NCBI GenBank assembly: GCA_937959115.1
Contig: CALGAW010000015.1
Span: 1 to 64,000 of the forward strand
Reading direction: 5' to 3'
Origin: an uncultured Saprospiraceae bacterium
GTDB taxonomy: Bacteria; Bacteroidota; Bacteroidia; Chitinophagales; Saprospiraceae
DNA length: 64,000 bases
The position numbers and the translations under genes were made by a program. A model generated the notes under the pieces. The model had not been told where the DNA came from. It saw only the letters and a program-made list of their open reading frames with translations, and ran no database searches. Positions 1 to 64,000 of the stretch are shown here, piece by piece. Positions within the stretch are counted from its first letter, which is position 1. Each line of letters starts with the position of its first letter.

Positions 1-1680
1 CCAGTAGGAGTCACGGTAGCAGCACCATCGCTTAAGCCATTGCAGCTTACATTGTTGTCTAGAGCAATAGTAGCAGATAGTAAAGTTGGTTCAGTAATGG
101 CAATGCTAGCAGTCGTTGTACAGTTGTTATTATCAGTTACAGTTACGATATGTGTTCCTGCAGCTAAAGCTGTTGCTGGTGCAGAAGTTTCACCCGAATC
201 CCAATTGTAGGAATATGGAGCTGTTCCGCCAGTAGGAGTCACGGTAGCAGCACCATCGCTTAAGCCATTGCAGCTTACATTGTTGTCTAATGCAACAGAA
301 ACATTTAGACTCGAAGGTTCTGTAATGGCAATACTAGCAGTTACAGTACAGTTGTTATTATCAGTTACAGTTACGATATGTGTTCCGGCAGCTAAAGCTG
401 TTGCTGCTGCAGAAGTTTCACCCGAATCCCAATTGTAGGAATATGGAGCTGTTCCGCCAGTAGGAGTCACGGTAGCAGCACCATCGCTTAAGCCATTGCA
501 GCTTACATTATTGTCTAATGCAATAGTAGCAGCGAGTACAGGTGGTTCAGTAATCGCAATGCTAGCAGTTACAGTACAGTTGTTATTATCAGTTGCAGTT
601 ACGATATGTGTTCCTGCAGCTAAAGCTGTTGCTGCTGCAGAAGTTTCACCATTGTCCCAATTGTAGGAATATGGAGCTGTTCCACCAGTAGGAGTCACTG
701 TAGCAGCACCATCGCTTAAGCCATTGCAACTTACGTTGTTGTCAAGAGCGGTTGTAGCAGTGAGTATGGTTGGTTCTGTAATGGCAATACTAGCAGTTAC
801 AGTACAGTTGTTATTATCAGTAACGGTTACGATATGTGTTCCCGCATCTAAAGCTGTTGCTGGTGCAGAAGTTTCACCCGTATCCCAATTATAGGAATAT
901 GGAGCTGTGCCACCAGTAGGAGTCACGGTAGCAGCACCATCACTTAAGCCATTGCAACTTACGTTGTTGTCTAATGCAACAGAAACATTTAGACTCGAAG
1001 GTTCAGTAATGGCAATGCTAGCAGTCGTTGAACAGTTATTATCGTCAGTTACGGTTACGATATGCGTTCCCGCAGCTAAAGCTGTTGCTGCTGCAGAAGT
1101 TTCACCATTGTCCCAATTGTAGGAATATGGAGCTGTTCCGCCAGTAGGAGTCACGGTGGCAGCACCATCGCTTAAGCCATTGCAGCTTACATTGTTGTCT
1201 AGAGCAATAGTAGCAGAGAGTACAGTTGGTTCTGTAATGGCAATGCTAGCAGTCGTTGTACAGTTATTATTGTCAGTAACGGTTACGATATGTGTTCCCG
1301 CATTTAAAGCTGTTGCTGCTGCAGAAGTTTCACCCGAATCCCATTGGTAAGTATATGGTGTTGTTCCCCCAGTTGCAGTTACCGTTGCGCCACCATCACT
1401 TAAGCCAGTACAGCTGACACTATTGTCTACAACGGTAGTGGCAGCAAGTATTGTTGGTTCAGTAATTGTAATTGAGAATGTTTCAACACAGGTATTAACA
1501 TCTGTAACAGTCAATATATAAGTTCCTGCTGTTAAATTGGTTATGGTTTGTGTTGTTTCTCCAGTGTTCCAGTTATATTGGTAAGGAGCTATGCCTCCAG
1601 ATCCATTAAGGGTAATTGAACCATCTGATCCACCATTACAAATTACATTAGAATTTACATCAGGGGTAAAATTAAATGGA
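1..1680 (-). repeat. SprB tandem repeat array, 228 bp unit
   Basis: The marker ccagt(a/t)g(g/c)ag-like boundary recurs at 1, 229, 457, 685, 913, 1141, 1369 and, more diverged, 1597, so the period is exactly 228 bp (76 codons). Units contain two cysteines each. The spacer encoding LNVSVALDNN is identical at 292-317 and 976-1001, which are 684 bp (three units) apart, pointing to a three-unit higher-order repeat. The unit nearest the N-terminus (around 1440-1680) is the most diverged. The array continues past base 1. Confidence 0.9.
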
Positions 1681-4600
1681 ATTAATGGAACAACATCTAA
1701 GGGAATGGAACCATATCCTGTTTGTGCTGTAATAGAATTACAAAATCCAGCACCACAAGAAATACTGTTTAATTCAGTAAAATTGTTAATGACAATAGAA
1801 TCACCTGGAGAGAATACGCCAGTATTTGTGATCACATCAAATGAAAAATCCATGAGATCTCCAGAATTCATTCCAGTTGGAATGACTGATACCAATACTT
1901 GTTGGCCATTAATCATAGTCGTATAATAAGTTGGACAAAACACCCCTGGAGATGGTGTGCAAGAATAAGAAGTAAGATCGATTGTTGTTCCTGCAGGAAG
2001 ATATAAGAAAGAGGTGTCAGCTCCAGTAGTGGTTCCTCCAGCGATAAAAATTTGTACATCAACACTTGAAGAAGCACTACAGACTGAATCTATACTATTC
2101 GTACTTATCGAAACATTTGCATCATAAAGATTTACTGCTTGTGAAATTTCAAGATTTTCTGAATAAAGTAATGAAGCATCACCGATTGCAGGAGCTCCAC
2201 AAGGTTGCAAACCGCCAACCTGAAAGCCTAGATTTGATCCAGAAACAAAGTTACAATCCGTCATTACCTCAATCGAGACTAAAACTGTCCGGTCTTCAGG
2301 AATTGTAGAAGTAAATGTACCATTTATACCTCCATTCGCAGCGATTTGAGTTTGATCATTCAAATCATAGAATAAAGTGTCGAGATTTGTCGTTGGTGTA
2401 AGTGTTTCAATGTTGCCAGAACCAGCTGGATATTCAATGTTAAATGAGTTTATAGTAATTCCGGAAGCGTTGGATAAGATAATGTTAAAATAAGGATCTA
2501 TGATATCTGCTAATTGGCCACTATTAATCTCAAGCTCATAAGTAAGTAAGGAACACAGACCAATTATATTAGGTTGGTTGGTTATACTCAATTGAATTTG
2601 GGAGGGTTGAGGATTAAATGTTAATGTTTCTGTACGATAACAACCTTGATCGTCATCAGCAAGGGTAGTTGGATATGCAATACAATCCCAATTATGATTG
2701 ACATCAATAGTTTGTGAACCACAATCAGTAACTTTTGCAGTAATTCTAATCGTTTTACATTCTGTTCTATTTAATGCTCCAAGTTTAACATAATTCCCAT
2801 CTGGAGAATTGGTAAAAGGGATGTTGACTGCTCCTCCCCCAGTAATATCGGTTACCATTGTAATTTGGACATTGGGATTATCTTCTATGTTGAACCAATT
2901 TAAAGGAACATCTTCAGCCGTCATTGTGTTACAAATGTCTACATCCCATTCTGCTAATTGTTGAACACCATTAACTGTTGGGTTTTGAGCCTGGATAGAA
3001 AATGTAGGTCCATTATAAGTAATGATGTTTGCAGTATTGGTTCTGACAACTGGAAGGTGCACATCAGGGTTAGGGTGGTAGAAGTATTCTGTTGCATGCC
3101 ATTCATACGGTAGGGTGCTAGTAGTAGATTGACAAGCGCCGATTAATCCGATTCTAACTCTACCCCAGTTTGTTGATATTTTATCAATGTCTGTCCAATT
3201 AGGTGGTGGATACACCCATAAATCATTACCTATTAAATTGTAGGAAGTAATATTTGTACTCGTTTGATTTGCATTTGACATATCCACTCTTCCAGTAAAT
3301 TCAATCGTTGGAGGAATGGTGATTTTGAACGAGTCCATGCGATATCCTGGACGATATTCATTAGGAAAGTTATCTCCACTCGCAGCATTTTGGCAAAACA
3401 GGAATTGAATGATTTCTTCAGAACAGACATTTACCGTGTTAATCAATCTTCCTGCTCTAGTTGTAATTTTCTCAAACCATGCTCTATCACCATAGGTACT
3501 ACAACTAACTTTAGTTCCTTTGTCATCAAAGCTGAAATGTGTACCTGTAAAGCTTGTCATTTCATATTGGACTACTGGTGTAAAATCATCTGCAACTTCA
3601 AAATAGGCAATCACTTTTACGCTATCTTCAGAATAAACTCCTGGGGTAGAAAGATCACCTCCAAACAAATAGTTTGGTCCAACTAATTCATTGTATTGAC
3701 TTAGATCGAAAATAAGGCTGTAAAAATTTGCTCCAATTGTTGTTGGTGTAGGTAGATTTGTAATAGGGAAAGTATATACATTACCTGAGGAAACGTCTCC
3801 GATTTCAATTTCAGCTGATATTAGTTTGATTTGATCGATTCCACTTGCATTATTTTCATATTGAATCTCATAGAATAAATCAGTAAGAGCAGTATCAAGA
3901 ATTACACTATTACTGGTCACCTGCATTGTATCAAATGGGTAATAGTATTTGCGTTCAAAAGATCCAGAATTATCTAAGGTTACAAGTCCACTCATTGCGG
4001 TTGATGTCCAGCCAGGGGTTGTCCTGACGGCTTCGAATGACGTAGTTGCTGGCCCAACACATGGTCCGGGACAATGAGTAGAAAGACTAAGAGACATACA
4101 ATGGACATCTGTTTGCCAACAATTGTCACCATTGCTATCTTGACATTCATAATTTGAAGTTACTGTCATCACTGCAGGATTTGTAACGCCTGCTGCGGAA
4201 CAATCGAGTTGGAGCTGGAATGGGAAGGTAGTTTCAGTATAGCGATCGACGGTATAAATAACTTGGTTGCCAACTTGAACAATACTTGGGTTTAGTCCAG
4301 CGTGAGCAGGGTTTGGTGTTGGTGATGGGCCTATTGAAAACCCAGGAGGAAGATCTATTGTAACTGTCCAATTAGAAAAGTTACTAGTCATTGCATTTTG
4401 GCCATTACATAAAGGAGATCTAGAACCATAAGCTCCAAATCGCGGTTTGAATTCCATTAAAAACACATCTCCATCATTAATGTCAATTGGCCCATTAAAG
4501 GTAGATGGGATGTGATAATTACGGATGATATTAGAATAATTTAAGTCAATTCTGTCTGGAGGAACTACATCTCCACATTGAGTCTCACAACTTACATCAA

Positions 4601-6050
4601 AGTAAAGGTGCTCCCAACCGATATAATCTGCTCTTGTGTTAGCGCAGGAAAACGATCGTTGTTCTAACCAATATTGAAAACAAACTTCGATGGTGTCTCC
4701 TACCTGTAAGTCATCGTAAAAACCATCTCCGTCAATATCACTAAGCCCTCCGGGGCCATCAGGGTCAGAGGTGTAGAAGTCAGGAGGTAAGAATGAGGCA
4801 GGTCCTCTAGCTGGTATGGTTGGATGAAAGAGTGCGGAGTCCGCTACAGAAAAACCGTTTAGTTTGAAGTTACCCCAATTCCTGGTTTTAAACCACTCTT
4901 CCCCCCAAGTCGTTGTGTTAAATGGGGTTGAAATAGGCGTTGCATTTGAGCCACAACCAAATATAATGGCAAGATCAGTTGCAACAGAACCTCCAGGAGG
5001 ACTTGTTTCAATTCCATTATTCGTTATACGAATGATATAGTCAATTGTATCACACAAATCTGGTCTTGGGATTGAAACTCCAGTTAATTCGATGTCTGGT
5101 ATCCCATTCGATATATTCACAACTCCTTGTTGCTGAACGGCCTCTTGGCAGATACTTCCATCACATCCCCAATTTGCATTGTGGTAGCTGGAGTTATTAT
5201 CACAGCCACTAACGAGGAAGGATTCTTGCAAAATAATCTCTTCACCATTATCAAAACAGGCATCTCCATTGCCGACTACTGTAAATGGAGCAACAGATAA
5301 ATCGATGGTATAAAACAAGGTGTCTGCAGTTCCCATTGTATTTGGGACCGTGCTTGTCGGTATTAGCGCTGTCCCGTTGTAAGAGAGAGCATAGTTTGTG
5401 AGTTCGGTCTCTACAACTACAAAATACTCAAAGGTAGAAAGGCAACCAAGCCCACCTTGTCGAATTAGGACATCTCTTGTTTCTAGGGCGCCTACTACAG
5501 AAAGATAAGGGGTGATTGGCAAAATACTTAGGATCCCATAGTTTACAGAATAGGCGTTGACTGCTGGGTCTGTGTCTGAATCAGTCTTTGGAACTCCATT
5601 ATCATCATAGCTAATATAGATATTGTCCTTAAATATACCAGAGGTTATATCATAGTCAACAGCATCACAATTCGCAATTCTGCCAACTGTGAATACCACT
5701 TGATCTCCAGCGTTCCAGGTTGATCCATTTGAGATCCCAAAGATCGGATTTGAAACATCGGTGACATTTATTTCTGTAATCGTAAAACCAGCAGGAGCGG
5801 TGACGATCGCAACACTTCCTACGGTATAACGAACGCCTGGAGGTAGGGTGAGGCTGATTTCAAAGTTGTCTTGACCAATGTCCTTGGCAAGAACAGTAAA
5901 TTCAGCATTATAATTTCCTTGACAAACTTCTATCAGTCCAGGTGTGCAGTCAACTTGATAGTCGTTATTGTTGATTTGAGCACTAATATGAAATACATTC
6001 AACAGCAACAACAAGCTTACTAGTAATTTGATCGGTATTGTAAAACGCAT
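1..6050 (-). CDS. Giant SprB-repeat surface adhesin, C-terminus beyond window edge
   Basis: The frame is open from an ATG at 6050 down to base 1, so at least 2016 residues are present and the C-terminus is missing. The N-terminus MRFTIPIKLLVSLLLLLNVF ending in HISAQ is a clear signal peptide. Residues about 25-1450 are cysteine-containing beta-sandwich-like adhesin modules, including a PDGPGGLSD..DGDGF..D loop near residue 427. From about residue 1457 the protein becomes a tandem array of 76-residue units carrying VSCNG, TPTGGTAPY and ITEP, typical of SprB repeats. SprB is the mobile gliding adhesin of Flavobacterium, exported by the T9SS. A T9SS sorting domain would lie outside the window, so secretion route is inferred. 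The N-terminal region is related to that of the 4934-residue protein at 18608-33412. It is divergent from sppA. Confidence 0.85.
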   Translation of the reverse strand, partial: MRFTIPIKLLVSLLLLLNVFHISAQINNNDYQVDCTPGLIEVCQGNYNAEFTVLAKDIGQDNFEISLTLPPGVRYTVGSVAIVTAPAGFTITEINVTDVSNPIFGISNGSTWNAGDQVVFTVGRIANCDAVDYDITSGIFKDNIYISYDDNGVPKTDSDTDPAVNAYSVNYGILSILPITPYLSVVGALETRDVLIRQGGLGCLSTFEYFVVVETELTNYALSYNGTALIPTSTVPNTMGTADTLFYTIDLSVAPFTVVGNGDACFDNGEEIILQESFLVSGCDNNSSYHNANWGCDGSICQEAVQQQGVVNISNGIPDIELTGVSIPRPDLCDTIDYIIRITNNGIETSPPGGSVATDLAIIFGCGSNATPISTPFNTTTWGEEWFKTRNWGNFKLNGFSVADSALFHPTIPARGPASFLPPDFYTSDPDGPGGLSDIDGDGFYDDLQVGDTIEVCFQYWLEQRSFSCANTRADYIGWEHLYFDVSCETQCGDVVPPDRIDLNYSNIIRNYHIPSTFNGPIDINDGDVFLMEFKPRFGAYGSRSPLCNGQNAMTSNFSNWTVTIDLPPGFSIGPSPTPNPAHAGLNPSIVQVGNQVIYTVDRYTETTFPFQLQLDCSAAGVTNPAVMTVTSNYECQDSNGDNCWQTDVHCMSLSLSTHCPGPCVGPATTSFEAVRTTPGWTSTAMSGLVTLDNSGSFERKYYYPFDTMQVTSNSVILDTALTDLFYEIQYENNASGIDQIKLISAEIEIGDVSSGNVYTFPITNLPTPTTIGANFYSLIFDLSQYNELVGPNYLFGGDLSTPGVYSEDSVKVIAYFEVADDFTPVVQYEMTSFTGTHFSFDDKGTKVSCSTYGDRAWFEKITTRAGRLINTVNVCSEEIIQFLFCQNAASGDNFPNEYRPGYRMDSFKITIPPTIEFTGRVDMSNANQTSTNITSYNLIGNDLWVYPPPNWTDIDKISTNWGRVRIGLIGACQSTTSTLPYEWHATEYFYHPNPDVHLPVVRTNTANIITYNGPTFSIQAQNPTVNGVQQLAEWDVDICNTMTAEDVPLNWFNIEDNPNVQITMVTDITGGGAVNIPFTNSPDGNYVKLGALNRTECKTIRITAKVTDCGSQTIDVNHNWDCIAYPTTLADDDQGCYRTETLTFNPQPSQIQLSITNQPNIIGLCSLLTYELEINSGQLADIIDPYFNIILSNASGITINSFNIEYPAGSGNIETLTPTTNLDTLFYDLNDQTQIAANGGINGTFTSTIPEDRTVLVSIEVMTDCNFVSGSNLGFQVGGLQPCGAPAIGDASLLYSENLEISQAVNLYDANVSISTNSIDSVCSASSSVDVQIFIAGGTTTGADTSFLYLPAGTTIDLTSYSCTPSPGVFCPTYYTTMINGQQVLVSVIPTGMNSGDLMDFSFDVITNTGVFSPGDSIVINNFTELNSISCGAGFCNSITAQTGYGSIPLDVVPLIPFNFTPDVNSNVICNGGSDGSITLNGSGGIAPYQYNWNTGETTQTITNLTAGTYILTVTDVNTCVETFSITITEPTILAATTVVDNSVSCTGLSDGGATVTATGGTTPYTYQWDSGETSAAATALNAGTHIVTVTDNNNCTTTASIAITEPTVLSATIALDNNVSCNGLSDGAATVTPTGGTAPYSYNWDNGETSAAATALAAGTHIVTVTDDNNCSTTASIAITEPSSLNVSVALDNNVSCNGLSDGAATVTPTGGTAPYSYNWDTGETSAPATALDAGTHIVTVTDNNNCTVTASIAITEPTILTATTALDNNVSCNGLSDGAATVTPTGGTAPYSYNWDNGETSAAATALAAGTHIVTATDNNNCTVTASIAITEPPVLAATIALDNNVSCNGLSDGAATVTPTGGTAPYSYNWDSGETSAAATALAAGTHIVTVTDNNNCTVTASIAITEPSSLNVSVALDNNVSCNGLSDGAATVTPTGGTAPYSYNWDSGETSAPATALAAGTHIVTVTDNNNCTTTASIAITEPTLLSATIALDNNVSCNGLSDGAATVTPT

Positions 6051-6663
6051 AAAATAAAGGATATGAGATGCTTTACTAACTTTTTATAGTTAAATATGAT
6101 TTATAGTCCATTAAGCTTAAATAGGTTGATTGGTTAGGTTTTAAACCTTGGTTTTCGAAAGTACGTTTCATTTTTTACGATAGAAAAGGTCAAAAGTTTT
6201 GATTTTAGTCGTTGTTTTTAACACTTGATTTGTATTGTTCACAATAAAATAAACAGTTGATAATAAGTCATATACTCTTTATTTAGAACGTTTGAAGTAA
6301 CTTCTTTATGTAACCAAGATTTTGAAATTTGATAATCACGAGAAATAGATGTTTTATTTAGTTAAGTGTACGAAATTGGCACTTATCTGTTTTATTGCCT
6401 TGACTATAATTGATCAGTGTTGAAGGGCATCAAAGGATAAATTTATTGCTACGGCCTAGAAAAAAGAACATGGACAAATCTAGGAGTCTACTACTAAAAA
6501 AAACTAGAATTAATCCTGATATATGGCAATCTATCGAATGAAACCTATTATTTGTCTAATTAACTTAATAGTCATTTTAAAATTTAGCTTCTTTGTACTT
6601 GTTAACAATCCCCAATATAAATTAGGATTTAATCATTAAAAGAATTAACAGTAATAACATAAG
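6051..6663. other. Divergent intergenic region between the SprB-like gene and sppA
   Basis: About 610 bp of AT-rich sequence without a credible gene. It must hold the promoters of both divergent genes, but no clean TTTG / TAnnTTTG pair was found. A TTTAATCATTAAA motif at 6628-6640 lies 23 bases before the sppA start and recurs before several other genes in the window. Confidence 0.5.
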
Positions 6664-8427
6664 ATGAAACAGTTTTTTAAATTTTTATTTGCCTCCTGTC
6701 TAGGAACCTTCTTTGCGCTCGGTCTGCTAACCTTTGTCGGCATTGGGTCCATTGCCAACATGTCTAAAAAGAGTGAAACCGTAGTACTGAAACCCAATTC
6801 TGTACTAAAGCTATCTCTTGGAAAAGCTATTCCTGAAAGAACGAACAATGTTGCCTCAAACTCAATGAGCTTTGACCTTAACGAGGAAAAAGTACTTGGA
6901 TTAAATGATATCTTAAATACATTGAAAACAGCTAAGGAAGACGATAATATCAAGGGGATTTATATGGAAATCAAACAGCCTCTAGCTGGCATGGCCACCA
7001 TGAGTAGACTCCGCCAAGGCATTGAAGACTTTAAAGAATCTGGTAAATTCGTTGTTGCTTACGACAATTACTATTCACAAGGGAATTACTATCTAGCATC
7101 TGTAGCTGATAAAATATACATGAATCCTGTAGGCGGAGTAACGTTTAATGGATTTGCAGCTCAAATCCCATTCTTTAAAGATATGTTAGATCGTCTAGGA
7201 ATAGATATGCAGGTTCTGTACGCTGGGAAATTCAAAAGTGCCACTGAGCCACTCAGACGTAACGAAATGAGTAAAGAAAACAAAAAACAGACACGAGAAT
7301 ACCTCGGTGAATATTTCAATAACTTCCTAGCAGATATTGGAAAATCACGTAACCTCTCCGTGTCAACACTCAAGCAGTATGCTGATCAAATGACAGTGAA
7401 AGATGCGAAAGACGCAGTTAACTATAAACTGATTGACGGACTTATGTATAAAGATCAAGTCCTTGATGAACTGAATGAGCGGTTAGGCAATGACAAAGGC
7501 GATAAGATCAATGCAATTTCACTTAGTAAATACCATAAAAAAGCCGTTAAGAAAGGTAAGCTTACAGGTGATAAAATCGCAGTCGTGTATGCTGAAGGTA
7601 ACATAGTAGACGGTCAAGGAGAAACAGGGAACATTGGAGGAGAACGCTACGCTAAGATGATCCGGAAAATCAGAAAAGACAAGAAAGTGAAGGCGATCGT
7701 ATTACGTGTCAATTCAGGTGGTGGTAGTAGCTTGGCTTCTGAAAACATCTGGAGAGAACTGGTCTTGGCGAAGGAGCAAGACATTAAACTTGTCGTTTCT
7801 ATGGGAGATTTCGCAGCATCTGGTGGCTATTATATTGCTTGCGAAGGCGCGAAAATCTTTGCTGAACCAAACACAATAACGGGTTCAATCGGTGTGTTCG
7901 GTGTTTTACCTAATGTAGAGGATTTTCTAGACAAGCAGTTAGGAGTGACCTTTGATACTGTTAAAACTTCGAAGTTTGCTACTACTGGCTCTCCCATGTT
8001 TGAACTGAATAAAATGGAAGAGGCAATTTTTCAGCAAGGCATTGATTCTGTTTACATTAAATTTAAGCAGCGTGTTGCTGATGGTAGAGGCGTGAGTATG
8101 GATAAAGTGGAGAGCATGGCTCAAGGACGTGTATGGACTGGTACACAAGCAAAACGCTTAGGTTTAATAGATGAATTAGGTGGACTAGAAGATGCGATGG
8201 CATATGCTGCAGAAATAAGCGAATTGGAAAGCTATCGAACTGTCGAATATCCAAAGACGAAAACAAAAATGGAAGAAATTCTTGAGAAACTTACAGGCAA
8301 AAAGCCGCTTGATGTGATGATGAAGCAAGAACTTGGAGACTACTATGAGTACTACGATCAAGCAAAACAAATGAGAGAAATGACTGGTATCCAAATGCGT
8401 ATGCCTTACCAAGTAAAAATTCAATAA
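6664..8427 (+). CDS. sppA: Signal peptide peptidase SppA, long (67 kDa) type
   Basis: A 587-residue membrane-anchored serine protease that degrades signal peptides left in the inner membrane after export. An N-terminal hydrophobic segment (about residues 7-30) anchors it. It has the two tandem S49 domains of the long SppA class: the general-base lysine lies at K191 in GKFKSATEPL and the nucleophile at S386 in FAASGGYY, matching K209 and S409 of the Escherichia coli enzyme. The NSGGG motif at about 350-354 and the TGSIGVFG motif are also conserved. It is transcribed alone: a divergent gene lies upstream and a strong terminator 24 bases downstream. Overall length agrees with the family. Confidence 0.95.
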   Translation: MKQFFKFLFASCLGTFFALGLLTFVGIGSIANMSKKSETVVLKPNSVLKLSLGKAIPERTNNVASNSMSFDLNEEKVLGLNDILNTLKTAKEDDNIKGIYMEIKQPLAGMATMSRLRQGIEDFKESGKFVVAYDNYYSQGNYYLASVADKIYMNPVGGVTFNGFAAQIPFFKDMLDRLGIDMQVLYAGKFKSATEPLRRNEMSKENKKQTREYLGEYFNNFLADIGKSRNLSVSTLKQYADQMTVKDAKDAVNYKLIDGLMYKDQVLDELNERLGNDKGDKINAISLSKYHKKAVKKGKLTGDKIAVVYAEGNIVDGQGETGNIGGERYAKMIRKIRKDKKVKAIVLRVNSGGGSSLASENIWRELVLAKEQDIKLVVSMGDFAASGGYYIACEGAKIFAEPNTITGSIGVFGVLPNVEDFLDKQLGVTFDTVKTSKFATTGSPMFELNKMEEAIFQQGIDSVYIKFKQRVADGRGVSMDKVESMAQGRVWTGTQAKRLGLIDELGGLEDAMAYAAEISELESYRTVEYPKTKTKMEEILEKLTGKKPLDVMMKQELGDYYEYYDQAKQMREMTGIQMRMPYQVKIQ

Positions 8428-8451
8428 AAGATAGTTTTAGGGTTCATAAGG

Positions 8452-8490
8452 AAAGCTCAAATGCCGAAAGGGATTTGAGCTTTTTCTTTC
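8452..8490 (+). terminator. Rho-independent terminator of sppA
   Basis: Perfect 11 bp stem AAAGCTCAAAT (8452-8462) with ATTTGAGCTTT (8473-8483). A further CC/GG pair closes a GAAA tetraloop inside, and a T-rich tract follows to about 8490. Confidence 0.9.
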
Positions 8491-8673
8491 TAAGATTCGT
8501 TATTTTTAAGGTTATTCTAGGAGAGAAGTGAGTGATATAAGTTCTTGATAGTTAGTTGTTAGTGGCAGAGTAGTTTGTGTTTTGTTCATAAAGTGGATTA
8601 TTTTAATGTAAATTAAACGCTGTATTTTGTACTTAATTAAGTTAACTTTAAAGGAACCAAGTTTTAATACATT

Positions 8674-11295
8674 GTGAAAATACCGATTTCCTGTACTGCT
8701 TTGCTAGTTCTTTTCTTTACTCTTTCCCTTAGTGCTTCTAAGGATTCTTTGATCTTAGTCGAACTTTATACCGCGAATAATGGATCTCCATTTGTGTGGG
8801 GATGGGATCTAAATCAGCCAATGAATACTTGGAACGGTGTACAATTGAATAGTAGTGGAGCGGTAGAAAGCCTTGTGCTGAATAACAAGCAGCTTACTGT
8901 AATCCCTAATAACGTTGAAGGTCTAACTGGATTGAAAACGTTGGATGTTAGGCAAAATCAAATCACTTTGTTTCCAGTCACGTTGACCAACCTAGATAGC
9001 CTTATTTATCTCGATCTATCGAATAATGAACTCTATTGGTTGCCTTCGGAAATAAGTCAATTAACCAATCTTAATCATTTATCACTTCATCACAATAATT
9101 TGACAGTTCTTCCAGAATCAATTGGGTTACTTTCAAAACTAAAGATACTGAAACTCAATCATAATGAACTATCCAAATTGCCAGATTCCATTGGGAACTT
9201 ATCTGTTCTAAAAACGTTGTTCCTTCAGAATAATCAATTGACAAACCTACCATCAAGCCTGCTAAATTTGAATTTGCTGTTTGACTTAAATGTGGGATCA
9301 AATCGTCTAAATTTTTCTGTTATTGAACAATTGGCAGCTAATGGTATTAACTTTTTCCTCTATGCACCTCAGGATACAATACCTACCTATCGGCTTGATT
9401 CGACCTATTTTGTCATTGTAGGAGGGACGATTGGGAATAACACATATACCTGGTTTAGAAACGACACCAGTCTTACTCCCACTGTAGGAGACAGTGCCAT
9501 TGTTCCATTGATGCCAGGGAACTATCATTGTCAAATCACGAACTCCTCAGCCCCAGGATTATCTCTCGTGAGTCAAAAATACTACCACAAATCAGGTAAC
9601 ATTGTAATGCCAGGAGATGCAGATGAGAACGGTATCGTAAATGCCTTAGATGTGTTGTATATCGGCACTGCTTATGGAAATACTGGCCCCTTTCGATCAA
9701 TGATATCTATTGCATGGAACGAGGAGCCATCAACAAATTGGAGCTCCAGTACTTATGGCGTCAATAGCAAACACCAGGATTGTAATGGAGACGGAACTGT
9801 AAACGATGCAGACTTTGGGGCAGTAACTGTCAATTTTGATTCAACTGGAACCACCCTTCAGATGCCTAATGCACCATCATTTCCATTTCAAAATAGTGGC
9901 AATACCAATCAGTTTAACCCTACTTCAGAAGCAGGATCTTCACCTTACTCTTTGAATACAAAGTTGGCAGCAGACAGTACTATCCTTATCAACACGCAAA
10001 CCTTTAGGCAGATTACCCTTGATTTATATATAGAACATGATAGTCTATCTGAAGTAGATCATGCAAATGGAATTGCACTCACTTACCAGCATCTTCAAGC
10101 TACCCCTGGAGTGAAAATTTATACAGATGCTACCAATTCCTCACTTGGCAATACTTCTGATCTGAGAATTGTAGAAGATATTGATACGCTTAATAACAAA
10201 CTTGATATAGGCATTTTTAATGTAGTAGATACGAGTACGTTGAATGGCCCTATTTTACAAATTATAATAGAAGAACTGTTAGCCGGTAAAAATCCTCCAA
10301 GTGGTTCTGTCTTTGCTGATATTTGTAACGTTTACCTTTCCGCATCCGATACCATTCTTCCTGTAAGAGGACAAACTATATTTTTATCGTCCTCGGTGTC
10401 TAGTAAAAATAAAAACCCATCAAATATAACTGCAATGGCAGCGGTTTCTCACTCCGATTGTGAGGAGTTGGGAGACATTTCAATATGGACCTTTCCAATT
10501 GATCAATATGTCTATGATTGGAGCAATGGAGACTCGACTCAGATAAGTGAAAATGTTGCTCCTGGATTTCTAGATGTATCGGTGAGTAATTCAGCAGATA
10601 CTGCATATTTAAACCTAGAGGTCCTGCAACCAGAAGACTGTTCTGGCCAATTTGAAACAACTACAAAATTATATTTAGAGGGTGCGCTAGACACTGTACA
10701 GTGGTTGCTCTCTGATGAACTTAGAAGGAAGGAGCTCCTGCCACTAGCTTCACCTTATCCGATTTCTGGAGAATATCCAGAGGAGCTCTTATTCCTAGAA
10801 GGCAAACAAGCAATTGTGGATTGGGTACTCCTTGAGATACGGGCAACCGACAATTTGTCTGAGTACTTGGATCGCAAGGCAGCACTTATTCGAAGAAGTG
10901 GGGAGATTGTGTCAACGGATGGCACTTCACCCGTGTCGTTTTTGCCGTTTGGGCGAGATTCAGTTTATCTGGTGATCAATCATCGCAACCATTTGCCAGT
11001 GATACACGGTCCAGTGTTGACTAGTTTGCCGTTGGCGGTTGATTTTACAGTGATGAACCCAGGGCCGATTGGTGTAGGCGTTAGTCAAAAGCAGATTGCA
11101 GGGCGATGGGCAATGCTGTCGGGAGATGTGGGAGACGACCGATCTATTGATGGTCTTGACCGATACTCCTGGTTTACTGAAAACGGTCTTTACAATAGTT
11201 ATTTAAAAGCGGATCTCAATTTTGACGGTCAGGTTACTGGCGCAGATAAGCTATTTTGGCTTGGAAACAATGGTTCATTTTCTGATGTCCGATAG
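8674..11295 (+). CDS. Secreted leucine-rich-repeat / dockerin-like protein with shared C-terminal module
   Basis: 873 residues starting at GTG; the start is supported by an immediate signal peptide (residues 1-21). Residues about 65-215 hold six to seven leucine-rich repeats of the LxxLxLxxNxLxxLP type. An Ig-like stretch (240-303) follows, then two dockerin-like calcium loops (about 313-392, GDADENGIVNALD and DCNGDGTVNDAD) and a cohesin-like beta region (about 420-570). The last 205 residues (from about 668; 10665-11292) form a module with LYLEGA, IVDWVLLEI, NHRNHLPV and two Asp-rich loops; it recurs in the proteins at 13510-15363 and 36622-38424. No classical T9SS C-terminal sorting domain is seen. 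The role is probably surface binding; the ligand is unknown. Confidence 0.8.
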   Translation: MKIPISCTALLVLFFTLSLSASKDSLILVELYTANNGSPFVWGWDLNQPMNTWNGVQLNSSGAVESLVLNNKQLTVIPNNVEGLTGLKTLDVRQNQITLFPVTLTNLDSLIYLDLSNNELYWLPSEISQLTNLNHLSLHHNNLTVLPESIGLLSKLKILKLNHNELSKLPDSIGNLSVLKTLFLQNNQLTNLPSSLLNLNLLFDLNVGSNRLNFSVIEQLAANGINFFLYAPQDTIPTYRLDSTYFVIVGGTIGNNTYTWFRNDTSLTPTVGDSAIVPLMPGNYHCQITNSSAPGLSLVSQKYYHKSGNIVMPGDADENGIVNALDVLYIGTAYGNTGPFRSMISIAWNEEPSTNWSSSTYGVNSKHQDCNGDGTVNDADFGAVTVNFDSTGTTLQMPNAPSFPFQNSGNTNQFNPTSEAGSSPYSLNTKLAADSTILINTQTFRQITLDLYIEHDSLSEVDHANGIALTYQHLQATPGVKIYTDATNSSLGNTSDLRIVEDIDTLNNKLDIGIFNVVDTSTLNGPILQIIIEELLAGKNPPSGSVFADICNVYLSASDTILPVRGQTIFLSSSVSSKNKNPSNITAMAAVSHSDCEELGDISIWTFPIDQYVYDWSNGDSTQISENVAPGFLDVSVSNSADTAYLNLEVLQPEDCSGQFETTTKLYLEGALDTVQWLLSDELRRKELLPLASPYPISGEYPEELLFLEGKQAIVDWVLLEIRATDNLSEYLDRKAALIRRSGEIVSTDGTSPVSFLPFGRDSVYLVINHRNHLPVIHGPVLTSLPLAVDFTVMNPGPIGVGVSQKQIAGRWAMLSGDVGDDRSIDGLDRYSWFTENGLYNSYLKADLNFDGQVTGADKLFWLGNNGSFSDVR

Positions 11296-11606
11296 GTGCA
11301 CAATGAGCATTAAATAACTCAATCCTTTTTTATGTAAATCAAAACTATTCTCCTTGTTCCTGTTCATTTATCAATTTCCAAACATTGAGCATTAATAATT
11401 AAGTTATTAACTCGAATTTGATCCGCACAATTTGGGCGTTTCATTTTTATCTAATGCTAGTTCTTCTTGATTAATATTATGATGAAGAAAAATAGGGGTA
11501 CTTTTGAAAGACATGAGGCTGGACTGGTACTTTACTTTCAAAAGTTAATTAATCATTAAATAAATCTATAACCATAATTAGGTACAGTATTTGACCATTT
11601 TATTCT
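11296..11606. other. Intergenic region with long inverted repeat
   Basis: No gene seen. It contains a perfect 11 bp inverted repeat, ACTTTTGAAAG at 11500-11510 and CTTTCAAAAGT at 11535-11545, with a 24 base loop and no T-run behind it, so it is not a standard terminator. A TTAATCATTAAA motif lies at 11549-11560, 46 bases before the next start codon. Confidence 0.6.
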
Positions 11607-13397
11607 ATGAGAGATACCTGTCTTCTTCTACTTGTCTTACTAGTAACTTTTGATTGTTACTCACAAAATGTTTTGACAAGTCATCATCATTTTAATGAGG
11701 TTGCTGTGTTTGTGGAAAAGGCAAATATAAGAGCGTCAAACTCTATTTCATCTGAGATAATAAGCACAGCAAGTCAAGGCGATATTTTGATCAATCATCA
11801 CCTTTGGAAAGCCGATTCATTAGAAGGTGTTCAAGGAAATTGGATCAAGGTTACCCACAATAAAAAGACTGGATTCATATGGAATCACTTGACAGCCAAT
11901 AGTGTGTTTAAGAGCCAACAATATTTAGATGATGTTTTTTTCGTAAGATCTAAAGAGAACCACATACTAGAGGTGAAGATTTTTAATGATAAACAATTCA
12001 AACACCTGTTTAGGTTTGAATTAAATTTCAATGAAAAAGAACTTACATTTTTAGGCGCAAAATCTCTTGGACAAACCTTCAATAGTAGTGGTAAGGATAT
12101 TATTGTTGTTTGCTATGCTCATATTGGTCGCCCAGAAATGAAGTATTTTAGTTGGGATGGTTTAAATCTAGAAGAATTTAACGGTGAGTTCAACGATGAG
12201 TCATTTGTTAGTTACAAGAGAGATTCCTCAGCTGTCATTGTTGGTGATTTTGTGAAATTTAGAGCAGCGCCCAACTTGCAATCCAAAACGATTAAAGTGT
12301 TAAGCCTAGGGGCAGTTGTAAATGAGTTAAAAGAATTTCATAAGGACACCGTAAATGGAAAACCAGGTTTATGGTCAAGGGTTACTTATGGGAAAAAGAA
12401 TGGTTATGTCTGGCGGGAATACCTTTCGGATTATTTCTTTTATTCTTACAAAGAAGATGATCTAATGTTTGCGTTACTACCCCATAAAATTCTAGCAATT
12501 AAGAACAAAAAGATAGTAGCAACGCATTCAAAAGATCTTTTTTCTCCTGATGGTGCTCACCCAAATGGAAACATGGGATTGGATGGAATTCAAGACATTA
12601 TTTCTTTATGTTACATGGCAGAAAGTTGCGGAGAAACAAGTGGGGACGATTATATTGGTTGGGATGGAAAACAGTTTTATGATTTTATCGATGGAACTGG
12701 TGTTGGTGATGGTGGTTTGTCCAATGGTTCAGACCTAACTTTTCCCAGTTATTTGAATGGAAAAAAAGGAGTCGTTAGCCAAAATAGATATGATGGCGAA
12801 ACGATTGATGTTCCTGGTGAAGAAGGCTATCAATTTGTTGCTGATATGAACCTGGATTTTGATTATTTTTTCAATGGAGATTCCTTAGAAATAATTCCCT
12901 CTACCTACACTAAAATTGCTGAGTATTTAGAGCAGGAAATTCCTGATTATGGAATCAATTCATTTAAAGAAGGAGATCTTAATCAAGATGGATATATGGA
13001 TGTAGTTCTATATGCTACGAGCACAAAAATGGATTATGGTGAACAAAACAAGAATAAATCTTTGGTAGCCATTTTGATGAACGATACTAGAGGAGATTAT
13101 CGATTGAAAACGTTCTCAAAAACACTCATTGAACATACTGAGAATAGACCGCTTACAGAAATAGAGATTCTGAAAGATGGATTTCAAATCAACATTTATT
13201 ATTCTGGATATTACAATGAGGACTATAACAATGATCAATATAAAATGGTTTATAAATATGAAAATGGCGAATTCTTCCTAAGAAAAGCAACGCATAGCTA
13301 TAAACCAGAAGGCGAGGATTATTGGGAACAAGAAGATTATTCTTACATTAAAAATAACATCTTGTTTAAGAATTCATATACGCCTGAAGAAGATTAG
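11607..13397 (+). CDS. Secreted protein with two bacterial SH3 domains and FG-GAP-like tail
   Basis: 596 residues with a signal peptide (MRDTCLLLLVLLVTFDCYSQ). Two bacterial SH3-like domains are visible: residues about 30-95 (ANIRASNS...GNWIKVTHNKKTGFIW) and about 205-275 (VKFRAAPN...LWSRVTYGKKNGYVW). Such domains bind cell-wall peptides or other short ligands. Near residue 455 a short calcium-loop motif DLNQDGYMDVVLYA resembles FG-GAP/VCBS repeats. No catalytic motif was recognised, so this is most likely an exported binding or sensing protein. It appears to be a single-gene unit; the neighbouring peroxidase starts 112 bases downstream. Confidence 0.7.
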   Translation: MRDTCLLLLVLLVTFDCYSQNVLTSHHHFNEVAVFVEKANIRASNSISSEIISTASQGDILINHHLWKADSLEGVQGNWIKVTHNKKTGFIWNHLTANSVFKSQQYLDDVFFVRSKENHILEVKIFNDKQFKHLFRFELNFNEKELTFLGAKSLGQTFNSSGKDIIVVCYAHIGRPEMKYFSWDGLNLEEFNGEFNDESFVSYKRDSSAVIVGDFVKFRAAPNLQSKTIKVLSLGAVVNELKEFHKDTVNGKPGLWSRVTYGKKNGYVWREYLSDYFFYSYKEDDLMFALLPHKILAIKNKKIVATHSKDLFSPDGAHPNGNMGLDGIQDIISLCYMAESCGETSGDDYIGWDGKQFYDFIDGTGVGDGGLSNGSDLTFPSYLNGKKGVVSQNRYDGETIDVPGEEGYQFVADMNLDFDYFFNGDSLEIIPSTYTKIAEYLEQEIPDYGINSFKEGDLNQDGYMDVVLYATSTKMDYGEQNKNKSLVAILMNDTRGDYRLKTFSKTLIEHTENRPLTEIEILKDGFQINIYYSGYYNEDYNNDQYKMVYKYENGEFFLRKATHSYKPEGEDYWEQEDYSYIKNNILFKNSYTPEED

Positions 13398-13509
13398 AAG
13401 CAATACAATATAAAATTATCATTTAGCGCAATTCCTTGTGTTTATTCTGAAGGATTATTATCTTATTGTTGTCAAAGTAAGTAACAATCATAAAAAATGT
13501 AGTTTAACT

Positions 13510-15363
13510 ATGCAGTATACAAAAGTTGCTTTTCTCGTCGTTGGAGTCTTGATTTTCCTTTCCTTTATGAAAGTTGAGAATAACGGAATTATTGATTTGT
13601 CTGCTTTGGATAACTATGCAAACCAACCCATCCCCAACTACATAAACAAAGACAACACCCCTGGGAATAATCCGATCACAGATGCCGCCGCAACCCTTGG
13701 AAGAGTATTGTTTTATGATAAAAAGTTGTCGGTAGATAATACCATCTCTTGTGCATCCTGCCATCAACAGGCATTCGCATTCAGTGACCCTGACATCGCA
13801 AGTACAGGGGTAAACGGAACCACTAATAGACACTCCATGAGACTCATCAATGCCAGATTTGGAGTCGAGCAACAATTCTTCTGGGATGAACGAGCTAACA
13901 ATCTTGAGGAACAAACCACTCAACCAATCCAAGACCATGCAGAAATGGGCTTTAGTGGAACAAATGGCGACCCAGACATAGATTCATTGATAAGCAAGAT
14001 GGAAGATGAATCATACTATCAAGATTTATTCACGTTCGTATATGGAGATAATCAAGTTACTGAACTCAGAATCCAACGTGCACTTGCACAATTCATTAGA
14101 AGTATTCAGTCATTTGATTCAAAATATGATGCAGGAAGGGCTGTTGTAAATAATCAGAATGCACCCTTTCCAAATTTCACACAGCAAGAAAATAACGGAA
14201 AAAATCTGTTTATGACACCACCTCAATTCAATAATCAAGGCGCACGTGTCGGAGGAGGAATTGGCTGTCAGGCTTGCCACGGGGCTCCTGAATTTGATAT
14301 TGTCCCCAATTCAAGAAACAATGGATTTGTAGGCGTCATAGGTGGACAAGGGCAAGACCTTAATAATGAACGGTCTCCTAGCTTAAGAGATATCTTCAAT
14401 ACAGCTGGGACTCTAAACTCGCCTTTAATGCACCAAGGTGTAACGTTTAATCAGGTGGTCAGTCACTACAATCTAATGCCAAACGTAAATAATCCGAACT
14501 TAGATAATAGATTGCGCCCTGGTGGTAACCCGCAACGTCTTAACATGACGAATGCTGAGCGCAGTGCGCTCGAAGCGTTTATTAAAACCCTTTCAGGAAC
14601 AAATGTATACACAGATCCTAAGTGGTCAGACCCGTTTGATCCAAATGGAGGCTTGGTCATTACTGGCACACCGCCACCGCCTGTTGCTTTTGTCCTTGCT
14701 GATGTAAGAGCAATGCTTGAAGGACCATTCACTGGGACCAATCTAATGGATGATGCACTAAGAGCCCAAAATCTAATTCCTATTACTGAGCCGTATACAG
14801 CGCTTGGACATACTCCAGTAAACCATCCTGGTGGGGAGTCAATCGTTGACTTGACCGTCTTAAATGTTACCGGACCTCGTGCAATTGTAGACTGGGTATT
14901 TGTTCAACTGTTAGATAAAAATGATCCCACAATTGTTCTAGCTACTCGGTCTGGCTTAGTTAGACGTGATGGGCGCATTGTTGACATGGATGGAAATGCC
15001 CCACTTCAGTTTGATAATGTTGGTCCGAATGACTATTATGTTGCAGTAGCCCACAGAAATCACTTAAGAGTGCACACCACAAACACTATGAATTTAAATG
15101 CAACGACTGCTGCTGTTGTCGGCTTTGTCAATCCACAAAACCCAATAGCACCCGCAGGAGCAATGACACTAATCAACAACCGCTTAGCATTGTGGGCAGG
15201 CGATGCATCAAATGATAACGTCATTAATTCAATTGATCGCAGCCAGATTTGGAATGCTCGAAATATAGTTGGTTATTCTCAAGAAGATGTAGAGTTAAAT
15301 GGTAGCTGTCAAGCAGGTGATCGAAGTATCAGTTGGAACAACAGAAACAGGATAGGTATGTAA
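13510..15363 (+). CDS. Di-heme cytochrome c peroxidase with shared C-terminal module
   Basis: Family CCP/MauG periplasmic or surface peroxidase that reduces hydrogen peroxide using two c-type hemes. The ATG at 13510 is preferred over an in-frame GTG at 13438 because it puts a signal segment (MQYTKVAFLVVGVLIFLSF) at the N-terminus. Heme sites are C81-A-S-C84-H85 and C253-Q-A-C256-H257 in the 617-residue numbering. The CCP part ends near residue 390; a proline-rich linker leads to the roughly 200-residue C-terminal module (14683-15360; MLEGPF, AIVDWVFVQL, AHRNHLRV, two Asp-rich loops) shared with the proteins at 8674-11295 and 36622-38424. Canonical CCPs lack such an extension, so this form is probably exported to the surface. 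Confidence 0.88.
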   Translation: MQYTKVAFLVVGVLIFLSFMKVENNGIIDLSALDNYANQPIPNYINKDNTPGNNPITDAAATLGRVLFYDKKLSVDNTISCASCHQQAFAFSDPDIASTGVNGTTNRHSMRLINARFGVEQQFFWDERANNLEEQTTQPIQDHAEMGFSGTNGDPDIDSLISKMEDESYYQDLFTFVYGDNQVTELRIQRALAQFIRSIQSFDSKYDAGRAVVNNQNAPFPNFTQQENNGKNLFMTPPQFNNQGARVGGGIGCQACHGAPEFDIVPNSRNNGFVGVIGGQGQDLNNERSPSLRDIFNTAGTLNSPLMHQGVTFNQVVSHYNLMPNVNNPNLDNRLRPGGNPQRLNMTNAERSALEAFIKTLSGTNVYTDPKWSDPFDPNGGLVITGTPPPPVAFVLADVRAMLEGPFTGTNLMDDALRAQNLIPITEPYTALGHTPVNHPGGESIVDLTVLNVTGPRAIVDWVFVQLLDKNDPTIVLATRSGLVRRDGRIVDMDGNAPLQFDNVGPNDYYVAVAHRNHLRVHTTNTMNLNATTAAVVGFVNPQNPIAPAGAMTLINNRLALWAGDASNDNVINSIDRSQIWNARNIVGYSQEDVELNGSCQAGDRSISWNNRNRIGM

Positions 15364-15384
15364 TTTCTGCGTCAAAATAGTGGG

Positions 15385-15430
15385 AAAGGATTAGGCAAGT
15401 ATTCGTTGATATAGTCCTTTTGTTCTTCTT
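15385..15430 (+). terminator. Probable terminator after the peroxidase gene
   Basis: Nine base-pair stem AAAGGATTA (15385-15393) with TAGTCCTTT (15412-15420), one G-U pair, an 18 base loop and a T-rich tail. The loop is long, so confidence is moderate. Confidence 0.45.
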
Positions 15431-15591
15431 TTTATAAAGGAATAAAATACATACCCAATAGCATGATTATTGATTGTGTCCCGTAAAGTTCTAATATTGG
15501 ACATTATTGAAAATCAATCAGGTCTAGGTGTGATAATAATTATTCATTCATATTTAATCATTAATAATTATTCAATTATTACCTTTACAAA

Positions 15592-17730
15592 ATGCGACCA
15601 GATTTTAAAAAGATAGATCCGTTATCTCCTTCAAAGAACCAAGGAGAATCAGATAGCCAATCCTACGAAACACCAGAACAAATCCTTGTAAAATCGAATT
15701 ACAATAAAAAGGATCTTGATGGTTTGACGCACTTAGACTTTGCAGCAGGTCTCCCACCATATCTAAATGGCCCATACAGCAGTATGTATACCGTCCGGCC
15801 TTGGACGATTCGGCAATATGCGGGGTTTTCAACAGCTGAAGAAAGCAACGCATTCTATAGAAGGAATCTAGCAGCCGGTCAAAAAGGACTCTCAGTTGCG
15901 TTTGACCTAGCCACACATCGAGGCTACGACTCTGACCACCCACGCGTAGAAGGAGATGTTGGGAAGGCAGGTGTTGCAATTGATAATGTGGAAGACATGA
16001 AGATACTGTTTGATCGTATTCCACTAGACAAAATGTCTGTTTCGATGACGATGAATGGAGCCGTCATTCCTATAATGGCGTTTTACATCGTTGCTGCAGA
16101 GGAACAAGGTGTTAGCAAAGAGCAGCTAAGTGGAACCATTCAAAATGATATACTCAAGGAATTTATGGTGCGAAACACTTATATCTATCCTCCAGGGCCA
16201 TCTATACAGATTATAGCAGATATTTTTGAATATACTTCTGAACACATGCCTCGCTTCAATTCTATTAGTGTAAGTGGATACCACATGCACGAAGCGGGCG
16301 CACCAGCTGATATTGAAATGGCATACACATTAGCTGATGGGCTTGAGTACATTCGTGCAGGATTAAAAGCAGGACTGAAAATTGATGACTTCGCACCTAG
16401 GATCTCTTTTTTCTGGGGCATTGGGATGAATCATTTTATGGAAATTGCAAAAATGCGTGCTGCTCGGATGCTTTGGGCGAAAATCGTAAAACAGTTTGAT
16501 CCTAAGAACCCTAAATCGATGGCACTTCGAACCCATTGTCAGACATCTGGCTGGAGTCTTACTGAGCAAGATCCCTACAATAATATAGGAAGGACGTGCA
16601 TAGAAGGGATGTCTGCAGTATTCGGAGGGACACAGTCTCTACATACGAATGCGCTAGATGAAGCCATTGCGTTGCCAACAGATTTCTCAGCAAAAATTGC
16701 GCGCGATACCCAAAAATATCTCCAACAAGAAACTGACATCACAAAAGCGGTAGATCCTTGGGCAGGTTCCTATTATGTAGAACGATTGACACATGAACTG
16801 GCGACACGTGCCTGGGCATTAATTGAGGAAGTAGAAGAACTCGGTGGTATGGCGAAAGCGATTGAAACGGGTATCCCCAAAATGAAAATAGAAGAAGCTG
16901 CTGCCCGCAAACAAGCTAGAATTGATAGCGGGAAAGATCAGATCATTGGAGTGAACGTCTTCCGTACACCTCCTGATGAAGATGAGTTTTTAGACATTCT
17001 CGAAGTCGATAATACTGCCGTACGGACCTCACAAGTTGAACGCCTAAATTCAATCAAGAAGAATCGAAACAAAGAATTAGTCAGCGCTGCATTAGAAGCG
17101 CTTGAAGCAGCTGCGAAATCTGGCAATGGCAATCTGTTAGAGCTTGCAGTTGAAGCTGCAAGACATCGTGCTACACTAGGCGAGATCTCTACGGCGCTTG
17201 AAACTGTTTTTGGCAGATATCAAGCAGTCACGCGTTCCATTTCTGGGGTTTACTCAAAAGAAATAGCTATGGACACAAATTTTAAGCAAGCACGGAATCT
17301 GGCCAACCAATTTGCAGAGTTGGCAGGCCGTAGGCCAAGAATCATGGTGGCTAAACTCGGACAGGATGGTCACGATCGAGGAGCTAAAGTCATCGCTACC
17401 AGTTTTGCAGATCTGGGTTTTGATGTTGATATCGGGCCATTGTTTCAAACACCTAAAGAGGCTGCACTACAAGCAATCGAAAATGATGTGCACATACTCG
17501 GAATCTCATCTCTGGCAGCTGGGCACAAAACGTTAGTTCCTCAGGTGATTGCAGAATTGACAAAACTAAAAAGAGAAGATATAATGGTGGTTGTCGGTGG
17601 CGTGATTCCAGTTCAAGATTATGAGTTTTTATATGAAAAGGGAGTGGTCGGTGTTTTCGGTCCTGGTACTGTTATCGCCGTAGCAGCCGCAAAAATTTTG
17701 GATGTTTTGCTTCAGATTTTAAAAAAGTAG
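15592..17730 (+). CDS. mutB: Methylmalonyl-CoA mutase large (catalytic) subunit
   Basis: 712 residues, normal for the alpha subunit. The enzyme interconverts succinyl-CoA and (R)-methylmalonyl-CoA using adenosylcobalamin. The N-terminal TIM barrel (about residues 30-545) includes the substrate motif [12 protein letters not shown], and the C-terminal cobalamin domain (about 575-705) has the DxHxxG signature D592-G-H594-DRG. It stands alone here, with the small subunit and chaperone meaB about 29 kb away (46456 and 48592), although mutA and mutB are often adjacent. A TTAATCATTAA motif at 15554-15564 precedes the start. Identification is secure; the genomic separation is the unusual point. Confidence 0.97.
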
Positions 17731-18607
17731 TATATTTTTAATAATGAAAATAAATGATTCGTTATAGCAATGTTTAATATGTAAAGACCATTCTAGTAGT
17801 TTTTAAGATAAAACAACGTGTTGAACTAGGGCTAAATTGAAAAATAAAAAAAATGGGAATATAGATCTTTCTTCAATCGAAGTAGGGTGTAAAATTTGTT
17901 TTTAATATTAATTATTTCTATTTTTATCATAGACGAATTAGAATCAAATCCCAAAATAAAACCCGTTTATAAACCCAAATGCTTATGAATTGATAAACCC
18001 GAATACAAATCCTACCAGTTTTTTTATTCAAATAGTTATATAAATAATTCCTCGAAAACAGTTGTATTAAAATTAATTCACTGTTTATTGACATGTATAG
18101 TAAGTTCGAAACTAGGCCTAATTTTATGATTTTAGACTGTATTTAGGTCGACTAGTATTTTTAGTTCTAAGTTTATTCTTCACTTATATAAATTTCGACT
18201 TAGGGGAGTATAATAGTCGTTCCTACACAAGATTAATTGGAATTATTAAATATTACTAAAATTTTATTAGGACTCTGTAATCTACATGTAATCTTTGTCA
18301 AATAAATTATTTTAATTAATAATTTGTAATGTAAGCAGTTCATTGTTATATATTTAAAGTGTGGTATTTTTTTTATAATAAAATTATAACTACATTTACG
18401 TTAGCAAGTAAGTTTTATAACCCAAACTCAAATCCAAATGAATTTAACACCTACTGCACATGCGCCCCCCTATCTGTATTTATCATATTTCATTCCGGTG
18501 AAGCTACATACGTAGTGCGTAGTACCTTATTCTTAGTATAAATTCTTACTAAGGATAATCTTGTTATATACCTAAATCGAAACATAAACCAAATCAAATC
18601 CCTTGTC
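17731..18607. other. Long AT-rich leader region before the giant repeat gene
   Basis: 877 bp with no convincing gene; a possible 60-codon frame at 18359-18541 lacks any protein-like features. A 7 bp perfect inverted repeat, CTTAGTA at 18532-18538 and TACTAAG at 18547-18553, lies 54 bases before the start codon and could be an operator or mRNA hairpin. No clear promoter consensus was found. Confidence 0.5.
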
Positions 18608-21600
18608 ATGAGAAGAACTCATTTTAGCACTCACTATTTTAGTAAGCAGTTATCAAAAAGTGCCTTCATTTTTAATAAATTAATATTAAAATGTTGTTTT
18701 GCAGCAATATTGATGATTGGCTTTTTTGCAAACGCAAATGCCCAATGTCCAACAATTTTTATGGACGATTTAAGGGGCGTCCCTGGTTATCCAGAAGTTA
18801 ATGAAGTAACTGTATGCGGTGTTCCCGATACAATTTCAATGTACATTAATAACACTTCAGGTCAAGTACTTTCTTTTTCTGAATTAACATTAAACGTCCC
18901 CCTTGGCTATGAATATGCAGGGGATTTTGGATTTTTTGATCCCAGCTATCCAGTAGCTCAAGGAAATGTTTCAGATCCAAACAACCCAGAATTCACCTTG
19001 GCAATGCTTGGAGCAGATAGCGTACAAATAGTATGGTTTACCATAACTGCTACATGTGATATCTATACCCTTCCACCGGATACAGAATTCTTCTTCGGTG
19101 CAACGTTTGATTTCTTCATAGGAGCAACCCCATGCACCGAAACTTGGACTGGGTTAAATGATTATGGATTGTATACTAGGAGACCATCACTTAATATTTT
19201 AAGTGTTAGTCCCGTTGCAGCTAGTATTACAACTGCTGATGAAAGATGTAGTAATATCACAATTAAACAAACAGGTATTGATGCCTCCATCACTGAATTT
19301 GATTTTGAAATTGATGGTGTGGAATTGGCACCAGATTTTGACATGACCATAAACATTGGTGGAGTTAATGTCCCATATACCTATAATCCTGGTACGATGG
19401 AAGTAGATGCAGTCATTGATGATACTTACTTTTCAGCAGGAACCCTTGACGAGGATGAAACTGTTGTTGTGCAAGTATGTTACATTCAATTGTTGGATTG
19501 TGATACAAGGAGAGACATCATTGATGTTACTTATAAAGCGTCATTTGGTTGTGGAGATTCAGATGAGCCATGTACGGATCCATCTATTGCAGAAGGTAAT
19601 TATCGATATGCGCCAAACTTCCAAAATGCACCTCAAATTACCAGTACAACAATTCAAACGCCACAAATTTGCGGAGACAATGCTATTTTTGAACTTACCT
19701 TTGTTTCTAATCAAACTGATTCGCTAAAAGGATTAATTAGAGATTTTGAAGGTGGTATTCAAGTTTGTGCAGGAGATGCATTCGAAGCGGTAAGTGCAAT
19801 GATTGTTGGAGGAGCTGCATTTCCGGCAACTGATCTTTATTTCGATGGAACTTACTTTATGGCAAGTTCATTAAACTTTACTACTGATCCGGATGGTCCG
19901 GGAGGATTGTCCGATGCAGATGGCGATGGTTTCTTTGATGATATTGTCGGAGGAGATCAAGTAACAATTCGATTTGAAGCAGCAATCAAATGTCAAGATG
20001 GTGGCCTTTCTGGCTGTGCATCTATTGATTGTGAAGCAAATAGCGCAAAAGTTAAAGGACTAAGAAACTGTGATGCTCCATTTAATTTGAATAGGGCGAT
20101 TACACCAACAGTATTCTCTTATGGCTCAACCTCAACTACTGTAAATCCAGATACAATCGGAAATGGAATAGTTACGTTTGACTTTGGTGTAAGTTCTGCC
20201 TCAAAAACAGTCGATGTTGAGTTTTGTTATGAATTTGGTAGCAACGGTGTTACGGGTTGTGGTAATAGTGATATTTATTTCGAACTCGACCTTACCGGAG
20301 CACCTGCACTTGTCTCAGACATGGAGCTCGAAATGAGTACGGTCATGTACGATGGAACACCTGTTCCTGCAACAGATGTATCGGTTACATACGACACATT
20401 AGTTCCCGACAATAAAGTAATAAGAATAAATGCAGGAGACGCAATGCCCACCGGGCAAGTCTGTTATAGCTTTGATATCACTATAGATTCTTGTATCTGC
20501 TACTCAAGAAGATATGTAGGAGCTACGTTCAATGTTGTGGAAGTTTGTAATGATTGTACTCCTGACGCATGTACCATCGTAAGAGCTTGCGAACAATCTA
20601 CCTTCTCTGCAGTAAGAAACTGTATGTGTGAGTGTTTTATTCAAAGTCATTTTGAAGAAGTAAGACGAACGGATTACGGATATACAGACGCAACAATGAC
20701 AACACCTGTTGATACATCAACCATTTCAACATTAGATAAGAAAAGATTTTTACCTTGTGATTCTGTATATGTCCATGCAGTTCATGAAATACTAGATGGA
20801 GAAAAGTTGTCAGAAGGTCACAGACTATATATATACAACTTTGCATGGTCTGTATTCGGAAGATACCATAGTCCAGGATTAGAATTGTTACCGCATTATT
20901 CAAATTCCAGAGTTGCAGAATTTTCATTTGAAAAAGCATCTAACCCAGGTGTAAGAGTCCCAGTTGATTTGACAGGAGGATGTAATTCAGGTAATCAATC
21001 CTACTATCAATATCGTGGAGGTCAGAGTACTGTTGTTCCAGGTGCCACTCATATTTGGCCCAATAATGATACATATGATGCTCGTGATAACGAAGGAGTG
21101 TATTTTCTTATAATGAATAGAGAAACAGAATTTGCTAATGGTTCTCCTACTGCTGCAACAGGTGAATGTTTGACTGAGCTTGAAACCCAAATGGCAGGTT
21201 TCGAAGATGGAGACAAATTTCACGTAAGATACGCAGTACCATTACAGAAGAACCCTTACCGGATGGAAAATGCAGATATTGCTGCAAAACCAAAAGGTAA
21301 TTTAAACATGTATTCTTATGGTGCCGTATATCAATATGTTTCAGGAACATTTACAAACCAAAGTGCTGGTTGTCAAACCCCTATGCCAATCGAATTGTAT
21401 TGTCCTGATACCCTAAAGGCTGTAACAGATATAAATGCCACAAGCTGTGATGCAACGGTAACACATACCATAGAAATGGCGTCAAATGCCGATGCTGATT
21501 GGTACCCAAATGAGTATAGACCAATCTATCATTTCGACTCAATTTCCCTACCACTAACTACACCATTTGCTTACGGCTCAAACCTAATGGCAACTTATGC

Positions 21601-24600
21601 TGGAAACCCTGTTGCTTTAACAGATCCAACTTTTGACGATGCATCTACGTGTGTTTATGATCCAGTTTCTGCTAGCAATTGTTGTACGCCTAGTGGAGCA
21701 AGTAGTACTATGTTACTAGACCCAACGGAATTTCCTGAGTTCGGTATAGGATTAGGAGGTGCCACTCCTGAGAAACTTGTGATAACTTACGATCTTAAAA
21801 AAATATGCCCAGGATCTGTTCCAGAACCCACAGATTATGATATAGGACTCGTATATTCTCTACCTTGCAGCTTTCAGTCTGAGGGATATCATTGTAATTA
21901 CCATTCACGTCCTGCTGTTACTCCACTTGTAAGTTTCTTTGGTGATCCTTCTCAAACATGGCCAATCCCTGAATGTAATGGAGGTGGACCAGGAACAACT
22001 GGCTACAATACACCTAAGTTTGATGAAAAAGATTATCACTTAGATACCCTATATGGAAAATCATTGAACTATATGGAGATGGCATCTAGTCTTGGTCCAT
22101 TAGCCTGCACAATTCAAAAGGACTTTGTAGGAGATGCTTCTGGCGCTTCTGAATTCAATACATATGAGGTATGTGCAAGTGGAGCAGGAACACACATGAA
22201 CGTAGTGACTTCAATTAACGTTCCGCTTACCGTTGATCTAATCAATGTAACTGATGGTAATGGAAACCCTGTGACCTGGTCTCAAACCGGAACCAGTGCT
22301 ACAGCAAACACATACTATGTGCAAACACCTGACTTAAGTGCGGGAGATTGCTTCGAAATTATTATTGAAACAGAATTGTTGTTCTGTCCAACAGAAGATT
22401 TGTTAACTGAAGTTTGTATTAGCTCTGCATCAGGTTGCTTATCACCTGAATTGACTTCACAGTTGTTAGCTGGAGGTGGAGATGCCTGTACATCTGCAAC
22501 ATGTTGTTATGAGTATACTGCTGGAGAAGCAGAAATACAAAATACATGGGAAACTGCAGCTCCAAAATATGCAGATCTTTGTGATACAGTGCATTTAGAA
22601 ATACTAATAAAGAACGTAAAAGATGCAATTCTCACGAATTTAGAAACACAAATTGTACTTCCTGCTGGGTTAACTTATATCCCAGGTTCATTTGAGTATG
22701 TATATCCTGGAATTTCAGGCGCACCTGGAGTAGGAATGTCAGATCCAACGGGGGGAGGGACGAGTCCATATGGACCTGCATCTTCAATATTTGATGTGTC
22801 AGTACCTCCAATACTACAAAATGGCTTCCCTGGAATACTAGCACCAGCTGGCGATAATTTATTAATCTATCGTTTTGTAGCAGAAACCAACTGTGATGAA
22901 TATGTATCTAATACACCATTCTACGTAAAAACAGATGCAGACGACCCATGCGAACAACGAATTAATTCAGGCTGGATACCTCATCCAGGAATTATTGTAA
23001 ACGGTGCAGATCCTGCAGATTTTGCCCAGTTTGTGATCAACATGGATCCGATTGATTATGTTTGCGGAGGTCCAGTACCAGTTAGCTTCTCTGCAGTGAA
23101 TCTATCAACGACTGGAGGCGTTTCAAACAATACTACGACTTGTATGACTTTCCCTCCTAGCTTACTGTATACACCTGGTAGTTTTGTGTTTACTTCACCA
23201 GGAGCCTTTACACCAACGAATGTAACAGAAACGGCACAGGCAGATGGAAGTGTTGAAGTATGTTTTGATGTCCCAGATGGATTGAATCCTCAACAGTCCT
23301 TTGCAGGAACTGTAGAGCTTGAAGTTGATCCTAGTGTCGAATGTGGAGAGGTACTTGTCGAAGCATTGATTATGTCAGAATTGGATAGTATTATTTGTGT
23401 TACCACAGGCATGGCATGTCCAGTCTTTGTGAATAATTCTATTAATCAATATTTAGTCTTAGAAATTAATCCACCAATTCAAATGTCGGAGGTAGAGTTG
23501 ATCGTTGCATGTGATGAAGATCCATTAAATGCAACCTTAGACTATATGATAACGGTTGAAGCAGATAGTACACCTTACAGTGGACCTGTAACGTTTGAAT
23601 TTGTCTATGATATCGATCAAAATGGAATGATTGACAGTTATGATCAAACCATCTATACAGGATCTTCCATGGTTAATGTTGGAGCAGGGATGTCAGAAGA
23701 AATAACTGGTTCGATCGGATCTGTTGCAGAAGAATTTACATGCCCATTACTAGTGAAAATGACAATTGATCCAAATTGTGCTTGTGATTCACAAGTATTT
23801 GAATATACTGGACCTCCAAAGCCAGACTTCTTAGCAGGCTTAACTGATCCATTGATCATTTGCCCCGGAGAAGTAGTAAGTCTTATAACCTGCAGTAACT
23901 ATAGCTTCGAATATCTAATGCCAGCAAGTTTAGGAACTGTAACCCCTGACTCAAGGGGAGAACTTTTGCTTGGCGGCTACCCCAGCTCACCTGTGCAGCT
24001 TGCAGTTACTGGTGGTACTGGTGGATGTGACACAACTTGGGTTATTGAAATCATTCAGTTAGATGATTTTACATTGGCAGACGGTTCAGCAATTGTGTGT
24101 AATTTAGAATGTACTACATTAGATGCTGGTATCCCTGAAGAATGGTTAGGAGCAGTAAGTGTTAGCTGGTCTCCTGGTACTTATCTTGATGATTCCACAT
24201 CTGCTACTCCAATGATTTGTAATCCAGATGCAAGTATAGTTTATACGGTTACTGTTACTAACCCTGCAGATTGTGATGCATTTCCAACAACTATACCTAC
24301 TCAAACTTTTGGTGCAGGTAATTGTTGTACAACAACAGCAACCTTCTCAGTGAATGTTTTAACTCCACCAATTCCAGATATCATTTGTGATGCTAAATAT
24401 GGAGAGTGCTACTTCCCTGAAGACCCACCAACTATTACAGTTTTACCAGCAGGTTCTTCAAACTACGATTTCTATTATTCAAGTACATCTGGAGGACCAG
24501 CAGTATTAGTTCAATCAGGGACAAGCAACGTCCATATTGCAGCGAATATTACAGGTTACTACACAGCAATAGTTCTTAACGGTATATGTTCTACGCCTGT

Positions 24601-27600
24601 AGACACAGTATTCAAGATGGCTCTTCCAGATTGTTGTGAGTTAGCAATGACAGATCCGAATGCATTCTGTTGTATTATAACAGATTCAACAATGATGGAT
24701 TCTCCTTTAGCAACCTGGGATTGCGATATGGGAGGAGTAGACAACATTACAGAATGCTTGTCAGGAGGAAATCCAGGAGACTCCGACGACGACTGCCAGA
24801 TAGCAGCAGAGGAAGGCATGGACATCTGTGCAGAACTTGACCCTGATGGAGACGGAGTTTTCGATGAAACCCACCCATGGGCTACCCAGGACTGTGACGG
24901 AGGAGGAGTAAGCAACATAGATGAATGTATAGCAGGAACAGATCCAAGCGATCCAAGTGACGATCCAACTTGCCCCTGTCATGATGCAGAAGCGGGAACA
25001 ATTGATATCTGTGCTATTCTAGCAGTTGATCCAACAAATCCAATTGGGACATTAGACTGCGACGAAGGCGGAGTAGATAACTTAACAGAATGTGAAGAAG
25101 GAGGAGATCCTTTAGATCCAGCTGATGATTGTGATATGGCTGAGATTGCAGAAGTAGATATCTGTGCTTTGATAGCAGCAGATCCAATGCACCCAATGGC
25201 AAGTCTTGACTGTGATGGCGGAGGCGTCTTAAATATAGACGAGTGTAACGCAGGAGAAGATCCTTTTGATCCAATGGATGACTGTGATGCGGCGATAGCA
25301 GAAAATGTCAATATCTGCGTAATCGTACTAGCTGATCCAATGGGACCATTAGCACTCGCAGATTGTGATGACGGTGGTGTAAATAACTACCAGGAATGTA
25401 TAAACGGTGGAGATCCAAGCGACCCAGCTGACGATTGCGAAAGTGCAGGAGCAGCAGGTGTTTCTATCTGTGCAGTTCTAGATCCTGATGGAGATGGAAC
25501 CTTTGACCCAACGCACCCATGGGCGACTATGGATTGTGATGGTGGCGGAGTTGATAATATTACAGAATGTATTACTGGAGACGATCCAAGTAATCCAAGT
25601 GATGATCCACAATGCGCTTGTGATGAGGCAGAAGCGGGAACACTTGATATCTGCGCATTACTAGCACTCGATCCAGATAACCCAATCGGCACATTAGATT
25701 GTGACGAAGGTGGCGTAGATAATGCAACAGAATGTGCGAACGGAGGAAATCCAATTGATCCTGCAGATGATTGCGACATGTGGCAGCATACAGGAATTGA
25801 TCTATGTATTCTATTGGCCGGTGATCCAATGCATCCACTAGCAAGTGTAGACTGTGATGGCGGCGGCGTAAGCAACATAGAAGAATGTGATAGTGGAGAA
25901 GATCCATTCGATCCAGCAGACGACTGTGAATCCGCAATAAATAATGAATTAGATATCTGTGCAATTGTATTGAATGATCCAATGGGAATGCTTGCCACAC
26001 AAGATTGTGATGAAGGTGGAGTAAACAACATTGACGAATGCCAAAACGGTGGTGACCCCGCCGATCCAGCAGATGACTGTGAAGCAGCCTCAGAAATGGG
26101 CGTAGATATTTGTGCAATACTAGCAGCAGATCCAATGAATCCGTGGGGTACATTAGACTGTGACGGTGGTGGAGTTAGCAATGCAGATGAATGTATAGCG
26201 GGCACCGACCCGAACGATCCAGCCGACGATCCAACTTGTGCCTGTCACGATGCAGAACAAGGAACGATTGATATCTGTGCAATCTTAGTAGCGGACCCAA
26301 TGAACTCGATTGGAACGTTAGATTGTGATGAAGGTGGTATCGATAATGCAACAGAATGCGCAGAAGGTGGTGATCCATTAGACCCTGAAGATGATTGCTT
26401 AGTCGCAGAAGTTGGTGACGTTGATATCTGTGCAATAATCGCAGCAGACCCAATGAGCCCAATGGCAGATTTGGATTGTGATGGCGGCGGAGTCAGCAAT
26501 GCAGATGAATGTAACGCAGGAGAAGATCCATTCGATCCAGCGGACGACTGTGACGCAGCAATAGCAGAAGGCGTAGATATTTGTGTAATCGTACTAGCGG
26601 ATCCAACAGGCCCACTAGCACTTGCAGATTGTGATGAAGGTGGCGTAAACAACATCGAAGAATGTCAAAACGGAGGAGATCCAGCGGACCCAGCGGATGA
26701 CTGTGATGTAGCAGCCGATACTGGAGTAGATATCTGTGCACTAATAGCTGCAGATCCAATGCACCCATGGGGTACATTAGACTGTGATGGCGGCGGAGTC
26801 AGCAATGCAGATGAGTGTATAGCAGGCACCGATCCAAACGATCCAGCAGATGATCCAACATGTGGATGTCACGATGCAGAAATGGGCACCATTGATATTT
26901 GTGGAATACTAGCAGCAGATCCAACGAACCCAATCGGCACACTAGACTGTGACGAAGGAGGAGTAGATAATGCGACAGAATGTGCAGAAGGAGGCGACCC
27001 ACTAGATCCCGCAGATGATTGCGATCTATGGCAGGCAACAGGAATCGACCTTTGTGTCTTACTAGCAGGCGATCCAACACACCCATTAGCAAGTGTTGAC
27101 TGTGATGGAGGTGGCGTATCGAATATCGATGAATGTGCAAGTGGAGAAGATCCATTTGATCCAGCAGACGACTGTCAGGCAGCAATCGACGGTGGAGTGG
27201 ATATCTGTGCGATTGTCTTAAACGATCCAACAGGCCCACTAGCACTGGCAGATTGTGATGAAGGTGGCGTAAACAATATTGAAGAATGTCAAAACGGAGG
27301 AGATCCAGCCGATCCAGCGGATGACTGTGATGTAGCCTCAACACTGGACATTGATATTTGTGCGCTAATAGCAGCAGATCCAATGCACCCTTGGGGAACA
27401 TTAGACTGTGATGGTGGAGGCGTAAGCAATGCCGATGAGTGCATCGCCGGCACTGATCCAAATGATCCTGCAGATGACCCAACTTGTGGCTGTCATGATG
27501 CAGAAGCAGGCACCATTGATATTTGTGCAATACTTGCAGCAGATCCAACGAACCCAATCGGAACAGAAGACTGTGACGAGGGAGGAGTAGATAATGCAAC

Positions 27601-30600
27601 GGAATGCGCAGAAGGAAATGATCCATTAGATCCAGCAGATGATTGTGATTTAGTAAACGATGGTACGGTAGATGTATGTGCAATTCTAGTAGTCGACCCT
27701 ATGAATCCATTAGGTTCAGAAGACTGTGATGGTGGTGGAGTCGATAATGCAACGGAATGTGCAGAAGGAAACGATCCAAGCGATCCACTAGATGATTGTG
27801 AAGTAGCTATAGCTGCGGGTGTCGATATTTGTGCAATTGTACTGAACGATCCTACTGGTCCATTAGCAATGGCTGACTGCGATGAAGGTGGCGTGAATAA
27901 TATTGAAGAGTGTATGAATGGAGGCGATCCAGCAGATTCAGCGGATGACTGTGATGTGGCTTCAACGCTTAATATTGATATTTGTGCAATTCTAGCAGCA
28001 GATCCAACACACCCTTGGGGTACATTAGACTGCGATGGTGGAGGAGTAAGTAACGCTGATGAGTGTATCGCTGGAACGGATCCTAATGATCCAGCCGATG
28101 ATCCAACATGTGCGTGCCATGATGCAGAAGCAGGAACAATCGATATTTGTGCAATCTTAGCAGCAGATCCACTGAATCCATTAGGTACATTAGACTGTGA
28201 TGACGGTGGCGTAGATAATGCAACAGAATGTGCGAATGGAGACGATCCATTAGATCCTGCAGATGACTGTGATTTAGTCAATGATGGAACAGTTGATGTA
28301 TGTATGATCCTAACTGCAGATCCAATGAACCCATTAGGTTCAGCAGATTGCGATGGCGGAGGTGTAAGTAACGCAGATGAGTGTGCCAATGGAGGTGATC
28401 CAAGTGATCCAGGCGATGATTGTGATATTGCAATAGCAGGTGGACTTGATATTTGTCTCTTAATCGGTTCAGATCCAATGCATCCACTAGCGACGCTCGA
28501 TTGTGATAATGGAGGAGCAAATAATTACGATGAATGTACAAATGGAGGTGATCCAAGTGATCCAGCTGATGACTGTGATGTTGCAGCAAATACTGGAGCA
28601 GATATTTGTGCAGCACTAGATCCTGATGGAGACGGCACATTCGATACTACGCACCCATGGGCTACATTAGACTGTGATGGCGGTGGAATTGATAACATCA
28701 CTGAATGTATGAATGGAGATGATCCATCAAACCCAAGTGATGATATGTACTGCCCATGTGACGCAGCAGCGGCAGGAGACATTGATATTTGTGCAGTAAT
28801 CGCTGCGAATCCAAACAGTCCAATTGGAACACTAGACTGTGATGAAGGGGGAGCTGATAATGCCACAGAATGTGCTAACGGAGGCGATCCAAACGATCCA
28901 GCCGATGACTGTGATGTTGTAGCAGACGCTGGATTAGATATCTGCGTAATTGTCCTACTAGATCCAACAAGTCCACTAGCAACAGTAGACTGTGACGGAG
29001 GGGGAGTCTCAAACTATGATGAATGTATCACAGGAGAAGATCCTACAGATCCAGCCGATGATTGTCAGGCTGCAGAAGATGGCGGACTTGATCTATGTGC
29101 ACTAATCGGAGCAGATCCAACACATCCAATGGCAACGCAAGATTGTGATGGAGGTGGTGTGAATAACTACGATGAATGTGCAAATGGTGGTGATCCAATG
29201 GATCCAGGAGATGATTGTGATGTTGCTTCTACACTTGATATTGATATCTGTGCGATGATAGCAGCAGATCCAACACATCCATGGGCTACATTAGACTGTG
29301 ATGGCGGAGGTGTGAGCAACGCAGATGAGTGTATTGCAGGAACTGATCCAAACGATCCAGCTGATGATCCTACTTGTGGCTGCCATGATGCAGAAGCAGG
29401 AAATATAGATATCTGTGCAATCCTAGCAGCAGATCCAATGAATACAATCGGAACATTAGATTGTGATGAAGGAGGAGTTGATAATGCAACTGAATGTGCT
29501 AATGGAAACGATCCATTAGATCCTGCCGACGAGTGTGATTTGGTCAATGACGGAACTGTAGATGTATGTATGATTTTATCAGCTGATCCAATGAACCCAT
29601 TAGGTTCTGAAGATTGTGATAATGGTGGAGTGACGAATGCAGATGAATGCAGTAATGGAGGCAATCCAAGTAGTCCTGCAGACGATTGTGATGTAGCGAT
29701 AAACGGAGGATTAGATATCTGTGTACTAATTGGAGCAGATCCTATGCATCCACTAAGTCAACTAGATTGTGATAACGGAGGAGCCAATAACTATGACGAG
29801 TGTATGAACGGAGGCGACCCAAGTGATCCAGCGGATGACTGTGAGGTGGCAGCTGATACTGGAATAGATATCTGTGCAATTCTAGCTAGCAATCCAGCAC
29901 ATCCATGGGGTACATTAGACTGCGATGGCGGTGGAGTGAGCAATGCGGATGAGTGCGCAGCTGGAGACGATCCAAGTGATCCTGGAGATGACAACAACTG
30001 CAGAGATCTTTGCTTAGAGGCTGAGACAGATGGTACCGATATTTGCGTATTATTGGCAAGTAATCCAACACATCCATTATCTACGTTAGATTGTGATAAT
30101 GGCGGTATGGATAATGAGACAGAATGTGCGAATGGAGGTGATCCAAACGACCCAGCAGACGATTGTGATGTTGCAGATCAAGGAGGAGTCAACATCTGTG
30201 TATTGATTTTGGTTGATCCAACCCACCCAATGGCATCACAGGATTGTGATGGAGGCGGCGTGTTGAATATTGATGAGTGTAACACAGGAGAAGATCCATT
30301 TGATCCAGCTGACGATTGTCAAGCAGCGATTGATGGTGGTTTAGACATCTGCGCAATCATTGGTTGGAACTCAACGCATCCATTAGCAACAGCTGATTGT
30401 GATGGAGGTGGAGTAGATAACTATACGGAATGTCAGAATGGTCATGATCCAGCTGATCCTGCAGATGACTGTGAAGCAGCTGTAGACGGAGAAGTTGATA
30501 TCTGTGCTATACTAACTGCAAATCCAACACACCCAATGTCAACTATGGACTGTGATAACGGAGGAATAGACAATGAAACAGAGTGTGCTAGTGGAGAAGA

Positions 30601-33412
30601 TCCATTAGATCCTGCGGATGATTGTCAAACAACGATAGACGAGCAAATTGATATTTGTGCACTAATCAATGGCGATCCTAATCACCCACTAGCAACAGCG
30701 GATTGTGACAATGGAGGAGCAATGAACATCAAAGAATGCTACCACGGTCAGGATCCAAGTAATCCTACAGATGACTGTGCAACCATCCTTGATGCTGAGG
30801 TTGATATCTGTGCAATTATTCTAGTTGATCCATCGCACCCATTATCTACTCAAGATTGTGATAATGGTGGCATCATCAACATTATTGAATGTAATAATGG
30901 AGATGATCCAACAGATCCTAGTGATGACTTCTATTGTAATGCACCTGACCCATGTGATGAGTTAGACGGAAGTCAAGATATCTGTGTTATTCTTGCCGAT
31001 GACCCAAGTCACCCACTAGCGACAGCGGATTGTGATAAAGGTGGTGTAGACAACCAGACAGAGTGTGACAATGGTGGTGATCCATCAAATCCAGCTGACG
31101 AGTGTGCGATAGCAATCGCAGGTGGAGTTGATCTATGTGCAATAATAGGAGGCGATCCAACACATCCAATGGCGACGCTAGACTGTGATGAAGGTGGTGT
31201 ACCAAACATTGAAGAATGTTACACAGGAGAAGACCCATTAGATCCAGCTGATGATTGTCAAGCAGCGATTGACGGTGATATCGATGTATGTGATATCTTA
31301 ATTAATCCTGATGGCACTTATCACCCAATGGCAACAATGGATTGTGATAATGGTGGCGTACCGAATATCAATGAATGTCTATACGGTTATGATCCAGAAG
31401 ATGCCTCAGATGAATGTGAAGCAGCTTTGGGTTGTGGATTAGACATTTGTGTATTGATTGGAGGTGATCCAAATCACCCATTAGCTGATCTAGATTGCGA
31501 TGGTGGTGGAATAGATAACCATACAGAATGTCAGAACGGTGGTGATCCTGGAGATCCAAGTGATGATTGTTTCATTGCATTAGAAGCAGAAGTAGATATC
31601 TGTGTACTCATGTGTGGTGATCCAACGCATCCAATGGCGACACAAGACTGTGATGGTGGTGGAATGCCAAATCACGTTGAGTGCACCGCAGGAACAGATC
31701 CAATCAATCCAGAAGATGACTGTATAGCTGCAATTGAAACAGGCGTTGACGTCTGTACAATGATTGCGCTAGATCCAACTAGTCCTTATGCAGGTTATGA
31801 TTGTGATAATGGAGGTATTGACAATGGAACAGAGTGTGCAAACGGAGGTGACCCTGCAGATCCGACAGATGACTGTCTTGCTGCGATAGCAACAGGAGAA
31901 GATGTCTGTGCGATTATCAATGGTGACCCAGCGCATCCAATGGCAAGCCTAGATTGTGATGATGGTGGTATTGACAATTATACAGAATGCTCTAATGGCA
32001 CGGATCCAGCAGACCCAAGTGATGATTGTTCAGCGGCGAAAGCAGCTGGTATCAACATCTGTATCTTGATTAACTACGATCCAGCTCACCCACTAGCACA
32101 GTTAGACTGTGATAATGGAGGTGTGACGAACATCATTGAATGTATGCATGGAGAAGATCCATGTGATCCATTAGATGATTGTGGAGCGGCAGTAGAAGAA
32201 GGTATGGATATCTGTGCAATGTTAGCTGCTGATCCTTCACACCCCTGGGCATCATTAGATTGTGACCGTGGAGGTGTAGATAATGCAACTGAGTGTGCAA
32301 ATGCGGGCGACCCGACTGATCCGATTGATGATCAAAACTGTACACCTGATCTTTGTACTCAAGCAGCAGATGGTACGATTGATATCTGTGCATTACTTGC
32401 AGCAGATGCATCACATCCAGTTGGCACATTAGATTGTGATGGCGGTGGTGTAATGAACGCTGTAGAGTGCAGCGCAGGAGCTGATCCATTAGAATCAAGT
32501 GATGATTGCTCTGCAGCAGAAACTGCGCAATTAGATGTCTGTGCAATGATTCTTGCAGATCCAACTCATCCGTTAGCAGCAGCTGACTGTGATGGAGGTG
32601 GTGTTGCAAATGCAATTGAATGTGGAACTGGCTCAGATCTATTTGATGCAACAGATGATTGCCAATCTGCAATTGATTCAGGTGTGAATATCTGTCAGTT
32701 GATTAACTTCGATGCAACACATCCTTTAGCAAGCCTTGACTGTGATGCTGGAGGAGTGGACAATATTACAGAATGTAACTCAGGAGGTGATCCTAGTGAT
32801 CCAAGTGACGATACATCTGATATTTGTTTAGAAGCGATGGACGGTAATTCAGATATCTGTGCAATGTTGACCGCTGATCCGACGCATCCAATTGGAGCAG
32901 GAGATTGTGATAATGGAGGTGTAACGAACTTGGAAGAGTGCCAGAACAATAATGATCCAACTGATGGATTAGATGATTGTCCTGACTTGACACCAATTAC
33001 TACAATCTTACCAGGTAACATTGCTGGTGTAAGTGGCGTAGGAGTTGCAGTTGAAATCACAGAATTGAACGGAATCGATACAGATGGATCACCGATCCTG
33101 GTAAGAATGCCATCAGATCCACGATTAACATTTGTTTGGAACCCAACATTGACAAGCGTAGCACTGACAGCAGTTAACAACGCGAACTGGACATACTTGG
33201 GCAACAATGGAGTTGTGCATACATTCCAGTACAATGGACCTAGCCAAGTGATCTTGGGTAGACAAACAGAAGCATTTGGCTTCCAGTCTACTTATGATCC
33301 ACAGGCGACAGATGGACAAACCACCGTTACTGCGTCGATCGTACCGTTTGGAGGAGGTGAATGTAACATCCTTAACGATACAGACTCTGAACGACTGGTA
33401 TACTTTGAATAA
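18608..33412 (+). CDS. Giant secreted Asp/Cys-rich repeat protein (4934 residues)
   Basis: A long signal peptide ends near residue 46 (FFANANA|QCPT). Residues about 47-2030 are beta-rich, Cys-containing adhesin modules related to the N-terminus of the SprB-like protein at 1-6050: both have PDGPGGLSD..DGDGF and a PNEYRP.Y..DS segment. Residues about 2037-4790 are 53 units of the form DCDGGGVxNxxECxxGxDPxDPxDDC joined by DIC..(I/L)..DPxHP segments. Carboxylates and paired cysteines suggest calcium-binding, disulfide-stabilised units, loosely like thrombospondin type 3 repeats. The last 140 residues form a separate module ending in SERLVYFE. I infer a very long extracellular stalk or adhesin, probably a T9SS substrate, but I see no classical T9SS tail. 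A terminator follows. Confidence 0.85.
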   Translation: MRRTHFSTHYFSKQLSKSAFIFNKLILKCCFAAILMIGFFANANAQCPTIFMDDLRGVPGYPEVNEVTVCGVPDTISMYINNTSGQVLSFSELTLNVPLGYEYAGDFGFFDPSYPVAQGNVSDPNNPEFTLAMLGADSVQIVWFTITATCDIYTLPPDTEFFFGATFDFFIGATPCTETWTGLNDYGLYTRRPSLNILSVSPVAASITTADERCSNITIKQTGIDASITEFDFEIDGVELAPDFDMTINIGGVNVPYTYNPGTMEVDAVIDDTYFSAGTLDEDETVVVQVCYIQLLDCDTRRDIIDVTYKASFGCGDSDEPCTDPSIAEGNYRYAPNFQNAPQITSTTIQTPQICGDNAIFELTFVSNQTDSLKGLIRDFEGGIQVCAGDAFEAVSAMIVGGAAFPATDLYFDGTYFMASSLNFTTDPDGPGGLSDADGDGFFDDIVGGDQVTIRFEAAIKCQDGGLSGCASIDCEANSAKVKGLRNCDAPFNLNRAITPTVFSYGSTSTTVNPDTIGNGIVTFDFGVSSASKTVDVEFCYEFGSNGVTGCGNSDIYFELDLTGAPALVSDMELEMSTVMYDGTPVPATDVSVTYDTLVPDNKVIRINAGDAMPTGQVCYSFDITIDSCICYSRRYVGATFNVVEVCNDCTPDACTIVRACEQSTFSAVRNCMCECFIQSHFEEVRRTDYGYTDATMTTPVDTSTISTLDKKRFLPCDSVYVHAVHEILDGEKLSEGHRLYIYNFAWSVFGRYHSPGLELLPHYSNSRVAEFSFEKASNPGVRVPVDLTGGCNSGNQSYYQYRGGQSTVVPGATHIWPNNDTYDARDNEGVYFLIMNRETEFANGSPTAATGECLTELETQMAGFEDGDKFHVRYAVPLQKNPYRMENADIAAKPKGNLNMYSYGAVYQYVSGTFTNQSAGCQTPMPIELYCPDTLKAVTDINATSCDATVTHTIEMASNADADWYPNEYRPIYHFDSISLPLTTPFAYGSNLMATYAGNPVALTDPTFDDASTCVYDPVSASNCCTPSGASSTMLLDPTEFPEFGIGLGGATPEKLVITYDLKKICPGSVPEPTDYDIGLVYSLPCSFQSEGYHCNYHSRPAVTPLVSFFGDPSQTWPIPECNGGGPGTTGYNTPKFDEKDYHLDTLYGKSLNYMEMASSLGPLACTIQKDFVGDASGASEFNTYEVCASGAGTHMNVVTSINVPLTVDLINVTDGNGNPVTWSQTGTSATANTYYVQTPDLSAGDCFEIIIETELLFCPTEDLLTEVCISSASGCLSPELTSQLLAGGGDACTSATCCYEYTAGEAEIQNTWETAAPKYADLCDTVHLEILIKNVKDAILTNLETQIVLPAGLTYIPGSFEYVYPGISGAPGVGMSDPTGGGTSPYGPASSIFDVSVPPILQNGFPGILAPAGDNLLIYRFVAETNCDEYVSNTPFYVKTDADDPCEQRINSGWIPHPGIIVNGADPADFAQFVINMDPIDYVCGGPVPVSFSAVNLSTTGGVSNNTTTCMTFPPSLLYTPGSFVFTSPGAFTPTNVTETAQADGSVEVCFDVPDGLNPQQSFAGTVELEVDPSVECGEVLVEALIMSELDSIICVTTGMACPVFVNNSINQYLVLEINPPIQMSEVELIVACDEDPLNATLDYMITVEADSTPYSGPVTFEFVYDIDQNGMIDSYDQTIYTGSSMVNVGAGMSEEITGSIGSVAEEFTCPLLVKMTIDPNCACDSQVFEYTGPPKPDFLAGLTDPLIICPGEVVSLITCSNYSFEYLMPASLGTVTPDSRGELLLGGYPSSPVQLAVTGGTGGCDTTWVIEIIQLDDFTLADGSAIVCNLECTTLDAGIPEEWLGAVSVSWSPGTYLDDSTSATPMICNPDASIVYTVTVTNPADCDAFPTTIPTQTFGAGNCCTTTATFSVNVLTPPIPDIICDAKYGECYFPEDPPTITVLPAGSSNYDFYYSSTSGGPAVLVQSGTSNVHIAANITGYYTAIVLNGICSTPVDTVFKMALPDCCELAMTDPNAFCCIITDSTMMDSPLATWDCDMGGVDNITECLSGGNPGDSDDDCQIAAEEGMDICAELDPDGDGVFDETHPWATQDCDGGGVSNIDECIAGTDPSDPSDDPTCPCHDAEAGTIDICAILAVDPTNPIGTLDCDEGGVDNLTECEEGGDPLDPADDCDMAEIAEVDICALIAADPMHPMASLDCDGGGVLNIDECNAGEDPFDPMDDCDAAIAENVNICVIVLADPMGPLALADCDDGGVNNYQECINGGDPSDPADDCESAGAAGVSICAVLDPDGDGTFDPTHPWATMDCDGGGVDNITECITGDDPSNPSDDPQCACDEAEAGTLDICALLALDPDNPIGTLDCDEGGVDNATECANGGNPIDPADDCDMWQHTGIDLCILLAGDPMHPLASVDCDGGGVSNIEECDSGEDPFDPADDCESAINNELDICAIVLNDPMGMLATQDCDEGGVNNIDECQNGGDPADPADDCEAASEMGVDICAILAADPMNPWGTLDCDGGGVSNADECIAGTDPNDPADDPTCACHDAEQGTIDICAILVADPMNSIGTLDCDEGGIDNATECAEGGDPLDPEDDCLVAEVGDVDICAIIAADPMSPMADLDCDGGGVSNADECNAGEDPFDPADDCDAAIAEGVDICVIVLADPTGPLALADCDEGGVNNIEECQNGGDPADPADDCDVAADTGVDICALIAADPMHPWGTLDCDGGGVSNADECIAGTDPNDPADDPTCGCHDAEMGTIDICGILAADPTNPIGTLDCDEGGVDNATECAEGGDPLDPADDCDLWQATGIDLCVLLAGDPTHPLASVDCDGGGVSNIDECASGEDPFDPADDCQAAIDGGVDICAIVLNDPTGPLALADCDEGGVNNIEECQNGGDPADPADDCDVASTLDIDICALIAADPMHPWGTLDCDGGGVSNADECIAGTDPNDPADDPTCGCHDAEAGTIDICAILAADPTNPIGTEDCDEGGVDNATECAEGNDPLDPADDCDLVNDGTVDVCAILVVDPMNPLGSEDCDGGGVDNATECAEGNDPSDPLDDCEVAIAAGVDICAIVLNDPTGPLAMADCDEGGVNNIEECMNGGDPADSADDCDVASTLNIDICAILAADPTHPWGTLDCDGGGVSNADECIAGTDPNDPADDPTCACHDAEAGTIDICAILAADPLNPLGTLDCDDGGVDNATECANGDDPLDPADDCDLVNDGTVDVCMILTADPMNPLGSADCDGGGVSNADECANGGDPSDPGDDCDIAIAGGLDICLLIGSDPMHPLATLDCDNGGANNYDECTNGGDPSDPADDCDVAANTGADICAALDPDGDGTFDTTHPWATLDCDGGGIDNITECMNGDDPSNPSDDMYCPCDAAAAGDIDICAVIAANPNSPIGTLDCDEGGADNATECANGGDPNDPADDCDVVADAGLDICVIVLLDPTSPLATVDCDGGGVSNYDECITGEDPTDPADDCQAAEDGGLDLCALIGADPTHPMATQDCDGGGVNNYDECANGGDPMDPGDDCDVASTLDIDICAMIAADPTHPWATLDCDGGGVSNADECIAGTDPNDPADDPTCGCHDAEAGNIDICAILAADPMNTIGTLDCDEGGVDNATECANGNDPLDPADECDLVNDGTVDVCMILSADPMNPLGSEDCDNGGVTNADECSNGGNPSSPADDCDVAINGGLDICVLIGADPMHPLSQLDCDNGGANNYDECMNGGDPSDPADDCEVAADTGIDICAILASNPAHPWGTLDCDGGGVSNADECAAGDDPSDPGDDNNCRDLCLEAETDGTDICVLLASNPTHPLSTLDCDNGGMDNETECANGGDPNDPADDCDVADQGGVNICVLILVDPTHPMASQDCDGGGVLNIDECNTGEDPFDPADDCQAAIDGGLDICAIIGWNSTHPLATADCDGGGVDNYTECQNGHDPADPADDCEAAVDGEVDICAILTANPTHPMSTMDCDNGGIDNETECASGEDPLDPADDCQTTIDEQIDICALINGDPNHPLATADCDNGGAMNIKECYHGQDPSNPTDDCATILDAEVDICAIILVDPSHPLSTQDCDNGGIINIIECNNGDDPTDPSDDFYCNAPDPCDELDGSQDICVILADDPSHPLATADCDKGGVDNQTECDNGGDPSNPADECAIAIAGGVDLCAIIGGDPTHPMATLDCDEGGVPNIEECYTGEDPLDPADDCQAAIDGDIDVCDILINPDGTYHPMATMDCDNGGVPNINECLYGYDPEDASDECEAALGCGLDICVLIGGDPNHPLADLDCDGGGIDNHTECQNGGDPGDPSDDCFIALEAEVDICVLMCGDPTHPMATQDCDGGGMPNHVECTAGTDPINPEDDCIAAIETGVDVCTMIALDPTSPYAGYDCDNGGIDNGTECANGGDPADPTDDCLAAIATGEDVCAIINGDPAHPMASLDCDDGGIDNYTECSNGTDPADPSDDCSAAKAAGINICILINYDPAHPLAQLDCDNGGVTNIIECMHGEDPCDPLDDCGAAVEEGMDICAMLAADPSHPWASLDCDRGGVDNATECANAGDPTDPIDDQNCTPDLCTQAADGTIDICALLAADASHPVGTLDCDGGGVMNAVECSAGADPLESSDDCSAAETAQLDVCAMILADPTHPLAAADCDGGGVANAIECGTGSDLFDATDDCQSAIDSGVNICQLINFDATHPLASLDCDAGGVDNITECNSGGDPSDPSDDTSDICLEAMDGNSDICAMLTADPTHPIGAGDCDNGGVTNLEECQNNNDPTDGLDDCPDLTPITTILPGNIAGVSGVGVAVEITELNGIDTDGSPILVRMPSDPRLTFVWNPTLTSVALTAVNNANWTYLGNNGVVHTFQYNGPSQVILGRQTEAFGFQSTYDPQATDGQTTVTASIVPFGGGECNILNDTDSERLVYFE
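24718..32979 (+). repeat. 53-unit Asp/Cys repeat array with 624 bp higher-order period
   Basis: I counted 53 DCDxGG...EC...DP..DDC units, averaging about 156 bp. Every fourth unit of the first 34 ends in a longer DDxxC.C form. The matching GAT/GAC codons of these lie at 24962, 25604, 26228, 26852, 27476, 28100, 28742, 29366 and 29990. The spacings are 642, 624, 624, 624, 624, 642, 624 and 624 bp. The two 642 bp blocks each carry a six-residue insertion (DPDGDGTFD form). After about 30000 the four-unit register is lost and units are more diverse. Confidence 0.93.
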
Positions 33413-33450
33413 GATGCTAGTTAATTTAATGGATTAACTAATTAATAGGT

Positions 33451-33487
33451 AAGCTGTCTCCGTTCTGGAGGCAGCTTTTTTTATGGT
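33451..33487 (+). terminator. Rho-independent terminator of the giant repeat gene
   Basis: Eleven base-pair stem AAGCTGTCTCC (33451-33461) with GGAGGCAGCTT (33467-33477), one G-U pair, loop GTTCT, followed by a run of T. Confidence 0.92.
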
Positions 33488-33671
33488 TGGGGTAGCACGA
33501 CATTTTGCTGCGCTAGGTGAAGACGAATAGACGAACTTCTAGCGGTAACTGAAGCTTATGGCAATGGATGAACACCTTAAGCTACAAATAATGGTAGTTC
33601 TGATTGAGCTTCAACTTTGTTAATCAACAAAATGATTTCTTACGATAAGTTTACCGATTTATCATTCGGAC

Positions 33672-35126
33672 TTAATTACAACAGAAGAAAATTATTCCTA
33701 GGAGCAATAGCAGAAGTATCAAGCTAAGAATAATTATTGCCCACAGCAGAGGTTTGTAGTTTGTGGATTGATGAACAGGTAGGTCTCTTATTGTAATAAT
33801 AGCAGGATGTTTTGCTGCAGTTAATTCACTTGTTACTGTATCACTCATGAATACCTCTAGAAATGCAAAAACTTGATTCCTAGTAGGCGGATTATTTTTT
33901 GCACGAATTCTAAAAATAAGTTTACCTTCTGTAAAACTAACATCAAGATCACCGTTTCGAACATTTTCACTTCTACTACCGGGAAGCGTGACCCCTTCCC
34001 ATTCGAAAGATAGATGGCTCGGATAAATGTTCACTGTTGGAGCTCCAAAAGAATGTTCCATTAGACGCAGTGTGTTCAAATCAAAGAACTGTGTGTCCAA
34101 GTAGCACTTTAGTTTTATAACACTGGCATCACCAGATCCTTCATTGCTATATCGAACGGTATATTCCCATTCTTGAAGTGATTCTTCGCCACGTGTAATG
34201 ACCTCAGGAGATACTGTGATGTAATTAGGATCGTGGAATCTTCCTAGTGCGGTAGATTCGGTCGTTTGGTCTTTTAGGACTAAGGATCCTACACTTTCTC
34301 TATTCCAAACTGATTTAGTATTGTTTGTTGGAGTGGTAGATTGACCAATCTCATAATGAGCAGCAGTGATTTCTAAGGTTTGTTTTTCACCAGACAAAGC
34401 TGCCTCTAATTCTGGATGTCCTACTAAAGAGATGAAGATGTTATTCGTGCTATCAATTTGTGGAACAGGAATTCTGAAGGCAATGAAATTCGAATATTTA
34501 TCTACTAACGTCGCGTCTTCCATAATCACTTCAGTAGTCAGTCTACTTACTAGTCCATGATCTAAATATTCAGCGTTTCCATGTGAACGGAACAACTCAT
34601 CCGCCACTGCTGGAGTATTCCACTGGGAGTAGGTCTTCTCCGTTTCATTGTAGAACAGCAATAGGTATTGCTTAGTTGCTCTACTCGGAATGTTAAGCTT
34701 CCCAAAATGCAATACATATGTATTTACTTCACCAAATTTGGGCATGAAAGCACTTGTAATTGCAGGTCCTTCATAATCATCAGGTAGTGGCTGGTGTCTT
34801 TGTTCAAAGGTGTTGGCAGCACATTCATCAACGAGACTGGGCACGTTGATAGGAATCGTAGGAACTAGTGGATCGCCATCATCTGAATAGATTGCTTTTG
34901 CTAGTGTTTTAATTTCGTGATCTCCTACTTTGATATAATTATGCGAAAAATCGAATGTGTCTGACGCACCATCGCTTTTTGAATTTGTGGTGAAGGAGAG
35001 AAAATTGCCATCACCTGTTTCAATGAAAACGATGTATACTCTGGGTTTATCTGTATCTAATGGATTCAACCCCTTTAGCTGAAAATTTACGCAAGAGGCT
35101 GTTTGAGTTGTAGATAATAGTTGCAT
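33672..35126 (-). CDS. C-terminally membrane-anchored protein with DUF11/DUF7619-like domain
   Basis: 484 residues, without a recognisable signal peptide at the N-terminus. Residues about 300-430 (HDPNYITVSPEVITRGEE...EYTVRYSNEGSGDAS...DLNTLRL) resemble the beta-sandwich domain found before sorting tails in many Bacteroidota surface proteins. Instead of a tail, the protein ends in one strongly hydrophobic segment (about 459-481) followed by CCN, so it looks tail-anchored. The N-terminal half is unrecognised. It converges on the giant repeat gene. Topology is open: without a signal peptide the domain could be cytoplasmic, or a non-standard start upstream could be missed. Confidence 0.65.
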   Translation of the reverse strand: MQLLSTTQTASCVNFQLKGLNPLDTDKPRVYIVFIETGDGNFLSFTTNSKSDGASDTFDFSHNYIKVGDHEIKTLAKAIYSDDGDPLVPTIPINVPSLVDECAANTFEQRHQPLPDDYEGPAITSAFMPKFGEVNTYVLHFGKLNIPSRATKQYLLLFYNETEKTYSQWNTPAVADELFRSHGNAEYLDHGLVSRLTTEVIMEDATLVDKYSNFIAFRIPVPQIDSTNNIFISLVGHPELEAALSGEKQTLEITAAHYEIGQSTTPTNNTKSVWNRESVGSLVLKDQTTESTALGRFHDPNYITVSPEVITRGEESLQEWEYTVRYSNEGSGDASVIKLKCYLDTQFFDLNTLRLMEHSFGAPTVNIYPSHLSFEWEGVTLPGSRSENVRNGDLDVSFTEGKLIFRIRAKNNPPTRNQVFAFLEVFMSDTVTSELTAAKHPAIITIRDLPVHQSTNYKPLLWAIIILSLILLLLLLGIIFFCCN

Positions 35127-35339
35127 TGTTTTAGGATTATACGTTTAATAATGGAATTCAAAAAATCTATGTTTTACTTCTCTTAATTCCGTTTTCAACC
35201 ACATATGTTACATTGAAGGTAGTGAAAAACATATAGATTAAAAACTGTATGTTTAATTAGCTGAGCTAAAAGTCCAATTCCTAAGAACCATAAAATTAAA
35301 TATTAAGCTACTTACAGGAAGTGTTGTAGGAATGAAATG

Positions 35340-35365
35340 TAAGAGCAAATTGCAATTCGCTCTTA
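35340..35365 (-). terminator. 26 bp near-perfect palindrome after the glycosyltransferase gene
   Basis: TAAGAGC at 35340-35346 pairs with GCTCTTA at 35359-35365, and the inner AATT/AATT also pairs. The single mismatch becomes a G-U pair only in minus-strand RNA, consistent with termination of the minus-strand glycosyltransferase gene. The following T-run is weak. The rest of the spacer 35127-35411 shows a 13 bp palindrome at 35257-35269 and no gene. Confidence 0.5.
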
Positions 35366-35411
35366 AAGCAACGCCATATAGACAGCATCCCAAATAAAAA
35401 GGAATAGTATG

Positions 35412-36506
35412 CTAAGTGGAAAGTGCTCTGTAAAGCACTTCTAATTTATCTAGTGCTGCTTGTTTATTGTGCTTTTCAGGAACAAAGTGATGGGCTTGCT
35501 CTGTCAATTGTTTACAAAGAATAGGGTCGTTTAGTAAACGGACAATTGCCTCGGAATGGCTATTTATGTCGTTCATCTCGACTAGCAATCCAGTTTTTTC
35601 GTGAATGCACCATTCAGGGATGCCAGCGACGTTGGTGGAAATGACTGGAATACCACAAGCGAACGCCTCTAAACCAATAAGGCCAAACATTTCACGATAA
35701 GCAGAGGGCACGACGATCAATTGCGAAGAATAGAGATGTTCCTTGATAATAGGTTGTGATTGGAAGGGGATCACCTCGATTTGAGCAGAAACAGGACTTT
35801 TTGAAATTGCAGCTTTCAGATTATCCTCTTCATTTCCCTCACCGATAAAGAGCAGGCGGTGATCAGGAAACTGTTTTGCGATTTGTTCCCATGCACTAAG
35901 TAAAACGAAAATACCTTTTACGACTTCGAATCGACCAATATAAAGAACAACAGGTCTTCTAGTAAACTGTTGATTGGTTTGCCATTTGTCAAGCTCAATG
36001 TAATGATGTATGTAGGTAGAGTTTTGAATGCCATGCGCCTGTAAAACCTCTTGGAATTTGTAGGAAGGCGCGATGAAATGAGTTGTCTTCTTTTTAACAG
36101 TATTCAACCGAGCTTTCTTAATTGTAGTTGCGAGTATTCCTTCATCTGTTTTAGGGATTAACCGATAATCGTGGATCGTTTGCACAATAGGAATGCCTTT
36201 TTTCTTTGCTACTGTAAGGATAGTCGAGGTGAAGTATGCATTATTGTTGACATGGATCAGTTTTGGCTTAAAGCGTTCTATCGTAAGCTCAATGGCTTTG
36301 CCAACATCAGATTTGTAGAACAACCCATCCTTTAGTTTGTGGAAGCGTGGAAATCGACTCGTGTTGAATGAGGAATATTCATTGACATCAATCGTCAAGC
36401 GTTCGAACTGGAAACCTCTAGGAGACATTTCCTTGATGATACTATTGACATAGGTCTCTGTGCCACCCCTTATACCCGTTTTGTCATTGTAAATTAGTAT
36501 TCTCAT
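35412..36506 (-). CDS. Glycosyltransferase family 4
   Basis: 364 residues with a GT-B fold. The N-terminal acceptor domain begins MRILIYNDKTGIRGGTETYV with the Gly-rich loop of GT4 enzymes. The C-terminal donor domain contains VVLYIGRFEVVKGI and the E-x7-E motif in YREMFGLIGLEAFACGIPVI, which contacts the nucleotide sugar. No signal peptide or membrane segment, so it is cytoplasmic or peripheral and probably builds surface polysaccharide or glycolipid. No other polysaccharide genes flank it, so sugar and acceptor cannot be named. It shares orientation with the upstream dehydrogenase-like gene but is separated from it by an inverted-repeat element. Confidence 0.9.
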   Translation of the reverse strand: MRILIYNDKTGIRGGTETYVNSIIKEMSPRGFQFERLTIDVNEYSSFNTSRFPRFHKLKDGLFYKSDVGKAIELTIERFKPKLIHVNNNAYFTSTILTVAKKKGIPIVQTIHDYRLIPKTDEGILATTIKKARLNTVKKKTTHFIAPSYKFQEVLQAHGIQNSTYIHHYIELDKWQTNQQFTRRPVVLYIGRFEVVKGIFVLLSAWEQIAKQFPDHRLLFIGEGNEEDNLKAAISKSPVSAQIEVIPFQSQPIIKEHLYSSQLIVVPSAYREMFGLIGLEAFACGIPVISTNVAGIPEWCIHEKTGLLVEMNDINSHSEAIVRLLNDPILCKQLTEQAHHFVPEKHNKQAALDKLEVLYRALST

Positions 36507-36531
36507 TCTGTATGCAAAGAACGGATATTTA

Positions 36532-36613
36532 ATGTTTAATGTTTAATTATTAATGAATAATTCCTTGGTGCAGATGTACCAATTTAATATTCGAAAAATT
36601 AAACATTAAACAT
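36532..36613. repeat. 82 bp element with 17 bp perfect terminal inverted repeats
   Basis: ATGTTTAATGTTTAATT at 36532-36548 is the exact reverse complement of 36597-36613. Inside, AATTATT (36545-36551) and AATAATT (36556-36562) form a second inverted repeat. It fills most of the spacer between the two minus-strand genes. It could be a small palindromic mobile element or a transcription stop for the upstream gene; no second copy was noticed in the window. Confidence 0.7.
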
Positions 36614-36621
36614 CTATGCAC

Positions 36622-38424
36622 TTAGTTTAGTTTGGGGATGCCCGAGAATATTCCGTTGTTGTAGGACCAGATGATTCTATCGTCTCCAGAAACGTCATTG
36701 TCCATGTTGTAGTCTGCTGGATGGTAGATGTTGAAGGTACCATTCAATGGTTGCCAGTAGGATTTATCAACTGCATTGATATCATAGCCTGTGGTTTCAT
36801 CTTGGTTTCCATTCCCAGCGAATAACACCCATTTATTGCCAATTTGTTTTTGGCCAAATCCAGCACCTTTAAAGCCTTCAGCTAAGGAGAAATTATGCGA
36901 AAGGTTACCGTTATTGATTGAGATTGGCTGCGCGGTGATTACAGGGAGGTGGTTTCGGTGTTCGATCATTACAAATACCGAGTTTAGACTAGAAAGTAAC
37001 GATATATCAAAAGGAGCGATTGTCCCATTCATGTTGAGCCTTGCAGCTTTACGGACCACACTTCCTCCATTGATACTTTCGCGAAAGGAAATTAATACCC
37101 AGTCTACCATGTTTTGTGGTGTTGGGTTAGGACTTGTCTCAGTGCCAAAGTAATTCCAATCTGGATGGTTATATGGTTGCTGATTCGGCAGGACTCCTGC
37201 TTGATTAAGTGTCGTTTGCATGTTCCCAGTTCCCGCGTCATAAGCACCTTCCAAATAAGCTGATAGATTGCATGTGACGAGTCTTGATGTTTCCTGAATA
37301 TGATAAATAGTTCCATCTGAAAGTCCAGCGACAAATAGCTCACCTGCAGAGGATTCCCCAAATGCAACAAAATTCTGTGAACCGAAATTACCCAAGGAGA
37401 AATTTGAATAGCCGCCTTGACCATTCGGTTCAAGATACCAGAAATTCCCAGTACAGAAGTCACTGTAAATATATTTGCCAAAGAGGTTAGGGTAGTCCTG
37501 ACCTCGGTAAACATAACCACCATTAATTGAACAGCCAATATTAAATTGGTTGGCATATTCATGCACCGGGAAGGTGAATTGGTTTTGGTTTCCACATCCT
37601 CCTAGGTTAAAGGAGGCATTACCTTCGTAGCAGCGCCAGCCATAGTTTTCGCCACCTGTACTATTTGCAGGTTGTACATTGATTTCTTCCCAATCGTCCT
37701 GTCCTACATCGGCAATCCATAGATCCTGTGTCAAACGATCAAATGAGATCCGCCATGGGTTTCTCAGTCCTACAGACCATATTTCTGGTTGGTAGGTGGG
37801 ATTTCCAACAAACGGATTGTCTGGAGGAATACCGTATGGGCTACCTGAATCCACATCAACTCGTAGCATTTTTCCTAGGAGGCGACTGGTATTTTGAGAG
37901 ATATTTTGTGGATCACCTCCTGAGCCTCCATCTCCTAGGGGAATGTACAAGTAGCCGTCAGGACCGAATGCTAGATCACCAGCGTTGTGGTTGGAGTATG
38001 GTTGATCAATATCCATAAGTATTACCTCACTATTCGGGTCTGCGATGTTCGGATCATTGCTTGAAACATTGAATCTGGAAATCCTAGTATCTCCTTGAGA
38101 ATCATTGTAGTTAACATAGAAATAACCGTTGTTTGCATAATCTGGATGAAATGCAAGACCAAGTAAACCGCGCTCATTGGCAGAAGAGTTGACTCTTGCG
38201 TCTATGTCGATGAACGGTGTTGACAAAACTGTGTTTTGCGCAGTGATAATCTTGATGACTCCATCCTTTTCTACTACAAAAAGTCTACTGTCTTGCGGTT
38301 TTATATCAACGGGTTTGTTGAACCCATTCGCATAGGGCACTAGGCTAATTGAAGGCTGGGCGACACAAATTACTGCGATTGCTGAAAGTGTAACAAAGAT
38401 GATTGCACGTAGGAGATTGTTCAT
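36622..38424 (-). CDS. Glucose/sorbosone dehydrogenase-like (PQQ) protein with shared C-terminal module
   Basis: 600 residues with a signal peptide (MNNLLRAIIFVTLSAIAVICVAQ). Residues about 25-375 form a six-bladed GSDH beta-propeller with typical segments: LFVVEKDGVIKII, LLGLAFHPDY, NHNAGDLAFGPDGYLYI, PEIWSVGLRNPWRISFD and DVGQDDWEE. Family members oxidise aldose sugars with PQQ, although many bacterial homologues have untested activity. From about residue 384 the roughly 200-residue module shared with the proteins at 8674-11295 and 13510-15363 follows (AYLEGAY, MVDWVLISF, EHRNHLPVI, GFGQKQIGNKWVLFAG, two Asp-rich loops). It probably acts outside the cell. It is divergent from a WYL regulator, which might control it. 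Confidence 0.88.
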   Translation of the reverse strand: MNNLLRAIIFVTLSAIAVICVAQPSISLVPYANGFNKPVDIKPQDSRLFVVEKDGVIKIITAQNTVLSTPFIDIDARVNSSANERGLLGLAFHPDYANNGYFYVNYNDSQGDTRISRFNVSSNDPNIADPNSEVILMDIDQPYSNHNAGDLAFGPDGYLYIPLGDGGSGGDPQNISQNTSRLLGKMLRVDVDSGSPYGIPPDNPFVGNPTYQPEIWSVGLRNPWRISFDRLTQDLWIADVGQDDWEEINVQPANSTGGENYGWRCYEGNASFNLGGCGNQNQFTFPVHEYANQFNIGCSINGGYVYRGQDYPNLFGKYIYSDFCTGNFWYLEPNGQGGYSNFSLGNFGSQNFVAFGESSAGELFVAGLSDGTIYHIQETSRLVTCNLSAYLEGAYDAGTGNMQTTLNQAGVLPNQQPYNHPDWNYFGTETSPNPTPQNMVDWVLISFRESINGGSVVRKAARLNMNGTIAPFDISLLSSLNSVFVMIEHRNHLPVITAQPISINNGNLSHNFSLAEGFKGAGFGQKQIGNKWVLFAGNGNQDETTGYDINAVDKSYWQPLNGTFNIYHPADYNMDNDVSGDDRIIWSYNNGIFSGIPKLN

Positions 38425-38558
38425 TGTTAGTTATTTTTGAAACCTAAAAATTCTTGCCCTTAAGTTATTGATTTTTAGTGAGACATAAAAGAAAGAAATT
38501 GAACATCTTTAAAAAGAATTGTTGAGTAAGCTGTGCTTATTGCAGTAGATCTAATGAA

Positions 38559-38672
38559 ATCAATTGATACTTAGCAAAATTTAAAGACTTGCAAGTTTTG
38601 GAAGGTTAAATCAAGGAAAGCTATGTCAAACAACACTTCAATCAAAATTTTTAGTATTATTGATACATCAAT
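38559..38672. promoter_or_regulatory. Candidate operator pair for the WYL regulator
   Basis: The palindrome ATCAATTGAT (38559-38568) and the inverted repeat ATTGAT-AC-ATCAAT (38659-38672) share the same half site and lie exactly 100 bp apart in the spacer between the divergent dehydrogenase-like and regulator genes. This geometry fits autoregulation or divergent control, by inference only. Confidence 0.35.
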
Positions 38673-38713
38673 CTCACTTGTCTTTTTCAAAAAAAAGAAA
38701 CGGCATTTTCACT

Positions 38714-39661
38714 ATGAATAAATTTGATCGAATTATCTCTATTCTAATTTTATTACAATCAAAAAAGATCAATACTGCTGCTACGATTGCAGAGCGGTTT
38801 GAAACAAGTTTACGTACCGTGTATCGAGATATTAATACATTGAAAAATGCCGGGATTCCTATTATTGGTGACCCTGGAATCGGTTATTCCATTATGGAAG
38901 GTTATCGCTTGCCACCAGTTATGTTTAATGAGGGAGAAGCGTTGTCGATGTTGACTGCTGAAAAGTTTATGGCGAATATTGCTGATCATGAAACTCAGCA
39001 GCATTATCAGTCCGCAATGACTAAAATAAAGGCCGTTCTTCGAAGTTCAGAAAAACAAGCGCTTGACATTCTGGATGACTCTATTGCTATTACACCGTAC
39101 AAAACCGAAGAACATAAACCTTACTTGCAAGATTTGTTTAAGAGCATTGCGGCTCGTCTCCTACTCCAGATTACTTATAAGAAAACGGATGGAAAAATGT
39201 CAGAACGTACACTGGAACCAATCGGTTGTTATCACCGATCCAATAAATGGTATTTGGTGGCATATTGCCAACAACAAAAGGATTATCGTACCTTCAAAAT
39301 GAATCGGATTCAAAAAGTAATTTTATTGGATAAGACGTTTAACAGAACTCATATCAACCTTCAACATTATCTAGAAGAACAGGCAAAAGCTTGGAAGGAA
39401 CAGCAAAAGGCTCAAGTTGTAGAAGTATTGTTTGATACTTCAATTGTTGAGTTTGCTAATCGACGAAAATATTATTTTGGTCTTATTGAAGAAGTGCAAC
39501 AAGAGCGTGGTGTTCGGATGAAATTTTGGAGCTATTCAATTGAGATTTTTGCGCGGTGGTTGATGCCGTTTACAGATAAAGCAGTAGTATTGAAACCAAA
39601 CGTTCTTCAAGACAGAATACAAGAGTTGAGCAAAGAACTCTATCAGCACTATCATTCCTAG
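38714..39661 (+). CDS. YafY-type transcriptional regulator (HTH plus WYL domain)
   Basis: 315 residues from the ATG at 38714; a TTG 54 bases earlier is in frame but would add a non-conserved, Lys-rich tail. An N-terminal winged helix-turn-helix (about residues 1-60; AATIAERFETSLRTVYRDINTL) matches the HTH_11 family. A WYL ligand-sensing domain lies at about 125-215 and holds the eponymous motif in the form KWYLVAYC. Such proteins are usually repressors or activators responding to small molecules or nucleic acids. Upstream lie two palindromes sharing half sites. The target genes are unknown; the divergent dehydrogenase and the downstream SnoaL-like gene are natural candidates. Confidence 0.9.
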   Translation: MNKFDRIISILILLQSKKINTAATIAERFETSLRTVYRDINTLKNAGIPIIGDPGIGYSIMEGYRLPPVMFNEGEALSMLTAEKFMANIADHETQQHYQSAMTKIKAVLRSSEKQALDILDDSIAITPYKTEEHKPYLQDLFKSIAARLLLQITYKKTDGKMSERTLEPIGCYHRSNKWYLVAYCQQQKDYRTFKMNRIQKVILLDKTFNRTHINLQHYLEEQAKAWKEQQKAQVVEVLFDTSIVEFANRRKYYFGLIEEVQQERGVRMKFWSYSIEIFARWLMPFTDKAVVLKPNVLQDRIQELSKELYQHYHS

Positions 39662-39730
39662 CTCGGGTTAGCTGAAAATAAAATTAACTCATTCAAAACA
39701 TACTGACAGACTGTTGTCATTAGCTCCCAT

Positions 39731-39738
39731 TACATTTG
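39731..39738 (+). promoter_or_regulatory. Candidate -7 box TACATTTG before the SnoaL-like gene
   Basis: Matches the Bacteroidota consensus TAnnTTTG, 34 bases before the start codon. A TTG lies at 39714-39716, but the 14 base spacing to the -7 box is short. Confidence 0.35.
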
Positions 39739-39772
39739 TGTTGTACTTAATTAATCATCAAAAATTATAGAA

Positions 39773-40156
39773 ATGACAACACAGGAAATTGCCAACAGAT
39801 TAGTAGAATTGTGCCGGGAAGGCAAAAATGAACAGGCGACAAGAGAACTTTGTTCACCTAACATAATAAGCATTGAGCCAGAAGGCGTTCCCAACAGAAT
39901 TCAATCTGGTTTAGAGGTCATTGTTCAGAAGGGCAAAGATTTTGAAGCAAGGTTAGAACGTATGAATTCTAATGTAATTACGGATCCGCTCGTGGCAGAC
40001 AATTTTTTCTCATGTGCTATGCTCATGAATGTCAACCTGAAAGGTGTGCCCCATCCAGTAGACCTGAATGAAATTTGTGTTTACACTGTTGCGGAGGGCA
40101 AAATAGTAAGAGAAGAATTCTTCTATTCGCCCCAACCTCAGCCACAAGAAGCATAA
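39773..40156 (+). CDS. SnoaL-like (NTF2-fold) small protein
   Basis: 127 residues with the pattern of the NTF2/SnoaL fold: an N-terminal helix pair (ANRLVELCREGKNEQATRELC), a short EP/PEG segment, then beta strands ending in EICVYTVAEGKIVREEFFY, which is the usual C-terminal strand pair. Members are small cytoplasmic enzymes or binding proteins with varied substrates, and no catalytic residues can be assigned. It has its own likely promoter and a strong terminator, so it is probably monocistronic, although it follows the WYL regulator in the same direction. Confidence 0.8.
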   Translation: MTTQEIANRLVELCREGKNEQATRELCSPNIISIEPEGVPNRIQSGLEVIVQKGKDFEARLERMNSNVITDPLVADNFFSCAMLMNVNLKGVPHPVDLNEICVYTVAEGKIVREEFFYSPQPQPQEA

Positions 40157-40166
40157 AACTATTTAC

Positions 40167-40201
40167 AGACGCTGTATTTTGAATATGGCGTCTATTTTTT
40201 C
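40167..40201 (+). terminator. Terminator of the SnoaL-like gene, overlapping the convergent gene's stop
   Basis: Twelve base-pair stem AGACGCTGTATT (40167-40178) with AATATGGCGTCT (40182-40193), two G-U pairs, a very short loop, then a T-rich tract. It includes the stop codon of the convergent minus-strand gene (40192-40194). Confidence 0.8.
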
Positions 40202-41535
40202 TTCTTGCTTAGTTTCTTTTTTAGTGTTTGATTTTCAGACTTAAGGGTTGAGATTTCTGATTCCATTTTTTTCATCCCATCTTCCATAACCTCTATCCCA
40301 TCTTCCATAGCTTTCATTCCTTTTCTCATTTCGATAAGGTGTAGCATCATTTGTTCTATTTTCTCTTGCTGGCGCTTCGTTACATCTCCTACGGTAATGG
40401 TTCCATTCATTTCTTCTTCTGATTCAAAGCCAAAGAGGTGTCCATTTTCTTGAATGAAATTCTCTTCTTCGTCTAGTGAAGGGAGTTCATAACTTTCATC
40501 AAACACATAATCTGGCCAATTGGCTGTTTCTACTAGTATCTCTTTTGATCTTACATTCCCATTTACGGCAAGTTTGCTATTCGGGCTATTTGTTCCAATC
40601 CCAACATTTCCACTAGCTCTGATGATCATTTTATTCTCATCATTAATTCGGAAGACAGTATAATCGTCTTTTGATTGCAGGTATCCCCAATTTCCATCTC
40701 CGTCAGTAAGTCCAAAATATTGTCCATCTCCAGCACCAAGGACCTTTCCATAATTATCGAACTCCCCATCTCTAAAGATTAATTGTGTAACTGTTGAATG
40801 ATTTCCATCAAAGTAATAAGCACTTGAGTTGTCACCATAAATTCGTTGTTTGGCACCAAGATAAAGTGTTCTACCATCTAACCGTGCATTCCCTGCAGTG
40901 TGGATCTGTTGGGTGGGTGCAGTGATCCCAAATCCAGTATAGCCATTAGGCATAATCCGCACACGTTCTGCATTGGAGGAAGTTGTTCTGAAAATTATTC
41001 CTTCTCCAGCGAGGTACGACCAACCATTCGTCCAAGGGATGTGGGTATTCCCAAATGCAGAGTGCACTTCTAGTCCACGGGCGGCAGAATCCACAGTTAC
41101 TGTAAGTTTACCAGCAGGAGAATTCGTACCAATTCCAACATGCCCGTTTGCTCTGATGATCATTTTATTCTCATCATTAATTCGGAAGACAGAATAATCG
41201 TCTTTTGATTGCAGGTATCCCCAATTTCCATCTCCATCAGTAAGTCCAAAATATTGTCCAGCACCAGCACCAAGAACTTTTCCATAACTCCTATACGTCG
41301 AGTCTCTTAAGATTAATTGAGTAACCGTTGGGTGGTTTCCGTCAAGGTAATAAGCACTTGAATTATCGCCATAGATGCGTTGACCAGCTCCAAGCTTTAT
41401 TGTACGACCCTCTACGCGTAAATTTCCTTGAATGTGAAGTTTTTCGGCAGGTGTATCTGTTCCAATACCGACATTTTGTGCAAATAAAGTACTAGAAATT
41501 AACAGAATGATAAAAAGGAAACTGAAATGCTGCAT
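40192..41535 (-). CDS. Secreted tail-fibre-like surface protein with C-terminal coiled coil
   Basis: 447 residues with a signal peptide ending in LFAQ. The sequence starts with NVGIGTDTPAEKLHI, a beta-strand motif repeated as VGIGTNSP, typical of phage-tail-fibre-like surface proteins in Bacteroidota. A block of about 108 residues occurs twice (residues 38-145 and 216-323). The C-terminal part contains PDYVFDESYELPSLDEEE and ENGHLFG, the usual signature before the tail, then a Lys/Glu-rich coiled coil (about 385-447) rather than an endosialidase-type chaperone. It is presumably a trimeric extracellular fibre; the ligand is unknown. Database entries sometimes mislabel such coiled coils as bZIP factors. 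Confidence 0.75.
   Translation of the reverse strand: MQHFSFLFIILLISSTLFAQNVGIGTDTPAEKLHIQGNLRVEGRTIKLGAGQRIYGDNSSAYYLDGNHPTVTQLILRDSTYRSYGKVLGAGAGQYFGLTDGDGNWGYLQSKDDYSVFRINDENKMIIRANGHVGIGTNSPAGKLTVTVDSAARGLEVHSAFGNTHIPWTNGWSYLAGEGIIFRTTSSNAERVRIMPNGYTGFGITAPTQQIHTAGNARLDGRTLYLGAKQRIYGDNSSAYYFDGNHSTVTQLIFRDGEFDNYGKVLGAGDGQYFGLTDGDGNWGYLQSKDDYTVFRINDENKMIIRASGNVGIGTNSPNSKLAVNGNVRSKEILVETANWPDYVFDESYELPSLDEEENFIQENGHLFGFESEEEMNGTITVGDVTKRQQEKIEQMMLHLIEMRKGMKAMEDGIEVMEDGMKKMESEISTLKSENQTLKKKLSKKKK
40567..41424 (-). repeat. Intragenic duplication, 534 bp offset
   Basis: Segments 41101-41424 and 40567-40890 encode near-identical blocks (GQRIYGDNSSAYY, GQYFGLTDGDGNWGYLQSKD, FRINDENKMIIRA) exactly 534 bp apart. 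The DNA is nearly identical over stretches such as 40616-40710 and 41150-41245, so the duplication is recent or homogenised. Confidence 0.85.
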
Positions 41536-41580
41536 AATGGTAGTTTTATTGTGATAAATAGAAATGTGCTTTTGAATACT

Positions 41581-41813
41581 CCAGTGAAAATAAGAAAAAA
41601 AATTGTTTCTTGATGTTTTATTGCCAATTATAATCCAGTATAATACAAGGATTTCTAGGAATGATACTCCACTTGATTTAAATGGTGAATAGCTTGGTCA
41701 AAATCCTAAGTGCTGTAGTACAAATCTGCTAGGTTAAAGTGTATGGCGTTTTGCTAGAATTTTTGAGCAAGATCCTTGGTTTGCGTTTCAATGAAATCCT
41801 TCACCCAGTCATA
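41581..41813 (-). pseudogene. Decayed TPR-type gene fragment
   Basis: Read on the minus strand from 41813, one frame gives DWVKDFIETQTKDLAQKF, stop, NAIHFNLADLYYST after one residue, stop, DFDQAIHHLNQVEYHS, stop, KSLYYTGL, stop. The pieces together read like tetratricopeptide repeats (NLADLYY...DFDQAIHHL). Three TAG and one TAA interrupt the frame, several where glutamine codons would fit. No start or intact neighbour remains. The rest of the 402 bp spacer (41536-41937) holds nothing recognisable. Confidence 0.5.
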
Positions 41814-41937
41814 TTAATTAAGCAATAAGCCAAGTGTTAATGACATTTTAATATCCCCAATGGAGAACGGTTTTTTCTTTTACCTCGCCTTCTGCTAGGA
41901 TGTTTCAGAGTTGTAAGGCAGGTCCAATTGATTATCC

Positions 41938-42501
41938 CTACCGTGCAAATTTTGTAAGTACCTCCTTAGTAACAGAAGCCTTTCGTTCTTCTAAGCTTGC
42001 TTTTTTAGCCATGGAGGCATTTGTAGTGTATTCTCCTTCTCCAAATTGAAGAACTACCTGCTGTTTCCCTGATTTTACATAGAGGTCTTTCCATCCATTC
42101 GTCTTGTTTTTACTGATACCTACTGGGAAATCCATGACGGTAACCTTACCTCTAAATTCGCCTTTGTCGCTTAACAAAAAGAGGGTGCAACCACCGGAAC
42201 CACAATAGTCTGGGTTAATCATCGAAAACAAGGTTTCTTTCTTTCCATCATCATTAAGATCCACCATCACTGCATCGTATCGCTTATCATTATCACTTAT
42301 CTTGTCGAAAGTGCCAGGATAAAGTTTCTTTTTTATATAATCCAGGGCATAGTTTTTATCCTTCTTGCTTGTTTTCGGAATTTCCTTTATCTTATTAGTA
42401 CTAACTGTTTGTTGATTTGTTGGTGAAGTGTTACAACTGAAATAAAAGAAACATAAACAGATAATCAATAAGGATTTAGAATACTTGGAAATTGTAATCA
42501 T
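41938..42501 (-). CDS. Lipoprotein of unknown function
   Basis: 187 residues. A hydrophobic N-terminus ends in FYFSC23, an approximate lipobox, followed by a Ser/Thr/Gln linker; it is probably an outer-membrane lipoprotein. Residues about 50-180 contain VDLNDDGKKETLFSM, NPDYCGSGGCTLFLL and WKDLYVKSGKQQVVLQF, a pattern seen in small periplasmic proteins that resemble FG-GAP or calcium-loop domains. No enzymatic signature was found. It is divergent from the peptidoglycan hydrolase gene at 42673. Confidence 0.7.
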   Translation of the reverse strand: MITISKYSKSLLIICLCFFYFSCNTSPTNQQTVSTNKIKEIPKTSKKDKNYALDYIKKKLYPGTFDKISDNDKRYDAVMVDLNDDGKKETLFSMINPDYCGSGGCTLFLLSDKGEFRGKVTVMDFPVGISKNKTNGWKDLYVKSGKQQVVLQFGEGEYTTNASMAKKASLEERKASVTKEVLTKFAR

Positions 42502-42575
42502 TGTCAGATTTTTTGATAATTCAATTACTATTGGAATGTAGTTTTTCGAGGACTGTTCTCGTAAATTTATGTATA

Positions 42576-42583
42576 TATGTTTG
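42576..42583 (+). promoter_or_regulatory. Candidate -7 box TATGTTTG before the peptidoglycan hydrolase gene
   Basis: Matches TAnnTTTG about 90 bases before the start codon; the -33 element is unclear. Downstream at 42637-42650 is tttaaaggaaccaa, which also occurs at 8647-8660 just before the leucine-rich-repeat gene. Confidence 0.3.
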
Positions 42584-42672
42584 GATTCAAAACAAATATT
42601 GATAAATATGTTGCAGATTTAGTCAGGATTTTGTAATTTAAAGGAACCAAACCTTACACAAAACTAATCATT

Positions 42673-44199
42673 ATGAAAGTTCACGATACGAAGAAAAAAA
42701 GTTCGGATTCTTCTGGAGACTCATCTGGAAGTGGATTTTTGGCTTCTATGTTCCCACCATCATTGTCCTTTGGAGCAGCTTGTGGAGGAGATGATTCTAC
42801 TCCATTTATTTCTGATTCTGTTGGCCAAGGAGGAACGAATAATAGAGAAGATGTCAAAACGGTTCAGGCGTTACTAAATTCTGCAGGAGCCAGTCTAGAT
42901 GAAGATGGATTTATCGGGCCTTTAACGATTGGTGCAATTTCAAATTATCAAAGAGATTGGTTGGGATGGCCAAATCCTGATGGTCGAATTGACGTAGGTG
43001 GTAAAACTTGGACTGCACTGTCAAATGTTTCCTCCAATACCGAAGTTTGTTGGGAAGAAACAACTGAAACACCAACAACTGAAACACCAACAACTGCAAC
43101 ACCAGAAACAACAACAACTCCAGAATCTTCTCCTAACGATATTTTATCTGAAATGGATACTACTGGAGCTGGTGCAAGAACAACCAAACAAGATGGTGCG
43201 CATCACAATGATGTAGGAGTAGACGCCTCCAACAGGATGGCGAATACAGATGAAGATAGAATTTTACAACACGCTGATCTTTTTGTTGAAGTTGGTGAAC
43301 GACATGGATTCCCTCCTGCACTTCTTGCAGCAATTGCTAGTCGTGAAACTAGAGGCAGAAATTTGCTATTTGGAGACCACGGAAATGGTGTAGGGTTGAT
43401 GCAAGTAGATGTTAGATTTCATGAAGAACGAGCAAATAGAATTAGAAATGCTGGCTCAGAAGCCGAGCAAATCCGAGTAGGTGTAGAAATTGGTGCCGAG
43501 ATTTTAGGCGAAATGCTTGCTAGGATCAAGGATAAACACCCAGATTGGACGGAAGTTTGGCAATTAAGAGGAGCAGTAACAGCTTATAATGCTGGATCTG
43601 GAACCGTGCAAACACAAGGAGGCATTGATATCGGAACAACTGGTGACGATTATTCCGCTGATGTTTGGCAAAGAGCAAAATATTTTTCAAGTTTAGAAGG
43701 GCTAGGAGGCTTACCCTCTGAATCTCAATCATCAACAACGGTTGAGTCCGAGGATAAAACAACTACTGCTGAACCTGAAGTGGAGGCTGAAACTCCTACC
43801 AATACAAACGGAGAGCCTGGTACTGCCAATTTCAGCATTAATGAATTCAATAGTAAAGATGGTACTCCAGTACCTGTAGAATTATATCCTAAAATTCAAA
43901 AAGTAATGGATAACCTTGAGGTATTACGGGCTAGACTTGGTAACGCCTCCGTGACAATTAATTCTGGTTACCGCTCTCCTCAACACAACGAAAATGAAGG
44001 TGGAGTACCAAACAGTAGACACGTAAAAGGAGAAGCTGCAGATGTAGCAGTCCAAGGAGTAGACCCCGACACGGTTCAAGAAACATTCTACGAATTAATC
44101 GATGAAGGAAAAGTCGATGAAGGAGGAGTAGGTCGTTACAACACCTTTACACATTATGATATCAGAGGCTTCAAAGGTCGATGGGATAAGCGTTCGTAA
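42673..44199 (+). CDS. Three-domain peptidoglycan hydrolase without a signal peptide
   Basis: 508 residues. Residues about 55-118 are a PG_binding_1 domain (VKTVQALLNSAG...DGFIGPLTIGAISNYQ). Residues about 195-340 are a lysozyme/transglycosylase-like domain with likely catalytic E225 in ASRET and the GVGLMQV motif. Residues about 385-500 are an M15A-type peptidase with zinc ligands H450, D457 (SRHVKGEAAD) and H494 (THYDIRG). Thr/Pro-rich linkers join them. The N-terminus (MKVHDTKKKSSDSSGDSSGS) is hydrophilic, with no signal peptide. This would fit a cytoplasmically loaded cargo of a phage-like or contractile injection system, or a non-classically exported lysin. No such system is visible nearby. 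Confidence 0.85.
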   Translation: MKVHDTKKKSSDSSGDSSGSGFLASMFPPSLSFGAACGGDDSTPFISDSVGQGGTNNREDVKTVQALLNSAGASLDEDGFIGPLTIGAISNYQRDWLGWPNPDGRIDVGGKTWTALSNVSSNTEVCWEETTETPTTETPTTATPETTTTPESSPNDILSEMDTTGAGARTTKQDGAHHNDVGVDASNRMANTDEDRILQHADLFVEVGERHGFPPALLAAIASRETRGRNLLFGDHGNGVGLMQVDVRFHEERANRIRNAGSEAEQIRVGVEIGAEILGEMLARIKDKHPDWTEVWQLRGAVTAYNAGSGTVQTQGGIDIGTTGDDYSADVWQRAKYFSSLEGLGGLPSESQSSTTVESEDKTTTAEPEVEAETPTNTNGEPGTANFSINEFNSKDGTPVPVELYPKIQKVMDNLEVLRARLGNASVTINSGYRSPQHNENEGGVPNSRHVKGEAADVAVQGVDPDTVQETFYELIDEGKVDEGGVGRYNTFTHYDIRGFKGRWDKRS

Positions 44200-44302
44200 C
44201 TATATTCTATTCTAGACTTTAATTTCGATTCATTTCCTATTGTTTATAAATCATAAACCTTAGTTGCTACTCTCCATACAGTTGGACTAAGATCTTTCAT
44301 CC

Positions 44303-44338
44303 TTTTGAAGTAAAAGATACGTCAATCAATTACTTTTG
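44303..44338 (+). promoter_or_regulatory. Predicted promoter of the alpha/beta hydrolase gene
   Basis: TTTTG at 44303-44307 and TACTTTTG at 44331-44338, spaced 23 bases, match the Bacteroidota -33/-7 consensus. Transcription would begin near 44345, which supports translation from the ATG at 44360 rather than the upstream TTG at 44336. Confidence 0.55.
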
Positions 44339-44359
44339 ACCCTACAAAATCATAAGGCT

Positions 44360-45022
44360 ATGAAAGTGTATTTAATTCCAGGGCTCGGATTTGATGAGCG
44401 AATATTTCGGAATTTAAATATAGAAAAACACGAGTCGATCTATTTAAATTGGATTGATCCTACCAAGAATGAATCTATTCAGTCATACGCAAAAAGACTA
44501 GCAGAGAAGATCGATAGCAAAGAATCGGATGTCGTCCTTATTGGGCATTCGTTTGGAGGAGTTCTTTGTCAAGAAATTTCAGTATTCACGTCTGTTCAAA
44601 AGTGCATATTAATTTCAAGTATTAAACATAGAAATGAAAATCCGTTTGTTTTTAAGATTATGAGTGCTAGTAGATTATATAAACTATTCTCGAAAAACCT
44701 TACCGCTAAGACGATCAAGTATTGGGGAAGTAGATATGATTATAAGACAGAAGAAGAGAAAGAACTAGTAGTCGATATGGTAAACAAGCAATCTGATAAT
44801 TACTTACAATGGGCGCTTCAACAATTATCTGTTTGGAGAGCACCCGAACATTCCTTAGGTGATAAATTAATTCAGATACATGGAAATTTAGATAATACAC
44901 TTCCATTTGGTCTAATCAATAACCCCAACTATATTATAAAAAACGGCGGGCATTTTATGGTTTATAAAAAACCAAACTTCGTAAGTGAGATCATCAACAA
45001 AGAAATAAACACAATAAAATAA
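44360..45022 (+). CDS. Alpha/beta hydrolase
   Basis: 220 residues from the ATG at 44360. Oxyanion region VYLIPGLGFDERIF and nucleophile elbow GHSFGG give S64; probable acid D178 (HGNLDN) and base H198 (NGGHFMV) complete the triad. The protein is soluble and cytoplasmic, with a small lid region around residues 100-160. The substrate cannot be inferred; such enzymes are esterases, lipases or thioesterases. It is monocistronic by spacing, with 278 bases to the next gene. Confidence 0.88.
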   Translation: MKVYLIPGLGFDERIFRNLNIEKHESIYLNWIDPTKNESIQSYAKRLAEKIDSKESDVVLIGHSFGGVLCQEISVFTSVQKCILISSIKHRNENPFVFKIMSASRLYKLFSKNLTAKTIKYWGSRYDYKTEEEKELVVDMVNKQSDNYLQWALQQLSVWRAPEHSLGDKLIQIHGNLDNTLPFGLINNPNYIIKNGGHFMVYKKPNFVSEIINKEINTIK

Positions 45023-45300
45023 ATTGTTAATTATCTCCTAAGCTTCACCTTCTATACCTATTGTAGTAAGGCCAAATACCACTTTCCCAAAAGTCCGGTC
45101 CTTGATTCCAATAACCACAAAAACCTTCAAACTACTCCACAATTAAAGTGTTAAAAAAATGTTAATGCCCACCAAAGTGCTTTTCATTAGAATCTAGAAG
45201 GATAAACACCCAAAGCACATGATGTGATGCTGGGTTCAATAATCACAGACAAGGAAATGTTTGATCGCACCCATTGAGCATTCCTCTTAAACTAAATTTA

Positions 45301-46194
45301 ATGAGAACGATAATTCTATTTATTGCTAGCCTTTTGATCACTTCGTCTTCCCTTGCTCAATACAACAAATCGGCAGGTGAAAACCGGATAATGAAACCAG
45401 TCACAACCTTATCAGGGGGTGACGTCAAGGATTCAAAAGGGAATACCGTATACGAAGAGGTGACAGCTGACAAATATGGAAATGCGAATGGAAATGAATA
45501 CGATCTAGCAATAGACGGCGCATTTGAAGGACAGACAGCCGCCGTACTTCATTTTTACACAGGTGGTGGGTTTGACTTTGATCTACCCAAAAAAGCCCTA
45601 AAAGAAAAAGGATTCTCTACCTATCGATGGGTTAATGTACCACCTTCTCCCCAAGAACTGAAAAAGAGCCTAAAAGATGCCAGTCAATTATGGATTATTT
45701 CCACTTCTAGTCAAATGCTAAACGAGGATCATCTTGAAGTAATAAAAGACTATTTTGATAGTGGAAAAGGCATTTACATCTGGGGAGACAATGCACCTTA
45801 TTACTCCGACGCGAACTATATAGCTGAGGCATTATTTGGCACCACAATGAATAGTTCTGTACAAGGAGAACAAATGGTAGGAGTTGACTATGAAAGTGAA
45901 AAAATAGGCCTTGCACCGAACCACTTAGTAACAACTGGCTTACAAAACCTTTATGAAGGACATACCATCGCCACAATCAAAGAAACAACAGACCTCCAAC
46001 CCTTAATCTATGGCTCAGCAGGCAATCTAGTGACTGCAGTGTATGAAAAAGATGGTAAACGTGCCATCATAGACGGAGGCTTTACAAGGCTGTACATTAA
46101 ATGGGATACAGCAGGCACCGCACGTTATGTCAAAAATGCTGCCGCTTGGCTGGCCAACGCCGAACGCTTTGGTGATGAGGTAATTGCTGAGTAG
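45301..46194 (+). CDS. Secreted protein with class I amidotransferase-like fold
   Basis: 297 residues from the ATG at 45301, which places a signal peptide (MRTIILFIASLLITSSSLAQ) at the start; an in-frame TTG at 45274 would extend it needlessly. The central part alternates beta strands and helices (AAVLHFYTGGG, LKEKGFSTYRWVNV, SQLWIIST, GKGIYIWGDNAPYY), as in ThuA or glutamine amidotransferase-like domains. No catalytic Cys/His pair is evident, so it is probably a binding or structural member. Close to the C-terminus, KRAIIDGGFTRLYI is a conserved-looking strand. The exact family is not assigned. Confidence 0.6.
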   Translation: MRTIILFIASLLITSSSLAQYNKSAGENRIMKPVTTLSGGDVKDSKGNTVYEEVTADKYGNANGNEYDLAIDGAFEGQTAAVLHFYTGGGFDFDLPKKALKEKGFSTYRWVNVPPSPQELKKSLKDASQLWIISTSSQMLNEDHLEVIKDYFDSGKGIYIWGDNAPYYSDANYIAEALFGTTMNSSVQGEQMVGVDYESEKIGLAPNHLVTTGLQNLYEGHTIATIKETTDLQPLIYGSAGNLVTAVYEKDGKRAIIDGGFTRLYIKWDTAGTARYVKNAAAWLANAERFGDEVIAE

Positions 46195-46222
46195 GATTAG
46201 AAGCATTGGATCCATACCCTAA

Positions 46223-46312
46223 TTAGGAGAAGGAAAAGGCGAATTGCCTTCATCTGATGCCGTAACCGTTTATACACCTGCCGCCAATCCAACAGCTGGA
46301 TTCGTTACCTGA
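46223..46312 (+). pseudogene. Possible remnant of a membrane-protein gene (DUF502-like C-terminus)
   Basis: A 29-codon open stretch bounded by stops reads ...GKGELPSSDAVTVYTPAANPTAGF... This resembles the conserved VYxPTxPNPTSGF segment of DUF502 membrane proteins. No start codon and no upstream membrane region are present. It is too short for certainty. Confidence 0.25.
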
Positions 46313-46455
46313 CCATTGACTAATTATAAGCAGATGGCGGTGTTCCTTATGTTGTTTAAAGGCATTCTATCAAAAAATTCATAATTCATATTAAATAAAC
46401 TATCTTCACGCAAACAGCAATGTATCGTGCATTAACCATTAATACTTAAAAAAAG

Positions 46456-47649
46456 ATGTTTGATGAATTTAGTCCAGTGTCAACAGCAGACTGGCTCGCC
46501 AAAATAGAAAAAGAGTTGAAAGGCAAATCAGCCGACACCCTCACTTGGGTCCCAGAAGATGGCATTTCCCTAAAACCATTCTACAGAAAACAAGACCTCA
46601 GTAAAATAGCTACACAGCCCCCAAAACCGAACAACCAATGGCTGATCCAAGAAGACATTGAAATGGGCATGGGCGTCACATTCGCTAAGCAAACCAACCA
46701 ACAGCTCACAGAAGCATTGATAGCTGGTGTCACTGCCCCAAATTTCCTCTTAGATGAAGTCATGAGTGATAAAGACTTCTCTCAACTGCTAAAAGGTGTC
46801 CACCCACAAATGATTTACCTCAACTTTAGTGGACTGCTCACTGAAAGCCATCCCTTTGAAATCGCCAAGCTCACTTATAATGAGTTCAAACAGAAAAAAA
46901 ACTCCATTAGCAAAAGTAAAGGAGCGTTCGACGTTGATCCGATTGGGTTTTACATCGAAGAAGGAGCGTTTTACGAAGATGAAGAGTTAGACTTTCAGCG
47001 ATTGGCCAAAGCAACAAAATTTATTGCAGAGCGCTTGCCTAACTTCACCACCATCACCGTAAAAAGCCACCTTATACATCAACAAGACAGCACACTCGCA
47101 CGCGAACTGGCAATCAGCATTGCCATTGCAGCTGAATATGTTGTCCGATTAAAAGAAAGAGGCATTGAGCCAGAAATGACGAACAAACACTTGAAATTCT
47201 CCCTGTCTGTCGGTAGCAGTTACTTTATGGAAATGGGCAAGATCAGAGCGCTAAAAATCCTGTGGCCAAAGGTGATGGAAGGGTTTGGAGTTCAGAATGC
47301 ACCAATGCCATTCATCCATGCACAAACAGCCTTTAGAACATTAGTGGAAGACGAAAATGCCAATCGGATTAAAGTCACCACGCAAGCCATGTGTGCAGCC
47401 ATTGCGGGAGTAGACAGCCTAACTGTGTTACCAGCGGATGCCCTAGAAGGGGAGTCATTTGAATTCTCTAGACGAATAGCTCGCAACGTGCAACACCTTA
47501 TGAGCGCTGAAAGTTACCTAGGGCGCGTATATGATCCAGCCGCAGGTAGCTACTATATTGAACAAGTTACAAATCAATTGGTAAAAAATGCTTGGGAAAA
47601 ATTCTTGAAAATTGAAGACGCAGGTGGTATCTTTGGAATCATTCAATAA
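46456..47649 (+). CDS. mutA: Methylmalonyl-CoA mutase small (beta) subunit
   Basis: 397 residues homologous to the TIM-barrel part of MutB (SGLLTESH..., VGSSYFMEMGKIRALKILWPKV, AQTAFRTLVEDENANRIKVTTQAMCAAIAG, YDPAAGSYYIE). It lacks both the substrate motif [10 protein letters not shown] and a cobalamin domain, so it is the structural partner of the catalytic subunit. It is shorter than beta subunits that keep a degenerate B12 domain. It leads an apparent operon: a transglutaminase-like gene starts 6 bases downstream and meaB follows. A TTAACCATTAA motif lies at 46432-46442. Its partner mutB is about 29 kb upstream. Confidence 0.95.
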   Translation: MFDEFSPVSTADWLAKIEKELKGKSADTLTWVPEDGISLKPFYRKQDLSKIATQPPKPNNQWLIQEDIEMGMGVTFAKQTNQQLTEALIAGVTAPNFLLDEVMSDKDFSQLLKGVHPQMIYLNFSGLLTESHPFEIAKLTYNEFKQKKNSISKSKGAFDVDPIGFYIEEGAFYEDEELDFQRLAKATKFIAERLPNFTTITVKSHLIHQQDSTLARELAISIAIAAEYVVRLKERGIEPEMTNKHLKFSLSVGSSYFMEMGKIRALKILWPKVMEGFGVQNAPMPFIHAQTAFRTLVEDENANRIKVTTQAMCAAIAGVDSLTVLPADALEGESFEFSRRIARNVQHLMSAESYLGRVYDPAAGSYYIEQVTNQLVKNAWEKFLKIEDAGGIFGIIQ

Positions 47650-47655
47650 GTTTTC

Positions 47656-48582
47656 ATGAAAGGTTGTTTAAAGAGTTTGTTCTACATGTTGCTGCTTGCA
47701 GGTCTTGCAGTAGGAGCCGTGCTTTTCTTTATCTACCAGGATGAAATGAAAACCGAGACAGAGAATAGTAAAACGGCAGCCACCCAAGCAAAAAAGAAAG
47801 AAAAAGAAATCCGGAAAAAGGTTAAAAAATTAGACCAAGATCTTGACAAAGATGGCTTGACCAAAATGGAAGAAGATAAGCTTGGAACTTCCGATTTTAG
47901 CGTCGATACAGATAAAGATGGGGTTCCTGACAAATATGATATCGTACCTACAAAAAGAGGAAGGAATGTTGTAAAATTCATTGAATGGAATTATAAAACA
48001 CCTTGGAAATGGGAGGTAGCCATTCCAATTGATGTTCTTAGCTATTACGAAAAAGTGAAACGACCAATATGGGTAGGTCAATACAGCTATTTTTCTAAGT
48101 TCATTGATGCGAATGATATCGGTATTCAAAAATTATCAAGTGGTTTAAAAGACGCTATTGAAAAACAAAATGAATCGTCGAAACCTTGGACATACTATGA
48201 ACAGATCATGTTTGTCGTTAAAATGGTGCAAAATCTGCGTTATACCGATGATAAATTAACAGGGTTTGATGATTATGCAAAATACCCCATGCAAACAATT
48301 AGTGATGGAACTGGCGATTGTGAAGACTTAGCCATCCTCGCAGCAGCACTTTTGCACAAAATGGAATTTGATGTTAAACTTGTCCATTTAGATAAGAAAA
48401 ATAGTGAAATTGCTCATCTTGGAATCGCCGTTTGGGGAGAAAACGCTAAAGGCACTAGTTGGACACGCAACGAAAAAAAATATTTCTACATCGAAACCAC
48501 AGACAACGCGTTTGGATTTGGCGAAATGCCAGATGAATGGCTTAGCAATAACGTGAACGTTTCAATAATTGATATTAATTAA
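47656..48582 (+). CDS. Membrane-anchored transglutaminase-like protein with calcium loops
   Basis: 308 residues. An N-terminal hydrophobic segment (about 7-27) is followed by a charged coiled coil (about 30-60), two thrombospondin-type-3-like loops (DQDLDKDGL, DTDKDGVPD; about 60-97), and a transglutaminase-like cysteine-protease domain. The triad C222 (GTGDCEDLA), H254 (IAHLGIAVW) and D283 (YIETTD) is intact. It probably faces the periplasm and could cleave or cross-link proteins or peptides. It sits 6 bases after mutA and 9 bases before meaB, so it is cotranscribed with the mutase genes, although no metabolic link is obvious. Confidence 0.82.
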   Translation: MKGCLKSLFYMLLLAGLAVGAVLFFIYQDEMKTETENSKTAATQAKKKEKEIRKKVKKLDQDLDKDGLTKMEEDKLGTSDFSVDTDKDGVPDKYDIVPTKRGRNVVKFIEWNYKTPWKWEVAIPIDVLSYYEKVKRPIWVGQYSYFSKFIDANDIGIQKLSSGLKDAIEKQNESSKPWTYYEQIMFVVKMVQNLRYTDDKLTGFDDYAKYPMQTISDGTGDCEDLAILAAALLHKMEFDVKLVHLDKKNSEIAHLGIAVWGENAKGTSWTRNEKKYFYIETTDNAFGFGEMPDEWLSNNVNVSIIDIN

Positions 48583-48591
48583 CTGACCGAT

Positions 48592-49656
48592 ATGCCAAAA
48601 CCAAACAAGCCAGATCAGTCAAAACGGTCATTTACAAGCCAAGAAGCCATCAACAAAATGATTGCTAACCGAAAGGCACTGCCAAGCGTGGAGGAATTAG
48701 TAGCTGGGATCAGAAATCAAAACCGTGTCCTACTCAGCAAAGCCATTACACTAATTGAAAGTACACGGACAGATCATCAACAGCTTGCTCAACAGGTCAT
48801 AGAACAATGTCTGCCCTACACTACTGGATCTTCCATCCGCATTGGAATTACAGGAACACCAGGTGTAGGCAAAAGCACCTTTATTGAAGCGTTTGGAGGA
48901 TTATTACTTGATCAAGGAAGGCGTGTAGCAGTATTGGCAGTAGACCCAACAAGCCAAGTCAGTCAAGGTAGTATCCTAGGAGATAAAACACGAATGGCAG
49001 GTTTATCAACAGATCCACGTGCCTTTATTCGTCCTTCTTCAGCAGGTGATTCGCTTGGAGGTGTCGCACGAAAAACAAGAGAGACCATTGTATTGCTTGA
49101 AGCTGCAGGCTATGATACAATACTTATAGAAACCGTTGGGGTAGGGCAGTCCGAAGTTGCGGTGTACTCCATGGTCGATTTTTTCCTATTGCTCTTATTG
49201 CCGGGTGCTGGGGATGAGTTGCAAGGCATCAAACGTGGCATCGTTGAGATGGCTGACTTGCTCGTTGTAAACAAAGCGGATGGTGATAATACTACCTTAG
49301 CAAAGCAATCGAGACAGGCCTACAAAAATGCGGTTCACCTATTCCCTCCAAAGGAAAGCAATTGGACACCTAAAGTCACACAATGTTCCGCTTTAAATAA
49401 GGAAGGTTTGTCTGAGATCTGGGAAACGGTGGAGGCCCACCACAACCAATTAACAGAAAGTGGCTACTGGGGTCAATGCCGCCAAGAACAATCTGCCTAT
49501 TGGCTGCGTGAAACGGTTCAACGATTACTAGGCGAGCAATTCTACGGAGATCCTGCAATACAAAAACGCCTTAAAACACTAGAAGCTGAAGTGCTAGCAG
49601 GAAACAAAATGCCCTTCACAGCTGCCACAGAACTTGTAAGTCTATTTGTTCGGTAA
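48592..49656 (+). CDS. meaB: Methylmalonyl-CoA mutase G-protein chaperone MeaB/ArgK
   Basis: 354 residues of the G3E P-loop GTPase family. Walker A GTPGVGKS lies at 88-95; DPTSQVSQGSILGDKTRM, the ETVGVGQSE switch and NKAD base-recognition motifs are all intact. MeaB gates adenosylcobalamin loading and protects methylmalonyl-CoA mutase from inactivation. It is the third gene of the mutA cluster, with a 9 base gap. Identification is secure. In E. coli the homologue is called ArgK/YgfD, but no arginine transport role is implied. Confidence 0.96.
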   Translation: MPKPNKPDQSKRSFTSQEAINKMIANRKALPSVEELVAGIRNQNRVLLSKAITLIESTRTDHQQLAQQVIEQCLPYTTGSSIRIGITGTPGVGKSTFIEAFGGLLLDQGRRVAVLAVDPTSQVSQGSILGDKTRMAGLSTDPRAFIRPSSAGDSLGGVARKTRETIVLLEAAGYDTILIETVGVGQSEVAVYSMVDFFLLLLLPGAGDELQGIKRGIVEMADLLVVNKADGDNTTLAKQSRQAYKNAVHLFPPKESNWTPKVTQCSALNKEGLSEIWETVEAHHNQLTESGYWGQCRQEQSAYWLRETVQRLLGEQFYGDPAIQKRLKTLEAEVLAGNKMPFTAATELVSLFVR

Positions 49657-49949
49657 ATCATTGTACAATCTGAATAAGGAACTAGATAAAAACTAATGAC
49701 GCGCACCAACCTGAAAGATGTTCAAAATCTAATTAGGTTTCAATTTGGTAGAGGATATCGAAGGCTCACTACCGGCATAAGCCAATTTCCAATGTATTGT
49801 TAAGGTTACCTACAAATTTTATAAATCCTAATTCAACGTCTGCAGTTTCCTGAAAAACTATTATATTCACGTTTATTCCTATAATTGCGTAAAAATTATC
49901 AATTATCAATTATAAACTATCAATTAAAACATTTCTATTTAGTTGTCTA

Positions 49950-50822
49950 ATGTTGTGCGCTGGTTGGCTCGTTGGTCAAACGACTGACAACCCATTTGAG
50001 TTGAATGATCCAACCAAAAAAGCAAAAGCAAAAGAGCGTGCAGAGGAAACGAAAGAACAGGACATTGATTACTCCAACCCTTTTGAGGTAAAACATGGAG
50101 CGCAGGAATCAGGTGGTGTGTCGTTCCAGCTTCCAACTATTGATGATTTGCCCGAAGTAGAAGAAACTGGCCCTGTGTCTCACCTATTTCTCGGATTTAT
50201 TTTTTTATTGGTAATGGTGGCGATCGCATTTATCAATACGGCCTACTCTAATGAGTTGAAGAATGTATTCAAGGCATTTTCCAATGAGAATATTCTAAAG
50301 TTGCAGTTTAGGCAGAACAATTCTACTGTCAAATTATCCTCTACAATTCTCTATTTTATTTATGTAGTTACCATTGGCATCTTTCTGTTTTATGTTGGAA
50401 ATTATTTTGATCTAATGCCAAAAGGGAAATGGATGTTGCTCTTATGTATTGTCTTAGGAGGCCTACTAACTGCTGGGCGATTTTTAGTGCTAAGTTTGAT
50501 TGGAAATGTGTTTCCATTTCACAAAGAAATAAGATTATATGCTTATACAATTACGATTTTTGACTTTGTAATTGGTCTACTTCTAGTTCCAATCGTTTTA
50601 TTTTTTGTTTTTTCTCCTGAAAGTATAAATCACTATTTCATGTATACTGGCCTGTTGTTCATGGCAATAATTTATCTATATCGATCTTTCAGAGGGTTTC
50701 AAATTGCGAACAAATATTTAATTCTTAATAAATTTCATTTTTTTCTTTACCTTTGCACCGTCGAAATAGCGCCTTTTGTGATTTTAATTAAGTTAATTAC
50801 AAGCTGGGGCACAATGATATAA
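49950..50822 (+). CDS. DUF4271 integral membrane protein
   Basis: 290 residues from the ATG at 49950. After a soluble N-terminal segment with TTDNPFELNDP and NPFEV motifs, several membrane helices follow from about residue 72 (HLFLGFIFLLVMVAIAFI and later segments). The family is restricted to Bacteroidota and commonly lies next to hemD, as here (19 base gap). From this ATG the signal peptide is truncated. Reading in frame from an ATT at 49923 would give a normal one (MKTFLFSCLMLCAGWLVGQ), so the true start may be a rare ATT or a mutated ATG. Function is unknown. Confidence 0.85.
   Translation: MLCAGWLVGQTTDNPFELNDPTKKAKAKERAEETKEQDIDYSNPFEVKHGAQESGGVSFQLPTIDDLPEVEETGPVSHLFLGFIFLLVMVAIAFINTAYSNELKNVFKAFSNENILKLQFRQNNSTVKLSSTILYFIYVVTIGIFLFYVGNYFDLMPKGKWMLLLCIVLGGLLTAGRFLVLSLIGNVFPFHKEIRLYAYTITIFDFVIGLLLVPIVLFFVFSPESINHYFMYTGLLFMAIIYLYRSFRGFQIANKYLILNKFHFFLYLCTVEIAPFVILIKLITSWGTMI
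50748..50755 (+). promoter_or_regulatory. Candidate internal promoter box TACCTTTG for hemD
   Basis: Exact TAnnTTTG match followed by CA, inside the DUF4271 gene and 86 bases before the hemD start. The -33 element is weak. It could give hemD separate expression. Confidence 0.3.
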
Positions 50823-50841
50823 CACTAAAAATTGACTAAAC

Positions 50842-51621
50842 TTGAGCGAGTTAACAAACGGAAAACTGAAAAGAGTTGAAAGTATCTTGATTTCTCAGCC
50901 CAAACCGCAAAGATCCTCTTATTTCGATTTAGCCGAGAAATACAACATTAAGATCGACTTTCGTCAATTTATTCATGTAGAACCAGTTTCTTTTAAAGAA
51001 TTCAGGAAATACAGAATATCTCCTACTGATTTCAGTGCAATTATTTTTACAAGCCGTAATTCAATAGAACATTTCTTCCGTATTTGCGAAGAGATGAGAA
51101 TTAAAATGCCGCAGGAAACTAAATATTTCTGTCTTTCAGAAGCAATTGCGCTATATCTCCAAAAATTTATTGTTTATAGAAAGCGTAAAGTTTTCTTTGG
51201 AAAAAGAACAATTTTAGATCTTAAAGATAGTTTCCTAAAGCACAAAAAGAATGAAAAATTTCTTTTACCGTGTTCAAACCTAGGAGCAACTGTAGTCGTT
51301 AACTTTCTAACTGAAAACGAAATTGATTTCCAAGAAGTAATGTTGTACAAAACTGTTGCTAGTGATTTATCTGATCTCACAAATATCACTTATGATATGC
51401 TTGTGTTTTTCAGTCCTTTAGGAATCCACTCTTTGTATGAGAATTTCCCAAAGTTTAAACAAAACGAAACTAGAATCGCAGCCTACGGTAAGTCAACTAG
51501 TCGTGCAGTAACAGAAAAGAAGCTTGAAATCAACGTTAAAGCGCCACTTCCTGATGTCCCTTCAATGACAGCTGCAATCGAAAATTACCTCATAAAGTCG
51601 AACGGAAAGCCAAATTCTTAA
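50842..51621 (+). CDS. hemD: Uroporphyrinogen-III synthase-like protein
   Basis: 259 residues, starting at TTG; an in-frame stop just upstream excludes an earlier start. Two lobes of the HemD fold are visible: VESILISQPKPQ and FSAIIFTSRNSIEHFF in the first, FLLPCSNLGATVVVNFL, MLVFFSPLGIHSLYE and RIAAYGKSTSRAVTEK in the second. The family cyclises hydroxymethylbilane to uroporphyrinogen III, with low sequence conservation. The location beside DUF4271 and just before the T9SS operon is typical of Bacteroidota rather than of a heme operon, so a divergent role cannot be excluded. Confidence 0.8.
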   Translation: MSELTNGKLKRVESILISQPKPQRSSYFDLAEKYNIKIDFRQFIHVEPVSFKEFRKYRISPTDFSAIIFTSRNSIEHFFRICEEMRIKMPQETKYFCLSEAIALYLQKFIVYRKRKVFFGKRTILDLKDSFLKHKKNEKFLLPCSNLGATVVVNFLTENEIDFQEVMLYKTVASDLSDLTNITYDMLVFFSPLGIHSLYENFPKFKQNETRIAAYGKSTSRAVTEKKLEINVKAPLPDVPSMTAAIENYLIKSNGKPNS

Positions 51622-52086
51622 TAAACAATTCGCAACGAAAAGCAGATTTAATACCATTAATCTTGATCGTTAACATAAGTTATTGTAAATTAGGCTGTCA
51701 ATTCCAGCTAAATAGCGATAAAATATTAAGTCCACGAGCCAGGAATCTTGATTCTTATTGAACAAGGTTAATTGGTTCGATCCTTTAAAGCAAGAACCAT
51801 TAGACGATCTAATAATTATTGTCTCTTGTAAATACAATCAGGAGTTATTATTTACCGTTAGTAAAGTTGATTTGTTAGTTTTATCCCAAAGAAAGAAAAT
51901 AATTCTGAAAGTCATTATTTTTTGATTTCTGTTTTATTTCAATCTAATCTGCTTAATTCACTGTCTGATATCGCGATATATTGGAAGGAGGAATGAACAG
52001 AAAAAAAACTTTAACATCAATTTAACACGGCATAGACAGAGATTACTTTTTATTTTTTTAATTTTAGAAATACTTATTTGGATAAA
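51622..52086. other. Regulatory spacer upstream of the T9SS operon
   Basis: 465 bp without a gene. A perfect 12 bp palindrome ATATCGCGATAT lies at 51968-51979, about 108 bases before porP, in otherwise AT-rich DNA; it is the best operator candidate. An AGGAGG at 51986-51991 is followed after one base by an ATG opening only 10 codons, so it is not counted as a gene. Confidence 0.5.
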
Positions 52087-53070
52087 ATGATATATCCACC
52101 TAAATTGTTGTTGATACTGTTGATCTTTTTTGGTATCAAAGACGCTCAATCACAGCAACAGACGCAGTATAGCCTCTACATGTACAATAAGTACAAGTTT
52201 AATGTAGCTTATGGAGGCTTTGATGATTATCTGAGTATAACGGGTGTGTTCAGAAAACAATGGGTAGGGCTAGAAGGAAGTCCAATGACACAAAACTTAT
52301 CTGCTCACTTACCTTGGAATTATCTAAATAGCGGAATTGGTATAAATATTGAAAATGATCAACTTGGGGCAGAACAAAATCTTGCGATAAATTTGTCCTA
52401 CAATTATATAAGCCAGCTTTCAAAGGAAAGCAAGTTGTCCATAGGAATAGGAGGCAGTTTACTACAAAAAACAATTGATGGTACATTGCTAAGAGCTCCA
52501 GACGGGAACTACGAAGGCCCAACATTGACACACAACGATGATTATATACCTAGTAATAAGGTTTCTGCCTTTGCACCAGATCTAAGCCTCGCAGTGTACT
52601 ATTCAATGAAGCGGTTTGAAGTTGGAGTTTCCGCAAATAATTTACTGGAATCGAAGTTGAGCTATGAATTGGACGCAATAACGGAATTGAAATACTTTAG
52701 AAACTATACTCTTCTGATGAATTATAACATTGGAATTGGTCCGAAATTTGAAATCGAACCAAGTATATTCCTAAAATCTGATATTGTTCAAACGCAATCT
52801 GATGTTTCAGTTGTGTTAACATATAATAACAGTTTCTTTGGAGGAATGTCACTTAGAGGATACAATAATTCAACTTTGGATGCAGTTATATTTTTAGCTG
52901 GAATGAAATACAAAGAGAATATTACTGTCGCATATTCTTATGATCTTTCATTATCAACGTTGAAAACTGTAAATAGGGGATCTCATGAAATTGTTGTAAA
53001 TTACAACCTTAATAAAGATTTAGGGAGTGAAATACCAGCAAAGGTCATTTACAATCCTCGACATTTTTAA
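52087..53070 (+). CDS. porP: PorP/SprF-family T9SS outer-membrane protein
   Basis: 327 residues from the ATG at 52087, giving a signal peptide ending in DAQSQ; the in-frame TTG at 52078 is disfavoured. After QQTQYSLYMYNKYKFNVAYGGFDD, the family start motif, come FRKQWVGLEGSPMTQNLSAHLPW and beta strands ending in NYNLNKDLG. PorP/SprF proteins are outer-membrane barrels that help dock or export T9SS substrates. It lies 180 bases before gldK, which is the usual order (porP, gldK, gldL, gldM, gldN). Whether it serves the core machine or a single adhesin, as SprF does, cannot be told here. Confidence 0.92.
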   Translation: MIYPPKLLLILLIFFGIKDAQSQQQTQYSLYMYNKYKFNVAYGGFDDYLSITGVFRKQWVGLEGSPMTQNLSAHLPWNYLNSGIGINIENDQLGAEQNLAINLSYNYISQLSKESKLSIGIGGSLLQKTIDGTLLRAPDGNYEGPTLTHNDDYIPSNKVSAFAPDLSLAVYYSMKRFEVGVSANNLLESKLSYELDAITELKYFRNYTLLMNYNIGIGPKFEIEPSIFLKSDIVQTQSDVSVVLTYNNSFFGGMSLRGYNNSTLDAVIFLAGMKYKENITVAYSYDLSLSTLKTVNRGSHEIVVNYNLNKDLGSEIPAKVIYNPRHF

Positions 53071-53250
53071 AGTATTAAGTTTAATAGAATAAAGAACAAG
53101 AATAAAATAGTAAAAGTCTGAAATTAGGTTGTAAACATTTTTTGAAGCCAATTATTTTTTAATTGTGATTACAAACCATATATTTACAGTTCTTTTACAA
53201 TAGAAATACTGTATTTACATAATTATCTTTAGTTAAATTCGGGTGCGAAT

Positions 53251-54495
53251 ATGAAAAATTTTCCCAACTTACTATTAGCATTGGTTGTCTTAGCAACCAT
53301 GTCTGCGTGCAAATCCGGGGGTAATGGTCAATTAACAGGAGTGTTGAATCGACCAGCTTGGAAAGGAATTAATCCTTACGGAATGGTATACGTACCATCT
53401 GGAACACTGCACATTGGTCCTAGTGATCAAGATGTTAACCACACAATGGTTCAACGTCCAAAATCCATCTCTATTAAGGGATTCTACATGGATGATACTG
53501 AAATTACGAACAACGAGTATCGTCAATTTGTTTACTGGGTAAGAGATTCTATTGCTCACACTTACATGGATCACTTCAAAGAAAATGAAGATGGTTCTTC
53601 CCAAATTGACTGGGAAAACGAACTTGACTACAAGTCAGAAGAGCTAGAAGAAATGTACTATTCTGAAGACGAGCGATTCGCTGGTAAAAAAGAAATGGAC
53701 AACCAACAACTAGTCTTCGAATATCAGTGGTATGATTGGCAAGCAGCTGCTCATGATCACTATCAGTCGAACAGAACCAAGTTCATCAAGAAAAATCAAA
53801 CAAAAATTTATCCTGATACACTTGTATGGATTCGAGATTTCTCCTACTCATACAATGAGCCGATGACTAGAAATTACTTCTGGCATCCAGCCTTCGATGA
53901 TTATCCAGTTGTCGGTGTTGACTTCAGACATGCAAACTCATTTTGCTACTGGAGAACAAACTTCTGGAATTCTTATCGTGCTCAAGAAGGTGAATTTAAT
54001 ACAGAAGACTTCAGACTTCCTACAGAACATGAGTGGGAATATGCTGCAAGAGGTGGCCACGACCATGCACCATTCCCTTGGGGTGGCTACTACGTCAGAA
54101 ACGCTAAAGGTTGTATCTTAGCTAACTTCAAACCTGGAAGAGGAAACTATCCTGAAGATGGTGGCTTATACACTGTAAAAGCAGATGCTTACTTCCCGAA
54201 TGATTACGGTCTATACTGCATGGCTGGAAACGTTTCTGAATGGACTTCATCCGCTTTCTACGAAAATGCATACTCTTTCCAACACGATTTAAATCCTGAC
54301 ATCAGATTTGATGCAAAGGATGATGACCCTAAGACCTGGAAAAGAAAGGTTATTAGAGGTGGATCTTGGAAAGATATCGCATTCTACATCCAAACGGGTA
54401 CACGTCACTGGGAGTATCAAGACTCTGCTAAGTCCTATGTAGGATTTAGATCAGTCCTTACTTTCCTTGGAAGATCACTAAACGATTTCAAATAG
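53251..54495 (+). CDS. gldK: T9SS/gliding lipoprotein GldK (PorK)
   Basis: 414 residues. A lipoprotein signal ends in LATMSAC20. The rest is a formylglycine-generating-enzyme-like (SUMF1) fold: MVYVPSGTLHIGPSD, MDDTEITNNEYRQFVYWV, PTEHEWEYAARGG, GNVSEWTSS and VIRGGSWKD. GldK/PorK forms the outer-membrane-attached ring with GldN that contacts the GldLM motor; catalytic activity is not expected. It is the second gene of the operon. A possible promoter lies in the 180 bp before it but is not clear. A hairpin separates it from gldL. Confidence 0.96.
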   Translation: MKNFPNLLLALVVLATMSACKSGGNGQLTGVLNRPAWKGINPYGMVYVPSGTLHIGPSDQDVNHTMVQRPKSISIKGFYMDDTEITNNEYRQFVYWVRDSIAHTYMDHFKENEDGSSQIDWENELDYKSEELEEMYYSEDERFAGKKEMDNQQLVFEYQWYDWQAAAHDHYQSNRTKFIKKNQTKIYPDTLVWIRDFSYSYNEPMTRNYFWHPAFDDYPVVGVDFRHANSFCYWRTNFWNSYRAQEGEFNTEDFRLPTEHEWEYAARGGHDHAPFPWGGYYVRNAKGCILANFKPGRGNYPEDGGLYTVKADAYFPNDYGLYCMAGNVSEWTSSAFYENAYSFQHDLNPDIRFDAKDDDPKTWKRKVIRGGSWKDIAFYIQTGTRHWEYQDSAKSYVGFRSVLTFLGRSLNDFK

Positions 54496-54545
54496 TCTGT
54501 GACAAGATACTACTGCAACGAAATTTACTAAAAATCGAATATAAT

Positions 54546-54567
54546 GGTGCTGTGTAAAAACAGCACC
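54546..54567 (+). other. Intercistronic hairpin between gldK and gldL
   Basis: Perfect 8 bp stem GGTGCTGT (54546-54553) with ACAGCACC (54560-54567), 6 base loop, not followed by a T-run. It could be an mRNA stabiliser or processing site rather than a terminator. Confidence 0.6.
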
Positions 54568-54623
54568 ACCTATATACTTATGTTAATTCGGTAACCCTTT
54601 TAACTAATTTTAAATTAAAAAAA

Positions 54624-55199
54624 ATGAGTTTCTTAAAGTCTAAAGGTTTTAAATACCTTAAAAATCTTATTATTGGAGTCGGTGCTGCAGCAATTATGTT
54701 AGGAGCCCTGTTCAAAATCGAAAGCTGGCCTTTTGCATCAGAAATGTTAATTCTGGGTCTATGTACTGAGGCATTCATCTTCTTGTTCTTAGGTCTAATC
54801 GGACCAGAAAATGACTACTACTGGGAAAAACTATACCCTGGTATTGATAAGTATGGTGGAACAATCGACGGCTTCGCTCCAAGCGGCGGTGCTAATGTTG
54901 ATGTTAATACTGAGAAAATGGAAGGACAACTTGACGGCATGCTCGGTGAGTTAAGAACAATGTCTGGAAGTCTTTCATCTTTAAAAGCACTTCAAGAAGT
55001 TGATTTTTCAGGTACTAAAGATCAAATTAAGAAAATGGGAGACTTCTATCAAAATCTTAATGATGCTATGGCAAACATTAACGATTCTATAGAAGATACT
55101 AAAATATACAAAGAGCAATTAGGCGCTTTGAACAAAAACTTAGGCTCATTGAATTCAGTATACGGAAATATTCTGTCTGCTATGAATCCAGGCGCTTAA
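54624..55199 (+). CDS. gldL: T9SS/gliding motor protein GldL (PorL)
   Basis: 191 residues. Two transmembrane helices (about 14-30 and 40-58) are followed by a cytoplasmic, helical domain (about 85-190). The membrane glutamate E49, important for proton-driven rotation of the Flavobacterium GldLM motor, is present in LCTEAFIFLF. GldL forms a pentamer around two GldM helices. The gene lies between hairpins in the gldKLMN operon. Its length is slightly below that of some homologues, which have longer C-terminal tails. Confidence 0.96.
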   Translation: MSFLKSKGFKYLKNLIIGVGAAAIMLGALFKIESWPFASEMLILGLCTEAFIFLFLGLIGPENDYYWEKLYPGIDKYGGTIDGFAPSGGANVDVNTEKMEGQLDGMLGELRTMSGSLSSLKALQEVDFSGTKDQIKKMGDFYQNLNDAMANINDSIEDTKIYKEQLGALNKNLGSLNSVYGNILSAMNPGA

Positions 55200-55215
55200 T
55201 CATTAATTTTTGCAC

Positions 55216-55235
55216 ATTCTCTTAGAAAAGAGAAT
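55216..55235 (+). other. Intercistronic hairpin between gldL and gldM
   Basis: Perfect 8 bp stem ATTCTCTT (55216-55223) with AAGAGAAT (55228-55235), loop AGAA, followed by a mixed A/T stretch. It may tune GldL:GldM stoichiometry. Confidence 0.6.
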
Positions 55236-55262
55236 ATTCCTTATTTAAAATTTTAAATACTT

Positions 55263-56867
55263 ATGTCTATACCTAAGGAACCGCGGCAGTTAATGATTAC
55301 GCTTATGTACTTGGTGCTAACAGCACTACTTGCATTAAATGTGTCTGCGGAAATAATTAAAGCATTTTTTAAATTAGGTGATGGTTTGAATAGAACAAAC
55401 GGCATCATCGCTACTGCCAACGATAAGGTAGTAGAATCAATGGCAGCTTCTATTAAAAAGAAGCCAACCTATAAACCATTACTCAAGCCAGCTCAAGAAG
55501 TTCAGGAAATAACTAAAGAATTTGTTGACTATATATCTGATGTTGAAACTCGACTAACTGAAAAAGCAGGTGGAGTCTATACTGAAGACGACAACGCTGA
55601 TGCCTGGAAAATGGGACGTCCAAAAGGTTACAAAAACAAAGAAATTCCAAACTTGTTTTTTGTTGATGGATACGAAGGCGGTCTTGAAGAAACTACGCTT
55701 CCTGAAGGACCAGTAATCCGTCAGAAAGTTGCAGAAACTCAAGATAAACTAATCGCATTAGTTGAAAGTGTTTCTAAAAACAGAAACCTAGGTATCAAGC
55801 CTGACGAAATCAAATCCTTAAAGGAGAAGATGACATTGTCTATTGATACTACTGGATTGGATGGAAAGTCTTGGGAAGCTTCTACTTTTGGCTATATGCC
55901 AGTAGCTGCATGTTATCCAATTCTAGCTAAATTTGCAAACGATGCACGTACCTCTGAAGCAGCTATTGTTAACTATTTAGCTGGTAAGATTGGTGCAACA
56001 ACTGTAAAGTTTGATAAATTTCAAGCGGTTGCTTCTGCTGAGAAAGGTTACGTTATTAAAGGCGAAACTTACAAAGCAGATATCTTCCTTAGTGCTGCGT
56101 CTAGCCAGTCAAAACCTTCTATATCTGTAGATGGCTCAAGCCTTCCAGTTAAAGATGGTGTTGCAAAATATACGGCTACACCTGGTTCTATTGGAGAAAA
56201 ATCCTACAAAGTTAACATCTCACTTAAAAATCCATTTACTGGAAAAGTTGACAACTTCAGCAAATCATTCAAATATGAAGTAGGAGAACGTTCAGCGAAC
56301 GTTTCAGCTGAAAAAATGAATGTATTTTATGTTGGTGTTGATAACCCCGTAGCAGCAGCTGCAGGTGGTATCAGTAGCCGTGATTTGAAAGTTAGCTGTT
56401 CAGGTGGTGGATGTCAAATGACTAACACTGGGAAATTTAAGTACAATGTTAGAGTATCTCAGCCAGGTCAAACTGCAACTGTAACATTATCAGGTGGTGG
56501 ATTAAAATCTACTCCTTACAAATTCCGTGTTAAACGTATTCCTGACCCGAAACCATGTATTGGTACTTGTACCAAAAGTGCAATGGGAACAGGTGAGTTT
56601 AAAGGTCAAGAAGGTATCTATGCTAAATTAGAAAACTTCGACTTTGAAGCTAGATGTACGATTGATGGGTTTGAATTTGCAAGAGTTCCTAAAAGAGCAG
56701 ATCCAATTATTGCATTGAATAGAGGTGGCCGTTTTAGCGGACAAGCTCAAACAATGAAAAATGCTGCTAAGCCTGGTGATCTTTACTACATTACTAAAAT
56801 TAAAGCTAGATGTCCTGGAGATAAAGCAGGTCGTCAGTTACCTGATATCTTGATTAAGATTAGATAA
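55263..56867 (+). CDS. gldM: T9SS/gliding motor protein GldM (PorM)
   Basis: 534 residues. One N-terminal transmembrane helix (about 9-30, MITLMYLVLTALLALNVSAE, preceded by R8) sits inside the GldL pentamer. Four periplasmic domains follow; D3 begins near residue 347 (SAEKMNVFYVGVDNP) and D4 near 425 (RVKRIPDPKPCIG), ending in ILIKIR. GldM transmits motor rotation to the GldKN ring. It is followed 13 bases later by gldN. Domains D3-D4 are duplicated in the separate lipoprotein gene at 57994-58656, with long identical blocks such as GQEGIYAKLENFD and ALNRGGRFS. Confidence 0.96.
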   Translation: MSIPKEPRQLMITLMYLVLTALLALNVSAEIIKAFFKLGDGLNRTNGIIATANDKVVESMAASIKKKPTYKPLLKPAQEVQEITKEFVDYISDVETRLTEKAGGVYTEDDNADAWKMGRPKGYKNKEIPNLFFVDGYEGGLEETTLPEGPVIRQKVAETQDKLIALVESVSKNRNLGIKPDEIKSLKEKMTLSIDTTGLDGKSWEASTFGYMPVAACYPILAKFANDARTSEAAIVNYLAGKIGATTVKFDKFQAVASAEKGYVIKGETYKADIFLSAASSQSKPSISVDGSSLPVKDGVAKYTATPGSIGEKSYKVNISLKNPFTGKVDNFSKSFKYEVGERSANVSAEKMNVFYVGVDNPVAAAAGGISSRDLKVSCSGGGCQMTNTGKFKYNVRVSQPGQTATVTLSGGGLKSTPYKFRVKRIPDPKPCIGTCTKSAMGTGEFKGQEGIYAKLENFDFEARCTIDGFEFARVPKRADPIIALNRGGRFSGQAQTMKNAAKPGDLYYITKIKARCPGDKAGRQLPDILIKIR

Positions 56868-56880
56868 AATAAATTAGCTC

Positions 56881-57759
56881 ATGAAAGCATACATTAGAAT
56901 TTTCGGACTATTACTTTTCAGCGGACTACTGCTGAATACACCTATGGTCGCTCAGCCGATTTTAGATGAAAGAACAGAAGTCACTGAATCCGGCGATGGT
57001 GTCGAAGAGGATACGCCAAGAGATGATATCTACGATAGAGAAATCATCAAAGAACGTAAACTCTTACGATATGATCACATCAGAGAAGCTGACGTATTCT
57101 GGGAGAAAAGAATCTGGAGAATAATTGATGTTCGTGAAAAAATGAACAAACATTTCACTTGGCCAGAACTTCCTTTCATTAACGTTATCCTTGATGCTGC
57201 AATGGAAGATCAGATTCAACTGTACAGTACGATTGATGACAAGTTCAAAACTGAACTAGAAGTCGATGAAGTTAGTTCAATGGGTACATCTGTTGATACT
57301 ATCATTACCTTTGATCCTGATACTTATGAGGAAAAGATCAAAGTTGTACGTAATGATCTTAACTGGGAAGACATCAAACGCTTCAGATTGAAAGAAGTAT
57401 GGTTCTTCGATGAAGAAACATCAATGATGTTAGTTCGAATTCTGGGGGTAGCTCCACTTAAGGAAGAGTACGATGACAATGGAAACTTCAAATTTGAATA
57501 TCCAATGTTCTGGGCTTACTATCCTGACTGTAGAGAACTATTCGCTCGAAACGAAGCCTTCAATCCTATGAATGACGCTCAACGAATGAGTTGGGAAGAT
57601 ATTCTAGAAATGAGATACTTCTCAAGTTATATTATGAAGGAGTCTAATGTTTACGATAGACGTATCCAGGATTATAAATCTGGAATCGATATTTTGTTTG
57701 AAGCTGAAAAGGTACATAAAGGTATCCAGAACTTCGAGCATGATCTATGGACTTTCTAA
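56881..57759 (+). CDS. gldN: T9SS/gliding protein GldN (PorN)
   Basis: 292 residues with a signal peptide ending around MVAQ. Characteristic segments are DDIYDREIIKERKLLRYDHIREADVFWEKRIWR (in parts), WPELPFINVI, RFRLKEVWFFDEETS and MRYFSSYIMKESNVYDRRIQDY near the end. GldN/PorN is periplasmic and forms the ring with GldK below the outer membrane. It ends the operon; a terminator with a 10 bp stem follows 24 bases after the stop codon. Confidence 0.95.
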   Translation: MKAYIRIFGLLLFSGLLLNTPMVAQPILDERTEVTESGDGVEEDTPRDDIYDREIIKERKLLRYDHIREADVFWEKRIWRIIDVREKMNKHFTWPELPFINVILDAAMEDQIQLYSTIDDKFKTELEVDEVSSMGTSVDTIITFDPDTYEEKIKVVRNDLNWEDIKRFRLKEVWFFDEETSMMLVRILGVAPLKEEYDDNGNFKFEYPMFWAYYPDCRELFARNEAFNPMNDAQRMSWEDILEMRYFSSYIMKESNVYDRRIQDYKSGIDILFEAEKVHKGIQNFEHDLWTF

Positions 57760-57783
57760 TGCTAAAAGACTTATTTTGATATA

Positions 57784-57816
57784 GAGGCTACTCATTGCGA
57801 GTAGTCTCTTTTTGTT
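57784..57816 (+). terminator. Terminator of the porP/gldKLMN operon
   Basis: Stem GAGGCTACTC (57784-57793) with GAGTAGTCTC (57799-57808), one G-T pair, loop ATTGC, then TTTTTG. A second related inverted copy (gagtagcc..tagcctc) follows at about 57821-57838. Confidence 0.85.
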
Positions 57817-57867
57817 TATAGAGTAGCCTTTAGCCTCGATTTTGTGTCATTTGTCTTTACTCACACG

Positions 57868-58762
57868 TCTTCCGTCTTTTTTTTACCAGTTATCAATTTA
57901 ATAATTACTATTTTCAAAAAAAATATTCAAATAAACTTGGAGATACGTCTTTACTATCTTCTTGCACGATTTATGGATGCTAAATTGAAAGAAATGAAAA
58001 AAGCAATTTTATTATTAAGCACAGTGTTGTTAATCGTCTCATGTGGTGATTTATTCGTAAAAGATGATCAAGGGAAGGAATCAGGTGATTGTTCTATGAA
58101 CGTATCTGCTGACAAAATGAATATACTCTATGTTGGAGTTGATAACCCAATATCAGTTGCTGGAAATAGCAGTGAATTCAAGGTTAGCTGTTCTGGTGGT
58201 GGCTGTATCATTACAAATACCGGTAAATTAAAGTACAATGTAAGGGTTTCTCAACCAGGTCAAATCGTTACTATAAATCTATCTAGTGGATCAGAATCGA
58301 CGTATAAAAAATTTCGTGTAAAACAGATGCCTGATCCAAAACCATGTATTGGTAGTTGTAATAAAAATGCAATGGGACCGCTTGAATTTAAAGGCCAAGA
58401 AGGGATTTATGCTAAATTAGAAAACTTCGATATTGATGCCAAATGTAAAATAGATGGATTTGAATTTACAAGAATTCCTAAAGCATCGGATCCAATTGTT
58501 GCATTGAACAGAGGTGGTCGATTTAGCGAAGAATCTATAAAAATGAGGAATGCTGCTAAACCTGGTGATATTTACCTTTTCTATAAAATTAAATCGAGAT
58601 GTCCAGGGGATAGAGTTGGTCGTCAGCTACCAGCTATCATTATTATGATTAGATAATAGCTCGTTGACATTTATTGCAAAAGGATTTTTAAAGTTTGAGG
58701 TCCTTGTAGATAACTCTTTTGTTTAGATTTGGTCTTCAATCTTCCGTCTTTTTACCAGTTAT
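57868..58762 (+). repeat. Duplicated leader sequence flanking the GldM-like lipoprotein gene
   Basis: tcttccgtc, a T-run and accagttat occur at 57868-57893 before the lipoprotein gene and at 58740-58762 after it, before the exchanger gene. Further downstream both have a ctatttt...caaat(t)aaac pattern. The two copies thus bracket the lipoprotein gene as a direct repeat. Confidence 0.6.
57994..58656 (+). CDS. Stand-alone GldM D3-D4 lipoprotein
   Basis: 220 residues from the ATG at 57994, chosen because it yields a clean lipoprotein signal (MKKAILLLSTVLLIVSC17, lipobox I-V-S-C); upstream GTG/ATG codons would bury it. After a short linker the protein aligns without a break to GldM from about residue 345 to its end: MNVSADKMNILYVGVDNP, YNVRVSQPGQ, MPDPKPCIG, FKGQEGIYAKLENFD, ALNRGGRFS and a shared GRQLP. 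The GldM helix and D1-D2 are absent. In GldM, D4 contacts the GldKN ring, so this protein could occupy, cap or regulate that interface. It lies after the operon terminator and so has its own transcript. I know of no named family. Confidence 0.88.
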   Translation: MKKAILLLSTVLLIVSCGDLFVKDDQGKESGDCSMNVSADKMNILYVGVDNPISVAGNSSEFKVSCSGGGCIITNTGKLKYNVRVSQPGQIVTINLSSGSESTYKKFRVKQMPDPKPCIGSCNKNAMGPLEFKGQEGIYAKLENFDIDAKCKIDGFEFTRIPKASDPIVALNRGGRFSEESIKMRNAAKPGDIYLFYKIKSRCPGDRVGRQLPAIIIMIR

Positions 58763-58768
58763 TTTTTC

Positions 58769-58776
58769 TATTTTTG
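58769..58776 (+). promoter_or_regulatory. Candidate -7 box TATTTTTG before the exchanger gene
   Basis: Exact TAnnTTTG match 16 bases before the start codon, giving a very short leader. The -33 element is unclear. Confidence 0.3.
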
Positions 58777-58792
58777 CTCTCAAATTAACAAC

Positions 58793-59719
58793 ATGAGTTT
58801 ACCAATTTGGATTTTAATTTTTGTGGGGGCATTAGTCGTTTTGCTCAAAGCCTCTGATTGGTTTATAGCAGCTGCTGAAAAGATTGGTCTTTCACTCGGA
58901 ATCCCCGCTTTTATTGTTGGTGTAACCATCGTGGCTGCAGGAACTTCGCTTCCTGAGCTCGTCACTTCGATCTATTCCGTGCTAGAAAACAGCTCTGAGA
59001 TTGTAGTAGGAAACGTTGTCGGCTCCAATATTACTAACATCCTATTAGTACTTGGTTTAACCGCCATCGTTGGTAAAAAAATCATCATAGATTTTGATAT
59101 CATGAACATTGATATGCCCTTGTTTGTGGGATCTGCCTTTTTGCTTTATTTTTGTATTTATGACAATCATTTCTCAAAACTAGAAGCGCTGATCTGTTTA
59201 ATTGGTCTTTTTATCTTCCTTGCTTATACGTTCGGTGCAGACAAAGAAGAAAAGGATGAGGATGCAGAAGACGTAACACTAGATTGGAAGGTTTTTGTTA
59301 CACTGCTCTTAGGAGCCATCGGGATTAAGTTTGGAGCTGAGTGGACAGTGAAATCCATTATTGAGATATCCAACCAATTAAACATAGCTAAAGAGGCCAT
59401 AGCGCTAAGCGCAGTGGCTTTTGGGACATCACTCCCAGAAATTATAGTATCTGTTAAAGCTGCTAGAAAAGGAAAACCGGAAATTGCAATTGGGAATGTG
59501 CTTGGTTCCAATATCTTTAACACCTTTGCAGTAATGGGAATTCCTGGTCTACTTGGGGTATTAGCTATTCCTGAAAATGTAACTCAATTCAGCTTGCCGC
59601 TTATGATGGCAGCTTCTTTTTTATTTTTGATTATGATGATCACCAAAAAGATCTCAAATTGGGAAGGTTACATCTTAATTCTTTTTTACGTGATATTTAT
59701 TGGAGAGCTATTCTTATAA
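58793..59719 (+). CDS. Sodium/calcium exchanger family protein (CaCA, YrbG type)
   Basis: 308 residues with about ten transmembrane helices in two inverted halves. Both alpha-repeats are present: GTSLPELVTSIYSVLENSSE with GNVVGSNITNILLVLG, and GTSLPEIIVSVKAARKGKPE with GNVLGSNIFNTFAVMG. Glutamates in the GTSLPE motifs bind the cation. A short acidic loop (KEEKDEDAEDV) lies between halves. It probably exports calcium in exchange for sodium or protons. It could be relevant to a cell that makes many calcium-binding surface repeats, but that link is inference. Confidence 0.93.
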   Translation: MSLPIWILIFVGALVVLLKASDWFIAAAEKIGLSLGIPAFIVGVTIVAAGTSLPELVTSIYSVLENSSEIVVGNVVGSNITNILLVLGLTAIVGKKIIIDFDIMNIDMPLFVGSAFLLYFCIYDNHFSKLEALICLIGLFIFLAYTFGADKEEKDEDAEDVTLDWKVFVTLLLGAIGIKFGAEWTVKSIIEISNQLNIAKEAIALSAVAFGTSLPEIIVSVKAARKGKPEIAIGNVLGSNIFNTFAVMGIPGLLGVLAIPENVTQFSLPLMMAASFLFLIMMITKKISNWEGYILILFYVIFIGELFL

Positions 59720-59841
59720 TGGTGATTCTATACCGAGCAACCGACACAGACAACAAAGGACTTGTACAGTAGGTTAGCGTTAGCAGAAATGTCTTTCTAT
59801 TTTATTTTAGTATATAAGGCTACAATCTCCTAAGGAATGAA

Positions 59842-60321
59842 TCACTCAAACTCAATCAACAAAGTGTTTTTCTCGACTGCATCCCCTTGACTTACAGCTA
59901 TTCGCTTAATGACTCCATCACCAGGGGATTTGATCACATTCTCCATCTTCATTGCTTCTAATATCACTAGGGCTTCCCCTTTAGAAACAGACTGGCCTTG
60001 CTCAATTTCTATGTTTAATACTAAACCAGGCATTGGGGCCATCACTTGATTAACTTTTTGTCCTGATGAATAATTCAACCCCATTTCTTTAATCAGCAAA
60101 TCAAATTGGTCAGCTACCTTTAGTTCATATTGGGTATTGTTAACCATTAAGATCAATTGTTTGGTCTTATAATCTACATCAACAACTTGAGCAATAAAAG
60201 ATTGTTCCTTGTGGATAATATGAAAACTCCCATTTCTGAATTCGATTGCATCAAAGTTAGAAATTCTATTCTCTTTAAGATTAAACTTAAAGCGGCCATT
60301 GTTTACATCAATATCATACAT
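59842..60321 (-). CDS. Biotin carboxyl carrier-type protein
   Basis: 159 residues. The C-terminal biotinyl domain (about 90-159) begins VMAPMPGLVLNI and contains EAMKMENV with the biotin-accepting K125. The N-terminal part is a beta-rich segment common in acyl-CoA carboxylase carriers of Bacteroidota. It probably serves propionyl-CoA or acetyl-CoA carboxylase; a propionyl-CoA role would feed the mutase encoded in this window, but no carboxylase genes are near. It overlaps the upstream membrane-protein gene by 8 bases. Confidence 0.88.
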   Translation of the reverse strand: MYDIDVNNGRFKFNLKENRISNFDAIEFRNGSFHIIHKEQSFIAQVVDVDYKTKQLILMVNNTQYELKVADQFDLLIKEMGLNYSSGQKVNQVMAPMPGLVLNIEIEQGQSVSKGEALVILEAMKMENVIKSPGDGVIKRIAVSQGDAVEKNTLLIEFE

Positions 60322-60694
60322 GTGTTTCCATTTTAGTTAGCATATAAACCTCAAAAATTGTAAATAATATATAAATGGTGAAGAAAGGTAATAAAAACAA
60401 GTTAGACTTTGGGACAAAAATATTGATATAAGTAAGAATGAATATCAAGGATGTGAAGATTCTTATCCAATGAAAGGATAGTAAAATCGATGTATAAGCA
60501 CCAGTATCGGGTGTTTTTTTAGCATTATTTGCAAATAAATACATCATAATGGTTAAGATGAAATACACCAAAAATGTACAAAGACTAAACGAGGTAAATA
60601 TAGAAAGGGATGATCCTAAATGAGAAATTAGTATTAAAACAAGACTGATGATTGAGAATATTCCAAATTTTACAACAAATTCCTTACTGTGCAT
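60314..60694 (-). CDS. Small four-helix membrane protein
   Basis: 126 residues, almost entirely four hydrophobic segments (about 8-28, 32-54, 67-90, 95-118) with short loops and no motif I recognise. It lies between bactofilin and the biotin carrier gene and overlaps the latter by 8 bases. In other Bacteroidota the SprE-M23-bactofilin cluster is often followed by an AtpI-like protein and ATP synthase genes; this may be the positional equivalent, but the sequence does not prove it. Confidence 0.65.
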   Translation of the reverse strand: MHSKEFVVKFGIFSIISLVLILISHLGSSLSIFTSFSLCTFLVYFILTIMMYLFANNAKKTPDTGAYTSILLSFHWIRIFTSLIFILTYINIFVPKSNLFLLPFFTIYILFTIFEVYMLTKMETHV

Positions 60695-60795
60695 TTAAAT
60701 ACAACTTTATATTCATATCAGACCGAAGTCAGAATGACTAAAAATAAACAATTAAATGAATAAAGTTTGATATATGGAAGGTGAAGTAGTTTAAT

Positions 60796-61245
60796 CTATC
60801 GAACTGCGTGTTTCTTTGTGTTGTTATCTGTTCGATTAGTGTTTTTTGCTGTTGCAATTCCCTTAATTTTATCAGCAGTTCCCATTTTACAGTTTCCATT
60901 AAATACCGCTCCAGCTGCAATGATAATTTTACTTGTAACGATTTCAGCTTTTACTTTAGCTGTTTTTTCAAGTTTCAACGTTTCTTGCACGTGGATTTCT
61001 CCTTCAAGAACGCCTTCGATGATTGCATTTTGGCAAGTGATTTCTCCAAATATTCTACCAGTGGGGCCAATTATAACTTTAGCTTTACATTTTAAGCTTC
61101 CATTAATAAATCCATCGACTCTAATATCGCCTTCTGATTGAACTTGACCTTCTATCACAGTTCCGGAAACTAAGCTATTCAGGCTTCCTGAAGCTGGAGT
61201 ACTCGTCACTGTCTTGGTCTGGTTTTCTTTCGTATTTCCGAACAT
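60796..61245 (-). CDS. Bactofilin (polymer-forming cytoskeletal protein)
   Basis: 149 residues. A central right-handed beta-helix core (about 25-115; GTVIEGQVQSEGDIRVDGFINGSLKCKAK in parts, then GRIFGEITCQNAIIEGVLEGEI) is flanked by unstructured, Thr/Asn-rich tails. Bactofilins polymerise at the membrane without nucleotide and often place or regulate cell-wall hydrolases. The gene starts 18 bases after the M23 peptidase gene on the same strand, a common bactofilin-peptidase pairing. Confidence 0.94.
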   Translation of the reverse strand: MFGNTKENQTKTVTSTPASGSLNSLVSGTVIEGQVQSEGDIRVDGFINGSLKCKAKVIIGPTGRIFGEITCQNAIIEGVLEGEIHVQETLKLEKTAKVKAEIVTSKIIIAAGAVFNGNCKMGTADKIKGIATAKNTNRTDNNTKKHAVR

Positions 61246-61263
61246 AGCTGTTTCTGTTGATAA

Positions 61264-62154
61264 CTAAAAATTAATGTATGAGGTTGGATTTACCGGCTGA
61301 CCATTGTGCCATAATTCAAAATGGAGGTGTGGCCCGTCAGAGAGTTCACCAGTATTACCTATTATTGCAATAGTTTCACCAGCTTTAACAAATGTACCAA
61401 CTTTTTTTAATAATTGCGAATTATGCTTATAAAAAGATACTAGATCCGCATTATGCTGTATTCCAATAACATTTCCAGTGTTTAACGTCCAATCAGCAAG
61501 TATTACGTGACCACTAAGTACTGTTTTAACTGGCGTGTTTTTAGGCGCTGTAATATCCGTTCCATAATGTTTTTGTCCAGGATTAAACCCTTGCGAAATA
61601 TAGCCTTTAAGCGGAGGACTAAAGTGAATTCTCGAAAGATCTAGATTTTGATGAAACACCTCATCACTATATTTTATATCCTCAGTTGAAGCCACTTGAA
61701 AATCGTTGTTTACGGCAGTTTTATCTTGAGATGCAGAGTCTTGCAAACTAAGCTGATCCAGCTCGTTTGTAGCTGAATTCATGGCGCGGTTGTTGTTATT
61801 ATTATATATCGAATCATTCTTTTTTAATTCTCCAGTAAAAACCTTTTGCATGTTTGCAATGTATAGGTTGTTGTTCGCTAGGGCTGCTTGAAGAGAGTCA
61901 ACGTGTTGCTGGTTTGCTTCTAATTGATTTCTGAGCTTTATGTCGCCAAAACCAAACAATATATTTCGCATCGGAGTCAAGGCCATGCTTGCCCATATAA
62001 TCAACGCTATACCAAACAAACTCCCAAAGATTGTAAGAAACAATTTTGACCGAGAATATCTGTATGATTTGATCTCTTTAAAGGAGTCATCATTCATTAT
62101 AATGATTCGGAAATTTTCAGTCCGATTCGATTTAGATGCATTTTCATCTAACAT
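61264..62154 (-). CDS. Membrane-anchored M23 metallopeptidase
   Basis: 296 residues. A transmembrane helix (about 38-60) is followed by a coiled-coil segment (about 72-115), a low-complexity Asn-rich stretch and a C-terminal LytM/M23 domain. Zinc ligands H196 and D200 (HYGTD) and H278 in HLHFEL are intact, so an active D,D- or glycyl-endopeptidase on peptidoglycan is likely. It pairs with the following bactofilin gene and is divergent from sprE, sharing a 105 bp promoter region. Confidence 0.93.
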   Translation of the reverse strand: MLDENASKSNRTENFRIIIMNDDSFKEIKSYRYSRSKLFLTIFGSLFGIALIIWASMALTPMRNILFGFGDIKLRNQLEANQQHVDSLQAALANNNLYIANMQKVFTGELKKNDSIYNNNNNRAMNSATNELDQLSLQDSASQDKTAVNNDFQVASTEDIKYSDEVFHQNLDLSRIHFSPPLKGYISQGFNPGQKHYGTDITAPKNTPVKTVLSGHVILADWTLNTGNVIGIQHNADLVSFYKHNSQLLKKVGTFVKAGETIAIIGNTGELSDGPHLHFELWHNGQPVNPTSYINF

Positions 62155-62156
62155 TA

Positions 62157-62188
62157 TTGAATTTTTATGGAAAAATAAAATAATTTTG
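62157..62188 (+). promoter_or_regulatory. Predicted promoter of sprE
   Basis: TTG at 62157-62159 and TAATTTTG at 62181-62188, spaced 21 bases, fit the Bacteroidota consensus. Transcription would begin near 62195, about 65 bases before the TTG start codon. Confidence 0.5.
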
Positions 62189-62259
62189 CAACGGTTCCAG
62201 TTATAACATCGTACTTATATTATATTAGGGACGCAAATTATTAATTTAAATTAATAAAA

Positions 62260-64000
62260 TTGAAAAATATACATTTACTACTGCTTCTAATTTTAGCTTC
62301 TTTGTTTGTTGGTTGTACTGCCACAAAAAAGAAATCAGAAGAAGATGTGAGAGGATTAAAAAAATCCATGCACGATCTGAATGCCAGATTTAATGGTTAT
62401 CATAATGCAAAAGTAATACTTACCGAGAGCTTTGCCAACTTATCTAGACAACATCAGGATAACTATAATCAAATTTTAACGCTTTATAGAGAATCTGCAG
62501 TTGAAGATGCTTCAGCAGTATCGGGGCAACTAGATGAAGCGATTAAAAAATCTTCCATTGTAATTTCTCTTCATAGAGTCAGTAAATGGACAGATAATGC
62601 TTATATGGTTATTGGGCAATCTCAGTATTTGAAGCAAGAGTACGATAAAGCCGCTGAAACCTTTATGTATGTTATTTCTGAATGGGACCCACAAAACATT
62701 TATGATAAGGAATATAAGCGACTAAAGCGGAAAAAGAAAAAGAAGAAAAAGGTAAAACGTCTTAAGGGGGAAGCCTTACTAGAAGAACTTGCCAAAAAGA
62801 AATATCACAGAACAGAGCGGAAAGATGCAATGATCTGGCTTGCTCGTGCAAAAGTAGATCAAGGATATCATGAAGACGCTCAAATTCTAATTGATAAACT
62901 GCTAAAAGACGAATCCCTTAAAAAAAGACAACGTGTTCAGTTATCTTCAATAGATGCTTATAACGCACTCAAGCAAGGAGAATATGCTAAATCAGTTGAA
63001 CCACTGAAACAAGCAATCGCTATCACTAAGCGCAAAAAACAGAAAAATAGATATGTCTACATCTTAGCTCAGATCTACCAATTGCAAGGCATGGAAAAGG
63101 AAGCAGCTATCGCCTACAAGCAAGTCCTTAAAATGAGACCGGAATACCCGATGGAGTTCCGTACTAGACTGAATATGATCGTAAATGAATGGGCAAGCGG
63201 AAAGTCAAGCTCCAAACCAGCGCTCAATTCACTGAATAGAATGACCAAGGATATTAAGAACGAAGAATACCAGGATCAGATCTATTTTGCAATGGCTAAT
63301 ATTGCGCTAAAAGACAAACAAACGGATGAAGCGATTAGCTTTTTAAAGCAATCATTGAAGTTTAACACGAATAATAAGCCACAAAAAGCAGAATCATATC
63401 TAAAACTTGCAGAGATTTATTTTGATCAAGAAGAATTTGTAAGTTCTAAGAATTATTATGATTCTACTAAGCAAGTACTTGCAACAAATGATTCAAGATA
63501 TGAAGTCGTAAATGAATATGCGACAAATCTTACGGACATCGCAGCTGCTATTGAAACAATAGAAAAGAACGATAGCCTACTGCGAATCAAAGACATGAGT
63601 GCTGATGATCGAATTGCGCTTGCAAAGAAGATTAAGAAAGAACAGTCTTTAGCCAAAGAATCTAAAGAAAGTAGCAAATCCGAAGGGTTTACCAGAACAT
63701 CCACTGCACCAGGTGCACCAAAGCAATCAACATTCTTCGCTTACAACGAAAATCTACTCAAAAAAGGAAAAAGAGACTTCGAAAGAGCTTGGGGAACAAG
63801 AAAGCTTGAGGATAATTGGAGACGATCTATTAAGGCATCAGGTACAGAGGAGACCGTCGATAATTCCGTTGAAGAAACAGCCGCTGAGGTCATTGTGACG
63901 ACAGAGGAAGTAAATGAAATATTTAAAGACGTGCCTGAGTCAGAAGAAGACCTAGAAAAACTGCACAGTGAAAACATCGAATCATTGTATGCACTCGGTG
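62260..64000 (+). CDS. sprE: SprE/PorW TPR lipoprotein, C-terminus beyond window edge
   Basis: Open from a TTG at 62260 to the window end, 580 codons visible. The signal MKNIHLLLLLILASLFVGC19 gives a lipidated Cys. Tetratricopeptide repeats cover about 100-420 (e.g. WLARAKVDQGYHEDAQILID, YILAQIYQLQGMEKEAAIAY, AESYLKLAEIYFDQEEF). A charged, low-complexity linker follows. SprE/PorW links the GldKN ring to the Sov translocon in T9SS and is needed for gliding. The divergent M23-bactofilin pair is its usual neighbourhood. A KRKKKKKKK stretch inside the first TPR region (about 152-165) is unusual. Confidence 0.9.
   Translation, partial: MKNIHLLLLLILASLFVGCTATKKKSEEDVRGLKKSMHDLNARFNGYHNAKVILTESFANLSRQHQDNYNQILTLYRESAVEDASAVSGQLDEAIKKSSIVISLHRVSKWTDNAYMVIGQSQYLKQEYDKAAETFMYVISEWDPQNIYDKEYKRLKRKKKKKKKVKRLKGEALLEELAKKKYHRTERKDAMIWLARAKVDQGYHEDAQILIDKLLKDESLKKRQRVQLSSIDAYNALKQGEYAKSVEPLKQAIAITKRKKQKNRYVYILAQIYQLQGMEKEAAIAYKQVLKMRPEYPMEFRTRLNMIVNEWASGKSSSKPALNSLNRMTKDIKNEEYQDQIYFAMANIALKDKQTDEAISFLKQSLKFNTNNKPQKAESYLKLAEIYFDQEEFVSSKNYYDSTKQVLATNDSRYEVVNEYATNLTDIAAAIETIEKNDSLLRIKDMSADDRIALAKKIKKEQSLAKESKESSKSEGFTRTSTAPGAPKQSTFFAYNENLLKKGKRDFERAWGTRKLEDNWRRSIKASGTEETVDNSVEETAAEVIVTTEEVNEIFKDVPESEEDLEKLHSENIESLYALG

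Follow-up and report, generated by a model that had tools for sequence, protein, structure and literature searches.

A four-unit super-repeat in the Asp/Cys array of a giant predicted secreted protein from an uncultured Saprospiraceae bacterium

Bacterial repeat stalks are usually seen as recombining, length-varying arrays, the copies of a satellite higher-order repeat are expected to be nearly identical in DNA, and super-repeats comparable to those of titin are present in nebulin. In titin, as described in the accessible part of PMC10665226, domains at equal super-repeat positions are more alike than neighbouring domains, and blocks have been duplicated recursively. The Periscope Proteins, according to the accessible part of PMC8201768, are long tandem-domain rods on bacterial surfaces, variable in length and encoded by DNA repeats of very high identity. 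The array described here resembles the A-band super-repeats of titin, as that part of the titin source presents them, in that likeness at equal positions exceeds likeness between neighbours, and the titin super-repeat is its closest behavioural parallel. Titin and nebulin nevertheless differ from it in being eukaryotic, in being built of Ig/FnIII domains and in having known periodic partner filaments, and they are without homology to the array. A literature search of partial coverage found no description of the Asp/Cys array.

The window, that is the whole stretch of 64,000 nucleotides analysed, comprises bases 1-64000 of contig C15 of a 6.38 Mb genome in 90 contigs, and harbours a giant open reading frame (ORF) with 53 DCDxGG units, the parts of which are listed in the table. 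The very large length that the first-pass annotation of this DNA had foreseen is borne out by the ORF, and its signal-peptide-like start suggests that the product is secreted; the same hydrophobicity heuristic was passed by 17 of 25 array ORFs, five of the eight misses being truncated at the 5′ end. A Pfam scan of the whole protein gave no family at E<=0.1, and NCBIfam returned B_ant_repeat alone, under its cut-off.

Table. Position and basis of the features of the giant ORF (window coordinates).
Feature	Position	Strand	Basis
Giant predicted secreted protein, 4,934 aa	18608..33412	+	ORF call, translation
Signal-peptide-like start, 46 aa, end approximate	18608..18745	+	sequence and hydrophobicity heuristic; cleavage site inferred
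N-terminal region, about 1,990 aa; weak DUF11-like stretch at aa 1317-1363	18746..24718	+	18.8 bits, cut-off 24
Units 1-33, four-unit super-repeat, 208 or 214 aa per block	24719..29917	+	spacing, permutation, tree
Unit 1, 57 aa, DPDGDG insert	24719..24889	+	unit parsing
Unit 2, first of eight phase-2 'B' units, 55 aa, 5 Cys	24890..25054	+	Cys counts
Units 34-53, non-periodic tail, paralogue-conserved order	29918..32974	+	permutation, paralogue alignment
145-aa C-terminal domain ending SERLVYFE, Ig/CARDB-like predicted fold	32975..33409	+	profile search, model

The starts of the eight B units (24890, 25532, 26156, 26780, 27404, 28028, 28670 and 29294), together with the start of unit 34 at 29918, reproduce exactly the spacings of 642, 624, 624, 624, 624, 642, 624 and 624 bp that had been claimed for this array. 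Across units 1-33 mean amino acid identity is 0.720 at lag 4 as compared to 0.564-0.581 at lags 1, 2, 3, 5, 6 and 7, and DNA identity between in-phase units exceeds that between off-phase units by 0.078 (null standard deviation 0.0054), a value reached by none of 5,000 permutations. The first-pass annotation had asked for a monomer phylogeny, and in the maximum-likelihood tree of 52 monomers block-wise grouping was recovered, the phase labels of units 1-33 taking 3 changes, the fewest possible with four groups; support for most single forks is weak, with 28 of the 49 inner branches drawn open. The permutation test and the sorting of the tree by phase agree with the earlier view that monomers correspond between blocks and differ inside a block, and the phase grouping of the monomers shows an origin by duplication of four-unit blocks. 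The DPDGDG insert of unit 1 also occurs in unit 5 (25361-25531) and unit 25 (28499-28669).

The block gave 175 matches in its own genome at E<=0.001. From this genome 20 paralogue regions were taken, loci on C37, C61 and C6 being among those left out, and these regions contributed another 24 ORFs of three or more units, which together with the window array furnished 385 usable units; units outside 45-62 aa were dropped from this set of 25 arrays, as for example the 109-aa gaps in L034 and L047. The units are 51-58 aa long and carry an EF-hand-like acidic loop (D1, D3, G6, N9, E12) between Cys 2 and Cys 13, the five named residues of the loop occupying what we take to be the usual EF-hand loop positions, and short helices are predicted in each unit. 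All 385 units have N9, E12 and C13, and also D1, C2, D3, G5 and G6, the last five being positions favoured by the search pattern. Each unit has four Cys, or five in 65 of the 385. Within units 1-33 the fifth Cys occurs in all eight phase-2 units and in none of the 25 others, while it is found in six of 19 tail units, and all nine phase-1 (A) units have a Trp at the unit junction. Phase-specific columns lie, among other places, in the B insert and at the unit junction (W, I, L or M, L or M at the HPx position). The array has 656 acidic and just 5 basic residues in 2,754, and this composition, the EF-hand-like loop positions and the four or five Cys per unit make the calcium-stiffened, disulfide-braced stalk proposed in the first-pass annotation plausible.

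The nearest described profile is TSP3_bac (PF18884), which scored 26.2 bits against a gathering cut-off of 25 for the two-block segment 26780-28027 (416 aa) and matched eight of 30 segments, albeit not the whole protein, at E<=0.1; the same scan returned a spurious-looking PF16374 in 11 of the 30, a warning that acidic repeats inflate such scores. The TSP3_bac profile is matched by the first 22 residues of the window B units, but the window loop differs in that it lies between Cys 2 and Cys 13, inside a 51-58-aa unit that has two to three more Cys and a helical model. Pfam matches of repeat segments to CIF, adipokinetic hormone and BDHCT were put down to artefacts of composition or repetition. 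The AF2 model of the two-block segment, built from 30 aligned segments, is an all-helical regular repeat with a mean pLDDT of 88.6 and a pTM of 0.54. Foldseek gave three matches to this model at E<=10, the best at E 5.0, structure alignment gave no chain with Z>=2 among 40 aligned, and a PDB sequence search by repeat profile gave no match at E<=1; these fold searches do not establish a new fold, since single-domain matches can be missed with models larger than about 400 residues.

The description of the repeat as exactly 624 bp holds for block length and fails for sequence, as the six comparisons among four 624-bp blocks gave DNA identities of 69.9-77.1%, with protein identity (70.2-82.2%) the higher in all six pairs. 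Inside the array no exact repeat is longer than 32 bp, and exact matches between it and the 20 regions with paralogues reach at most 37 bp; mis-assembly of the array was judged unlikely because these exact repeats are so short. Blocks so diverged are far from the near-identical DNA of a satellite higher-order repeat, with which the array shares the grouping of units by block position. Measured against Periscope Proteins, as far as their source describes them, the array would likewise form a long tandem-domain rod but represents the opposite case, both in the divergence of its blocks and its short exact repeats and in the unit number kept in two paralogues (44 and 26 units; one genome). Synonymous identity, taken as codon sharing where two units have the same amino acid, with the expectation drawn from the column, is 0.585 for in-phase units as compared to 0.554 expected, and 0.583 for off-phase units as compared to 0.576 expected. 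As the blocks have diverged in DNA and their synonymous codons are near chance, the four-unit register is old and borne mainly by the protein. The residual in-phase synonymous excess of 0.023, equalled by three of 1,000 shuffles and greater at short lags, shows that traces of common DNA descent, or of later exchange on a small scale, are still visible. By contrast, an array at the end of contig C86 in the same genome (L040) has at lag 1 an amino acid identity of 0.88 and a synonymous identity of 0.82 as compared to 0.47 expected, and therefore exemplifies how recent expansion would look in this genome. Satellite-like expansion as a present process, as the first-pass annotation had it, is not supported, in view of the near-chance in-phase synonymous identity; a recent expansion of this kind as the main current process was rejected on the codon data, the 32-bp longest repeat, the 70-77% identity of the blocks and the contrast with C86, and blocks this dissimilar and exact repeats this short argue against recent homogenisation. 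The units of the C86 array are nearly identical and 51 aa long, and contig C6 opens with C86-like units and the 145-aa C-terminal domain; the two are possibly one gene split by the assembly.

Downstream of unit 33 no period was detected in units 34-52, 1,441 of 5,000 permutations reaching the observed value (unit 53, which runs into the C-terminal domain, was excluded from the test). The earlier statement that units after about 30000 had lost the register is thus right as to the absence of a period there and wrong as to decay, which is ruled out by a tail order common to paralogues. The C25 paralogue (L029), cut by a contig end, aligns to window units 3-46 with no gain or loss, its 44 unit pairs having an amino acid identity of 0.675 as compared to a mean of 0.539 and a maximum of 0.578 in 2,000 shuffles, and the C27 paralogue (L031) aligns to window units 27-52, with 0.661 over 26 pairs as compared to a shuffled maximum of 0.590. 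Synonymous identity to the window is 0.522 for C25 (0.491 expected) and 0.532 for C27 (0.493 expected). In the tail, collinear identity between the window and C25 averages 0.737, other offsets giving 0.498-0.572, and because paralogues keep this order unit for unit the tail represents a conserved non-periodic order. In the periodic part, each phase class of C25 has its counterpart in one phase class of the window (0.56-0.64 vs 0.45-0.52), and collinear identity is 0.649 as compared to 0.591-0.639 at other in-phase offsets. Lag-4 identity within the window array is, at 0.722, higher than this collinear value, and block turnover in the periodic part later than the gene copy is therefore possible. 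The L038 paralogue on C76 has a two-unit period with units of 51 and 55-57 aa (lag-2 amino acid identity 0.73 vs 0.59 at lag 1; synonymous identity 0.54).

Block matches were found in neither of two genomes of the same genus, in three of 30 relatives and in five of 298 genomes across the order, own genome counted in both of the latter figures, and a scan of named genomes identified 32 loci, of which 27 are in Saprospiraceae, four in Chitinophagales and one in Robiginitomaculum, where the match may reflect an error of binning. Two arrays from two other Saprospiraceae genomes, L119 and L120, share 29 aligned unit pairs with an amino acid identity of 0.801 (shuffled maximum 0.584) and a synonymous identity of 0.544 vs 0.489; 23 of the 32 L120 units find their best match in L119 on collinear runs and nine off them. 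The window array was collinear with none of nine arrays tested from other species, the best diagonals, at 0.44-0.57, lying barely above the medians. Super-periods vary, with the lag maximum at 2 in the related arrays L126, L135 and L038, at 5 in L122 of another Saprospiraceae genome (lag-5 amino acid identity 0.75 vs 0.51-0.61 at other lags) and, weakly, at 3 in L121 (6 units) and L124 (9 units).

We consider it fairly probable that old block duplications came first and that a secreted acidic rod was then kept for a long time under position-specific purifying selection. The array would make up the rod of a very large secreted protein, probably exposed on the surface, of a Saprospiraceae-like bacterium, and old duplications of four-unit blocks, as the phase grouping shows, generated the super-repeat; afterwards recombination would have been of little effect, and synonymous sites would have diverged almost to saturation as purifying selection specific to unit position held the protein. 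Such selection is suggested because amino acid identity is high while synonymous identity is near chance. The whole array would have been copied with its gene, the paralogues keeping unit number and order, as was found for two of them. The B unit of a block adds the fifth Cys, the adjoining A unit has the invariant Trp, and as both occur once per block there is probably one repeated special site per block, which may serve packing, cross-linking or the binding of a partner; calcium may neutralise and stiffen the rod. A bolder proposal, which we regard as rather unlikely, is that of a bacterial counterpart of titin and nebulin, a secreted rod of about 50 units with the same docking or cross-linking site at every fourth unit and an in-register alignment, together with the 145-aa domain as a secretion or anchoring class beside types A, B and C. 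The extra, possibly unpaired Cys beside the conserved Trp junction would be the docking or cross-linking site, the molecules would align with one another or on a surface structure that is itself periodic, and since unit number and order determine length and register, both would be fixed.

Alternatively, the array may be of the satellite or Periscope type, its copy number shifting now by unequal recombination and its register a by-product of recent block expansion. The block-wise monomer grouping, the recently homogenised C86 array in the same genome, the small residual synonymous signal and the excess of within-window lag-4 identity over window-C25 identity are all in keeping with this, yet it is unlikely given the 32-bp longest exact repeat, block DNA identity that lies under protein identity, and the retention of unit number and order in two paralogues. 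It is quite improbable that four units make one superhelix turn, with identical faces every 208 residues and selection acting on that face: the lag maxima of related arrays (2, 5 and, less clearly, 3) indicate that four is no fixed geometric number, and the pTM of the two-block model is 0.54, even though the phase-specific columns include the unit junction and the B insert and the model is a regular helical repeat of high mean pLDDT. We regard as very unlikely a neutral relic, in which old four-unit duplications have yet to diverge and the register is without function; phase-specific identity does fall with distance in places (within units 1-33, amino acid identity is 0.664 at lag 16 vs 0.720-0.746 at lags 4 and 8), but synonymous sites are near chance at an in-phase protein identity of 0.72, and phase classes are common to the window and a paralogue. 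Under the favoured account of old duplication and position-specific selection, the keeping of unit order and super-period despite near-saturated DNA offers a natural test of why super-repeats persist, and the array family is also a case for testing whether giant proteins of fixed register are in use among bacteria.

At E<=0.01 the last 145 residues of the protein matched 78 places in the own genome, and at 74 of these the match spans nearly the full length. After removal of duplicates and of matches with poor query coverage, 43 distinct domain sequences (30 from the own genome) were found in which the match stops 0-7 residues before the stop codon, and 21 of the 24 paralogue ORFs end in the C-terminal motif, the other three being cut by contig or region ends. 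Neither Pfam nor NCBIfam assigned a family at cut-off to 40 domain sequences. The domain was modelled with a pLDDT of 97.5 and a pTM of 0.90, and beta-sandwiches of CLIPPER, CARDB, integrin and pilin domains appear among the top 50 structure matches listed, the best having a Z of 13.2 and an rmsd of 2.6 over 131 aligned residues. Membership of a cellulose-binding family, indicated by weak profile matches alone (E 0.0062; CBM_2 E 0.0053), was not accepted. This unannotated domain closes many predicted secreted proteins of one genome, and is a candidate secretion or anchoring signal.

With type IX secretion system (T9SS) substrates the protein shares a signal-peptide-like start, a Bacteroidota host with SprA and gld genes, and a conserved C-terminal domain modelled as a beta-sandwich, but it differs from type A and B substrates in that the 145-aa domain is under all NCBIfam and Pfam cut-offs. 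The type A tail (TIGR04183) had no match in the 4,934-aa protein at E<=1 or in any of the 40 domain sequences, and the type B tail (TIGR04131) matched neither the protein nor the 40 sequences; elsewhere in the genome type A tails occur at 150 places or more and 38 of 40 type B matches lie over the cut-off, and SprA is encoded at C15:81310-88527. For the ChiA-type type C tail (cl41395), a family described in the accessible part of PMC10202324, NCBIfam gave no match, and its model may be absent from the library used. The domain is rare, being found in six of 298 genomes of the order and five of 395 of the phylum (own genome included), and SprA is present in all five domain-bearing genomes, but also in 303 of the 395 overall, so this co-occurrence is uninformative. 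A further class of T9SS tail is possible.

A different C-terminal module, VDWVLI...HRNHLP...DYNMDGxVxxxD, ends the window ORFs 8674-11295, 13438-15363 and 36622-38424 (by eye). The C-termini of L119 and L120 resemble it, also by eye, and repeat arrays of different species therefore have different tails. A second giant ORF at 3-6050 on the - strand, which runs off the contig start, contains eight stretches of SprB-type repeats and has only short N-terminal similarities to the main ORF; the Pfam names Dna2_Rift and PEGA on its array were likewise put down to artefacts of composition or repetition. At 52078-57759 lie what we take from the translations to be a porP/sprF-like ORF followed by gldK, gldL, gldM and gldN in this order, and the small ORF adjoining gldN (57844-58656) resembles, by eye, a free-standing C-terminal part of GldM.
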